Below, piece after piece: positions 1 to 64,000 of a stretch of 64,000 bases of DNA. The stretch's first letter is position 1. Each line of letters opens with the position of its first letter. Origin of the DNA: Panorpa germanica (lineage: Eukaryota; Arthropoda; Insecta; Mecoptera; Panorpidae); contig OY783212.1 in the NCBI GenBank assembly GCA_963678705.1, forward strand, positions 14,942,001 to 15,006,000. Reading direction: 5' to 3'. The position numbers and the translations under genes are program-made. The notes beneath the pieces were generated by a model. The model was not told the origin of the DNA. It saw nothing but the letters and a program-made list of their open reading frames with translations, and made no database searches.

Positions 1-3000
1 AGTTTTAATAAAAATATTATGGTAAATAATACATGAGTTTACATTTTGTATATGCCTAGGTAGAAATGTAACACTTGGATTAGCTTGTAGCATGCTAGAA
101 ACTGGATCTTGCACTGCAAAGCAATTGCGCCTCTAAAACCCGACTAGTGTCTAATGTGTTTAATCCTCGAATCTGCACTGAACCAAAATCTGTACCTGTA
201 TTGCTACATTAACGAGTTTTGAAGGTAAAGTTAATATTTTAAATAATTATTTAGATTTTCAAGTAATATTTCAGTATAATTAAAACAAGTGTAAAATTAT
301 AATTTAAATTAAATTTGGCATCGCTACCGTACCTTTACTGCTAGTAACAGCGATGTGGTAAAAGCTTTAGTAAAAGTAAAATTGAAAATAACATTCTGAA
401 ATAAAAAAAAACAAACTGGAACTTTATTTACATTTTATTTAAACTAAATCAAAACTGTTGAAACGAGTGTTAACAAACAAGATAAAAGTCCACAAGAAAA
501 TAAACTAGTTGAATTATTATCACTTTGACGTTTAAATATTAATGAATATTTAAATGTTATTAAAAATAAACTTATTAAATTGAGTTTTGAAAAATCGAGG
601 ATTGTCAGTCGGTGATAATCAGAAATAGTCGACCAGAACAAGTGAAATGAAATAATAAATAGTTGCTGTCAATAGTTGTAAATTGCTTTGTGTGATAATA
701 AATAAAGTTCGAGAATCAGGCTGCCTTGCCTTTATTTTCTCGCCCGCACCTACAAATTGTACATTTAGTGTCATAGAAGGTTCCAGATCTAAGACACCCT
801 TCATCCCCTTTTACGCCCTTAAAAGTTTGTATTATTTGGTGTTAGAAGCTGAAGAGGATACCTAAATCTACGTCAAAATTTTAACAATATCATTTCTGAG
901 TTGTGTGCTCGGCGACTTTAAGTTGCAAGCAAGTACAACATATAACTATGTCTCTCGATCCTAAATATTTATTTCACTTATATATTTCATACTTTTCCAC
1001 AAGCATAAGTAAAGTAACAAATCATTTTCTGTTAACAAAAAATAAAATAAAATAAATCTGCACATTATTATACGAAACAGAATTGTTATACTCGTAACTC
1101 TACTCTTGCTGTGACAATCTATTCTTCAAAAGTATTCATGAACACCACTTAAACCTGCTGAAGATCACAATTCGGATAGATAAGTATATGTTTTAGAAAT
1201 TTCTCTATTCCATCGTAAAAACCGTATTTTTTTTAAAGTACACTATAATCAGGAAAAAAAATGACGCCATTATAGCTCCATTGAAACACTTCAAACAGTT
1301 CCTCTAGTTCACTAAAGTGGGTTGAACTATTGTTATTTTTACGTCTTGGAAACTTATTCTTCTTCTCGCACCAACCATTTGATAAATGCAGAACATAATC
1401 TAGAAAGAACTGCGATAAAAGATCGTGGAGTTGGTTTATTTGTGTTTTGTATAAACGGAGTTAATGGCGTACAATAGTCTATTTTCTTTAGTATGTTCTA
1501 GTAGCTTCGTTTACTTTATTGAATATTCAGGATTTATGGAAACAACAATGGTTCATGAATACCGGATTTCAAATCCCATTTATTTTATGATTGTCTGGAA
1601 TAGAGGAATTAAATTTTATTACGTATTGCTATGTTGTTAACTGATCTAATTGATTTGAAATAATTTAGAGTAGATACAATCCATATAGAACAGTGTCGGA
1701 AAACTTTAGAAGGATCAGATAAAACCTAAACATGAAACCTTTTCTTATGAAGCTTGAGAACTTCTTTAATTAAATCACTTTAATATAATTTACGTCTTGT
1801 TACAGGCACGTTGCACTTACAAACATTGTGTTGGAATTCACTTGTATTAAAGCTAGTTGTTAAATGACGTTAGGTAGAAAGCCAATGAATAGCATTTTTT
1901 GTACCGTATTTAAAGTAGGTTTAAAAAACCAAATGAATAAACCAATATTTTTCTGGTTATCCATCTAATACAATCAGCGTGAAAATCTCAAAATATAAAT
2001 ATAATATTTTATTAAAAAATAAATTTAAATAAATTAAATTTCATTTAATTACTTTACTAAAACGATAAGTGCAATTATATAACTAAGAAAAGTAATTGTT
2101 GCACTTTCTTATTAATTACATTACAAATAAAAGCGGTTGTAATATTCCACATTAAACACTAAGAAAGAGTTACGTTTCATTAAAACACTAAATGGAAATT
2201 TTATTTGCCAAACTAACATCTTACGAAGTTTTAGAGTTTTTAATTGAATTAGTTTACAACGTACAAACAGTTAACTTTATTGCAATATTTCTTGTACAGT
2301 ACGAACTATTTTTATTCGTCTTTATACTGAAATATATATCTAAAGGGTTGTAGTAGTAGTAGTAAGTGTTATTTCGACATTGGTAACACTGACGCGCTTG
2401 ACATTTTGACAGATATGTAGTATCAAACCTTTGCTATAAAAAATGGGTTGCTTTAGGCTTGAACAAAATGTAAAGGAGCTTTGTTATTCTAACGATCCAC
2501 ATTAATTAATAATTACTTGTTAGCGATATTCATAATATAGGACCACAAACAACCGAAATGTAATGGAAAGTTAGACTACTGCCAAGCCAGCCGCGACAGC
2601 TATTTAACTAAATTTGTTTCCTACAACTAATCGGAAGATATACTTTCTTGATTGAAGTAACAATCATTTAGAAATATCCATTGGTGTAGTGTTAATAGCA
2701 ATTTAAAAAAGGAACCAACATATGGCCCATCCGTGATGCATCAATAAGTGTACCTAATTTGTATCGTCAGCAAGTCTAACTTTCAAGAGGCTGTATCTTT
2801 CATTAAGCTGTTAACAAATAAACAAGTTTGATGAATTAACCTACTATCAGCAGAGACAAGCTGCTTTCTCAGTTCCTCAGTTGCAACACCATGTTGCAGA
2901 CACGAGACATCGGCACACGAGTAAACGATTCCGGTCTAGTTATCTCAGCTACTATAACACTAATACTAGTACCATCACGCTCTTTACATCCCAGCTTTCA

Positions 3001-6000
3001 AAAATGTATCTGCAACCGTTATTCTCGTTATTTAGTTTCATCGTAATCGTTAACTTGTAGTGTGTTTGTCTTTTATTCGATCTTTTTTACTTTAACAAGC
3101 TATACGATTCCTTTTTAATGAATGTCAATAAAGCTGCCAGAAATAATGGATTGTTACTTTGTGCAGAATAGAAAAGAGTCACATTTTGTTCATCGTTAAT
3201 ATTTACGATTACGTTGCCGTTATTATTTGCTGCAATGAACACAGTTTATTGTGTTTATATTACATATTATCGTATACAGATGGGGAAAGAATTTATGCTT
3301 GATGCCAGACTGATTTCTCTTCGAGTTCGTTCCTCGGACTATTTATAGCGATATATATATATATACTCCTTTATTTCACTACTATGATTGAATCTGAAAA
3401 CATAATAATTAGATCGAACTATCCAGCCTTGTGCCGATCGAATCATATTTCGTATTTCATTCATTAGAAATCTTTTATTAATATGTTAATTGAAAAAATG
3501 ACAACATTATGAAAGTATAATCTTGCATAAACCCAAGTTAACATCAGAATACAAATTTATATTGAAAAATTACTCTTGTTATGCAGTTTTATATTTTATT
3601 AACCTAAAAAAATTATGTAAAATGTAATATTTCTTATGTTAAATGAACGCTGCAGATACGTAACAAAGTTTAGTGAGTACACAAGTGTATCACAAAGTAA
3701 TACTCAAACCACGGACCTCTGTTTCTAATATATTACTAAGTAAATTTCCTACCCTTGTTTTAGTTCGAACGACGTTAGTGGCTGACTTCACACAGAGCGA
3801 ATGCATTGTGGTTTCATACAAAGTTCATATTAAATTTTAATCTTGTTATACTTCCATGAGTAGCAAGTTTTTAATAATAAAAATAAAAAATCAAATTACT
3901 AATTACTTATTCTGTTAACTTAGTGACAAACGACTCTCAACCCCAGTTTCACCACCCTTAATTAATTATTATGGTAATTATAAGTTATTTTATACTGTAA
4001 TGCATTTAACTAATGAAACTGACATAACAGCGTGTGGCATCACCGCCGTACAAGCATCGGTGATAGAAAGTTTGTAACTACAAAGTGATGAACTTTGACC
4101 TGCACCCACCCCCTCCACTCTTCTTGCCTTCTCTGCGGCCGTTTCTAGGCTGCTTATTAAAAGTAGTTCGTTTAGAAAAAGGATGTGTTCCGGACGAACA
4201 TTTCCAGTAAAGATAAAAAAATATTTATAAATAATGTTATGGGTTTGAGTTTGAATACAATTTAAAAAAAATTAAAAATAGAGTAGGTAATACAATTGAA
4301 ATTATTTCAGTTTGTTAACAAATTCAATGAAAACGTGCAATTAGATATTCTCTAATTATTATACATTAAAATAAATAAATAGTTTAGTTGTATTTTAATA
4401 GTATTTATCTATTGTTCTAATATTTTTATATTCAAGAATTATCCTCTATTATACTCCGTAGCTGTCACCGCATATGCTTTTCGTCCCGTTTCCCTTCATT
4501 TTCACAGTTGATACAATGTGTCTGATGCGTGCCGTACGTGTCTGTGGACGCTTACCTTCTGTTAACTATTGAAACATCTTTATTTTAACAAGGTACAGAT
4601 TGTTTCTATATTGTCTTTGCATTGTATCAAAGTTTGTATCAAAACTTTATATATTTTAAAAACTTATACTCACTATTATTTTAATTATTTTTAAGTGGAA
4701 AACATAAAACTGTCATCATCAAGCATATTTGTTGATGTTTAATTATTTTATAAAATAATTTCTATTTTGTTGCACTGCTTGTTGTGTGGACATATTTGAC
4801 ATGTAATTAATAAAAATGTAGGAGTATTTTTAAATTACAAGTTAAGCGCTATATAAATCAATATTGATTGCTTACGTGCGCATATAAATACGTATATAGG
4901 TCGTTTACTCGTTTGTTATACATAAATAACATTTCTTATCTTTTTAAATCCATTCTAAATATACATTGTTATGTATTGTTTACATTTTATATCAATTTTG
5001 GTTATGTAAATATAAATAGCTTAAAATATAATTATATTTTTGAATAAATTGATAAATAAATCTAATTAAATTTAAATTAACATTAAAATGGTAGAGAATG
5101 TGTTATTAAGTAAATAGAATAACACAGTATGTGAGTGCTAATATTTATTTTTGTCCTCTCTAAGTACGCGTACAACAGTATTATCAAAATGTAATGTAAT
5201 GTAGTGAGACTATATATTCAAGTTATAAAACTTTATATCTTGTTTGCATAATTTAAATATAATTAAATTTAAAATATTTTCTGTTGATTTTGTCTGAAAC
5301 AATTATGGCTATTAACAGAAAAACTTCGTTTGCAAATCTTGTTTAATATGGTATTTTCACTTGAAACCGATTTACCTGGTTCCTAATTTTTGCAGCTGTA
5401 GAGTCCAAGGACAATTATATATGCTACAAAACTAAAACCGTATTTTTAATTAAAATTTATATTTATAACGTCGTGTTCTAAAATCAGAGGTATTAAATTA
5501 GACATTTCATATATTTTACAACATCGAATTAATTCAGAAACCAAAATTAATGGCAATGACTGCAGTTCTAGTATCAGAACACACCACTGGGTGGGACTGG
5601 CCGCTCTTGTCCACGTCAGTCGACGGCGTTTTATCATTGTCGGACATGGCGTGGACATAACACAATCTGAAAGAGACATATTCAGCTATAGACTGAAAAT
5701 GTCACAACTCACAATAGTACGTTGTCATCCGAATTAATCAGTTAGTTTTAAAACAAAAAATGATGGTAACAAATCCACGAACCGTAATTAAAATTTAAGA
5801 GTTTGTTAAAAACGGATAATATACATATTTATTCAGAGAATTAGGATGATGTATTCGGAAATTTTGTAATTAGTAATTCCACGAAGCAATATATTGCGTA
5901 GTAACAAAGTGATATTGGCAAATAACTTTGAATCAAAAAACTTTGTTTTAATATATGTTAATTTGAATTCTCTCGTTTTATCCTCTCCATTCATATTGCG

Positions 6001-6605
6001 TGGATGCTGATGAGGATGATAATTATTTCATTTGAGCTATTATGCCGAGCAGTATGCCGTTAGCTAGCAGTCAAAGAGACCGCATCTGGTCAGCCGCAAA
6101 CATTTACAACAACATAGCAGAATCTAGTTAGATTATTCAAAAGTGATGACTAATCTGTTTAGCTAACTAGATCCCGATAATCAATGGACCATAGTCGTTT
6201 ACGTAGAATGTATACCTCTATTTAATTGTTGCTCCACAACAAAATTACCTAACCTATCCATTTGTTACATCAAGAAATTAATAAAATATGAATATATGAA
6301 ACTACTCACAGTTCGAATGCTTTTTGCTGAAGTTTTTTTCGGAAAGTAGCATCCGTTTACTTATAAGTAAAAAACCCGCATAGATACAAATATTTTATTA
6401 TGCGTCTATTAAAACTACAGCTTTACTACACTATGTTTTAACATAGTCGCCATTTAAATTTAAGTACTTCTAATTGGGTTTCTTCAACTTGCAAATTTCT
6501 CCTACATAAAACTCGGCTGTCTGTGCAGTTTCGGTATTCACCTACTACTGAATTTTAAAACAGTGCTCATACAAGATAGTCCAATAAATTTGCAGAAACT
6601 GCTAA
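1..6605. other. Intergenic DNA, no gene recognised
   Basis: No ORF here resembles a protein I recognise and the DNA is mostly AT-rich. Positions about 12-62 resemble part of an interspersed repeat also present near 18780 and 59140. Two GC-richer patches stand out against the background, about 4020-4150 and 5560-5660. The first contains the DR1 motif listed separately. A short minus-strand ORF spans the second patch but shows no recognisable domain. A short AT run lies near 3350. Confidence 0.6.
4089..4101 (-). promoter_or_regulatory. Candidate DR1 nuclear-receptor binding site
   Basis: The minus strand reads AGGTCAAAGTTCA, two AGGTCA-type half sites separated by one base. This is the classical DR1 arrangement bound by HNF4 or RXR/USP-type receptors. 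It lies inside a GC-richer patch in otherwise AT-rich DNA. No nearby gene is visible, so any target is unknown, and a 13-bp match can occur by chance. Confidence 0.3.
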
Positions 6606-6645
6606 CGGTTCTCGAGAACCGATCACACCTTGGTGTGATCATCAC
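6606..6645. repeat. Cluster of overlapping perfect palindromes
   Basis: Positions 6606-6621 form a 16-bp perfect palindrome (CGGTTCTCGAGAACCG). Positions 6621-6640 form a dyad with 9-bp arms (GATCACACC and GGTGTGATC) around a TT centre, sharing one base with the first. Positions 6635-6645 (GTGATCATCAC) form a third dyad with 5-bp arms around one base. No ORF or transposon end is apparent around it. It could be a binding site for dimeric factors or a secondary-structure element. Confidence 0.6.
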
Positions 6646-9207
6646 TGACTACAAAAGGTAACCATTGGATTAACTGACCACAAATCATTAATGCTGCTGA
6701 CAGATTTTTTAACAGATTGCAGAACTCATTTTGTGAGGTTATTTTGAGCAAACGTATGCTAGTATAATGCTCGTATAAGCACAGTTAGTCACAGTTTCCG
6801 CCGGTAACAACTACCTACTTAATACGTAATAATAAAAATTTTCATGGAGATGTGCAAATTGATATTTGAAAATAGTGTTCGCTATTAGCAAATGTGTTCA
6901 CGACAAATTTCTATATACCATATATATTATACAATAAGCATGTTAACATATGAATATCCTTAAGATGTGATAAAGGTATTAAACTATGTTCTATTAATTT
7001 TCTTAGCTATTGTAGTTAATCCCCATGACTTCTGACATCGAAAATAAGTAGCAAAGACGTTATATCGGGAGTCGTGACCTACTTTAAGTTTCAGACGTTC
7101 TCCAGGGGAATATAGTGTTGTAGTTTCATAATTAGACTGTCATCGACTGTTGAAAACCTCTCGCTTTGTTTGCTTTTTGTTTTGATGTTCATAAATAACA
7201 AAGTTCATATTTCGCACGTTACAGAAAATACGGATGATGGTTTTCCTAACTAATTAAATATTTAATTAAATAATTAAAACTACGACTAATTACGTATTCC
7301 TTATAGAATGTCTGTAATAGAAAATTACATGTTTAAAATAGCAAACAACAAAGTAAGCGATAGAATTGGATGAGGCTTTAATAAGAAATTTGTTGAGTGG
7401 ACTGTATGAAATTTAAATTAATTTTTAAGCAGTGGTTTACCTAGAAAGTGGGTCTCCATCGCTGGGTGGTTTCTGTCGGCTTGTGGATACTTTTGCAAAA
7501 AACTAGAAAATTAAATTTAATGAAAAATACACTAGAAAAGCAGACGATTTGGACTCTCGAACTAGCGCTATACTTTCTGGGATTAATTGTTATTAATTAA
7601 TTGTAAATTAAGTTGAAGAGGAGCGGTATAGTACACCACCATCCCTAAATTAGTACACTTAAGTGCTTAGGTAACATGTTTTACGTAATCTGTAACTTTT
7701 TTATATTACTGAGTGTTCACCGAAATAGAATTTACAACTGAGAGCACAACACAATTCATATTTAATAAATTTCATAACTAATAAAGGTAATTGACTACAT
7801 TATGGTAATTTTAGTGGAATTGAAATTTAACGCGATATTATTTTAACGGTGATTTTCGCACACAAATATTTACATTTGACCACATTTAAATACTAGGATA
7901 ACGATAATAGACAACAGTAACGGTAAACAGTAAATACCAGCTGTACAAGTGTTTAACTCTAAATTCCTCTCTGAACCTGATACCGCATCATAAAACCCAT
8001 AAATTTGCGTTCATAAATGGGTGCAATCAACAACCCTGTATGTCGAGCATCCCTAACTCCGCAACCCCCTATCGACTCCGTGGTAGTACGCTGGTCGGCG
8101 ACTGGTGAGCGACACAGCTGTTGCGGTCGATTATGGTTGAAAATACCATCGACATATGGACAATACATAGCGAACGAATTCCAACTGATATGTTAGAAAA
8201 TACGAAAGTCGTCAATATGCAAACTGAACCGGTCAGCTGACCAGGGAGATAAGATTATCCAACAGACATTTCTTTGCAATATATAAATTGAGACAACTAT
8301 ATTTAAAATAGATTCTATACTACTCCTGCCTGCGGACTTCCCATTTCCGTAATTTGTTCAACTTATTTTACTGAATAAAAAACATAAATGCAAACAAAAA
8401 ATATTTTTTTTGTTACTATTAATTGTTTTTCATGTCGTACTATTTTTCAAACTGTCAAATACAAAACGTTGTTATTTAAAAATAATAAAAACATAACAGA
8501 TACCATTGTTGTTTTACATATCTACAAACTTTTTATTTTCAAACAATGACAGAGGAGAGGAGAAATATTTGAACAGTCTATTCAGGAATATACTGATACC
8601 CGTGATTTTATATATGCATATAACATACAGAAAGTGAAAAACTACTTCGAACGCATTTGACACATAAATGTAATGTAAATATTACATTCAAGTAAACTGC
8701 TTAATTCTTAATTATAGTAGAATATTGGATTAAGTTAATGCAACCTATTTTTTATTTGTTTAACCTTTTTCTCTATGTTCTTAGCAGCTCTAACAAATCC
8801 TGTTTGCTCATCTAATACTCTATTTACTCCCTATTTCTGTTGTATTTCTTTCCCTTTCTCTTTCAATTAGATCTTCATTGTTTACTTGTAATCTTTAAAT
8901 CAACTGAATCGTCATTGAATGATTATATTTTTTAGTAGATGAACACTATTCTAGTTGTTCGATTTTTTTTCACAAAAAGAAATTGTAATCATTGTACCTC
9001 GACTTTAAAGTAATGTCAGCATTTGACATAACCAGTTTTCTTTTATCATATAATGTATGGAAATTGAGAAAAAGTCTAAGGCATGAAAGCATGCTAATAT
9101 CGAGCAAATGCTACCTACTAGCATTTGCATCATATAGCACGTGCTAGAAATGAGTATCATTTTTTTGAGCACGTTGTTTGTGGTGTGACTCGTACACCTA
9201 CGTTTAC

Positions 9208-9210
<3 letters not shown>
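6646..9210. other. Intergenic DNA, no gene recognised
   Basis: AT-rich non-coding sequence. The only compositional feature is a GC-richer patch at about 8030-8160, covered on the minus strand by a short ORF without recognisable domain. I see no repeats with visible ends here. Confidence 0.55.

Positions 9211-9280
<70 letters not shown>
9211..9280. repeat. (AT)n microsatellite
   Basis: An uninterrupted run of 35 AT dinucleotides, followed by further short TA stretches to about 9296. An open frame across it translates as alternating Tyr and Ile and is an artefact of the repeat. Confidence 0.97.
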
Positions 9281-9284
<4 letters not shown>

Positions 9285-9296
9285 ACTTATATATAT

Positions 9297-12200
9297 AACG
9301 AGGTGTACCTACTAGAGAAAAACTAACCATAAACCGTAAGACCGACAGCTGTGTATCGTGAATTCTTCTCTTTCGATTGTTACCCCTCACGTTGTTTTTT
9401 TTTGCCGTCAAAATGATGTGTGTCTTAATATTGCAACGAATTGACTTTTTTCCTATAAGAATTTTAAAAATTACGGTACATAATGATACTCACAATTGGT
9501 CGCCTACGTTATTTTGAAACCATATTGCATTATAGAAAGATAGACTGTATTAATGCTATACTGATATGTATAATGTTAAACGAGTAAAGTTAGAATATTC
9601 TTTTACTCTCGTACTATTAGAATTGTCGTACACTAGTTGGTACATCGAGATTCCTTAAAGAGAAAACTATGCATTATTAGCCAACACAAACAGTATCCGT
9701 TACTGAACTTCTTGTCGTAGTAGCTTTATCAATAGAGGGCGTTGTATAACTTAGCATGCGAATATAGTATGATCATATGGCAATACTGGTACACTACTAG
9801 ACGTTATACATTTCAAATCCCCGGATATCCGAACGAAGCTCGGACCTGGGGCTTTTATTAAGCTCCGGTGAGCTTTTCATAAAATCTCTACAGCGCTTTA
9901 ACTAAAATCCGCTTCTCCTGATGTTTTATTCCATCACATTGTTTTATGGTAATTTTGACTTGGACATTATTCTAATAGTTTCATCATAACAACATCACAC
10001 CGTACCGGACTGGACCGGTTGCTGTGATAAGTTATCGCTCATTACCATATGCTGCGCACACAACGATACACGTGAAATGTACGTGTACGGATGTACCAGA
10101 CCTGGGACCACCGCCCTATGAAAGCAAATCCTCTTTGAATTATATTCAAACATTTACCTTTTTATTATACATTTAAAACTATTTACATTTTAATGTTAAT
10201 TCTGTATTAAAAGCTTTAGTTGTTAATATTATACAAAATATAAAAGTTAAAAGTTTTAAAGCTCTGTGTTACATACTATTACATAACAGTTTGTACACGT
10301 GATTTGGATTTGAATTTTGACACGTGTATGCACCGCACAGTGAAAAGCAGACACCAATCAACGAAGTAACGGGTGATGGTAAATTGCAAATAATAAAATT
10401 TAATTAACGTTGAATATTTCAAATTAAAAATTCATGCAAAAATATGAATGGAATTTTATTTGTGTTATCTTTTTAATAATTATCCATTATTTAATTAGTT
10501 ATTTTAAATTTGAAAGTACCTATATAGAAAATAAAGCTTGAAATTATTTAACTAAAATAAAATAACTTCAATCGAACATGACCTTGTCGTTGAAATCGTC
10601 TCAAATTTTAAAATAATAAAAAAGCTTGAAATTAGTTTGTATGATGCTAACAAGTATTACAATTTACTAAATGAGAGGTATACAATGAACCTCTACTAAA
10701 CTATTACTAAAATTAGCTTGCAGCAAGCTAACAAGTTTGAAACTAGTAAGACAATTTCCTACCTGGGTATAAGCGTTGGTTTTGTTTATTCAATATATGT
10801 TATTATCTCTCTGTTTTAAGACAGTCATGTTTTCAGTGTGTGGCGGCGCTATTGCAGTACTTATTGAAGTAACTGATCCTTTCTGTTAAAAAGCAATAAA
10901 AAACATTGCAAAATATCTTCTAAAAACTTTCAATTTCTTTTTGCAAGTAAAAACAGGATCATTCTATCACATTCAGTAAATACCTAATTGATTTATTCAC
11001 ATGGCTATAATTAATTAATAACCATAAAACATTAGCGAGAGAACGTAAAACTAATAAAACAAAACAAAACAAAGCAACCCCCTGGCTTGAAAGAACGAGC
11101 CTGCAATAAGGGAGGTTGGCAGACGCAATTCCATCGTCACAAATCACAATACCACACATTTGCTCCAGCCTTCTGCAGTCGTAGTCTAGGATTGTTATTA
11201 TTTTGTTACTGTTCACTGCTGCTTTCAACACACTTATTTAGTTTCTGGAATTCCATTCTATTCCATTTCATTCTGTTGTCTGTCACTTCAATGTTAAAGG
11301 TACACACAGCCTAGAATATTATACACAAGTCTTGTGAGGACATTCTTTTAGATTTCTTTTATCGAATACTTAAACGTAATATAAATACATAATATATCTC
11401 TCTAGCGGCTTTAGATGGTGTAGCGTTGAAGACTATTTCCACCTACTGTTTTGATTTTAAGTTTTGGTTTTGATTTTACTACATGCCTACTACAACCGTA
11501 CCGAGCTCTAAGCTATACAATATGTATGCTCATTTATATTTTAACGATTCATACAGAAGTCGTAGCGGTATGAAATAATATATCCCGATATTACGTACAA
11601 ATATTTGACACTCAATATGGATGAGCATTTCTTTCGGACACTGTATTTATTGTAAGTAGCAGGACAAAGTGAACACTGAACCAACATTATGAAGGACGAT
11701 TTAGGAACATCAAAACAGAATATGCATTTTTACAGTGTTTTAGTTGGTAGTTTTTATTTTGAATGTTCTTAGTGTGCATGCGTCTTGCATTAGTACTATA
11801 CTTTATTCAATATTAATCATTATATTTAATATAATTCATTATAGTTCTTAATTTTGATAAGTAGAAAATTTAATTTGCTTATGAGAAATTATAGATTATT
11901 GACTCGGTCGATAAGAGAGATCATTGTAAAATAAAAAACTGTCAACTTCTATTTTTTAGTAACAAAAGTAAGAAGCTTAGTAAGCATACTTTTAAACAAA
12001 TACATAAAAATAAAGCAAATGCTATACTGTTTCTGTAACTAAAAAATATAATTTAAGCTAAAACAGTAGATGGGAATGATACTTTACAATGATATGTGAA
12101 GCTACAACTCTTTAAATCATCTTAAATTCTTTTGAGAGTATAGCCTCTTTAAATTTATTGACCGTTTAGTCAATGTTCAGGAATGTACATATATATATAT

Positions 12201-13260
12201 ATATATACTCGTATACCCATAGTAATGCTTATCATATTTTCATTTTATTTTACCATTTACTTTATACAAACAATATTAGTTTTCAAAATAAATTTATTTA
12301 CCATGTAGGCATGTGTTTCCGATGCAAAGTCCTATCATCAACGACTTTCTACTATGATGGAAGTTTTTAAGGTATAGTGGCGTTATATCATGTGAACGGC
12401 ACCACTGCCTGATAATTTTTATGATCATGTAATTACATAAATAATTTAATTTTAATAACAAGCAAACCCATTGCATTCACAGTTTTGCTATGTTATTTAG
12501 ACCGTGTTCCCAACGAACGTTTTACGCGCGATTCGAGGTGTTGGCGTATGTCGCACTTTGTGGACAGAGTTTAATAAAAGTACATTCTACTAATTAAATA
12601 TTAACAATTAATAAACTTTTAATTACAACATTTCATTAAACTTTGTTGTTATAATTACCCCTAACTTTATAATAATGTAGATATTATATTTATAAATTAA
12701 CGCGGAATAAAATATTATCAAATTTTATTAAAATTAAAATTACAGTGCTCCATGAAGACATGTGACCGTTACAATAAACATAACTTTAATTTCATTTCCC
12801 ATTAGTTCGCACTCGAATCGCAATTAACCTATTTAGCAAACGCTGAGCTCCATGCAATAATCACTATTTGAATGTATAATGCAATGATGCTCTTATCGTT
12901 ATCATAAATTTACAATACAAATTGAATTTCCCTTCTGTCCTTTCATGAGCACTGACTGTAAGTACATGCTTCAAAAGGGTAAACATGCTTGAATACTGAA
13001 AACAAGGAGCTAGTTGAATACTAATTTAACGATATTCTTTTCTTAATTTATTAGTAATAAAATATTTCTTGAAACCAGAAGAGCATTTTCAATGCTTAAG
13101 ATTAATTACCAGATTTTATGGTGAATTATAAAACAGGAAAACTAATTAAAAACTATAAAAAGAACAATAAAACAACATTTCTTCATGAAGACCAACTTGA
13201 ATTTCATTATTCATTTTAAAAATATAACTCGTGCGATACCTACTCGCGGTATCGTTACTA
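9297..13260. other. Intergenic DNA with one repeat fragment
   Basis: No gene is recognised. It holds a repeat fragment at 10706-10790 (listed separately) and a short TA microsatellite at 12188-12206 that ends in TACTCGTA. Overlapping ORFs on both strands at about 10960-11310 show no family resemblance. Confidence 0.55.
10706..10790 (+). repeat. Interspersed repeat fragment, copy 1 of 2
   Basis: About 85 bp that aligns with 59964-60050, sharing the order CAAGCTA, ACAAGT or GCAAGT, AAGACAATTT, CTGGG and TTTTGTTTAT with scattered substitutions. A weaker resemblance occurs at about 80-130. No terminal inverted repeat or coding potential is visible, so the element type is unknown. Confidence 0.5.
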
Positions 13261-13420
13261 TAGTTCAAATTACGAGAGTTTGGGGTTACTTATGGTTTTT
13301 TTTCAGAGATTCATGTGACAATGTCTCACTTTTTTTTTGTAACTTTTATATGGCTTATTATGCGGCTTTTAGAACCTCTTTTAAGTAGCAGTCACTGACG
13401 AACTCTCGTAGCTTGAACTA
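13261..13420. mobile_element. TA-flanked MITE, family A copy 1
   Basis: A 160-bp element with terminal inverted repeats: the left end reads AGTTCAAATTACGAGAGTT and the right end, reverse-complemented, AGTTCAAGCTACGAGAGTT. It is flanked by TA on both sides, as expected for Tc1/mariner-like insertion. The same ends occur at 14995-15208 and 50818-51024. There is no coding potential, so it is a non-autonomous miniature element. The overlapping short ORF is not a gene. Confidence 0.75.
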
Positions 13421-14994
13421 TACCTATATTCATTGTATAGTAATCGTCTCACCAGACTTTAATTGTCCTCAGGAAATTCTTTAGTTAGTTCAACACTCAA
13501 GAAAAATATATTTAAAAAAGTTCAAATGGTTTTGAGACACTAAAAGTGTACATTGAAGAATGGTCGTAATTACTTTGCTCTAAACTTCCTATGTTGAATT
13601 TTCTTTTGTTTAATTCTAATGTTTAATTCTAATGTTTTAATGGTTAAGTTTATTGCTCTTTAATTGTCCTTTGTAATAAATTAACTTACAGGGTAATTAG
13701 ATTTCAAAATATTTATATACGTGGCTAACTGTTCACACATAGAAGTTTAACATCGATTGGAGTTTATTATAAACTACAGTTAACTGACCATTGAAAAATT
13801 GGCATTAAACCTAAAACATAGTAGCTGGAGAAATGGGTTTTATGACGACAGCGCCATCGTCCATAATGCGGTAGTTTTCTCAAGCATTACAATTATTTAT
13901 CAAAGTTTATATTTGTTCAAGATTTTAGTCTATCACACTATTTATTGATTACAATGTTTTCCTATTTGCAATATTCAAGAAGAAGACAATTTCTTTTTGG
14001 CTTAAATTTATATTCTGTGATCTTTTTATACCTATTGAAATTCCCGAAGGCTTACATAACGTCTTGTTTTACCTTTAGAATTAATAAATTTATAGCTTAA
14101 GTTCGACTCTAATAGATAACAATATACGAGTGTGTCCTATTTATTTTCCCAAAATCACTCCCTTACTACCTCCCTATTTCATTGTTTACACAAAGACTTG
14201 TTTGTTTGGCGTAAATACAAGTTTGTGAGAAAATACGGATACGAAATCAACTCGAATAAGAACAAGTTTGAATCAATTACATACATGGTTCATTTGTAGC
14301 AAAGGATAAAGCAGAATTATATCATTTGTTGATTGCAATAGTGACACAACTCAAAAATTCTTAATTGTGGGTTTGCGCGAGAATAGTGTCGTAAGTTAAA
14401 TATATTTTCTTTCATATCCGCGTTCCGCACGAATTTGTACATATCCTAAGTAGATGATACAGTGGTCCTCTATTCATGACAATTGTTTAACAAATATTCA
14501 TTTTTATTTTAATATATATTATTTGAGTATATTTCCCAGTGTATATAATAAGAACTTCTACCATTCAACACAATAATATTGATAAACATTAAAGTAAAAG
14601 CCTGATTAAGTGTGATAATGCAATAGTAGTTCACTGTCAGCCTGTGACAGTGTGACAGAAACCTTAGGCTGCTGGTAGTTGGTTATCTATGAAATGACGA
14701 ATTTTGATAGTAATAGGTTAATAATAAAAATTTGTAGTGAATATAGATATATATAAAAAATGATATGTAATTTACCTCATTGTATACACATGTATAAAAG
14801 TTATGTATAAGTACCGTTACATTGCAGAATTTGAAGACCATTTTTTTAACCCGCGTCTTTTAAAAGCTTTTGAGCTTACCTGAAAAAGAAAAAAAGCATG
14901 TTAGAAACATTTTGAATGTTTTATAATTAGCAACGAACATAGAAAAAATATTCTTAGTGAAATTTAATAACAAGTTACAACAAGAAATTTAATA
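13421..14994. other. Intergenic DNA, nothing recognised
   Basis: AT-rich sequence between two family A MITEs. I see no coding region, no terminal repeats and no RNA gene. Confidence 0.5.
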
Positions 14995-15208
14995 TGGTTC
15001 AAGTTACGAGAGTTCGGTGGCGACTCATATTTAAAACAAGTTGTGGGGTATAAACTGCTGATATAACTAAAAAACACTGACTCATTTATTTTTTTATAAT
15101 GTATATAGAAACGAATAAGACAAAATTCATTATCGTATTATAAATTTATACCGCTCTTATAACCTCTTTTAAGTATAAGTCACCGCCGATCTATCGTGAT
15201 TTTGACTA
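14995..15208. mobile_element. TA-flanked MITE, family A copy 2
   Basis: About 214 bp. The left end carries TTACGAGAGTTCGGTGGCGA and the right end an imperfect inverted copy ending in TATCGTGATTTTGACTATA. The interior matches the copy at 50818-51024 in reverse orientation, including the GAAACGAATAAGA segment and the ACTGACTCA segment. No ORF is present. Confidence 0.75.
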
Positions 15209-15593
15209 TAACAAGTTTGTTAATTTTTTAGTGGTGGCTTTATAGGGTTCATTTTTTATTGAAATATATGTTTAAAAAAGTTAAGTTATGTTTCTTAACT
15301 CAATCGGAAACTAATATCAAAGGATTGTTTGCCATTAAATTTGTATTGTAAATGTGGAACATTAACTAAAATATTTGTACGCAGATATTTGTTGAGATAT
15401 TAGTTTGTCAGCATTGTTAGAACTGAGAGCAAATAAAGCAAACGTTTTAAACATCTCATTGTGTTTTGTATGTACAAGTATAATGCCCCTCACTGCTTTC
15501 CACAATGTGAGATACATTGATAAATCTAACATTTATATCATTGTTTGTATATCATATTAAAGTAACAGCATATGACGTGTAAGTTATATCTTA

Positions 15594-15866
15594 AGGTTCT
15601 CCCACACTAGAAGAAACTACGCCCGCCTTTGGTCGCATGAGATTGTCGGTACTTTTCTGACCTTCTAAAACTGAAAAGGACCAAGTTCTCACACTGGAAA
15701 CCGTGCTGATGCATACGTTTATTTCGAACCTGCGAGTCAATCATAGACAAGTCTGATTTTTGTACAATGTATTGATAAACGTTAAAGTAGAAGTGTGCTC
15801 TCATGGCAAAGTGTACTCCAGAAAGCGTGGTGTCAACCACTTCCAAGTTCCAGTGTGAGAGCAGCT
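15594..15866. mobile_element. TA-flanked MITE, family B member 1
   Basis: A 273-bp element bounded by TA on both sides. The left end reads AGGTTCTCCCACACTAGAAG and the right end, reverse-complemented, AGCTGCTCTCACACTGGAA. A further internal copy of TTCTCACACTGGAA lies at about 15686. It lacks a transposase. The 79-codon minus-strand ORF it contains follows from the repeat and resembles no known protein. Superfamily not assigned. Confidence 0.65.
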
Positions 15867-17300
15867 TACGGTTGCTATACCATGACAGCTACGGCTATGG
15901 CTACAGTTACAGCAAATATATTAAATAAATCAGAGTAAGTTTAATCAGTCTTGTCAGAAATTCCATTCGGAATACACACGACTTAAAGTTATCTGTTAGA
16001 AACAGTTGTTTGTTTTTGTACTGTAATATATCACTCAGCGTATTATTCAAAATAAATTCACAAGTTAAGTCATTTTGACGTGTAAGGATCAAGAAACGAA
16101 TTACGTTAATTCGTATAGTATAAAATAATTGAAATATTTTAATTAAATATAATGGAAGTATAATTATAATACCATTTAATGTTATTTAGATTGGAATGGA
16201 TGGAATGAATGAATGTGTGTGTGTGTAGACACAATTTGAATATGGTCATTAAAAAGAGCCCCTTTGAAAATATTAACACAGTAACTGAGAGCATTTATAC
16301 TTGACGCCAGACTTGTACGTCTTAGAACTCGATCCTCAAACTAGACTATCTGTGCTCAAACTAGTCAAAATTGATTTGAATTTTTCTCAGATTCTTAAAA
16401 TGATAAGGCAGCGGCGGAATACATATACAACGATACAATACAAGATTAACGCCAACATTACAAGATGGCGTTGGTGATAAGACTCAGCATCGGAAATAGA
16501 CCAACGTGTTGCCAGATATAGTGTATGTCAAACATTTTTATCCTATAAGTTATTGAAAAACCCGACAGGTGGCAGCACTATCGTTAAGTTAAAGATAACT
16601 TTTATCGTTAAAACAGTTAGAGATCTTGACTCTAGCTGCTGCTGGGTCAATTAGGGGGTATCGCAGACGCATTACACTGTCACTCTGGTTTTTAAGTGCT
16701 TTGACAGGTATAGTATAAATAATATTAATACAACATATGAACACCTATATATAAGTTTAAATTGCATAAGAGGTATATACAGAGATAAAGATATATTTAT
16801 TTATAGTTGGAATGAAGTAAAAAAGAATTTTGTAGTAGTCATTAAGATTTTGTTGTTGAAAATCTCTGTAAATAAGCTTTGTGGATTTGTGAATATAAAA
16901 CAAAATAGTACCTTCCGTTTCACTTCTTGTTGTTTTTTAATAGTCTAAATTAGTATATATTTGTATTATTTGAATCTAGATATATTTCCTAGAAAACAAT
17001 TAAGCTTATATGAGATAACAGATCAACAAAGCACTACAAAATAATGCTGCTCCTGAGAGCAGAGAGATGGCGCCGTGACTCTTTGTGGAAAATAAGCAAC
17101 AGGCGAGTTGCATGACTGAACATCTAGGCTTTGTTCACAAATATTCGAGATGGTTGCATTTCAAATTCGAATTACTATTAGCGGATTAGAATAGAACTGT
17201 TAAATCAAAGATGTACGAGTATTCACAAAGATTCACGGGTCAATCTGACTTTTGAAAGTTTTAGAACTATTGTCATCACGACACAAGAAACGACAGAAAA
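15867..17300. other. Intergenic DNA, no gene recognised
   Basis: Contains a short simple repeat at about 16197-16228 (GGAATGGATGGAATGAATGA followed by GT dinucleotides). A somewhat GC-richer segment lies at about 16430-16680. No coding region is recognised. Confidence 0.5.
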
Positions 17301-17992
17301 AAAATTTGTGTCCTCATTTTTTAGTGGTCGATTTTTCAATTGTTGATTGAAATTGATGTTAATAAATGTGTATTGGCGTGTCTATTTTATTAAATATCTA
17401 AATGTTGACGGAGATATAGCAATAAAAATTTAAATTGTAGTTTTAGCGCTAGAGATGGTCGGCTATATTTGTATGACATGAAATGCATTTTAACGTCAGT
17501 TATTTGTTGATTAGGTCAGTGCTGTAGTAATGTTTTGTAGCTGTTGGTAGTCGAAATAATCAAGTCAAGTCAAAGAACAATAAGTTTTTATTTTATTTAA
17601 CCCTGTTACGGCAGATATAATATTAGAATTTTATAGTTCCTTAAAATAGCTGTAAATAATATTTTGATATATAAATACCCATAGCAGAGATTTATGAGCT
17701 GTAAGGTTGGTAACCTGTAAACTTGCCAGAGTTCTATCTTGAATATGCTATCTCTTTACGCTGTTCTATAAAAGAGATAGCAACTAGCGGTTGTGATGTT
17801 ACATGCATTTGGAATGTGAACAACGTTGAATCCCTTTAATAATTAAAGAGACAAAATTACTTTTTTAATTGTTAATATCTCCGAACATATAATGAGTTCT
17901 TAAAAAATAATTGAACATTTGAAGTTCTAATGACCAACTTAATCAATATATAGTACATTTTTATAGAAATTAAGACATAAGACACAAACCCA
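17301..17992. mobile_element. Inverted-repeat element, family C copy 1
   Basis: About 690 bp, homologous along its length to 22565-23199 and 44765-45390. The right end reads GACACAAACCCA. The left end is degraded but retains TTTGTGTCCTCATTTTTTAG. It carries an extra segment around 17720-17790 absent from the other copies. No protein is encoded, so it is a non-autonomous element, and the most diverged of the three. Confidence 0.75.
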
Positions 17993-18395
17993 TTAATATG
18001 TATATGTATTTCTTGAACAGAGCTTCTTGTGAAATAGCCTACAAGATTCATCTTTTACGTATATTTGTAGTATATGTAAAATAACAAGGTGTCAGAATCA
18101 GACTAAATCATGATAAACAATACAGTCTAGTTACTCATGTAACCACAGGTAGGGTAAGTAAGGTGTAGGCAAGTTGTGGCAGGGCTGTTTCTGTTAGAGG
18201 TTACAGCAGGAACTGCGGGTTGTTTCCTAGAGAAGGCAAAGTGCCTGTCACGTCACAACGAACGCGTTGGGATTACGTCGTTTAAATTTATATTGTTATA
18301 TATTTAAGATATGAATAGTATACAATATGGGTACTAAATACAGATCTGAAATACAAACAATAACATTTGATTAATTTACCTTTCGTTAATAATTT
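17993..18395. other. Intergenic DNA, nothing recognised
   Basis: Short stretch between a family C element and a microsatellite cluster. A GC-richer segment lies at about 18150-18270. No coding or terminal-repeat structure is seen. Confidence 0.5.
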
Positions 18396-18433
18396 GAGAG
18401 AGGGAGAGAGAGAGATAGAGAGAGAGAGAGAGA
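18396..18433. repeat. (GA)n microsatellite
   Basis: A GA-dinucleotide run interrupted by a single GGG and one GATAGA. GA repeats of this kind can bind GAGA-factor-type proteins in insects, but nothing here shows that use. Confidence 0.9.
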
Positions 18434-18499
18434 CTTAAAGCTGTGCGATTTGCTTTCGTAACTGTAGCTTGCAAAATTGCGTACTCATTACATATTACT

Positions 18500-18501
<2 letters not shown>

Positions 18502-18554
<53 letters not shown>

Positions 18555-18624
18555 TTATATATATATAGATATATATATATATATATATAAATATATATAT
18601 ATAACTATATATATGTTATATATG
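18502..18624. repeat. (AT)n microsatellite block
   Basis: About 120 bp of AT dinucleotides broken by GGTT, GAT and AACT interruptions, about 70 bp downstream of the GA repeat. Confidence 0.95.
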
Positions 18625-18737
18625 ATTTAAAATGACACCTCTTATTGAAACACATTTAAAATGACCGTTCTTGTTGAGACACCTTCAAAATTGCCACTCT
18701 TGTTGAAAGACGGTATTAGTAAAAAAATATAATGTTC

Positions 18738-18862
18738 TTCGCATTTATTTATTGACAATGTAAGAAAATTATGTAAAACTGGTAAATAATTAAAGAAGGT
18801 AACGTTAGGTAAAAAATATTTTGGTAAATATTACATTAGCTTACGTTTTGTGTTTAGAAGGT
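18738..18862 (+). repeat. Interspersed repeat family D, copy 1
   Basis: About 125 bp aligning with 59079-59199. Shared blocks include GCATTTATT, GACAATGTAA, GTAACGTT(A/G)GG, TTACGTTTTGTGTT and AGGTT. The window's first 60 bases resemble its right half. No coding potential or terminal inverted repeat is visible. Confidence 0.5.
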
Positions 18863-19891
18863 TATTAAAAAATTTATTGTTTATTTATTTATTAATTTGT
18901 AGATTTTAATAATTTCTTTATATTAGCGTCATTGTCAATTTGTCAATCAAAATCGCTAATGGTTTAGACATACATTGAAGACCACCCTGTTATATATAAA
19001 TGTATGTGTGTGATAACATCGAATAAGTCTGTAATAATAAAATCAAAGACCAAGACCAATCGATCTGACAAAAATATATATATGAATAAATATGTTTAGT
19101 TTGATAAAGAAAAAAACAATTTCTATGATAAAGACTCTCGCTTTTGACTTAGATGTCAGCGAGCAGTCAACCGCTTATTGGGGTCAGACAAGGTCATGAT
19201 ATTGTAGGCAACGGGCACCGGGCTACCCCGTACACTCACTTACTCATTTCTTCGTATATAAAAACTTATATACATATTTCTTAAAACATCATTCTCTACA
19301 GAGGTAATAACATACTGGGTGAGTACACAAATTTCCTTGAGGCATTTTTAAACTTTACTTTTTTCAAATGTCCAAAAACATCGAATAATAATTATATGAA
19401 ATTTATACGGCCGCTGGGAAATTACCTGACTTGAGCAGACCGAACTTTATGTATGTTCGAGTACATGGAAATGGGAAAACATAAATTATTTTCTATACCT
19501 AGAATGGAGTCTAGTGAAGTTTATTGTTTTTGCTTCAAATTAAATGTCTTTTATAATGGATTTTCAAACGTGTGTGTCGATAATATATTAAATATTGCCG
19601 TTGCCATAGTCGGCACGTGGAAAGCTTAAATTAAATACTAGCTCGCGTTATATAATATGCTCGTACTTATTTAACATGAATAAAACTATGAATGAACTAA
19701 ATAGAGATAAATAACACTGCCCCACAAACATTTTGGTGCCTCCGATATTTTAACTGATTCTTGCTAATATTTGGGTGCAGAATCCAGAACAGGCAGTCAG
19801 ACTTTATCTATCTGATCCAGTTTTTAAGACCTTGTCTTGGTTTTTTTTCAAATAATCCCACTTTGAGTTTCTCGTGCTAAACCTAGAAACT
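18863..19891. other. Intergenic DNA, nothing recognised
   Basis: AT-rich sequence with no recognised coding region. It may include further decayed parts of the element represented at 19892-20159, but I cannot align them. Confidence 0.45.
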
Positions 19892-20159
19892 TTACGTCTC
19901 AAGTAACCAAAATCCAGATTGATATAAAACCTTTAATTGCTTCATAAGTCCTAACTTGATATGCAAAGGTGGTAATATGATTTTTCTCTTTCGCAAACAA
20001 AGGTTTGAAAGGTCAACATGTGTTAGCCTACTACAAATCCTTAGGTCTGCTATCCCAGAGCCATTAAGAAGACAAGAGTATTTTGTATATCCACCTTGTT
20101 CTTCAAGAAGCAACTTTGTCATTTTTATCAAATTAGCGAAATCAATTAAACCTCATTAG
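19892..20159 (-). pseudogene. Relic of a widespread uncharacterised arthropod protein family
   Basis: The minus-strand frame contains KMTKLLLEEQGGYTKYSCLL, followed about 30 residues later by ILPPLHIKLGLMKQ. From memory, the pairing of a G-G-(Y/F)-T-K-Y-P-C-F-L segment with L-L-P-P-L-H-I-K-L-G-(L/V/I)-M-K is typical of a family of long hypothetical proteins. It is present in many copies in arthropod and some cnidarian genomes and behaves like a mobile element. Here the first segment has Ser where Pro is usual, and the stretch between the two motifs does not resemble the family, suggesting a frameshift. No ORF continues far on either side. It is a decayed fragment; the function of the family is unknown to me. 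Confidence 0.5.
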
Positions 20160-20609
20160 CAGTCACTGTTTTGATATTTAATTTACTGCTTTTATTTAAT
20201 ATTGTAATCTAGATTTCAGGTTTTCGTTTAAGCATTCCTTGTCACATTCGTGTTTTAATTTAAGTTTAGTTCATTTAGTTGGTGCGTATGCATCGTTAGT
20301 AATATAAATTTTGACAGTTCGACAAAATTGTATGTAAAATAATTAAAATTGCTATTTTTAATAACAATTAGTAATAGAAATTGTTTTCACTTCTATATTT
20401 TTCAACAACTGACATTAATTATTTTGGAGGTTATAATATAATATAGTTTTTCTTAATTTAATATTTTAATTTAAGACATTGAACCTTGTAAGGTTCTAAA
20501 AAAACTAAGAAAACTTAAAAAAAAAATTAAATTAAAAATTGTACTGTGAATGACTACGCCCATATGCTAAACAATTTAAATTAAATACAAAATAAAATTA
20601 AAGCATTGA

Positions 20610-20840
20610 GTGGGAATGATACTTTATGCTGTATATCAAAAACTTCAGCTGCTATGCAAAAAATTCAGAACGGCAAAAATACTTCTGATAAGATACCTAA
20701 GTGGTAGAAGAGTGGAAGGAAAACCCAGGTCCAAATACCTAAGGAAGATGGATAATGCGAATTGGAAGAGGAAAATGGCCAATAGGAAAGAATGGAGAGA
20801 AATTTTAAAGGAGGTTAAGGCACTACTTGAGCTGTAGCGT
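20610..20840 (+). pseudogene. 5'-truncated LINE reverse-transcriptase ORF, C-terminal tail
   Basis: A 75-codon frame ends GRRVEGKPRSKYL, then NANWKRKMANRKEWREIL and KEVKALLEL before the stop. The pattern G-R-x-x-G-(R/K)-P-R-x-(R/K)-(W/Y)-L, followed by N-W-(R/K)-(R/K)-K-x-x-(D/N)-R-x-(E/V)-W-R, is the usual end of endonuclease/reverse-transcriptase proteins of RTE-like insect LINEs. The upstream catalytic domains are absent, which fits 5' truncation during target-primed reverse transcription. The upstream residues are only weakly family-like. This is a dead fragment, not a host gene. Confidence 0.6.
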
Positions 20841-22564
20841 TATAATAATGACCAAAAATCAGTTATTTGTTTTCCGGCGCATAGACAATAAATGTTATCA
20901 TGACATATAACTTATACATAGTAATAGCGTCAAGCGCCTAATTAACAAAGCTTCTAAATATTTATTAAATATTCTTACATGGGGTATGAACATTTCAGGG
21001 TGATACTTATCTTGTGCTGTCAACCCATGCCACAACCTAAATACCTGTATTATACATTTGGGGAATATTAATCAGTTCCTATGTGATAAGGTACCTCTGT
21101 CTGAAAGCTGAGCTTAATATATTAATACAAGATCAAGCTGCAAATTCAAACTGATAATGAAAACCTATGAATTATCTTGAAATTTAGTCATGACGACTGT
21201 AAGCCATTTATCAAATTCTTCAAACCACGCCCCTTTCACATTTTAAGCCTATTCTCACAGCTTCTCACACCTAATATGTACTATGTACGTATTTGTTTAA
21301 TTTAAATTAATTTTGAATTATATAATATAACATGGCATTAGATATTTCATTACTAGTGGAACACCAACAAAGCCTTCTCTGAATTTGCTTTGTAGATAAT
21401 TTCGTTCATTTAACATTTATAATGATGAACGTTTTGTTATGTCTGTGTTATGTATAAATCTGAAAGAGCATCTTCATTAGAGCAAGAGCACCATATAAAT
21501 TTTTAAATGTTTATTCGCTTTCTTTTTAAAAATAAAGCAATGTTTTTTAAATAATATTTCTATGTAGTCTTGACCTTATTTTAACTAACATATTAATTAC
21601 AAATATTTGAACCATAAAATGGTATTCTTTATCCGCTTATTTGTTTAAACGGTACAAAATAACACTCATTTAATTTTGCATGAATTTTCATTGTCTCTAA
21701 ACAATAAATTGCGAGCAAATATTGAAAAACTAATTGAAACCATCCGACTGCGGAGTACGAGGGATACGGCAGGAGGCAGGGGAGTACCTCACCTCTACCT
21801 CACCCTCCACCACCACCTCGTATTTCAATAGAAGCCCCGAAGTGAAACCCGAACGCTAAAACGGATGAATGATGCTGTAAAATATTGCAAATATACTTTG
21901 TGGTTCTGAATGTAATATTTAGCTCCCTTTATACCTCTACAGAAGCCAACAAATTTCCAGATCAAAACCGCCGGATATATATCCTGTTTTAGTATCATCT
22001 GTTACTGCTACGCCGCTACGGTAGCTACGCTGGCTACGGTTTTGTAGCTAATGGATTTCGCTTGGTGAAATACATTGTCTAAATATTAAATACACTTCAA
22101 TCAAACAACTAGATGGAGTGTGTACAAAGTATCCTCCGCGGTTATCAGCTTCGTTGCCTCTGTGTAACACTACCCCGCACCCCCTGGCCCCAATGGGCAT
22201 ATTAACATCCCCACAAGCACCCATGAGATACCCATACATTGTATCGGCGATTTACTGTTCGCTTTATAACTTGTTTGCTTTGGATTTGTTTGATGAACGA
22301 GTGCGAGTATTATATTAGTTTACATATGAAGTTATTAAATTGTGTTTTTGTATGTATTCCGTATCAGATATACTCGTACATATAACAAACTCTAATATTT
22401 TACACAAATTATGGGTTAACCAAATAAAACTCACATGGATATATCGCCCTTCATATAGCTACTTTTTATATTCGAAATATATTACATAACTAGTGGAGGC
22501 GTTTCTCTATATAGCTTAAACAAAGGAATATATATATTTCAAAAATACAAATGAGTTTTCCTAA
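20841..22564. other. Intergenic DNA with GC-richer patches
   Basis: No gene is recognised. Two GC-richer patches occur, about 21745-21870 and 22000-22220. The second includes imperfect repeats of GCTACGG at 22010-22045 and a CCCC-rich stretch at 22175-22220. Short ORFs on both strands overlap it but are not recognisable. It could be conserved regulatory DNA; comparison with relatives would tell. Confidence 0.45.
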
Positions 22565-23199
22565 TGGGCTTGTGTCCTCATTTTTTAGTGGTCGATTTTT
22601 CAATTGTTAATTGAAATTGATGTTAATAAATGGGTATTGGCGTGTCTATTTTATTAAATATCTAAATATTGACGGAGATATAGCAACTAAAAGTTTGAAT
22701 TGTAGTTTTAGCGCTAGAAATGGTCGGCCATATTTGTATGACGTAAAATGCATTTTAACGTCAGGTATTTGTTGAGTAGGTCAGTGCTGTGGTAATGTTC
22801 TGTAGCTGTTGGTAGTCAAATAATCAAGTCAAATCAAAGAATAATAAGTTTTTATTTTATTTAACCCTGCTAAGGCAGACATAATATTGGAATTTAAGTG
22901 TTCCTTAAAATAGCTGTAAATAATATTTGATATTTTGATATATCAATACATATAGCAGAGATTTATGAGCTGTAAGATTGGTAACCTTACACAAGGATTG
23001 TGATGTCACATGCACTTGGAATGTGTACAACGTTGAAGCCCTTTAATAATTAAAGAGACAAAATGACTTTTTTAATTGTTAATATCTCTTAACATATAAG
23101 AAATTATTAAAAAATAATTGAACATTTGAGGTTCTAGTAACCCACTTTATCAATATATAGTACACTTTCGTAAAAATTAAGACATAGGACACAAGCCCA
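22565..23199. mobile_element. Inverted-repeat element, family C copy 2
   Basis: A 635-bp element with near-perfect terminal inverted repeats: TGGGCTTGTGTCCTC at the left and AGGACACAAGCCCA at the right. The interior is collinear with 44765-45390 and 17301-17992. There is no transposase ORF. The bases outside the ends (CTAA and TTTT) show no convincing target-site duplication, so the transposon superfamily stays open. Confidence 0.85.
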
Positions 23200-23293
23200 T
23201 TTTATGATATTGTACGAGAACTATTGTACGAGAATAGGACCAGTGCTACGGGAGCACTGTACTGTCGCGCGTTTCTTATAATAACCTTAAAAA

Positions 23294-23635
23294 ATGAGTA
23301 CTGTTATAGAAATTCCCGCCAAATGTGAAGTGCGTGGTGTAATAAGATTTCTCTAGGCGAACTATCAGTTAGAGCAGACATTCATCGTCAATTATATGTT
23401 GTATACGCCCAAATATTATTAGTGAAAGTCTTGTGCGTCAGTGAATTCGATTAATTAAAGATGGAACAACAAAAATACGTAATCAACAGAAGAAGGACTT
23501 CCGTAGTCAGGATGATCTCAACAAAAGAGAACCTTTTTTTCGGAGTTTTCTTAACAGTATCTGCAAATTCTCGACATTGTTTTGTATAAGGCTATATCAC
23601 CGAAAAATTATGCCTATTATGTTTATCTATGGACA
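23294..23635 (+). pseudogene. Decayed mariner-like transposase fragment, N-terminal part
   Basis: Starting at an ATG, the translation reads MSTVIEIPAKCEVRGVIRFL. It then continues in shifted frames with IHRQLYVVY, followed by KDGTTKIRNQQKK. The pattern E-(I/V)-R-x-(V/I)-I-R-(F/Y)-L, then E-I-H-R-x-L-x-x-V-Y, then F-K-x-G-R-T-x-(I/V) with D-x-x-R is the helix-turn-helix N-terminal region of mariner transposases. Stop codons and at least two frameshifts break it, and the catalytic DDD region is not found. It begins about 95 bp after the family C element. I see no terminal inverted repeats for it. Confidence 0.6.
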
Positions 23636-23639
23636 AACG

Positions 23640-25141
23640 AAGGTTCCTTTCCAAACAGCTATCATATTGTTGTAATATTGTAATTAGTTTAAATGTTCAA
23701 GTGTCACTCGATGATAGATTTTAAAACTTTAATCAAATCGGACAGTGTGTTGATTAATAATTACAGTAATTTGAATAATAATAATACTTTTTAATTATAA
23801 TTAAAATTAGGTTGTGCTTAAAACACTACTCATTAAATAGATTTTATACCAAAATATCATATTTTTTTTCTATTTAAATTATTAGATTATGTACGTTATT
23901 GATAAGATGTTATTTGTTTAGTTATTTAGTTTTTAAACCTCATAATGATCTGGAATCCTTTTGTAAATATTTTATTTATAATGATTAATAAATTCTCATA
24001 AGGAGAGTAATTAATTAATTTTTATTTCACCATTTATAATGAAAACTTTGATTTTCTTTTATAAAATTGTATATACTTCTATATATATATAGTATACTCG
24101 TATATTATGTACTCTCTTTGATAAGATTCAACCATAAAACCGGTGTGCAAATTGTAAATATACATTTACAGTAAGTGTTGAAAATAAACGATATTATTTA
24201 AAAGAAATTGGCTCAAAGAAAAACATTCTGTGAATAAAAGGAACATTTGTATAGCGCGGTGATGAAAAACCTATTTACCGTAAACTACATAAAGCAATCA
24301 TTATTTTAGCCGATAATTTTATTTCTGTAACGTTTAATATATGTAGATGGTTAATCATAATGTGGATGCATATGATAGACGATTGCAAATGCAAGTAAGG
24401 CGAGTAAAAACAAGAATTCAATTAAAAATGTATGAGTTAATACATCTATCGGTTGTAGTCTGTTCCAGGATGAAAATAACCTTAATCGAAACAGTTATTA
24501 CTTTAACTCTGATTATCTTTCAATAAAGTGTGATTATGGTTGCGTAATTTTGATTTTAGGCGCTGTTAATAGAATACATATTTATAATTACTCAAACAAG
24601 GACGTACAGCGAACTAGGTGATATAAATGGGATCATCAGAAAAAATTGTATCCATGCAAAGGACTTTTTTATATCCAATACTACTAATTGCAGAAACAAG
24701 CGAGCCGCAATAACAGTAATAATTCTGCACACAAATAGAAGACCATTGTCTTTTGATATTAAAAAATGATGTATCTAAGAATTACAAGCAAACAAATAAC
24801 ATCATTAAAAATGATTAAAGAAGTAATACTTAATTGAATCCTTCAAACGATTATAAACCGTAATTAAATAATTAATACGTGTCCTAAAGCTCTTCGAGTG
24901 CTGCGACCTAATTATAACGAACGAAATATTTTGCCTTGAAAGCCTTTGGGCTTATATTCTTAAAATACTGAAATTGTATACAAGGAAGATGAATAGAACA
25001 TCAAAGGACATCGCCAGTGTTAGTAGCTTTTATTTTGTACACGCCTTTTGTACTTTAATCGGTGATGATGTTTATGTGTTTTCTTCAATTATTAACTCAG
25101 GAGTTTTGAACTACTACATGAACATGCATGGCGCAGACTTA
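23640..25141. other. Intergenic DNA, nothing recognised
   Basis: Very AT-rich sequence with a short TA microsatellite at about 24080-24105. No coding region or repeat with ends is seen. Confidence 0.5.
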
Positions 25142-25505
25142 GGCCGTCCCCACACGGGTCGACTGATTGCAAATCTTAGCCCCGAATCTGCCCGAACCGA
25201 ATGAGAATGCAACTGTGTTGTTAGTGAGAGAACTCACATGTATACAAGTGAGAGAAAACACACAGCACGAAGGAAACTAAACTGGTTTTGAGCACATTTT
25301 GAGCGACTCTGTTTCTCGGTCGCAGGGCTTGCTTGGTTGCATGCTTTTGATGGTGCTCAAATACTATTCAAAAATATTTAAATACATACATACATACAAA
25401 TACGATACAATAAAATTCCCTATTATGCTATTGGTTAAAATTCTATAGAGTTACGAAACACGGCTCGACTAGTTTGCAATCAGTCGACTCGTGTGCGGAG
25501 AGCTT
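25142..25505. mobile_element. TA-flanked MITE, family B member 2
   Basis: A 364-bp element between TA dinucleotides. The left end contains CACACGGGTCGACTGATTGC and the right end, reverse-complemented, CACACGAGTCGACTGATTGC, giving a strong inverted repeat of roughly 35 bp. It shares the CACAC-near-the-end layout of the elements at 15594, 55503 and 61123, but its ends are otherwise distinct. It may be a separate subfamily. No transposase is present. Confidence 0.7.
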
Positions 25506-26596
25506 TATAGAATAACTACAAATACAGGTTTCAGTGATTTTGAATTGAAAACAATATTTTCTTTTAATCTTTTTGCTACAAATTCAAGTCAGAGGCAGTG
25601 TGTACCTGGCCTAATCAAACATTTATTAGGTGCTACAAAACATTTCAAGCTAAATAACAACCTCGGTTCTAATTTGTTCCAGTATCTCATATAAATTATA
25701 TATCTCTGGCTTAACTCGGGTAGCACTGCTGGTAGTGGTAGTGGTGCCGTGGTGGTGTTAGTCCACAACCCTTTAGGTAACTGGTAATAGATACGGAATG
25801 AAATTATCTTCTAAAGAGCAGATTGTTGTTAAACTTTGAGACTTTTTACCACCCCATAAATTGTAATTGGTTACACAGAACAGTTACAGTTTACAGAGTC
25901 TACTATTGTTAAGTTAAACCAACGATTTAACTACCCCAGACATTTTCAGTATAAAACCTAACCTTACTCCAACACCTCCTAGACTCAGTCCCAGTCCCAC
26001 CCCTAGCTAACCCTAATGGATTAACGGGGACATAGACACCCTTGTTGAGTGTCGAAACCCTCTTCATATTAAACAGCAGGAGTTTAACGCCTTTTGTATG
26101 AAGTTGGAACGAGAGCATCGACACCGCTGGAACCGTTAACGCAACCAGAGGGTAGAAGACCAGCGTGGGGCATTTCTGTCTTAACAGAATCTTGGTTTAT
26201 AATTGATTGTCGGTTTTGGCCGTATTATAATTTACAATCAATCGCCTTCTCGAAGATATTGTTTTTATTACTTTAAGATAAATTGAGACGTAGATTGTAA
26301 GTCAGGTATAGACAACCGTTTAGTGGTTTCGATTCATTCATGAGTTTTGAACAGCTCAATGAATACCTTTTACCTTAGTTAGTTGTATTGGTAAGAAATA
26401 TTAGCGAAATCTAGGTGCCCTGCCCTTATGTATACCTCCCAGAACCGTTTTTAGACATATGAAACATAGACACGTGCCTATGAAGGAGGGGCGGTTTCGC
26501 ACCAGAAGTGCGACTGCAAGTAGAAGCTCTCCTCAATAGGACCCTAACAAATTTAATTTTATATAGTGAAAATTTAATTCATATTTTTATTAAATT
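25506..26596. other. Intergenic DNA, no gene recognised
   Basis: Contains moderately GC-rich segments at about 25960-26170 and 26410-26540, overlapped by short ORFs on both strands that I do not recognise. A short inverted repeat (ATTGATTGT and ACAATCAAT) lies at about 26200-26242. Confidence 0.45.
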
Positions 26597-26990
26597 GCGG
26601 ATAAATTGGCAAAGGAATCAATAAATTTGGAAATTGAGATGAAAGTGCAATTACCTTCATATGAAATTTTTAATATAATCAAAAAATTAAACTTCAATTT
26701 GAGAAACCAAGATTTCATTAACAAAAGTAATCATTGTAAAACTCCAGCTCACCTGTACAAAATTAATATTAAATCCGATGTTGTGAAGAAGGAACTTTGG
26801 ATCATATTATATTTGAATGCATAAATTATAGTTTAGAAAGATCAAAATTCAATAGTGAAATATTAGATGTGATTAAAACTTTTCCTGTTAATACTAAATT
26901 TTTGTTAAGTGATTCAAAATTAATTAGTGAATTATTTAAATATTTAGAAATTTGTAAAATTGAATTATAAATTGTAAAATATATATAAAA
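26597..26990 (+). pseudogene. LINE 3' end, RNase H tail fragment, copy 1
   Basis: The sequence begins inside the RNase H region (ADKLAKESINLEIEMKV), continues with HCKTPAHLYKINIKSD and, after a frameshift near 26785, GTLDHIIFECINYSLERSKF. The segment from H-I-I-F-E-C onwards resembles the C-terminal end of LINE polyproteins. The copy at 51175-51670 matches it closely but keeps about 130 bp that are missing here near 26720. It is a broken 5'-truncated retrotransposon, followed by AT-rich DNA with A-runs. Confidence 0.65.
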
Positions 26991-28189
26991 AATATTTGGT
27001 GGTGGCTATGTATAAAAAAAAATATTTTTATTTTTTCTCCAATCTCTTATTGATTCTTTCTATAAATCTCCTCGTTTTGCAATTGTTTTCTTAACGTTTT
27101 ATTCTTATTCGTTCTGTACCATTATTATTGTGTTTAATCCGAAAAAAGATTCTCTGGGTAACTGCGGGTCAGTAAGAAGTGCAAAACAAAGACAACAAAT
27201 TTCCACTACATATCACTATTTTCTAGTAGGATTATTTATATCCATTTTCTTAGACATCACAATAACTCATGATATCACCTAATTAAGTATTATAAAGCAC
27301 TTCCTTATTATTATAAAAACCATATTATTAAGCTCTTTCATACGTCAGCCCCAATATAATTCCACATAGCTTAAAAAAAGAAAAACAACAACAAAAACAA
27401 AAACAACGACAATGGAACCCAAAACGTTATCTTTTATTACACTGGCAGACAAAAACATAAGGTATTTATCTTGATTATTCCAACAGCGTAGAAGAGCAGC
27501 CTCTGAACTGAACTGAACGGAACTGAACGGAACAAAACGGCAGCTGTTTTTAGGCACAGAACAAATGTAATGTGATGGAAATCTTAATTCATTATCTGCG
27601 AAGAAATTATTTGCACAGTTTCTTGTTCAAGCTTATTTTTTTCTAAACAACCAAATTAAATTCCAACAAAAAGCTAATTTCTTCGTTTTCTTGTTTGCAA
27701 ATATTTTTGTATTATTTCAACTGGGCTTATGATTTATTTTTATCGTTATAACATACAGCGCTTGAAGCTTGAAGGGAACAACGGACTCGCTGGGAACTAA
27801 CCTTGTGTACAACGTTGTAATTTATTTCTTTTTCTGCGTTTTCCGTTCTGCTTTCTCATGTATTATATTTTCATGCTGAATCTGATTTTCTTGTTAATTT
27901 ATTGGAAAGTCACAATAATTTATATAGCAGTTCTATTTATACCTTACACTTATTTTTTGAAAGTACTTTAGAACATGATTTATAACCTGTTGCTCCCTTT
28001 TCTATCTCTTGAACTTAATTTGTTTCAAAATGTAAATGTTAACCCCACATTGAAGATGGACCATGACAATATTCGTACACGTAGGTCAAAACTCTAACAA
28101 CTCAAAAAAAAAATTGTTTTTCAGGAACGTACAAAAATTTGACGGGCTTGTAGATCGTTAGTGAAATATCTCCGAAAACCCGAAATTTG
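26991..28189. other. Intergenic DNA, nothing recognised
   Basis: AT-rich. At about 27370-27545 the sequence contains A-rich runs and a GAACTGAACTGAACGGAAC simple repeat (about 27505-27525), which creates a spurious minus-strand ORF. No gene is seen. Confidence 0.5.
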
Positions 28190-28258
28190 AGTTGATTTAT
28201 ACAGTTCTTATAACCTGTTTTAAGCATAAGTCGACGCCGAACTCTCGTAATTTCAAAT
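28190..28258. mobile_element. TA-flanked MITE, family A half copy
   Basis: Only the right-hand part of the family A element is recognisable: CTTATAACCTGTTTTAAGCA followed by GCCGAACTCTCGTAATTTCA. It matches the right end of the 14995 copy. The left half is missing or too diverged. Confidence 0.55.
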
Positions 28259-30265
28259 GTATCACTTATTTTTATAACATAAAAATAAATGTTTTTGCGA
28301 CAAGGTATAGAAGTAATAGAAAGTAATAAAAATAGTGTTTCCGAAAAAGGAAACATTCTTTGTACACTGGATCTCTACACATTAATTTCTTTTTCTATTA
28401 TTTGTGTCTAATCATAAATGTCTCTATAAAAATATTTTCTCTAAATTGCATATAAGATCAAGACAAGTTTATTATCAAATTAAAATAAATGAAGAAATTC
28501 TATATCTTTAATATTAAGGTGACCAAATATTTTTTACACTAAAGGACTGTGTACTGGAATTCTCAATGGATAAGGGTGGATGATTTGGTTTAATTTTAAC
28601 TTTATCTTTTTTAAATTTATTTTTGTTCTTAATACTTGGAAAAATATTTTACAGGCCTACAAACTGATTTGATGTCTTTTAAACGCATGAGAGCTAAAAA
28701 AATGTTATTTCTTAAAAAAATTTAAATATGCACTTCACTTCGCCATAATCGATTGTCTAAAAAAAAGAAAAATTGTAAATTATTTGTTATTATAAACGGA
28801 TCGACGATAAATAAAATTAAAAATATATGAATAATAATTACATAAACGTTTAGGAGAGTTAATGCGATATAAAAATTTTCAGATTCAACTTTTGAAACGG
28901 TTTTTTACTTTAAACTCTACCACACCGTTTTATATCTTCATTATCAAAATTATTATCCAAACAACAGCATGTCGATAAACTGAACTGCGAGAATACTTGT
29001 ATCTATAAAAACAAAGATGTTTATTTTTAGACATCGTTTAAAAAAACCTGCAAGTGTTATGTTAAATCCCGTAGTAAAAGAAATGTAGTATGTTTGTTTA
29101 TTCAATATTTTAATACACATTTACATAAATAAATATATTTGTAAATAAAATGCAAAAAAACAAATAGTTCACGGAATTATAATACAATAACATGTTTAAA
29201 ATCAAAACAATTTAAAAATGTGGTCGACCTATTTTCAGATATACAAATAAAAATAAAACATTATAAAGAAAACCACTTCCAGAAATGGTAAAATCTTTAA
29301 CTTCAAGTTACGTTATTGTTAACATTGGTTATTTCTTGAGATGTCTTTTGAAATATGTATCAATTATCGAGAAACATTGCCCATTATTTTAGCATCTTAT
29401 CATTTAAGTTTAAAATATATTTACAATGCAATACACTCTATTAAAAGAGAAGTTAAAAGAAGGTCTTTGGTAATAAAAGAAGCGCAACAGATATCTTGTT
29501 TGCGCGCTAAGCAAATATTTAAAGAATAACAGTAATAATACCTCGAGACAGTACTGTTTTTAGGGAGTTTTGTGTTTGTAGTAATTTCTCTGATATAATA
29601 TTGCTTTTCGACTATTACTAAATGTTGAAATGAGACATTCATCAACTGAAAATTGTAATGTAAAATAATATATGGAGATAATGAATGGAGGTCTCTAGGA
29701 TATGAAACTATAAATACCATTCAAATAAATTTTTTTCTCTCACGAAAACTTCAAAAATCTCAGCAAATATATAATTTTTAATGTTTCAAATTGAGATAAT
29801 ATTTTTTAATATATTTGTACATAGAAATTGATAAAAATACATTTCGTGTTATATAACATTAATACTCAAGCAATCTTGAACGTAATCATGTTATTAAACT
29901 AATATAGTACTTATTTATTACCGTCCTCATTGTGGTAAATCATGTACTTACTTAGTTACTGCAATTTATTACTCTTTTATTACCTACAGACAGATAACAC
30001 GATAAAAATACAATAATATTTGTATTATAGAGATAAGATAACATTATATAAAACAACAATATTGTTTTCCAGATGTTTATGCGGTTTGCAAGCATTGGTA
30101 GTACCATACCTCTACAGCTTACATCATGAGTTATTGAGTCACGTGATGGAAAGTTTACACTTAAATACCAGAACGAATTAGAATCTGGTGATAACACATT
30201 GTGATTTTAATGTGCTAAGACTTGTGTAGATATTCAGGTGCAGTGTTTGTGTTTATAACGGTACA
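28259..30265. other. Upstream flank of the aminoacylase gene
   Basis: Very AT-rich DNA without recognised genes. The 5' untranslated region and promoter of the aminoacylase gene should lie at the right end, but I cannot place a TATA box or start site convincingly. Overlapping short ORFs around 29340-29720 have no recognisable domain. Confidence 0.4.
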
Positions 30266-33200
30266 ATGACAGACTGGGAAAATAACAGTGCAATTAAAAA
30301 TTTTAGGGAATATTTACGTATTCCCAGCGTTCATCCAAATGTTGATTATTGTAAGTATTCAATCGCATTTACTTTTAGGTTAGAATTGCTTATCAAATTT
30401 CTTTATTTGTTAAAAGTCATGCTAAATTATATTCATACAGTTACATGTATGATTGCGTTTAGAATATATATATTGTGTATAAGGTAATGGCCACATTCTT
30501 ATTTTTGTTTACATTTTGAGTAATTAAAACTTTTCATTATATATAATAATACATAATATTAATTATTATTATGTGGCACCTCACGCAGTGCAATTACATA
30601 GGGTTCTTATTTTTCGTTGCATGTTTTCGGTGTTTTTGTTATTTAGTTTCTTGTTAAATGTTTTGCATAACCTGTTGAATTCTTGTTACGCGCTCTTTTG
30701 CGTAGACTGTTTAAAAGAAGTAAAAAAAACAAATATGCGGTCAAATCAAGCGAACACGGTGATTGATCAACATAGTTTGTTATGGTACCGGAAATAAAAT
30801 TGTTACAAACAATAAATAATTACCAAAATTAAGTTAAATCAAAATAGCGAATTTCTGTAGAAATTTTAAATGCTATCAGTATATTTTCGTAAAATATTGT
30901 CAATTTGTAAATGCTTTTGGGAAAATGGTAGTCACTAAGAGACTTTACCAATTTATACTGGATAGGATAATCTTATATTTATAAAAAAAAGGGTTTTCAC
31001 TTTTTTGAAATAATGTAGCTAAAAATTCTGTATTTGTTTTGATGTACATGAAAAGTAACGTACAAAAAATTGGTGTACTCTGCAAAGTCAATGTCAGTAC
31101 TGACAGTAATGACATTTTGTTTAGGTCTACACTTTATTAATATAAACTAGAGGTTCATTAAAGGAATAAATTAAATCTCCCTATCGCTTTAACTATAATT
31201 TCCTGTACTAAATTAACCCCACGTTATTTATAACTCATATAATGAAGAGTATTATTATTCAATGATGTTTTGTTTATGCATTTTTTAATAACATTAATTA
31301 TAATTTTGTTTTGTCAGTAAAATCAGATTACTTTCAATGAAATCGGATTTTGATTATTTTATTATAATTCGTAGGTTTCACGAAATTATTATGATTATAA
31401 AGTAACATCGATTTTGTGAATTTAATTAATTTATTCATTAATTATATAATAGTAATGTAAAGAATATGACTCTTTCCTTCCTAACTAACTTGAAGTATTT
31501 ATTTTTAGCAGGATGCGTTGAATTTTTAAGTAGACAAGCGGAGTCACTTGACTTGCCTATTACAGTCCATCATTGTTCTCCAGGAAAACCAATTGTAGTT
31601 ATATCATGGATCGGTACTAAACCTGAACTTCCGTCAGTAATTTTGAACTCTCATATGGATGTCGTTCCCGTATTTGAGGTATATAGAGTTATTTTATTTC
31701 CTAACATAATTGTATATTAAAGAATTCACCGGTTCAAAGATTTATATGATGTTACTTAATTAAGTGTTCAGAACAATTTTGAAAGGGAAGCAAGATTATA
31801 TTGATTCGATTATTATATATAAAATAAAAATAGAAATAATTAATTCTTGTTAATATAGGAAAGTTGGACTCATCCTCCTTTCAGTGCCCATCTGGACGCA
31901 GAAGGTAAAATCTTTGCTCGAGGGTCCCAGGATATGAAATGTGTTGGCATACAATTTATTGAGGCCATTCGAGAACTGAAGAACAGTAACACCCAACTGA
32001 AAAGAACTGTGCACCTAACTTTTGTACCAGGTATATTACCTACACACATCCTTTTTAAGGATTAAGAAATCTTAAGAAGCTTATAAAATAAGATATCTTT
32101 AGATTAAATATTACTAGACTTCGCATAAGTAAAATATTACATTGATTTAAGGTAATATTCATATTTTATGTGTAGCGGGTTAGCTTATATAATATTTACT
32201 AATTATATTAGGTACGTAAGAACATATATTCATTATAAACATTTTAAATGAACAGATGAAGAAATTGGAGGAGTGCTGGGAATGGCATTATTTGTAAAAA
32301 CTCCCGAATTCAGAAAATTAAATGCTGGGGTCGCAATTGATGAAGGAATTGCTAGCCCTACAGAAGATTATCCATTGTTCTATGCTGAAAGGGCCATTTG
32401 GCGTAAGTACAAACATTTATATATCCTGTAAATAATCATTAGACAGACCTTTTTTTAGATATTACCATAAAATATATTTCGTTATATCCGTATGCTTATT
32501 TAATGTATATATTATTTGTTTCAAGACTAAAGTCAAAGTAAACTTAAAAAATAAAATAAAAAACAATTAGAGATAAACTAGGAACTAATCAAATATTAAA
32601 TAGCCGAAATAAAAAATATGTTTTCATACTCATATGTTTAACAAGAAAACTTTAAATATTAGAATTAATTAAAGTGTCGTTCCACAATGTGTGCTCTTAA
32701 TTCCAAAAATAACCGGAAAGAAATTTATTTATTTTAGACGTTAATGTAAGATGTCCCGGCACACCTGGTCATGGATCATTACTTTTAAAAGAAACTGCGG
32801 GGGAAAAGATTCGATACATTATAGATAAGCTAATGGATTACAGAAAAACTCAAGAACAACTTTTGGAAGACAACCCAGATTTCACTATCGGCGATGTCAC
32901 TACAGTGAATGTAACTATGCTAAGAGTAAGTTTCATTGATTTCTTTATATTAGAAATTGTTTTCAATTGTTTCATACTAAAATTTAAATGTATATGTAAA
33001 AAATATTATTATTTCTAATCTCACTTTTTATAAATCAATCAAACCAAGTTTGGTTATGTTTATGTTATTGATTTGTTATAGATAAGGCTTTAATGAGAAA
33101 AAAAATTGATGTTAAGTGTGTAATGAATAAAATAGTATACTTTAATTTGTTACCCCATAAATAATGGCCTCATGGTTAATATATAATATAGTAATATACA

Positions 33201-36200
33201 AATATATATTTACATTCTGTGTTTAGCTTGATTGATATACATATATATATATATATATGTGGAAAACGAGAGTACAATGCCACTACTAACGTGGAAAACG
33301 AGAACTATCCAACTTCTTATGTGGAAAACAATAACCAATCCGCTAATCTGATGTGGAATCAAGGTACTCTTATTTAATTTAGGGCAAATGTCAATTCAAT
33401 TAATATTCAACTATGTAATATCTTAGTTGGTTTGTCAGGATGATAAAGAATCACATAATTGGTTTAATACATTTATTGAATAAAATAATAACGATGATAA
33501 TAATAATGATAATAATAATGATACAATATAAACGTTGGTGTTTACTTTACAAATACAGAACAATGAATGCATACACCACCTTAAGTTCTAGCTAATATAT
33601 ACTCAGTCCTACATTAGTTTTCAGCTTGACTTTAAAAAGGTTTGTTTTTATTATTTCCAAGAATACGTCTGGTTAATTTTAGTAAACACATCCCTTACAT
33701 ATTCAGTCACTGGTTTAAAGTTTCACACAATATAATTGCTTCGACCTTTCACTTGGTTTCTATTTAAAACATACCGTCATTAATCACATTCTTTATGACT
33801 TTCTTAGACCGGGTATTATAGTTACGCCTACTTTGTATGCTTAATTTATTTTTTCTTTCCACACGGCCATATGACTCCTCTTTGGCCTCCAAAGACGATA
33901 CGTCACTGCGGTCATCTGTTTGCTGTTCGGCACCTGACACAACATGTCCAGTTTCAGAATCGCTGTCGTCTGAGAACACGCCCCATAGCTTCACATGATC
34001 GGCATTTGAATGTGTATTAGAAGTACCTTCCCCTGCACCGATACGTCTTACCCTATACCGCTCATTTGGGTCATCTCCTGTAACCTCATACGGTCCTAAA
34101 TATTTCTTATGTAATTTAAATCCAGTACCAAACTGGGTTCTTTTTACGCCATCAATGTCTCCGACTTTGTATGTCCTAGCTGGTTTCCTATTTCTATTGA
34201 AATTCTTGCGATTCTCTTCCTGTGTTTTTAATATTTGTTTCTGGGCGTTAACACGTAACTCGTGGAAGTCGTCCTCACGCATTTCTCGATTACCTTTTTC
34301 TAACAGCTGAGAGATATGCGTCTCCTCATCTGTTTTCATTGTCGCACCTGTTAACAACTTGAACGGTGTAGTATTTATGCTACGCTGATAAGTTTTGTTT
34401 AATGCTTGCTCTTCGACCTTGCCGTCGTTCAACCAGGTTTCTACATGTTTCTCAACTTCTTCTTGTTCGCAGTAAGCCATACGTCGCGAATTTTGAAAAA
34501 CAGGAACCTCATCGGTCATGTATATTTCTGCTGCTTCAGTAACCCTTGTTACTTTTGGTTCATAAGTTTTAACTAGTTCCTCAACTTTAGCCCTGGCACC
34601 TGGACTAATGTTATTACCCATGACGATTTCGTCGTCGGCTACACATAATTTTTTATACTGTTCACTTTCCACGTACTTTTTTCGCATGGTAATACCGTCT
34701 ACGCTTATTATAGTTTCTACTTGATCTAGCAGAGGTTTACCGATTACAACACTATGTCTAGTTGTACTTGATGGAACTATTAAAAAGTTAGTACAGTACT
34801 GTTCATTGTCTACTTTCACTTGAGCACTAAATTCACCTAAAACTTTGATTTGAAATCCTCCGATTCCAGTCAATACAATATTGTTTTCGCGCACAACCGC
34901 TTTATTACTTAATTTAATATAATCGTCAGCTCTAATCAAATTCTGATCACTTCCGGTATCAATCAGACATTTAAAACTGATACTGTCTATGCTCATGTCT
35001 TTTGTCATATTACAGGTTTTATTTGTGTCCACTAACAAAGCATCACTTGTTTTATTCGCGGTACAATTTCTCGAAATATGTCCCTCTTCATGACATTTGA
35101 AACACTTTATTTTACTTTCACTTTTTATCTTTTCACTTGATTCATTTCTTTTACTATTAAGGTATTCGTTGCTTTTTCGGCACACGTTTTCTTTATGTCC
35201 GAGTTCATTACAATTAAAACATTTTATCGCGTTTGATTCTTTTGGTCTGTCTTTACGTACACTAAAATTATTCCTTTCTTGCACTTGCAATAGTGTCGAA
35301 TCATACCGTTTTACTTTTAACAACAAATCGGGCACTGTTTTAAAGTCGCACATTGATAACACACTTATCAAGTCTTTGTTGTTTAGTCCGGCTATTATGT
35401 ATTTTATCACGGCCTTTTCACTGATATTATCACTCTTACTGGCGATCGCTTTCACCGAGTATACATAATCTTCTATTGCTTCGTTTTTTTCTCGTTGTCT
35501 CTTCATTAGTTCCATGTGTACGTCAGATTCATCGTACTCCACTGGAAAATTCCTGATTAATTCGTATTTGAACGTCGTCCAATCCTTGACTACGTTCAAA
35601 CTAGCATCAAACCAGTTTTTCGCGGCACACTGCAGCTTGTTGACACCTTGATGAAGCTTCACTTTATCACTCCATCCATAAATGTCTGCTATTTCATCCA
35701 ATTTTCGCACCCAAGCTGTAGCCGTCAATACCGTGCTTGCTGGGTTAAACACAGGTATACATTCCAGGTTCTGTGTCGGCATAAACCCATGATGATTCAT
35801 TCTCTGTTCCTGTATTGTACTATTCCCGATACTCAACTGCAATAGTTCTGTTCTAAGCCTCGTCAGCTCTGCTTGTACTCCCAACCAACTATCTTCATTA
35901 GATGTTGAGTTACCTGAGCGTCCAGCTAACAAACTATCTTCCACAGTAGTATCGTTCATGTTTACGTTATATGCCATTTTCAATTTTCTCCTCGTAAAAC
36001 AGTTTACACACTTTTCTGATACAATTCACTTGCTAGTCCTATTATAAAGTCCGTCTTATAAATTCTCGACTATTCCGCTAATGAACTATCACTTGAAAGC
36101 ACTGTTTGTAGAAAACTATCTTGTATTATTCTTTTTTGTATTATTCACTTGTGGATAACTCGTAGATAACTAATCCGCACTTAGTTCAATTCGCTATAAG

Positions 36201-38098
36201 TTACTAATCCGCACTTCTTTGTATTATTCACTTCGCGCACTTAGTTCAATTCGCTATGAGCTGCTAATCCGCACTTCTTCTTTGTATTATTCACTTCGCG
36301 CACTTAGTTCAATTCGCTATGAGCTACTAATCCGCACTTAGTTCAATTCGCTATGAGTTACTAATCCGCACTTCTGATGTGGAAAACGAGAGTACAATGC
36401 CACTACTAACGTGGAAAACGAGAACTATCCAACTTCTTATGTGGAAAACAATAACCAATCCGCTAATCTGATGTGGAATCAAGGTACTCTTATTTAATTT
36501 AGGGCAAATGTCAATTCAATTAATATTCAACTATGTAATATCTTAGTTGGTTTGTCAGGATGATAAAGAATCACATAATTGGTTTAATACATTTATTGAA
36601 TAAAATAATAACGATGATAATAATAATGATAATAATAATGATACAATATAAACGTTGGTGTTTACTTTACAAATACAGAACAATGAATGCATACACCACC
36701 TTAAGTTCTAGCTAATATATACTCAGTCCTACATTAGTTTTCAGCTTGACTTTAAAAAGGTTTGTTTTTATTATTTCCAAGAATACGTCTGGTTAATTTT
36801 AGTAAACACATCCCTTACATATTCAGTCACTGGTTTAAAGTTTCACACAATATAATTGCTTCGACCTTTCACTTGGTTTCTATTTAAAACATACCGTCAT
36901 TAATCACATTCTTTATGACTTTCTTAGACCGGGTATTATAGTTACGCCTACTTTGTATGCTTAATTTATTTTTTCTTTCCACATATATATATATATATAC
37001 GAGTATGGTATGTGTAAAAGCAGATGTTATTTATGCATAGAAATAGTTTCATTGTAAAACACAAGAAAAATTTTATTTTCCACTAAAATTTAAATTTTAA
37101 AAGCGTATTACATTTTACATGTCTGAAAATACATTAGAGACATCAGGTACGTTTGCATATGTAAGTCTTCTATGTATTTATTATTTACAATCTCTTTTGT
37201 ATTTCAGGGAGGCGTTCAAAGTAATGTCGTTCCTCAGGAATTATCAGTCATGTTTGACATTCGTTTGGATATTAATCAAGATCACGCAAATTTCGAAAAT
37301 ATGGTATAACCATTACTTTTTTTAATTTTAGTTATTTGGGAAACAATTAAATAACAATTACATTGAGTTGTTTAATGTTTTAGATCAAGCAATGGTGCGC
37401 TGAAGCGGGACACGATGTTTTCATAGAATACGAGCAGAAAAATGTCTATATAGAACCCACTAAATTGGACAGTTCGAATATATTTTGGGCAGCATTTAAA
37501 AGTGCTACTGATGAATTGTAAGGATCGTTATATTATTGCACTTATGAAATTTCCATCCAAAATTACTATCATTATTATTATTTTAGGGGGCTGACTTTAA
37601 AACCACAAATTTTTCCCGGAGGAACTGATAGTAGATATATTAGACAGGTATTTTACTATTACATCTGATATTTTCTCCAATAACTTGTGCAGGTCGAATA
37701 TAATAAACCACCAATAATAACTTTTATCTATGAAATTTTTTTCTTCAATTCCATTTAATTTGCATATAGTTGTCAACAGAAATAATACGTAAAATATTAG
37801 TAAGTTTGTATTAATTTTTAAAATATTAGTATTTTGATTATTAATTTTTACACAATTATATAAGCGAGATAATTGACTGCTGCCCTATTAGAAAACTAAT
37901 TTCCTGTGTGAAATATAATTAAATGATAATAATAATGCTTTTATTTGTTAGGTTGGCGTCCCTGCTTTTGGATTTTCACCAATGAATAATACACCAGTAC
38001 TGCTACACGATCACGATGAGTTTCTGAAGGCAGATACTTTTCTCAGGGGTATTACAATATATAAAAAAATTATTGTGGAAGTTGCAAATATCGAATAA
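30266..38098 (+). CDS. ACY1: Aminoacylase-1, nine exons, 399 residues
   Basis: Predicted cytosolic zinc M20 peptidase that hydrolyses N-acyl-L-amino acids to the free amino acid and a carboxylate. Exons: 30266-30350, 31509-31678, 31859-32030, 32256-32402, 32738-32925, 37208-37303, 37384-37517, 37587-37647, 37952-38098. All introns are GT-AG, and phases join without a stop to 1,200 nt including TAA; human ACY1 has 408 residues. The start matches the family N-terminus ([13 protein letters not shown]). Visible motifs: SHMDVVP with metal ligand His77 and catalytic Asp79; ARGSQDMK with bridging Asp110; PDEEIGG with general base Glu144 and ligand Glu145; IDEGIA with Asp171; PGTPGHGS with His203 in the dimerisation domain; LLHDHDE with ligand His372. 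Nothing essential is missing. Intron 5 holds an antisense LTR retrotransposon. An AATAAA overlaps the stop and another lies at about 38230. The splice sites are my inference; the family assignment is very secure. Confidence 0.93.
33241..33257. repeat. TA microsatellite, left half of the LTR insertion site
   Basis: Alternating TA sequence that directly abuts the left LTR. With the matching TA run at 36984-36999 it forms one microsatellite split by the insertion. Identical TATA on both sides is compatible with a 4-bp target-site duplication, but the repeat makes its exact length undecidable. Confidence 0.85.
33258..33863 (-). repeat. 3' LTR of the LTR retrotransposon
   Basis: Identical to 36378-36983. 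On the minus strand it begins TGTGGAAAGAAAA and ends CGTTTTCCACA. An AATAAA polyadenylation signal candidate reads on the minus strand at 33472-33477. The last 100 nt of the ORF, including its stop, lie inside this LTR (33764-33863). The + strand left end has four spaced copies of TGTGGAA or CGTGGAA at 33258, 33290, 33320 and 33352. A GATAATAAT-type simple repeat lies at about 33490-33525. Confidence 0.95.
33764..35983 (-). CDS. Gag-protease polyprotein fused in frame to integrase C-terminus
   Basis: A 739-residue ORF. Residues about 75-235 form a retrotransposon Gag domain. Two zinc knuckles of CX2CX4HX4C type are at residues 255-268 and 294-307. The aspartic protease active site DTG is at 342-344 ([12 protein letters not shown]). 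Residues about 490-521 match the linker and first residues of reverse transcriptase, as in HVETWLNDG. From about residue 527 the protein is instead the end of integrase: TTPFKLLTG, then a GPY/F module with YLGPYEV near 628-634, then an acidic tail. RT, RNase H and the DDE core are absent, and the join (near 34404-34424) keeps the frame without a stop. Gag and protease share one frame with no frameshift. A complete gypsy Pol would be several hundred residues longer. Whether the fusion is translated or packaged is unknown. Confidence 0.9.
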   Translation of the reverse strand: MKMAYNVNMNDTTVEDSLLAGRSGNSTSNEDSWLGVQAELTRLRTELLQLSIGNSTIQEQRMNHHGFMPTQNLECIPVFNPASTVLTATAWVRKLDEIADIYGWSDKVKLHQGVNKLQCAAKNWFDASLNVVKDWTTFKYELIRNFPVEYDESDVHMELMKRQREKNEAIEDYVYSVKAIASKSDNISEKAVIKYIIAGLNNKDLISVLSMCDFKTVPDLLLKVKRYDSTLLQVQERNNFSVRKDRPKESNAIKCFNCNELGHKENVCRKSNEYLNSKRNESSEKIKSESKIKCFKCHEEGHISRNCTANKTSDALLVDTNKTCNMTKDMSIDSISFKCLIDTGSDQNLIRADDYIKLSNKAVVRENNIVLTGIGGFQIKVLGEFSAQVKVDNEQYCTNFLIVPSSTTRHSVVIGKPLLDQVETIISVDGITMRKKYVESEQYKKLCVADDEIVMGNNISPGARAKVEELVKTYEPKVTRVTEAAEIYMTDEVPVFQNSRRMAYCEQEEVEKHVETWLNDGKVEEQALNKTYQRSINTTPFKLLTGATMKTDEETHISQLLEKGNREMREDDFHELRVNAQKQILKTQEENRKNFNRNRKPARTYKVGDIDGVKRTQFGTGFKLHKKYLGPYEVTGDDPNERYRVRRIGAGEGTSNTHSNADHVKLWGVFSDDSDSETGHVVSGAEQQTDDRSDVSSLEAKEESYGRVERKNKLSIQSRRNYNTRSKKVIKNVINDGMF
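36171..36377 (-). repeat. Tandem repeats in the leader, with primer-binding-site-like sequence
   Basis: Between the 5' LTR and the ORF the + strand has five copies of TAATCCGCACTT (near 36171, 36205, 36265, 36328 and 36362) and four of AGTTCAATTCGCTAT, in units of about 34 and 60 bp. On the minus strand, the bases next to the 5' LTR read TCAGAAGTGCGGATTAG. Their first nine bases match the complement of a tRNA-Leu 3' region (as I recall it) lacking the terminal TGGTG. Related AAGTGCGGATTAG copies recur downstream, so the priming region appears duplicated. Confidence 0.65.
36378..36983 (-). repeat. 5' LTR of the LTR retrotransposon
   Basis: The 606-bp partner of 33258-33863, with no difference found in a line-by-line reading. 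It would hold the promoter for minus-strand transcription of the element. In this copy the stretch equivalent to the ORF end is untranslated. It is followed at 36984-36999 by the right half of the TA microsatellite. Confidence 0.95.
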
Positions 38099-39532
38099 AA
38101 TATAGATTTATGAAATATTTTCTTAAAAATTTTATTAATAGATATTAAGTATGAAATTGTTACGGATGAATAATCCATATTTGGATTTTTTACTAAGCAT
38201 TTATTTACAACTAACTATATATATAATATAATAAATTTATATAATGTAATATATTGTTTCTTAAGCTGTATCTCTAATGTTACTATACTATATAATTTGC
38301 ATTATAGTAATTTGAAGAAGTTAAACAACAATTTTTTTTATAATATTGTAATATGTATCAATAAGTGTTTTATGAACCATTAAGAATAATTTTGTTAAAA
38401 AAATATTCTAATAGCTAATTTAGAGTACAATAGTAAAATACTTTTATCGAGACTCGGTATTTTTTCAACCAAATACATATAAGCATACCTCAATATAATA
38501 CGAGAGTACATTGTTAATTATTGATTGTGCAATACTAAGATTATATGAAATATGTTTTATCTAATAAAAATTAAAAATCAAATCATTAATTTTTTTATTT
38601 CTATAATCAGAGTTTAGGAGAGGATGAAACCATACAGCACTAGACCAATTTTAGTAGAACAATTTATAGTAAAATGTTAGTAATATATTTTAAATATTTT
38701 GGTTAACGTCTTAACTATAGCCTTGTATTTCACTTCTATTTTAAAAATAGCTGGAAAATAGCTAGTTATTTTTGTAGACCAAACATTCATTTAATGATAC
38801 AAAGAATAAAGACTTTCACATGATAAATAAATAGAATTATACTTCTATTAATAATAATACAGTTTGTTCTTTAAGGCTTTAGAATTCAACAATAACAGTA
38901 GACTCCTGAGTCCCTACTTAATTTCACATAAAACTTCAGATGACATAGTTGTGTTATTTTTTCACATTATTTAAGAGAACATCTCTTTTATTCACATTCA
39001 TCTTCAAAGCTACATTAAATAAACATTTTACTTTACCAACTTTAACATAATTCTATCATAAATTTGCCATTAAAAGAATCAGAAATTCGTTTGTGTTTGT
39101 CAAAGTTTCCTTTAATCTGGACAATAAATATTTTTCTTTGCGAGACCTCAATACGGTGATTTATTCTTTGGATTTTGTGCAACCATCTATTGTCTGCAGA
39201 ATGTAAGATTACTTGGCGATGTTTTTATGATCGAAAACTAGTGATTTACTTTAAAATGCATTAGTTTGATTGAAAAGTTTAAATATAGGTTATCTACATG
39301 AAAAACTTTACTCGATAGTAGACTGAGTTGATTTATCCGATATACACCTACAAATAGAACAATAGCGCACGATATGTGAGCTATGCCATTTTATAATGAT
39401 TGTTTTCTACGGTAATATTTAGTAAGGAATCGTTTAATTAAAACAAAATAACACAGCAATTTAAAATAGTAATCCATTTTTTTGTACTACTATTTATAAA
39501 TTGTTTGTATAAATTATTTTATTTTACATTCT
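38099..39532. other. 3' flank of the aminoacylase gene
   Basis: Very AT-rich non-coding DNA with several AATAAA hexamers, the nearest at 38094-38099 and about 38230. The 3' untranslated region probably ends within the first few hundred bases. Nothing else is recognised. Confidence 0.5.
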
Positions 39533-39985
39533 TGTGCCTTAACTTATTTATTTACAGGTCATTGTGCTTAATTCAATTTTGATCCTTATTAAATCTAAAC
39601 ATTCTCATTCCTTCCAAACGAAAAAAATATATATAAAATTATCCTTATAAAAATAAGAACAAAACTGCTTCGCTCCTCCTGCTACTCTCTCTCCTGTTTC
39701 TACTCTGTTATTCTCTTTCCTCGTTCCTTTTCTCTATCTCCGCTATCCACCTCTTCTCTTCACTGCCACCCTTTAATAAGTGCCCAATATTTTGTTCGCT
39801 TATTTCCTTTTTCTCATATGAAAAATCTTTTTCTCACGTGCTCCAATGTTTCTATCTCCGTTCCGCACACCGTTTCCTCGCTATTTGCCCTGTATCTGTT
39901 TCCTTTCTCCTCGTTTCCCAATCTAAATCTGGCAATCCTTCTCGTTTTACTAATTCTTTTAAGAAATTACTCTAAACATTCACAG
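39533..39985 (-). pseudogene. LINE 3' end fragment, minus-strand copy
   Basis: Reverse complement of the sequence at about 46640-47110. It starts with the element's 3' untranslated part (complement of TTGTGCCTTAAC) and continues into the region encoding the C-terminal tail, including the segment for RIARFRLGNEEKRNRY in degraded form. Frameshifts are present. The high-C+T look of 39660-39770 is the complement of the purine-rich LINE tail. Confidence 0.65.
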
Positions 39986-42634
39986 GTAGAAAAGTGTTTT
40001 GCAGTATAATTTAAAGCTTGCTACAATCTATTTTGTACATCTCTATTAGAAATTGTAACGTTAGTTATGTTTTAAAAAGTAACGTTATGTTATTAAAAAT
40101 ATATGTTTTGAATCGTTATTTTTAAGTTATCGAGTATCGTTACGTCAGATCCTTGATTTAAACTAATATTTAAGAAAACTGTTAAGTAAATTTAACTATT
40201 TAAGAAAAAAATTGATTTCCAGAAGGTGCGAATTTATTTTTACTTTGTGACGCAAAATAAGTTAAGAAAATAAATTTAATGAAGAAATGACAAAAGTAAC
40301 TGTAGACAGGAAACGTTACAAAATGACGTAGGCACATATGTCAGGAGTTTCCCATCTATTAACTAAAGAAGATTTATAACACATAGATAGATTCTTTTAA
40401 GCATTCTGTTAAAAAGAAAAAACCGAACAATATAAAAAATGTTTGCAAACAGATTTAAAAATAATCTCACAATACAAGAAAACACACAAACACACATGCT
40501 AACATTAATTTTGTTGTAATTCACTTGTTGGCAACTACATAAATAAAATGTTCTTTTCTTCTGACAGCCTTTAAATTAACTAAGGAGGCTTTCGTTTTAG
40601 TTGTATTCATTTGTCACTCAGAAGGGCACGGGTCTTGGCCTGATGCTAGTACTGGGGTTGGGTTTAGGTAGTGTGGGAAGGGAAGTAACCCTCTAGTGCT
40701 AGTCTAACATGACCTAGTGGATGTTTGTTACATATAAAGCATATGAGAGACAACGCCTAAACATTGCAAGAATAAGAGAAGGGATCTAGGCGGAGGACGG
40801 CTAGGAAGTAATGAATAAATGTATTATTTTATTGATTTTGTTTGCAATAGGCGGCTTCCTAATATGTCGGGTTGTAACCCGCAAAACACGAAACATGGAT
40901 GTTATGTTACAATCATGAAATATTTTACTAAAGCAAAACCTCGTAATAGTTAATCTAATCTGTAGTATAAAAGTCTCTAATCCTGAAAATGATCTAAAAA
41001 AATACTTATTGAGATTGTATGATATTTAAAAAGGTATTTTATGAGTATGCTAATGCGCAAAAGGGCAGATTTATTTCTTAAAAACAGTAAAATAGGTCAC
41101 CAAAAGTATATTAGAAAAAAACGTTTATGGAACAGATAAGATTTGTTATGTTAGATACACTTTAAATAGTCGTAACTGTCTTTAGCGGATTGTATCTCTG
41201 TCCGGTACAAAATATTTCAGTCAGTGGTCCAACATTCATAGTATGAGCCCCCTTGCACAATCTATAAATGAGAAAAGATGGTCACGTCCTGAATTCACCG
41301 TTTTCTTTGGTATCGTTCTTAATTCTAGTCCCTTTTTTGGACAAAAATTCTGCCCCCAAAGACTCTGGGCCCTGCCATAGATAATACGTTACTAATTATG
41401 TTTTATAAAATGAAGCTTGGTATTTATATTTAACTGATGGCATCACTTCTCTACAATGTAGCAGAACTTATATAACGAAATACATAATGTAAATGCGACA
41501 ACTATAGTATTATCTATGTATGTGTGTGTGACCACTTGGGTAATTTCCTATGTACTTCCTACTCTTTAATTTATGTGCATATAAATGGCCAGCACATGCA
41601 ATGCATCCTCCAGTTCATTCCGCCCACCAGACCAGCCACAGTTTATATTCTGGTCGATCCTTTTTGCAAAATGTCGCCCAAAACAAACATGGCAAGGAAG
41701 TAGCACATAAAATGGAAGTATCTTTAAAGGAACATGTACTAGAAATATGATAATGTTTTTCCTAAAAGTTTGTCTTAGATTCTTTTTAGTCAATATGTTT
41801 GAACAAAAGTTTTTCGATTATTTTTACATTTTATTTTTACATCAACATAGGTTCTAGAGATAATTTTATGCAGCAGTTTATGGAGTGAAAATATTTAACG
41901 CGCCAAGATTTAAATTAAAATAATTGCTTACAGTTAATATTAAAATATTTAATACCGATTGAAATATAAATTGATTATTAAAGTAATTAAAAAGAAAAGT
42001 TAACAACAAACATTCATTAAGAAATTGATATTAATTTCAAAATGAAATTTTATATACTCATTAAAAATATTTCATTCTAGATGATTAAACAAACCCTTTC
42101 ACTTACTTTTATCTCAATTTTTAATATTCTTCGTTTTATTTCTTCATAGTGAGCCCTAGTAACCTAAGCCTGTTGTAAGCGTTAAACAAAAGTGAACCCG
42201 TTACGGGTTTTTGTGATTTTTTCAGGAACAATAGCGAGATTTAACGCATTTGATCTTTTTCTTAAAATCTTTGATAATAAGTAGAAGATAATACTCGTAC
42301 TGCTCAGCCCGCATGCGAATGTAATTAATCACTTGGAGTTACAGACAAAAGTAGAATAAAAGACAATTCTTTTTTAAAGTTGGTTCCGAAATAATATGTT
42401 TAGTCCATATTCTCCACATGATTTTATGAAAATTTGGAATAAAGTGCTTTGAAGATGACGAATCTTATTTTGTAACTTATCTCCGATGCGGCATAGACTA
42501 TTTTTTAACAAAATGGTGTATCCATGTAAAGAAATTATAATATTTCTTTAGTTGGCAACACTGGCCAGAGATATTACAACTGCATTTTGGTCAGATGAAC
42601 TAACGGTATATATTAATTATAGCTACTTTCATTG
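39986..42634. other. Intergenic DNA with one repeat copy
   Basis: No gene is recognised. A GC-richer patch lies at about 40620-40710. Two opposed short ORFs at about 41550-41793 are not recognisable; a decayed LINE is possible. The repeat at 41025-41187 is listed separately. Confidence 0.45.
41025..41187 (+). repeat. Interspersed repeat family E, copy 1
   Basis: About 160 bp aligning with 48154-48319. Shared blocks are AAAAAGGT, ATAGGTCAC, GTATATTAG, TTTGTTATGTTAGATA and CGTAACTGT(C/G)TTTAG, with substitutions and small indels between. No ends or coding potential are seen. Confidence 0.5.
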
Positions 42635-42905
42635 TAGTGTGTGCCAAACGCCAACACAGTTGATATTTGAAGTCGACAGTGAGAAATAATGTTAAGTTAT
42701 TATAAAATTAGATAAAAAGGAATTGACAATTTAAATAATAAACTTTAAATGTGGTTTCTCTGATTTCAGGTAAGGTAGTATGATTTAAATTAAACAGCGT
42801 AATTATTATAATGTGTATGTAAATTACTAAAATAAAAGTCTTTGATTTCAGAAGCAACACATAAGTTTGATTAAAAATTTATAATTCGTAAAATGTCTTA
42901 TATCC
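42635..42905 (+). repeat. 270-bp interspersed repeat family F, copy 1
   Basis: Aligns with 57183-57454 at high identity. Shared blocks include GATATTTGAAGTCG, AATGTTAAGTTATTATAAAA, AGGAATTGACAATTTAAATA, GATTTCAGGTAAG and TTTCAGAAGCAACACATAAG. There is no terminal inverted repeat, ORF or poly-A tail. Two TTTCAG tracts, one directly followed by GTAAG, resemble splice sites. Element class unknown. Confidence 0.75.
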
Positions 42906-44764
42906 ATATAAAAGTTATAGCTAGCTGCAGATACTTTGTATTTTAAGACTCTGGTTTGTTGGTTTCTGTAACGATAGAAGGAGATATCTTTTTGTAACTC
43001 ATTTCATTCTATTTTTAAAAGAAGAACTATTTTATTTCTAAAGAGAGAATCATTCTAGTTTCGAGTTCTGAGCGAAATAACAACGATTCTAAATTCAAAA
43101 TGAAATTTTTGATATTCCAAATTCCTTATTCTAAGTTTATATTCTGAATTAAATAAGTCACTAAAATAAAAACATATTATTATGTAGATTAAAAAGAAAT
43201 TAAGACTATTTGACTTAATTATAACTAAATTCATAACAACAATTAAATTACTTAAGTTCAGCCATAGCTGTTCGATTCGTTGGAAGATTTAATTCTTGGG
43301 GATTTGTAATCGGCTTCATACGACCACCAGCTAAATATTTCACTAAACAATTATTACGAATAATCGATTCTAAAATACTCATTAATTATGTTGTGTAAAT
43401 TTTCTGTTGAAAGTAAAATTTCACAAATCTATATTCAATAAACGTAGATGTAACGATTCCATTTTACCGTTTCTTGTATCAGTACTGTTTTTATAGTCAG
43501 ACAAATAGTCCCTTGTGTTTAGCACTTGAACAAATTGGGTGTATCAGGTCATAAAACAACCCTGCAGGGATCAAAGAGGCGCACACCAATCGATAAGTTC
43601 GATTTTCACGTATCAACGTTTCACATTAAGTTGAAAAGTTTTTCTTTTTCAAACTGAAGGATTATACCTGATCACAACATGGACTATGACTCAGTACATG
43701 ACAGCGTATTGAAACCTTTTAAGTAAATGTCGTTAATGTATTGACGTTATAATATTGTAGATGACTATAAAAGTAATTGGTTGAAAAAATATTTTAAGAA
43801 GTTTCTTTCTTAATGCAGTAGTAATTGTAGACTATAATTATTAGTCAGAGTGACTTAAAATTGATTTGGAGATGAAATTAAAGATTAGAAATGATGGAAT
43901 ATAGTAGTACACACCGTTTTAATAAGAAAGAGGCGTCTAAAGTTTATTTTAAACCATTTTTTTACAGTGTATTTCAAATTACATATACTTAAAATACTTT
44001 TATAAATTTATGGCATTACAAGTAACTTATGGTCAGACAACAGACCATATTCTTTATTTGAATCTAGTTTTTATAGATTCTTTATGCCCTAATATTATTA
44101 TCTTCTATATCTTCATCATATCACTGCTATTACAATTTCAAATTCAATACATATAAAAAAGCTAAAATATATATTACTATTTAGTAATAAAAAGTTGAAA
44201 TTTTTAGATTTATTATCTAAATAAATGTATAAAATAAATCTTTCCAGAAGCTGTTTTGAAACCAGCTAACAAGGAGTGAAAGCATCATCCCTCACTTCTT
44301 TAGAGTACCTCCTGGAGCAAGAAAGGGATCTAGGGACGAGTTTCCAAACTCAAAATAAAAAGAATGGAAAGTTACAGGCGGTGACTTTAAAAGTTTCACA
44401 CAAAACAATCATAAAACTTTGAATGCAGATTACATCAAACTGCAGAAATATCCAAATTCAAAGTTTTGTAACCTCTGCACGGAAATAACAATCTACTCTT
44501 ATATTTATGGCTGTTGTGATATTCTTATATTCGTATGTTTGTTTAAATAGAATTAATAATAAAAATCAAAAAAGTTATTCAAATTTTAAATTATAATTAT
44601 TAGGTCGAAACAGAATTTAAAAAAGACGCTTTATGTTCCCGCCTACTGTGTTGTTGACTTTAATTAAAAACAAAACTGTTTGCATTGAATACAAAAAGTA
44701 AACAACAACTAACTTTAAAAATAATGAATATAATAATTAAAAATATATAAATATAAAAAGTGAA
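42906..44764. other. Intergenic DNA, nothing recognised
   Basis: AT-rich sequence without recognised genes or element ends. Confidence 0.5.
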
Positions 44765-45390
44765 TGGGCTTGTGTCCTCATTTTTTAGTGGTCGATTTTT
44801 CAATTGTTCATTGAAATTGATGTTAATAAATGTGTATCGGCGTGTCTATTTTATTAAATATATAAATGTTGACGGAGATATAGCAATTAAAAATTTGAAT
44901 TGTAGTTTTAGCGCTAGAAATGGTCAGCCATACTTGTATGACGTGAAATGCATTTTAACATCAGTTATTTGTTGAGGAGGTCAGTGCTGTGGTAATGTTT
45001 TGTAGCTGTTGGTAGTCGAAATAATCAAGTCAATTCAAAGGGTAATAAGTTTTTATTTTATTTAACCCTGCTAAGGCAGACATAATATTGGAATTATATT
45101 TTCACTTGAATTAGCTGTAAATAATATTTGATATTTTGATATATAAATACATATAGCAGAGATTTATGAGCTGTAAGGTTGGCAGCGGTTGTGATGTCAC
45201 ATGCATTTGGAATGTGTACAACGTTGAATCTCTTTAATAATTAAAGAGACAAAATGACTTTTTTATTTATTAATATCTCTTAACATATAAGGAGTTATTA
45301 AAAAATAATTGAACATTTGAGGTTCTAGTAACCCACTTTATCAATATATAGAACACTTTTATAGAAATTAAGACATAGGACACAAGCCCA
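44765..45390. mobile_element. Inverted-repeat element, family C copy 3
   Basis: A 626-bp element with ends TGGGCTTGTGTCCTC and AGGACACAAGCCCA, collinear with the copy at 22565 and lacking a transposase. The immediate flanks (TGAA and TTTA) again give no clear target-site duplication. A 71-codon ORF crossing the left end is not a gene. Confidence 0.85.
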
Positions 45391-46586
45391 TTTAAACATG
45401 AAGACATGTAAACACACCCGTACCCGTTAAATAGTTGGCTTTATGAAAATAAAGTGAAATTATTATAAATTCAAACATCACTTAAACGCAACGATCTAAT
45501 ATTTTCATGTTTTCCCAAGGAACGTGTTTAAAATCTTAAAAGCAAAATATCAAAGTGAAGTAATTTTAAGTCCTGGACCATCGTCGTCTCGTGGCAGAGT
45601 GCCCAGACGCCGATAACAAGTGAGCCCTAGACGTTACTCAAGTATCGTCACGTCGACAGGAGGTATCCTGGAAGAAACGTGTTTACAAAATATTTATCGA
45701 CAACATTAAACCGCATGTCTGCGCCTGACGAACAAGCATCGGCCACCATTCTTACTCATAGCTCATTCTCAGACCTAGTGAAGCACGTTGTAAACTGAAA
45801 AAAAGGATATGTTGTCATTTTTTATAACCGATATATAATGTCTTATTATTTTATATTGTCTTATTCAATCATCTGAGTGGTTAGAGATTTTATTTTAGTT
45901 TATAAAGCTCAAAATAAAACCATTTCTAATATAGTATATGATTTTCATTAAATTTGTAATAGGGTTATTCCGAAAGAAATAATAATTGATACAACCAGTG
46001 GAACATAATTTATAAGTACTGTTAAATACTAGCCAGTAAAAGTATGTTAAGTTTACCACAAGCAATTAAATGAGTCAATTTTTTCACAATCTGTATTTGT
46101 AACACTGTATTATATACAAAGGGAGCTTAAAAGCTTTATGTGGTAATCCCACCCTATTGTCGTCTCAGGTAGAGGATTACAGCCATACATAAGACTAGAA
46201 TTGAGAAGGGCTAACAATTATCTTGAAGATAAAATTTAGAACCTTCAATTTTTCAACTAAGTGTTAATATTTTATAAAGAAAATATTTGGATTTCTTCTA
46301 TTATTTTTGTTTCGAGAGGCAATAATGATTTCGCGTTTTCTTAGATTTGCATAGATTACTCGTTAAGCAGAATTGCATAAATATATGCATTGTGCTCTTT
46401 CTACTATCAGGTTTGGATGTTGTTTAATTTGAAAATGAATATATTAAACCAATTCTATATTACCAAATATAATATAAATCTTAACATATATGAATGTAAT
46501 ACATAATCTAGAATGAAAAAGAAGAATAATAATAGAATAGAAAAAATAATAGAAAATTATTCAAAAAATTAATAAAAACTTCTCAA
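45391..46586. other. Intergenic DNA with a GC-richer patch
   Basis: The segment 45575-45790 is clearly GC-richer than its surroundings and contains a forkhead-like TGTTTAC (about 45680). No ORF of note overlaps it. It is a candidate conserved non-coding element. The rest is AT-rich and unremarkable. Confidence 0.45.
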
Positions 46587-47148
46587 AGAAGAGAAGAAGG
46601 CACAAGTGTTGAAGAGGAGCTAAGAAGAAGAGATAGGGAGATACAACAACAGGAAAGAATGGAAAAAATTGAGAAGAGTAATTATAACAAAAGATATTAA
46701 AGGATTTGCGAGAGAGAGAGAATACTTAAGAGAAAAAGACACAAAAAACATGAGAAGGATTGCCAGATTCAGATTGGGAAACGAGGAGAAAAGAAACAGA
46801 TACTGGCCAAATAGCGAGAAAGGATGTGCAAGGTGTGCAGAACGGAGATAGAAACATTGGAGCACATTAAGTTTTCATGTGAGAAAAAGGTAATAAGGGA
46901 AAGGAATATTAGGCAGTTATTAAAGGGAGGCAGTGAAAGAAAGAGGTGGATGCCGGAGATAGAGAAAAAGAACGAGGAAAGAGAAGGAAGGGCAGAGTAG
47001 AAACTGGAGGGAGAGTAGCAAAAGGAGTGTTTAGATATAATAAGGATCAAAATTGAATTAAGCACAATGAGATGTAAATAAATGAGTTAAGGCACAAGAA
47101 TATAGTGCCAAATGGCAAAAACATTAAAAATAAAAAAAATAAAAAACT
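46587..47148 (+). pseudogene. LINE 3' end fragment with A-rich tail, plus-strand copy
   Basis: Purine-rich sequence that encodes the C-terminal tail of a non-LTR retrotransposon protein: RIARFRLGNEEKRNRYW, then a Cys-rich GCARC, then IETLEHIKFSC in a shifted frame. The R-x-A-R-F-R-L-G-N-E and C-x2-C...E-T-x-E-H-x-x-x-x-C pattern is common at the end of insect LINE ORFs. It ends in an A-rich tail (AAAAATAAAAAAAATAAAAA) near 47130-47148, typical of LINE 3' ends. Upstream domains are missing. A homologous copy lies inverted at 39533-39985. Confidence 0.7.
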
Positions 47149-50100
47149 TCTCGAGAAATAGGAGTTTATAAAACCTTGAAATTCTAGAAAACACACTCGC
47201 CAAGGTAACTATATTGTGGAGTGAATGGGAGTAGTGCGTTTATTGAACAATATCGAACAAAATAACCCCACTTCATTTACAAACACAACCCACAAGCACA
47301 CAAACAGCCCGGTATAGTTATTTCTACAATATACAACAATTTTATCCACAAACGACACAGGTTGACGATAGGCGGTGGGAGGCGGTGCCATCAACCACTA
47401 CTGAACTACGAAACCGCGGCGGCTGCAAACCAGCGACATTAGTTTTATCTCCACTCTACTTTAGCGATAGTGGTAGGTCATTTCAAATTACATTGTCAGG
47501 TTGAAATGTAGGGACGATTCAACCACCGAAGGGTTCGTTTTATGCGATGTGATGGCTGAGTGGTTTTACATTAACAGAAGATAATTTATATGAAAATATG
47601 CGAATGTACGAATTGATAATAAGATATTTAAAGCCTTTAATGACTTGTGGTGTACTTTATCTGCATAATAACAATACCAATGATATCGTGATCTTAAAGT
47701 TTACAAGAGAGAGATTAGGCAAAAAAAACTACTTTACACATTTGTATGCATTATTTCCTTGAATATTTATAAAAACATTTCAACGTAAATGTAGAGTTTG
47801 GGGAGAATAGAGGCAGGTATAACTTTTGACCCTACTTGTGGACCTCAATGGAACGTAGACATAATTTACAGTTTAAATAATATAAAATCACTAATAGTGC
47901 AATGAAATTCTGACCATATTATATATGTTAATCTTGAATTAGAGTTAAGTGGGAAATCGAAAGAAACAAGTTTAATAAAACTACTTATACAAAGTGTCAC
48001 AATTTTCAAGATATCAATTGTTTGTTGAATAACTGCGTAAATGTCTGTAATTATGCAATTGATTCGCAAAATATAAAAATGGTTGTTAGCTACATTAATA
48101 TAATATTTAACTTAAGCAACATCTAGTAATATTTGATCTTTTAAATTTTAAAATTCTTAAAAAGGTGTTCTTGAGACGTTTAATAATTTAAAAGGATGTT
48201 TTATTTTTTAAATAATGTAGCATAGGTCACAAAACGTTGTATATTAGGTAAAAACGTGTACGTTACTTATACCTTTTGTTATGTTAGATAAATCTTAAAT
48301 ACACGTAACTGTGTTTAGAAGTTCATAAATGTTAGTCATATGTTCTCGTATTTAACATTCCCTTGTGTATTCTAACAACAAAAGTTTTGAATTTTATTTA
48401 AATTTATTCCTCTCACCAGTCTGTAAAGTATCTTAAATTAAACATTGAATACAGAGCTAAGCTAAGGGACTTACATTACCTCTCTTGTATCTAAGTTACA
48501 TGTATTCTTAGTAGCAACATTTACTCCTTCACATCTATGATAAGAAGTTACCAAACTTCAACTTTTAGCAACTTGACTTTAAATTCATTCTAAATACAAA
48601 CTTTTATAGACGAAATTTTTTATGAGTTTCAAAATATTTATTTAATTAATTTAAAAAGTTTGCAAAAGTTTTTACCACTTGACAATTAAAATTCAATTAC
48701 ATAATAAATTAAAAATACGGCACCAAGTAATCCACCTCGTTGCAAAGCATATAAGGAAAAAAAATGATAATCCACTGAAGAGGCATTTAATACAGAAAAT
48801 TGATACTTGATAATATTATTACTCGATGCAATTAAATTCGGCGTGTATCCAAAAGAAAGTGGTTTCATTTTCATTAAAAAATTTTCATTTTCTCTAAAAC
48901 TCTTTGAAGGTAGTGTTTCATATGTAAATGGATATGATTAAAATCTTAAGTATTATCAACAAAGCCATGTTTATTTCACTTCTACGCTAATTAAGGATAA
49001 TTCTTGAACGAAATTACTCCTTTAATATATAAAATAATGTTTCTCAAGATAATTTCAATTGGCCCATTTTCTTTAAGTACTAGTCTTTGTACATCTATAT
49101 TTCAGTTCCATAACCATACTTTTCTGCGTGACTTTTTGCCATTCCTTCATGTCAATTACCCTTAATTTATAATCATTGACCAAACTGTTTCAGTCTGCCA
49201 ATATGTACCGCTGTAATGGATAATAAAAGTTTCCATGTTTTTATGAAACTAATCCAATAACCACAACAACAACTCACAAAAGCTCATCAGATATTTAATG
49301 AAAAACGTATTTTTTCTGCAAACTCTAACACAAAGTTTATTTTGACAATTTGTATCTCTAACTGACTAAGACCAATAAATAGTCTATTAAAACTACCACT
49401 TCTCAACAATCCTCAAAGTAAATGTAATGAGGATTTGATTAACCAGTTCTTAAGGATTGCCTCAAATTTCTATATCGAATACTTTCTAAGTTATTTCTAT
49501 TTAAACTTTTTTTGTTATATCTGATCCTCCGCGTCGGGCTTCCTTATTTGTCTCACTGCAATCTGTTTTGTGACACTTAGACATATATTGTATATGTAGC
49601 TACGTGAAACTTTTCTTGTAAATAGTAGCATGTAGTTTGTATAAGCTCTCTTGTTAAAAACTTTTTGTAGAAACTTTGAAATCTTTAGTGAATTCATAAA
49701 TTACCATAACTCCTTTCAGGAATAACAAACGTAGGAAACAAAAATAAACATGGAAAGAAAGTTTTTAAATAATTGTTACATTTCTTTGGTTTATAATATT
49801 GTTTACCAGGTAATATCAAAAATTTGACCAATTGTAACTCGGATATACTAAATTCATATTTTTTATAAGAAGACCTTTAAGACTGAGTTGATCCTCGAGC
49901 ATTAAATTATATTTCGGTTTTCACTAGGTACTACTTTTACCAGTTCTTCCATCAGTTAATATATCAACTTCAATTTTCCAGTAATGGTACTCATCAATTA
50001 ATACACCGGGGGTTGAATCCATTTAGTATAGCTATAGAAATGTAAAGCCGCGTTATCAATTTTCTCTTTTACATGTAAAACAGTTTTATAATCAATCTTG

Positions 50101-50269
50101 CTTGCAGTCAGTATTTGTGATATTAAAACATTTTATAACTTTACAAAATACTCGTACACTATAGGTGCTCGTATTTCAGATCCGTGACAAATTGTTGTTT
50201 TCCCTATTAAGCCCATCAAGTAACTCTACCGTTAACGTATAGATTTAAAGCCTTTTAAAGCTACCGGGT
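47149..50269. other. Intergenic DNA with one repeat copy
   Basis: No gene is recognised. GC-richer patches occur at about 47340-47560. The family E repeat copy at 48154-48319 is listed separately. Short ORFs here have no recognisable domains. Confidence 0.45.
48154..48319 (+). repeat. Interspersed repeat family E, copy 2
   Basis: The partner of 41025-41187, in the same orientation about 7 kb away. It differs by many substitutions, so the family is old. Confidence 0.5.
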
Positions 50270-50500
50270 TGTTCAATGTTCTAGGCCATGAGTGCCAACG
50301 TGTTTGCGCATTTTGTTAAAGGCCATTTTTAATGCATGCAAATGTAATCAATTTAGGGAAATGTCATACAGCGTCATCAATCAAAAACGATATCCAAAAC
50401 TCAAACAGTGAAAAAGTGATTCTCGTTGCGTGCCGCTGCCGCCGCCGCCGCCGGGACCCCTAATCAAATTGCTGTGTCACTGATGCACGTGTAATAATTT
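50270..50500. promoter_or_regulatory. Candidate conserved non-coding element
   Basis: A GC-richer island in AT-rich DNA. It holds an octamer-like ATGCAAAT at about 50336, several homeodomain-type TAAT or ATCA cores, and a (CCG)n tract at about 50431-50455 followed by GGGACCCCTAATC. No reading frame is convincing. I infer possible regulatory function from composition and motif density only. Confidence 0.25.
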
Positions 50501-50817
50501 AGGTACGTTATATACACCGGCAAGTTTGTACACACATACAAACATATGCATATTCCATATTTTACGAATAAAATTAACAATTATTAAGTAGTAAGGATTA
50601 AACAAGCTTTTATGCTATAACTCATTTTAACACGAATGTGTATAACTAGACTAGCTTTGAAATAAAAGTTAACTCTTTGCATTACATAATACCCTCACAC
50701 ACTGGAACACCACCTCTCCGAACAACCAAAATATAACGCTTGTATGGTGATCGAATAGCTCTCGGCCTCTGTGTTGTCAAAATTCAATTTGTTATAATAA
50801 TAAATAAAATACATATA

Positions 50818-51024
50818 TAGTCTAAATCACGATAATTCGGTGGTGACTTATACTTAAAAGAGGTTATAAAAGCGGTATAAATCTATAATACGATAATGAA
50901 TTTTATCTTATTCGTTTCTATTATAGAAAAATAAGTGAGTCAGTGCTTTTTAGTTATATTAGCAGTTTATACCCCACACTTGTTTTAAGTATGAGTCGCC
51001 AACGAACTCTCGTAATTTGAACTA
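50818..51024. mobile_element. TA-flanked MITE, family A copy 3
   Basis: About 207 bp between TATA flanks. The left end is AGTCTAAATCACGATAATTC and the right end, reverse-complemented, AGTTCAAATTACGAGAGTTC. The interior is the reverse complement of the 14995 copy, so it inserted in the opposite orientation. No coding sequence. Confidence 0.75.
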
Positions 51025-51174
51025 TACTTTAAAAATTTGAGCAAAATAACTTTTAGATAAGTTAAATCAAAAACAATATTCACAACTTTTATTAAAAGTT
51101 TCAAAATATTCAATTAGAAAAGCAAAATTAAGGAGCTGTATTTCAATATAATAACTAAAAACAATACCATAAAA

Positions 51175-51670
51175 TGTATGTGGATACCGGGACATTGTGG
51201 AATAAGAGGAAATGAAATTGCGGATAAATTGGCAAAGGAATCTATAAATTTGGAAATTGAGATGAAAGTGAAATTACATTTATATGAAATTTTTCAACTT
51301 CAATTTGAGAAACCAAGATTTCATTAACTAAAGTTAGTTAAAAGGAAGAGATTATTCTATGTTACATCCAAATTTAAGTAAGAAGAGATAGTTTAGAAAT
51401 GAGTCCCGCTTAATTATATCAACTATATTCACAATCAAAAGTCATCATTGTAAAACTCCAACTCACCTGTACAAAGTTAATATTAAATCCGATGTTGTGA
51501 AGAAGGAACTTTGGATCATATTATATTTGAATGCATAAATTATAGTTTACATAGATCAAAATTCAATAGTGATTAAAACTTTTCCTGTTAATACTAAATG
51601 TTTCTTAAGTGATTCAAAATTAATTAGTGAATTATTTAAATATTTAGAAATATATTAATAAAAGTCAAGC
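51175..51670 (+). pseudogene. LINE 3' end, RNase H tail fragment, copy 2
   Basis: The frame starts KCMWIPGHCGIRGNEIADKL and continues AKESINLEIEMKV. The W-(I/V)-P-G-H-C-G-I-x-G-N-E-x-A-D-x-L-A pattern is the RNase H signature near the end of Jockey/I/R1-like LINE proteins, with His and Asp of the active site present. Downstream it aligns with 26597-26990, retaining extra sequence at about 51310-51440, but stops and frameshifts break it. It ends with repeated AATA units and an A-run at about 51670-51695, a typical LINE tail. Confidence 0.7.
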
Positions 51671-51695
51671 AAATAAATAAATAAAAAAAAAATCA

Positions 51696-54600
51696 ATTAG
51701 AAAATGGGATTCTACCAAAATGTTTGTTAAAAATCTTTTTCGAAACAGTTAGTTTAAATTAGCTTTATTACATTTTTGAAGTAAATACTAAAAATAAATA
51801 TGTATGTACATACATTCACTTACAAAATGATATAAAAAGATAGAAAGCACCCCCGCTTACCGGTGGCCCACTTCATGACGTCATGTAACGAAGAGGAGAA
51901 GCTGCTACCATGTTATACGTTAACGACACATGGAGAGCAAAAAGCATCATACACTAGTGATGCAGTCAGCGGTACTAACTGGATAGAATTGTATTTTTAT
52001 CGCTTCCATTGACAATTAAGTAACATGAGGTGATAATTAAACAGAGTTCAGTAGCAGCCGAGTGATTCGCTGAACTCAAATTATCCGTAAAAAACTTCGT
52101 TATGTGATTTTAGTTACGGTTCAGTGAGTAGTTTAGGGCTTTTTGAATTACAGGAACAAGTTCTACATGAAAAAGATATCTAAATGTACAAAGTGGCGGA
52201 AGTTTAAATACAAAATGCTTACATATACTACATATGCTAGATATGATTGCTTTACCGTTACGAAGGCGATGGCTATTTAATAGCAATTAATACTTCAACG
52301 TAATATTTGTGTTTCATCGAGCATTATATCGTTGTGTAATCATAATTAATGTACTAATTAGTCTCGTGGGGGTGACTTTGTTTCGCTGAATACACGTGGT
52401 TATCATTATTGTTATTGTAGGACATTTTTAACGATAGGGGAAATACAAAAGGGGATGATAACGATAAAAATGAGAATAAAGGTTTTAATTGTGGGTATGG
52501 TACAACGTTTTCATCGTTTTACCCACGTTGTACATATTTGTCTTTATATGAATATTTAAAATTGTAATTTATTGTAAATAAAAAAAATTGAGTGAAGTTT
52601 AAAGCATTTTTTGTTAAAAGATACATATACATATATATAGTTAACTTTATTAATTAACGTAGGTATTATCATTGTTTCAGAGTATTTATTAGTTGAATTT
52701 AATACACTAGAAATACAATGATTTTCTTATTATTATTATATTATATTAATTGTGTGCCTTTCGGCTTTACAATCTGCATTCTTAATACATTCATAGAACT
52801 TCAACTTGAAATTAAACTTAAACTATTCTAGACCCTTCTATTTCCAAAAGTAATTTCTGCTTCTTCTCTTGACCTCTCCCTTCATTTTCCCATGTCCTCC
52901 TTCATTCTCACCGTATACACCGTATATTATTTTTGAATAGAAAGAAATTTGCAAACATAATTTTTGATAGACAAAACTACACTGCAAAAATAGGACATGC
53001 AGAAACGCGTTCGTGGCCCCAGAAAAACTGGTGTTTAGTTTAACGTTCTGCTTAAATATTCAGGTCTGTATGAAGCTTACATTTAACGACTTTTGTTGTA
53101 AATGCAATAGTAATTAACACACATTCGTCCATTTGTAGAAATATACCACGTGACATGATCAAAAATACCTGAATTGCATGTCAGTCTCAAATATATGAAC
53201 ATGCATGTGCGTCCGTAAATGAAATGAGCACTCGAATTAATGAAACGTTTATTGATATATTTAATTAAAGCTCCGCAGAATTCCGTGCAAAATGAAATTG
53301 AATTGGGTTGACTGTTGGCAGATGACTGTTGACTCTTGACCCTCGTCGTACTCATATACAAGTACTGTTGTAGAGCCAGTACAAGCTCGCAGTAACAGTA
53401 CGTTATTTCCCCTTTTTTATGTTACACATTTAGTAAAAGCGACATGAAATTAAACCAAAAAAGAACAATGAACATATTTGACGGTAAACTGAAGTAGGTC
53501 CAAAACGATGTAATCGTTCGACTTTCCACGCTGTACACATGCTTGGAGTAATGAAAAACTCATGCGGAAAATGTTGTGTAGTAGCGAAAAGGAAAAAGAA
53601 ATTCTTGTGATGAATATTAAAAAATTATTTATTTTTAAAAAGCAAACATCAATTTTTTCTTCTCTTTATTAAATTAGTGAATTTAAATATGGAAATGTTA
53701 CATAATATTTACGTCGATTTTTTAACTTCTGTAGTTTTAACACATATACTTTAAATAGCGCTGAATCTATTTGAAAGAAATACGCCTTTTTACATGATAT
53801 TTAAAAAAAAAATCACTGTAACTTGTGAAATACTATAACTACATAAAAGCAATGTACTAGAAATGTTCGTGAAATGTCATTTTACATCCATCCAGGCTTA
53901 TAGTTTACTAATCTATCGAAAGGTTCTCGAATTATGAATAAAAATCCCCGAAAAACAAAAAAACAAAAATCGCATAACTTCTGTAGCTGCAAATAGTGGT
54001 GAATAATAGTAAAAAGGTTAGAGGTTAAGTTTTATAATAAACCTCAGTTAACTTAGAATTGAAAAAACGATCGTTAGAGATCACTTTAAGATATGGCTAA
54101 GAGTGAAGATAGATCTATATTGCTAACAGATAATTCAATTTATTTTACATAGGAAAATCATATGGTACAGCAAGACTTTATTTAAAAACCATTATGGATT
54201 TTACGAGTATGTTCAACAAAATAAAAATGAAAGATTTTAATAACATACTCTATGCATTTTATGTCGGTTGATCTTTGAGAACCCATTATACTGACAGTTA
54301 AAATGGAAATAAGTTCATTTCCCAATATACTATACACATAAATATATATATACTCGTATGTATGTATGAACAACATATAAAATACGAAAAATACATGTAG
54401 GGATTTCCTTTGATTTTATTTTGCATTTTTCAATATTCTAAAATATTTTTTATGATCAAATTTGCATTGAAAATGTATTTCTATTCAAAACTTTACTATA
54501 AATTTACTATTTATCACTTGCACTGCTATAAAAATAAAACTCAAGGTGAACTTGTTTCATAACCTCGTCAGAAATTGCATGAAATGTTTGTACATCGATT

Positions 54601-55502
54601 CATCATAAAATATTCCAATAAACAGCTGGTATATCTTGTAAATATATGTACCACGTATATAAAAGAATCTGGAACTAATGCTGCTATTTTCTTGTCGGCG
54701 TTGAAATTTACAAAAATATTAGTTGCAATGTATATGTATTACATATGTATGTCCAGAAGGTATGATATTATGTGTCCAAAATGGCGTCTCAATGCATGTG
54801 ACATGAGTTAGACTTTTTTCCTCTTCAGTATAAGGACTTTGAATGGTTGTAAAATAAAAACGAAAAGAGTTGGAAAAGGGGTGGATTAAAAAAGGTGGCA
54901 TTTAAGAGGGAGGATGGGGATTTCAGTAACATTGCTGCTCGTTATTATAGAAGAGTACAGCATAAAAATAGAAGGATTCGTACAGGAAACACTTGGACAC
55001 TGTCGTAAAATATCCTTGTCCTTGCAGTTACATGGACATTCTTCTTCTCTATGTGTCCTGTGAAATTGCGGACGTGTAGCCATGGGATGGTACAGGTTTT
55101 ATTTTACTTTTAGAATAGAATAGAAATATGTAGCTCAAATTCAAGACTTTTAGGTGAAATGACCCGCTGAAAATTGCTATGTATTTTTATAATTTAAATG
55201 TAATAATTACGTCACATTTTCGTGAAAGTATTAAATATAAACAATTGTACGATACATTGTTAAAAATAATTGAAACTTCATTATTACGATACAACGGACA
55301 GTGAATTCAACGGGGACATAAAATAATACAATATTGCTTTCATTCTCTTCTACGTTTTATACGATAAATTCAACGCGTTTAATGCGAGTGAAGCGACGCT
55401 TATCTTTATAGTTCGAGTTACTATATTACTGTCGCCCATGATATAGGTACATATAAATATGTTATTTATAAAAATAGCCTGCATAGTTCATTCTCTGTAA
55501 TA
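51696..55502. other. Intergenic DNA, no gene recognised
   Basis: Mostly AT-rich. A GC-richer segment at about 51845-51960 contains the CRE palindrome listed separately. Short ORFs at about 53083-53361, 54575-54811 and 54886-55083 show no recognised domain; the last is Cys-rich near its start (ECPCNC) but has no other support. A short TA microsatellite ending in TACTCGTA lies at about 54340-54358. Confidence 0.45.
51874..51885. promoter_or_regulatory. Candidate CRE (CREB/ATF) palindrome
   Basis: CATGACGTCATG, a 12-bp perfect palindrome around the full CRE consensus TGACGTCA. It lies in a GC-richer patch. No adjacent gene is visible. Confidence 0.3.
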
Positions 55503-55883
55503 CCGGTTTCACACCAGAGAAACATAACACGAACAAAAACTTGTTATTCTGAACAAAAACACCAATGTTTACACCAAAGAGAAACATTTTTGTCTTTAAA
55601 AACTGTTTTAGTAAACAAAACACATTCCCATCTGGAGTTGATAAGATCAAAAGAAAACACGTTTGTTGTTGATATTTAGTCTGCTTGGTTTTTACACGCA
55701 GTTTTGTTTTTTGTGAACATTTGCTCTTGTCAGTTGTTGTTTATCATGTTTATAATTTTTATGGGACACACAGAAAATCACTAAAAACAAAAACAGTAGT
55801 TAAAATAAAACAAAACATGGTTTTGATTTGTTTTTTGACAACAAAACTGTTTTCAAAACTGTCTCTCTGATGTGGAACTGGCA
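55503..55883. mobile_element. TA-flanked MITE, family B member 3
   Basis: A 381-bp element between TA dinucleotides. The left end contains CCGGTTTCACACCAGAGAAAC and the right end, reverse-complemented, GCCAGTTCCACATCAGAGAGAC. The interior is rich in AACAAAAAC and GTTTTTG motifs in opposing orientation, giving long partial hairpin potential. ORFs on both strands follow from this palindromic structure. No transposase is encoded. Confidence 0.65.
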
Positions 55884-57096
55884 TAATACTATAATATTAT
55901 GTTCAATCGCATCGCAATATATTATTTTTACCATGTCAATGTGATTCACCAATTCAAGTGGCCTTACATATTTATTGTTGATTTCACAGATGTTCCTCAT
56001 TCGTTAAACTTCTATATTCTAAAAAAATGTATAGAAACGATCATAGAAATAGTGAGATAGGGTTGAACATAACAACCGAATAAAAGAAAACTTCATGTTA
56101 GAGTTCCTTGAGTGGTATTCTAGTTCCAGTTTTCGCCAAAGGACTGCGCTGCTTGTAAATAGTTTTCGTGTTAACAATAACTCAGAAATTCCACTATTGA
56201 ATATAAAGAAAAAGTTTATGGAATACAATAGATAGATACGAATACAAATACGAATATATGATGTTTTCTCACTTTATTTTATATTATGTGTTGTAGAATT
56301 CGTCGAAAGTAAGAAGTTTTTCTATCTGGAATACAATAATTAAACAGAAATCTTAAATGTACAAAATGTACCGCAAATATTCAGTTTTTTTTAATTTTGT
56401 GAAGTATTTATAACTTGCGTTACATTACTTTATTATAGAGATTTTATAAATTTGTACTATATAGAATGGACTTCCTAAAATAATAATTTCCAGGTTTCAA
56501 AATCGAAAATTTAAAATATTTGGATTCATTTAGAATTTTCATTCTTTTTATAAGTGTCACCGGCACTGGTTGTTACAATTATATTGTTTTACATAATGTA
56601 TCTAGTATCATCGAATTCGCGAATATGCGAATATGAGAGATTTAAAATATACGATATATTTTTAAAGCTTTCCTCATAAATTAATTTAGCTTTCAAGGAG
56701 ACTTGAATGTCATCAGTCTTCTCATCGTGTTCGTAATTAAAACTTCATGTTGTACTTCATATGAGTTCGCCAAGCAAAGTAATTTGAACCCGGATTACTT
56801 TACAACCGGTTGAAAATATAATATAACGAAATATCTCGTAGGTATAGTGTATACGAAAGTAAATATATTATATCATACAAAATATGGTAAGGAATGTGAT
56901 ATATTATATAATATATAATATGCAGAGTATGACATAGTGATAAATGAAATATGTCACTTTTGTTACTTTCAAACTATTTTATTTTTGCAAGAAATGTTAA
57001 GTGTCATGTAAACATACGGGGGTTAAGCGTCAAAGTTGTTTATAGTCTATTTATATAAAGGCTTATATACAAATGGTCGTTATAGATCGATGTAGA

Positions 57097-57098
<2 letters not shown>
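55884..57098. other. Intergenic DNA, nothing recognised
   Basis: AT-rich DNA with short TA-rich stretches. No gene or element ends are seen. Confidence 0.5.
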
Positions 57099-57165
<67 letters not shown>

Positions 57166-57170
57166 TATAT
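57099..57170. repeat. (AT)n microsatellite
   Basis: About 70 bp of AT dinucleotides, interrupted once by a C near 57160. Family F repeat copy 2 begins about 12 bp downstream. Confidence 0.95.
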
Positions 57171-57182
57171 GTAAAGAAATTA

Positions 57183-57454
57183 TAGTGTGTACCGACTAAC
57201 ACAGTAGATATTTGAAGTCGAAAGAACTTACTGTGCATAATGTTAAGTTATTATAAAATTAGATAAAAAGGAATTGACAATTTAAATAATAAACTTTAAA
57301 TGTCGTTTCTTCGATTTCAGGTAAGATAGTATGATTTAAGTTAAACAGTGTAATTATTATAATGTGTATGTAAATTACTAAAATAAAAGTTTTGATTTCA
57401 GAAGCAACACATAAGTTTGTTTAAAAATTTACAATTCATAAAATGCCTTATATA
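57183..57454 (+). repeat. 270-bp interspersed repeat family F, copy 2
   Basis: The partner of 42635-42905 in the same orientation, with few differences apart from the first 50 bp. It starts just after the AT microsatellite. It shares the TTTCAG-GTAAG and TTTCAGAAGCAACACATAAG blocks. No terminal inverted repeats. Confidence 0.75.
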
Positions 57455-59078
57455 TAACTCACCTTGTCACACACAATTTGATTCGCGGACAGTTTTTAAC
57501 AAACGTAAAAATTGTGCTAGAAAGTTTAAATTTGGTTGCGTCAGTAAATGTTGGTGAACTAATTTACAAATCGAATCTCAAATTTTGAAAATAAGTTGTT
57601 AAAATAACGCATACATTTTAAAAATTGAAAATATTTTTTGTTGTGAAATGAAACGAAAAAGTTTGATGGTACAATTTTTTTTAAAATTCCAACTGTATGA
57701 TGTTATAAACAAACTATATTCTTTAAAGATACGAGTATGGTATATCGAAATAATCGTTAAAGCTCTCGTGGTTGAAGTGGTCACGATAACAGTACGAGTG
57801 TATCCTAAAGACCAGAACGGAATAATAAAGTGCTCTCGCAAATGGAATGAGAAACAATGTGGCAAAGAGAAATTAAATGTTAAGACGCTCCTTCACTGTG
57901 GTTAAAGCAAACATTAAGACAGGTCAGTATCACGCGATTCCAATTTAGTGGAAAGTAATGGTCCATGGCTATTTTGTTATGTTACATGTTGAACTGTTAT
58001 TTATTCCCTTTGAAGACAAATAAATTTACCACTTACTGAAAGAGATATATTTATTTCTTGTACAACTAAATTTGCTTTGTCTCTGAGAGAATGGTTTAAT
58101 CCATTTACATTAGATTTGGTATTTTATTTACGGCATATTCGTACTTTATATTAATAAAATCATTAAAATATTTTCGAAACATAGGTTTTCAGCCAATATT
58201 TTGTTTATCACTACGAGGTCTTTCAAATTGAGAAAGTTGGTACTATACAAATGTTTTTAAGAACTAATTTTACATACACTGTACAACGTTGCACAATATT
58301 CATTTTTCTTATTAATCACTTAGATTTTTTTATTACTTACTTTACAAACCGGAAGTTCGTTATGGACCAGCCGTCTTCTTACTTTACTACTTTAATGATG
58401 AAGTAAAGTTTTACCTTAAAATCCAGCAACATTGAATATAAAATGTATCTTATCCCATTAAATATAATTTATAATTTAATAACTGCAGGTGCATTCACAT
58501 GCAAATTCACATAAGTTAAACTTTCTTACATACCGATGATGTGAGATTCATATTAAGTTAGTTATACATTGAACATCACCCTATTCTCATGCAGTTCATC
58601 TCTTTTACTCTTTCTATATTTCGTTCGTATATATTTATTTACATCTCTCTCTATCTCGATTTGCGTGAATCTTTGCAAGCCCATGGTTTGGGAAAACTTG
58701 AATATACCGTGGTGGTGTTTTAAACACAACTTTCAACTAAACAAGTGAAGCACTCAGTTTCTGAAAATTAAGTTTATAGACTCTGAACTGGGAAGATATT
58801 TTGTTCAACAAACTCATATTTAACTTTATTTTTTATTTAAATTGGATGGAGGAGAATTACATATTAAGAGCGGATTTCGTTACAAAATTATGATAAGTCG
58901 TAGGTATTAAAATTATTATTAAAAAAATCCTATTTAGAGAATTTTATGATTAACATTATATTTAAGTTCACATTTCACATACAGTTTAGGATAATAAGAT
59001 TTTAGATTACTTAACAACAGTTGACATAAATTTATGTTTTCTGACGTTAATAAAGCTTTTTATAAATTTAATTCAATT

Positions 59079-59199
59079 TGCATTTATTCAATGACAATGT
59101 AACTGAATTACAATTAAACTTTGATAAATTATAAACCGTAACGTTGGGAATATTACGTTAAATAATACATAATTTTACGTTTTGTGTTGAACAGGTTCT
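59079..59199 (+). repeat. Interspersed repeat family D, copy 2
   Basis: The partner of 18738-18862, with substitutions and a few small indels. No coding potential. Confidence 0.5.
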
Positions 59200-59571
59200 A
59201 ATTTATGAAATTTTAAATTTAGATTCAGTGGGATATAAGTATCTAACAGATTAAAAAGAATTCATTCATCTCTAGCTAATTTTGACAGTTTTGAAGTTTG
59301 AAATTACTCACTTGAAATAACCTCTAGGCTAATAAAAACTCAAAGCATTTTATACATACCTAGTAATAACCCACCTACACCATGTAAAATGCCTCACAAA
59401 TACAATTGCTTTATAATTCAATTGTTAAAATAAAATTTTCATGTAGTTCCTCTTTAACACATATTTTCCACTCACTTAATTTCCCATAGTTCTAGGTAAC
59501 AATGTAAACCGAAGTTAACCAACCCAACATTTTGCAGTCTCTGCATCCGTTTTATTCAACAGACATTATCT

Positions 59572-59581
59572 CTGACGTCAG
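59572..59581. promoter_or_regulatory. Candidate CRE (CREB/ATF) site
   Basis: CTGACGTCAG, a 10-bp perfect palindrome containing the full CRE consensus. It lies at the left end of a GC-richer patch with no gene nearby. Confidence 0.25.
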
Positions 59582-59963
59582 CTCTGGACGATCGAACTTC
59601 ACTTACGCGGGACAAAGCAAACGGCCAGCGAACAATAAGGATAATGTATTATCTTTCACTATCCCCTAACCCCCGCCCGAACACGGACACGGAACTGTAC
59701 TAAACTAGGGGAACAAACAAAAATATTTTCCTACATTAAAATTCGTTTTTCATGGATGTATGTGTACGATAATTGAAAATTGCTACACAAAAAATACAAT
59801 GAGAAAAATTATATTGAATAATAAAAATATTTTCTAGAAAAATATTTTATGTGTACTACGTTTTCTTTTAACCGGTTAAAATTATTTCAATTTTACCAAC
59901 AAATAATAAATAAATGAACCATCATTTTGGCCATAGTTTATAATCTCAAATAGAAAATTAACC

Positions 59964-60050
59964 ATAAAATTAGTTAGTGGCAAGCTAGCAAGTGTGAATC
60001 TTGAACAGCAAGACAATTTTCTATCTGGGAATCCTTCTGTTTTGTTTATG
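59964..60050 (+). repeat. Interspersed repeat fragment, copy 2 of 2
   Basis: Aligns with 10706-10790; see that entry for the shared blocks. Orientation is the same. Confidence 0.5.
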
Positions 60051-60304
60051 GTTTTAAAGAGCTTCTTCGGTATTTAACCTTTTCTCATCATTAATAAAAC
60101 TGTTTACTTTTATGTTTCCTAATTCTTAAAAATGTCTTCTCAAGAAGTTTTATGATTCTATTAATCGAAAAAGTAGTTTTATTTGGAAAAGCAATAGTAT
60201 GTTTATTATTATTTTTTACGAAAAACATAATTTTCTAATGTGAATCCTTAAAATTAAAAACTAAATTTGCAAAAAGAATAAACGATATGTTTAAGAAAAT
60301 TACA

Positions 60305-60690
60305 ATTGGGTTGTGAACTCATTTTTTAGGGGTTAAAAGTTTTTTTAAAGTTATTATTGAAATAAAGGGTAAACAACGTAAATAATTGATGGACATATAG
60401 TTGTTTAAAATATGAATTAATTTTTATCGCTTAATATTTAGCTATACTTTTGACATCATTAAGTTATTATTAAAGTCTGTAGATATAATTTTATTTATCT
60501 ATGTATACAATATCTATAATATCCAAATTTTATCTAACGTTTGATTGTGTAACTCTTTTACGCTCTGTTATATAACAAAGATGACAATTCATAGAAGAAA
60601 AGAGGATAAGAAAAACATGACTTTAATAATTACTATTATTTTTGTACATTTTTAAAACTTTTAATAGAAAGTTATGGTGTACAACCCAAT
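60305..60690. mobile_element. Divergent relative of inverted-repeat family C
   Basis: A 386-bp element with inverted ends ATTGGGTTGTGAAC and GTGTACAACCCAAT. Just inside the left end it reads CTCATTTTTTAGGGGTTAAA, nearly the same as CTCATTTTTTAGTGGTCGAT in family C. Patches such as GGA(C/G)ATATAG and TTTTATCGC or TTTTAGCGC follow in the same order. I infer a shared ancestor or shared transposase. No ORF lies inside it. Confidence 0.65.
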
Positions 60691-60928
60691 TCAACAGATG
60701 ATTCTATATTTCTCTGATTCTATGTATAACAAATTCTACGAAAATAACATTCGCAACGCACAAACATTTGTATACAGGTACAAACATCTCTATATCGATA
60801 TACCGGCACTAAAATCATGTAAAACCCCCGGATTACTTGACGTCAATGTTAATGGAAACCTTACAAATTATTATTTTGAAATTCCTGTACAGAATTTCTT
60901 GCGTAGGTTGAATAACAAGATTCCTTAA
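60674..60928 (+). CDS. Unrecognised 84-codon ORF beside a transposon end
   Basis: The frame starts with an ATG inside the right inverted repeat of the 60305-60690 element and runs to a TAA. Its composition (for example KTPGLLDVNVNGNLTNYYF) looks less like random AT-rich translation than most ORFs here, but I recognise no domain. A CAACAG directly before a second ATG at 60697, and a CAG/GTACAAAC near 60777, could be splice sites, in which case only part would be exon. Equally it may be chance. No signal peptide or membrane segment is evident. Confidence 0.2.
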   Translation: MVYNPIQQMILYFSDSMYNKFYENNIRNAQTFVYRYKHLYIDIPALKSCKTPGLLDVNVNGNLTNYYFEIPVQNFLRRLNNKIP

Positions 60929-61122
60929 ATGTTCTACTATAGACTTAACAATTCAAATTGAACAAAATCATACGGCGGTTACTTGAAACCTTAAATAATT
61001 AACTTAATGAACAATATGTAGTATTTATTAGTAATTTAGTAGAAACCATAAAATTGTTTGAATATCTAATAGTATGTATGTATGTATATGTAGAGTACAT
61101 TTCTCCACACTGTATAACCCTA
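60929..61122. other. Short intergenic stretch, nothing recognised
   Basis: AT-rich spacer containing a short TATG repeat at about 61073-61090. Confidence 0.5.
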
Positions 61123-61261
61123 AGGCCTCGTTCACATTAGAACAGACTACTTGCGGCGTCGACTTTTTCAGCAGGTGTTATCCAACTCACAACACAACTC
61201 CAATACACCTCACTGAAAAAGTCAGCGTTGGAAGAAGTCGAGACCATTGTGAGAGAACCCT
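61123..61261. mobile_element. TA-flanked MITE, family B member 4
   Basis: A 139-bp, nearly full-length hairpin between TA dinucleotides. The left end reads AGGCCTCGTTCACATTAGAA and the right end, reverse-complemented, AGGGTTCTCTCACAATGGTC. Internally GACTTTTTCAG and CTGAAAAAGTC pair perfectly. The structure fits a foldback-type miniature element. The ORF across it is not a gene. Confidence 0.65.
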
Positions 61262-64000
61262 TAACATAACATTCCTATAGCTCCATTTTCTGCTATTCGA
61301 TCATTGCTTAATGACGTATACAATCAACGATAAGGTCAAGTGTTTCTAAAGATTATTTACTTTCGAAGAGCCGAAACCAAAATCCAACCGAGATAGAATG
61401 AATTTCATTCATTTCGCAGAGAATAATTCGAACTGTGGAATTTTCTCGGTTTTCAGTTCCTGTCATTGTGTGGTATTCCTATTCGAAAGCATCCCAGAGA
61501 TAATTATCATTCGTATTTTACTCAAATATATCTCAAGTGGTTTCTTATTGTTTCTGATGAAATTTATTTGATGTTATTAAATTGTTTATTCTGTTAAGTT
61601 TACTGTTTTAGATTGGAGGTATATTTCAATAATATAAGAAAGACTTTAAAGAGAGTTTTGTTTAAGAATCAATGTAATCATATATTGCATTTAGGGTATT
61701 TTTGAAGATAAAGATAAATCAATAACATATTAGTTTTAATTGATATTTAACATAAGATTGTTTTTTATTTATATATAATTTCTCGGGCTTCCTCGGCACG
61801 TAGCCTTTTATCGCCCCTAATAATGTTCTGCTTTAACTTTAATTTTACTTTACCTAAACTTTGTATCCCGACTACAAGAATGATCTGTTCAGAGCCACTG
61901 TTGTTACAAATTTCGGTTTCTCAAAACATAAAATAGTTTTTCTATTTGTAACTTTAATTTATGTATACATGTGGTCGACACATCAAGCCAAGAATTAAAG
62001 CAATGGTGCCTTTAAGAATCGCGACCACAACTTCTTCATAAGTTGAATTAATAATCGTAGAAATGTTTTCAATATATTTATATTGAGAAATTGAATCAAT
62101 AAATACAAAACGTTACAGAAAATACAATAACAAAATTTACCTGTTATTCAAACGATGTTACCTAATATATAATATATTGTGACTTATTTTGAAATTTGAA
62201 AAATATTAATTCAGAAAATTTGCAGTTTGAAAAATAAATCTATCTTTTTGTGCGTTGCCATAATATAAAACTTTTTAAGAGCATCTATTAAGGATTATAA
62301 AATTCTAAGAAGGTCTTTCTCAGGTTTTTAAAATGGTTATAAAATAATTCGTCTATTCGCGTATTTCAAAAGAATAAGTAACACAGTAATTAAAATAGGT
62401 TGGTAAATATTTTACAGTATAAGGTACTATAATTGACTTTGTAGTCGAATTCTTTACATTTGTCTAATTTACAGTTTGCGCGAATAAAAACGTAAGATAT
62501 ATTTTTACGTTACACGCTTTTTGACAGTGTATCCATAACTTTACATGATAATGAAAAAGGAAATTTATTTATGACTAAAATTTCATTATATTCCAGTTTA
62601 GATGAAACGTGAACTTCGACCCATTCCAAACGACTTGCACCAGATGCTTGAAAATATCATCATATTCTAATTTGTGGTCATTATTTCATCGTAATCGGAT
62701 TAATAGGCACTTTGAGTAATCTACACTCATGGTTGATAATTGAAACCAGTGCGGTTAAGTTTAGAATACCCTACTGCTGCCATTAAGCACAAAACATATA
62801 GGAATACAACACAAATATGGTAACTCGAGATTATAAACATGCTCCAATTGGAAAACTGTGGTGAATTATTTGAATAAAACAAATAGAAGCTTATCTGTGA
62901 TTATACATTGGTATGAAAAGGCTCAGAAAATCAAAATGGAATATTGTAAAACTATTGTTGTAAATTATGCTATTGCAAAATTTAATTTTGTAAAACATTG
63001 AACAAAGAATTAAAATTATCACTCGAATTGATATATCGAGAGATTTTAAAAAGCTAAAAATGTTAAGTTATATAAAGGGAATTTCATTGTTGAACGAATA
63101 AAGTGTAAACTTTTCAATTCATAAATAAAATAAAGTAGAAATTGAGTTTTTTACAAGCTCTTACTATTAATCACAGGTATATTTCCCTGGTGGCATAGAA
63201 CATATTTCCTCTAAGGCTGTAAACATAATTGAGTTTGTGTTTTACCTGATCTTTACTGCATTCGTCCGAGTTTGTCCGTGCCGCTGGAGTGCAGCGATGT
63301 TGACAAGCGACAGCGGACAATCGACTGGCGTAATAGTACATCGCCATGTACCGCCGTCAAGTTAAAACACTTCCGCCGGAACACATGATCAGAATCGATC
63401 ATTCATGATATACTAGAATCACTTGAAAACACTTTTAAGTTCACATGATATCACCGACCCTTCATTTTAGTCACTTGTGAGTTCAACCACTAAAAATCAC
63501 TTCTAGTTTATTTAAAATGTTTATAATTAAATAACTGTTTAATTAGATCCACTGAATTGGAGTTTTCATCTATGCTAAGCGTTTGAAATCTGCAATGAAA
63601 ATAGATATTATCAGTGGTTGCATTTACTAAATGATAAACGATTTTGAAGAGAAAGAGAAAAATATAAATATGTATATATAATTCAAAAAGTGAATGAATG
63701 AATTATTGTAACGGTTGAAGACATGATTAAAAAAATAAACACATAAACTAAATAAAACATAATATAATGCACATTTCTACATGAGATTAATGAAATAAAT
63801 TACAATTTGCATAAGTTATTGGTTTTGTTGCAATAAATCAACTAACAACTAACGAACGATGTATTTTTAACCATTTCGCTGCTGCCATTATCTCCTACAG
63901 CTAAATGAGATTTATTTATTTGTTGGTTTTTGTTAAACACAGAAAAACGTTGCCAGTTAAATACATTACGAACACATTATATAAATAAATAGTAACATTC
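61262..64000. other. Intergenic DNA with a GC-richer patch
   Basis: No gene is recognised to the end of the window. The segment at about 63250-63400 is clearly GC-richer, with several TCCG/CGGA-type motifs, and may be conserved non-coding DNA. Another mild rise lies at about 61780-61830. Confidence 0.45.

Follow-up and report, generated by a model that had tools for sequence, protein, structure and literature searches.

The 64,000-nt stretch of Panorpa germanica DNA analysed here (contig OY783212.1, positions 14,942,001 to 15,006,000; the window below) contains an LTR element whose single long reading frame passes from Gag and protease directly into the end of an integrase. This raises the question of how an element of such a layout came to be at the locus: as a copy of an already deleted form, or through a deletion suffered by this one copy. 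On balance we lean towards the former: a Ty3/gypsy-type element whose Gag-Pol frame lacks ~650 codons, predicted to supply Gag and protease itself, probably spreads as a derivative that borrows reverse transcriptase (RT) and integrase.

Structure of the element and its insertion site

The element spans 33258-36983 on the minus strand (3,726 bp), exactly where the sequence-only reading had placed it, and is bounded by two 606-bp LTRs of the TG...CA type with the termini TGTGGAAA...TTTCCACA (Table 1). The LTRs had been described as identical, and the comparison gave 0 differences over 606 positions. Both flanks consist of (TA)n, which leaves a target-site duplication unreadable. The element is likely a recently inserted LTR retrotransposon. 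No third LTR copy is listed in the 64-kb window, and neither ORF patterns nor a 24-nt LTR pattern revealed further copies in viral contigs. A 30-bp tandem repeat lies at the 3′ end of each LTR (33258-33329, 36378-36449); in the 5′ LTR this repeat crosses the LTR border and reaches the primer site.

Judging from motif matches, the cis signals expected for copying appear to be mostly present, comprising the LTRs, a primer site, and TATA-like and AATAAA sites. The TATA-like box and the AATAAA motif, which occurs three times in the LTR, stand in a plausible order. The putative primer site, TCAGAAGTG-C-GGATTAG, adjoins the 5′ LTR as in LTR retrotransposons and is tRNA-Leu-like: from the third base of the fly tRNA-Leu primer onwards, 15 of 16 bases agree, and one extra base is present (the reverse primer used for comparison is the one printed in PMC11495624). 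Its 9-nt core occurs a single time in the window. At the opposite end, the stretch adjoining the 3′ LTR, presumed to prime the plus strand, contains no clean purine run that would qualify as a polypurine tract; it codes for YGRV, and several relatives end there in DGRV/DGRM-like residues.

The untranslated leader contains 0 ATGs; 2000 dinucleotide shuffles averaged 7.3, and every one of them had at least one. For the 177 leader nucleotides outside the repeats, 0 ATGs compare with a mean of 2.8, and 2% of the shuffles had none. R-U5, taken from ~30 nt behind the TATA box, contains two ATGs, and the transcript may therefore have other ATGs ahead of that of gag. Five copies of the 12-nt AGTGCGGATTAG lie in the repeated part of the leader. 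This motif forms the inner portion of the primer-site-like sequence, and its recurrence gives the impression of a duplicated primer region.

Exon-like peptides were read by eye on the plus strand at ~30.24, 31.48, 32.74, 37.2, 37.4, 37.6 and 37.95 kb. When joined, they match both chains of the aminoacylase-1 structure 1q7l (E 2.8e-24 and 3.6e-15); three host exons taken alone gave no Pfam match, and the exon set is partial. With such exons on both sides, the element is placed antisense in an intron of a predicted aminoacylase-1-like gene. The exons span 30241-38098 and flank the element.

Identical LTRs are a recognised assembly hazard, and the structure could be an artefact in which two elements were collapsed or a full-length element was mis-joined. 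We find this scarcely credible and the least probable of the explanations considered, as the LTR ends are exact on both flanks, the primer site is in place, the frame is kept to the base, and the host exons are ordered on either side.

The reading frame and the missing enzymes

The ORF at 33764-35983 is the only one of at least 150 aa listed in the 64 kb, counting ATG, GTG and TTG starts and frames without open ends. Translation probably begins at the ATG at 35977 (context AAAATGGCA, with A in position -3 and G in position +4), and the final 33 codons lie within the 3′ LTR. Pfam searches up to E 1 returned Gag, zinc-knuckle, Arc-capsid and protease families and one DUF match, and no RT, RNase H or integrase family. 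The capsid region also matches Arc structures in the PDB (best E 0.007), and residues 81-230 are predicted to be helical (pLDDT block means of 81-93). Both zinc knuckles are intact, as are the fold and DTGS motif of the protease in the predicted structure; the protease region was the part compared by fold as a separate domain, and among the rows shown only proteases were recovered. The integrase tail is predicted to form a helix (552-595) followed by strands (610-666).

Table 1. Features of the element, given in window positions; residue numbers refer to the 739-residue frame.
Feature	Position	Strand	Remarks
5′ LTR	36378..36983	-	606 bp, matches other LTR 606/606
TATA-like box, 5′ LTR	36715..36721	-	LTR position 263; consensus match only
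AATAAA polyadenylation-type signal, 5′ LTR	36592..36597	-	LTR position 387; consensus match only
Primer-binding-site-like sequence	36361..36377	-	directly inside 5′ LTR; tRNA-Leu 3′ region match, 1 extra base and 1 mismatch
Untranslated leader	35978..36377	-	400 nt, ATG-free
Leader tandem repeats	36154..36373	-	63-bp and 34-bp periods
Single ORF	33764..35977	-	737 aa from ATG; 739 aa from TTG at 35983
Gag capsid region	35267..35722	-	residues 88-239 of 739; Retrotrans_gag E 1.9e-6
Zinc knuckle 1 (CCHC)	35180..35221	-	Pfam (two stretches) and conserved columns
Zinc knuckle 2 (CCHC)	35063..35104	-	zf-CCHC E 8e-8, best stretch 292-308
Aspartic protease	34679..35020	-	residues 322-435, DTGS
Stub of region before RT domain	34412..34600	-	residues 462-524; alignment to relatives
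Deletion junction	34406..34414	-	in frame
Region behind integrase core	33983..34408	-	residues 526-667; GPY motif in C-terminal domain
Presumed plus-strand primer region	33864..33890	-	adjoins 3′ LTR; read from sequence
3′ LTR	33258..33863	-	606 bp

A protein search with the ORF yielded five proteins among 7,993 candidates scored out of 5.8 billion. P0001, a Trachymyrmex Gag-Pol gene model, ranks first, with 27% identity over 60% of the query; none of these scored candidates is near-identical. P0001 as a query recovered 72 proteins, itself included, and a profile search with the ORF and the Molorchus protein P0049 gave seven, two of them new (P0077 and P0078). The named relatives of the ORF are arthropod proteins. 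We aligned 35 of the 78 proteins found, namely those ranking highest in BLAST with the ORF (P0032 and P0044 excepted), together with P0077 and P0001; without P0049 and P0001, these form a set of 33 relatives (32 from the P0001 search and P0077). All of them are Gag-Pol polyproteins of 1,261-1,562 aa, for which the precomputed Pfam assignments list rve in 33/33 and RVT_1 in 32/33. In the Gag N-terminus of the ORF (residues 1-87, 35723-35983), alignment blocks of 47 and 168 columns present in other rows are missing.

Alignment to one relative, P0025, delimits the missing part: ORF residues 86-525 align to 198-629, and 517-677 to 1272-1432. The gap between them includes RVT_1 (641-802), RNase H (868-995, both families), H2C2 (1076-1131) and rve (1153-1237). 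Its size is 648-657 residues in 32 of the 33 relatives (median 650), which corresponds to a deletion of ~1.95 kb; it is 491 residues in the Teleopsis gene model P0033, itself gapped in that part. The tail of P0025 starts ~30 residues past the E of NGQVER, which we take to be the catalytic E of integrase. Tail alignments beginning at ORF residues 512-528 show 36-46% identity, with P0001 aligning at 570-652 only.

The Gag, NC, PR and IN tail of the ORF are collinear with the 33 relatives, and on this collinearity with Ty3/gypsy Gag-PR-RT-RH-IN polyproteins we class the element as Ty3/gypsy-type. The loss of RT, RNase H and the integrase core, already read from the letters of the window, is borne out by Pfam, by the P0025 alignment and by the P0025 domains that fall inside the gap, and the in-frame join lies within the region then named (34380-34440). 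Judged by these three functions, the element is not autonomous: since RT, RNase H and the integrase zinc finger and catalytic core are absent, it cannot move alone. The sequence-only description stands in these respects: an LTR element, non-autonomous and likely recent, in which Gag, protease and integrase tail are fused in frame.

The retained parts differ in how well they follow the relatives. The ORF keeps 13/15 and 19/24 conserved positions in the two tail halves, where the relatives keep medians of 0.94 and 0.96; the corresponding counts are 19/36 for the capsid, 10/11 for the protease and 9/12 for the RT stub. The RT stub and the integrase C-terminal domain (19/24) retain fewer conserved positions than in nearly all relatives, which might be a weak hint of relaxed constraint, in a sample of one. 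For the tail we draw no conclusion of this kind, given that nearly all relatives were chosen from the Gag side, through words taken from residues 1-500 of P0001, and that a single query was compared; the same choice biases the Gag comparison. By both conserved columns and pairwise identity, the capsid is far below every relative, the knuckles are low, and the protease is normal. The capsid has diverged beyond what the tail would lead one to expect, in a comparison set biased toward P0001-like Gags. It is possible that the integrase tail still contacts chromatin or Gag.

Origin of the junction and probable mode of spread

Three other arthropod proteins read as Gag(-protease) plus an integrase tail: Molorchus P0049 (750 aa), Rhipicephalus P0003 (791 aa) and Rhamnusium P0002 (585 aa). 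Neither RT nor rve was found in them by Pfam (E 0.1). We did not count them as genomic deletions, since they come from annotated contigs of 152-336 kb and may be gene models with predicted introns. P0049 is 31% identical to the ORF over 622 columns and is joined at nearly the same integrase residue; it breaks off at a P and continues behind a Q that is shared by 33 of 34 aligned proteins. In its nearest relative, P0022 (52% identity on one side and 69% on the other), that P is followed by V (GTN), and the join of P0049 may be a predicted GT-AG intron. Across the 34 rows, the residue after this P is I in 23 (the next nearest relative, P0026, included), V in 10 and M in 1, and the join may also be a true deletion. 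The same doubt applies to P0003 and P0002. If P0049 is a true deletion, it favours the view that such derivatives recur: since the RT-side ends differ, derivatives of this layout would have arisen more than once.

The position of the P0049 join bears on a further possibility, namely that the Panorpa element descends from a reverse-transcribed spliced mRNA of a parent that splices out RT and integrase to obtain extra Gag-protease. BARE1, with its one ORF, is reported to make a spliced Gag RNA (PMC3735527), and the Q after which P0049 resumes could be encoded by CAG, a splice acceptor. The donor side argues against such an origin. In the 33 of 35 proteins that have a residue behind stub residue 524, this residue is never V (GTN) and is instead P in 27, E in 2, and R, I, H and S in one each; the next residue is S or C in 32 of the 32 having one. 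As far as the relatives' residues show, a GT donor at the junction is therefore not favoured, and we regard splicing as a highly improbable source of the deletion.

The sequence-only reading had argued for spread of the deleted form on the ground that decay would not leave 739 codons open. This argument is weak: the identical LTRs leave little time for stops to accumulate, and a deletion is in frame by chance one time in three, so the open frame does not prove spreading. The same appearance would result from a deletion that arose while this copy was being made or shortly after it had inserted. What favours a pre-existing derivative is that in comparable families most new insertions stem from the deleted form, as reported for mouse IAP IΔ1 (PMC6466679) and for cattle D-type ERVK, where defective copies dominate new insertions (PMC10924933). 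In Arabidopsis, the TR-GAG element AT5TE33540 is reported to have transposed (PMC8704663).

A one-off deletion would have required that a full-length RNA was packaged and that RT skipped ~1.95 kb by a template switch at short homology, the deleted form never having been copied as a unit. Such an event predicts the same structure, again with a one-in-three chance of keeping the frame. The join would also allow a homology of a few bases, judged from the relatives' residues: a conserved Q precedes their tail, and their RT side has mostly P, with E in two. Nothing direct speaks against this event; its prior is lower, since amplifying deleted families supply more deleted copies, as we infer from the IAP and bovine ERVK accounts cited above. 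We therefore regard a one-off deletion as unlikely, though quite conceivable. Loss of the segment within the genome after insertion of a full-length element is very unlikely: a young insertion would have identical LTRs in this case too, but a second rare event would be required soon after insertion, and in frame.

Borrowing of enzymes from a full-length relative is, in our analysis, the best reading of the element. We counted in favour of a spreading derivative the identical LTRs, the primer-site-like sequence, the (TA)n target, the intact protease and knuckles and the ATG-free leader, and against it the extra base and mismatch in the primer site, the lack of a clean polypurine tract and the lack of a near-identical protein among the 7,993 candidates scored. 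For such a derivative, the deletion would predate the insertion at this locus. Transcription would start from the LTR, and translation from the ATG at 35977 would give Gag-protease with the tail. The element's Gag could build particles alone or mixed with the Gag-Pol of a helper, into which the element's RNA would be packaged; the helper RT would copy this RNA, primed by tRNA-Leu, and the helper integrase would insert the DNA into a TA-rich site. In addition, the fusion protein may act in cis to the benefit of the RNA that encodes it, which is what has been reported for mouse IAP IΔ1 (PMC6466679).

A more far-reaching version of borrowing, which we consider rather unlikely, is a self-favouring parasite lineage of the arthropod mdg3 type. 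Many copies would then share this junction, and the protein would gather its own RNA and steer the helper-made DNA into chromatin in cis; such a lineage would parallel mouse IΔ1 independently in invertebrates and would restrain its helper family. If several copies do share the junction, the element would represent an invertebrate IΔ1 counterpart, a deletion derivative that retains Gag and protease, has dropped the copying and insertion enzymes, and may outcompete its helper. One could then ask whether such parasites win through retaining a translated Gag, and whether an integrase tail devoid of its core is useful. Should it exist only once, it amounts to a young defective intronic insertion of an ordinary kind.

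Comparable elements and neighbouring repeats

The kind of element is already known, from mouse IAP IΔ1 and plant TR-GAG. Mouse IAP IΔ1 (1Δ1) has an internal deletion of ~1.9 kb, compared with ~1.95 kb in the Panorpa element, and its join likewise gives one open Gag-Pol fusion frame in a non-autonomous element (PMC6466679). IΔ1 differs in being a mouse endogenous retrovirus whose deletion takes part of gag and pol, whereas the Panorpa element keeps the Gag and protease domains and has lost RT, RNase H and the integrase core. IΔ1 is reported to depend on helper proteins, and its fusion protein to act in cis (PMC6466679); both would apply to the Panorpa element by analogy. With its in-frame Gag-Pol fusion by internal deletion, the latter is IΔ1-like only, and we claim no membership in the IAP family.

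Plant TR-GAG elements have LTRs and one Gag ORF and no RT or integrase, and one of them was seen transposing (PMC8704663). The Panorpa element shares the LTRs and a Gag ORF without an RT or integrase catalytic domain, but its ORF is not Gag alone, as it also keeps the protease, the RT-side stub and the integrase tail. Spoink, of the gypsy/mdg3 group, has a Gag-Pol polyprotein, a predicted primer site right after the LTR and an AT-rich target (PMC10965091), comparable to the (TA)n insertion site here; its LTRs are of the TG...TA type, in contrast to TG...CA in the Panorpa element. The gypsy/mdg3 likeness is one for which the absence of RT makes an RT phylogeny impossible. BARE2 and BARE1 are likewise a helper-dependent subfamily and its single-ORF helper (PMC3735527), although BARE2 is described there as unable to make Gag and as using BARE1 particles, whereas the Panorpa element keeps Gag and lacks the enzymes. 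Among insects, the CM-gag of Culex pipiens, known by its title in the references of PMC3286476, is said to be a transposable-like element holding gag only. Among the literature matches listed, given as titles and the starts of abstracts and covering few subscription papers, there was no animal element with a Gag-protease-integrase-tail layout.

Other repeats are present in the window. The stretches 26589-26958 and 51212-51658 are duplicates of one another (94% alike over three pieces); by eye, their sequence resembles the RNase H part of a non-LTR retrotransposon. An apparent dispersed repeat occurs in three copies (17298-17995, 22563-23202 and 44763-45393), the last two of which are 92-95% alike in pieces. 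Finally, 39525-39948 and 46747-47104, ~7 kb apart, are related to each other in inverted orientation, with pieces that are 87-93% alike.
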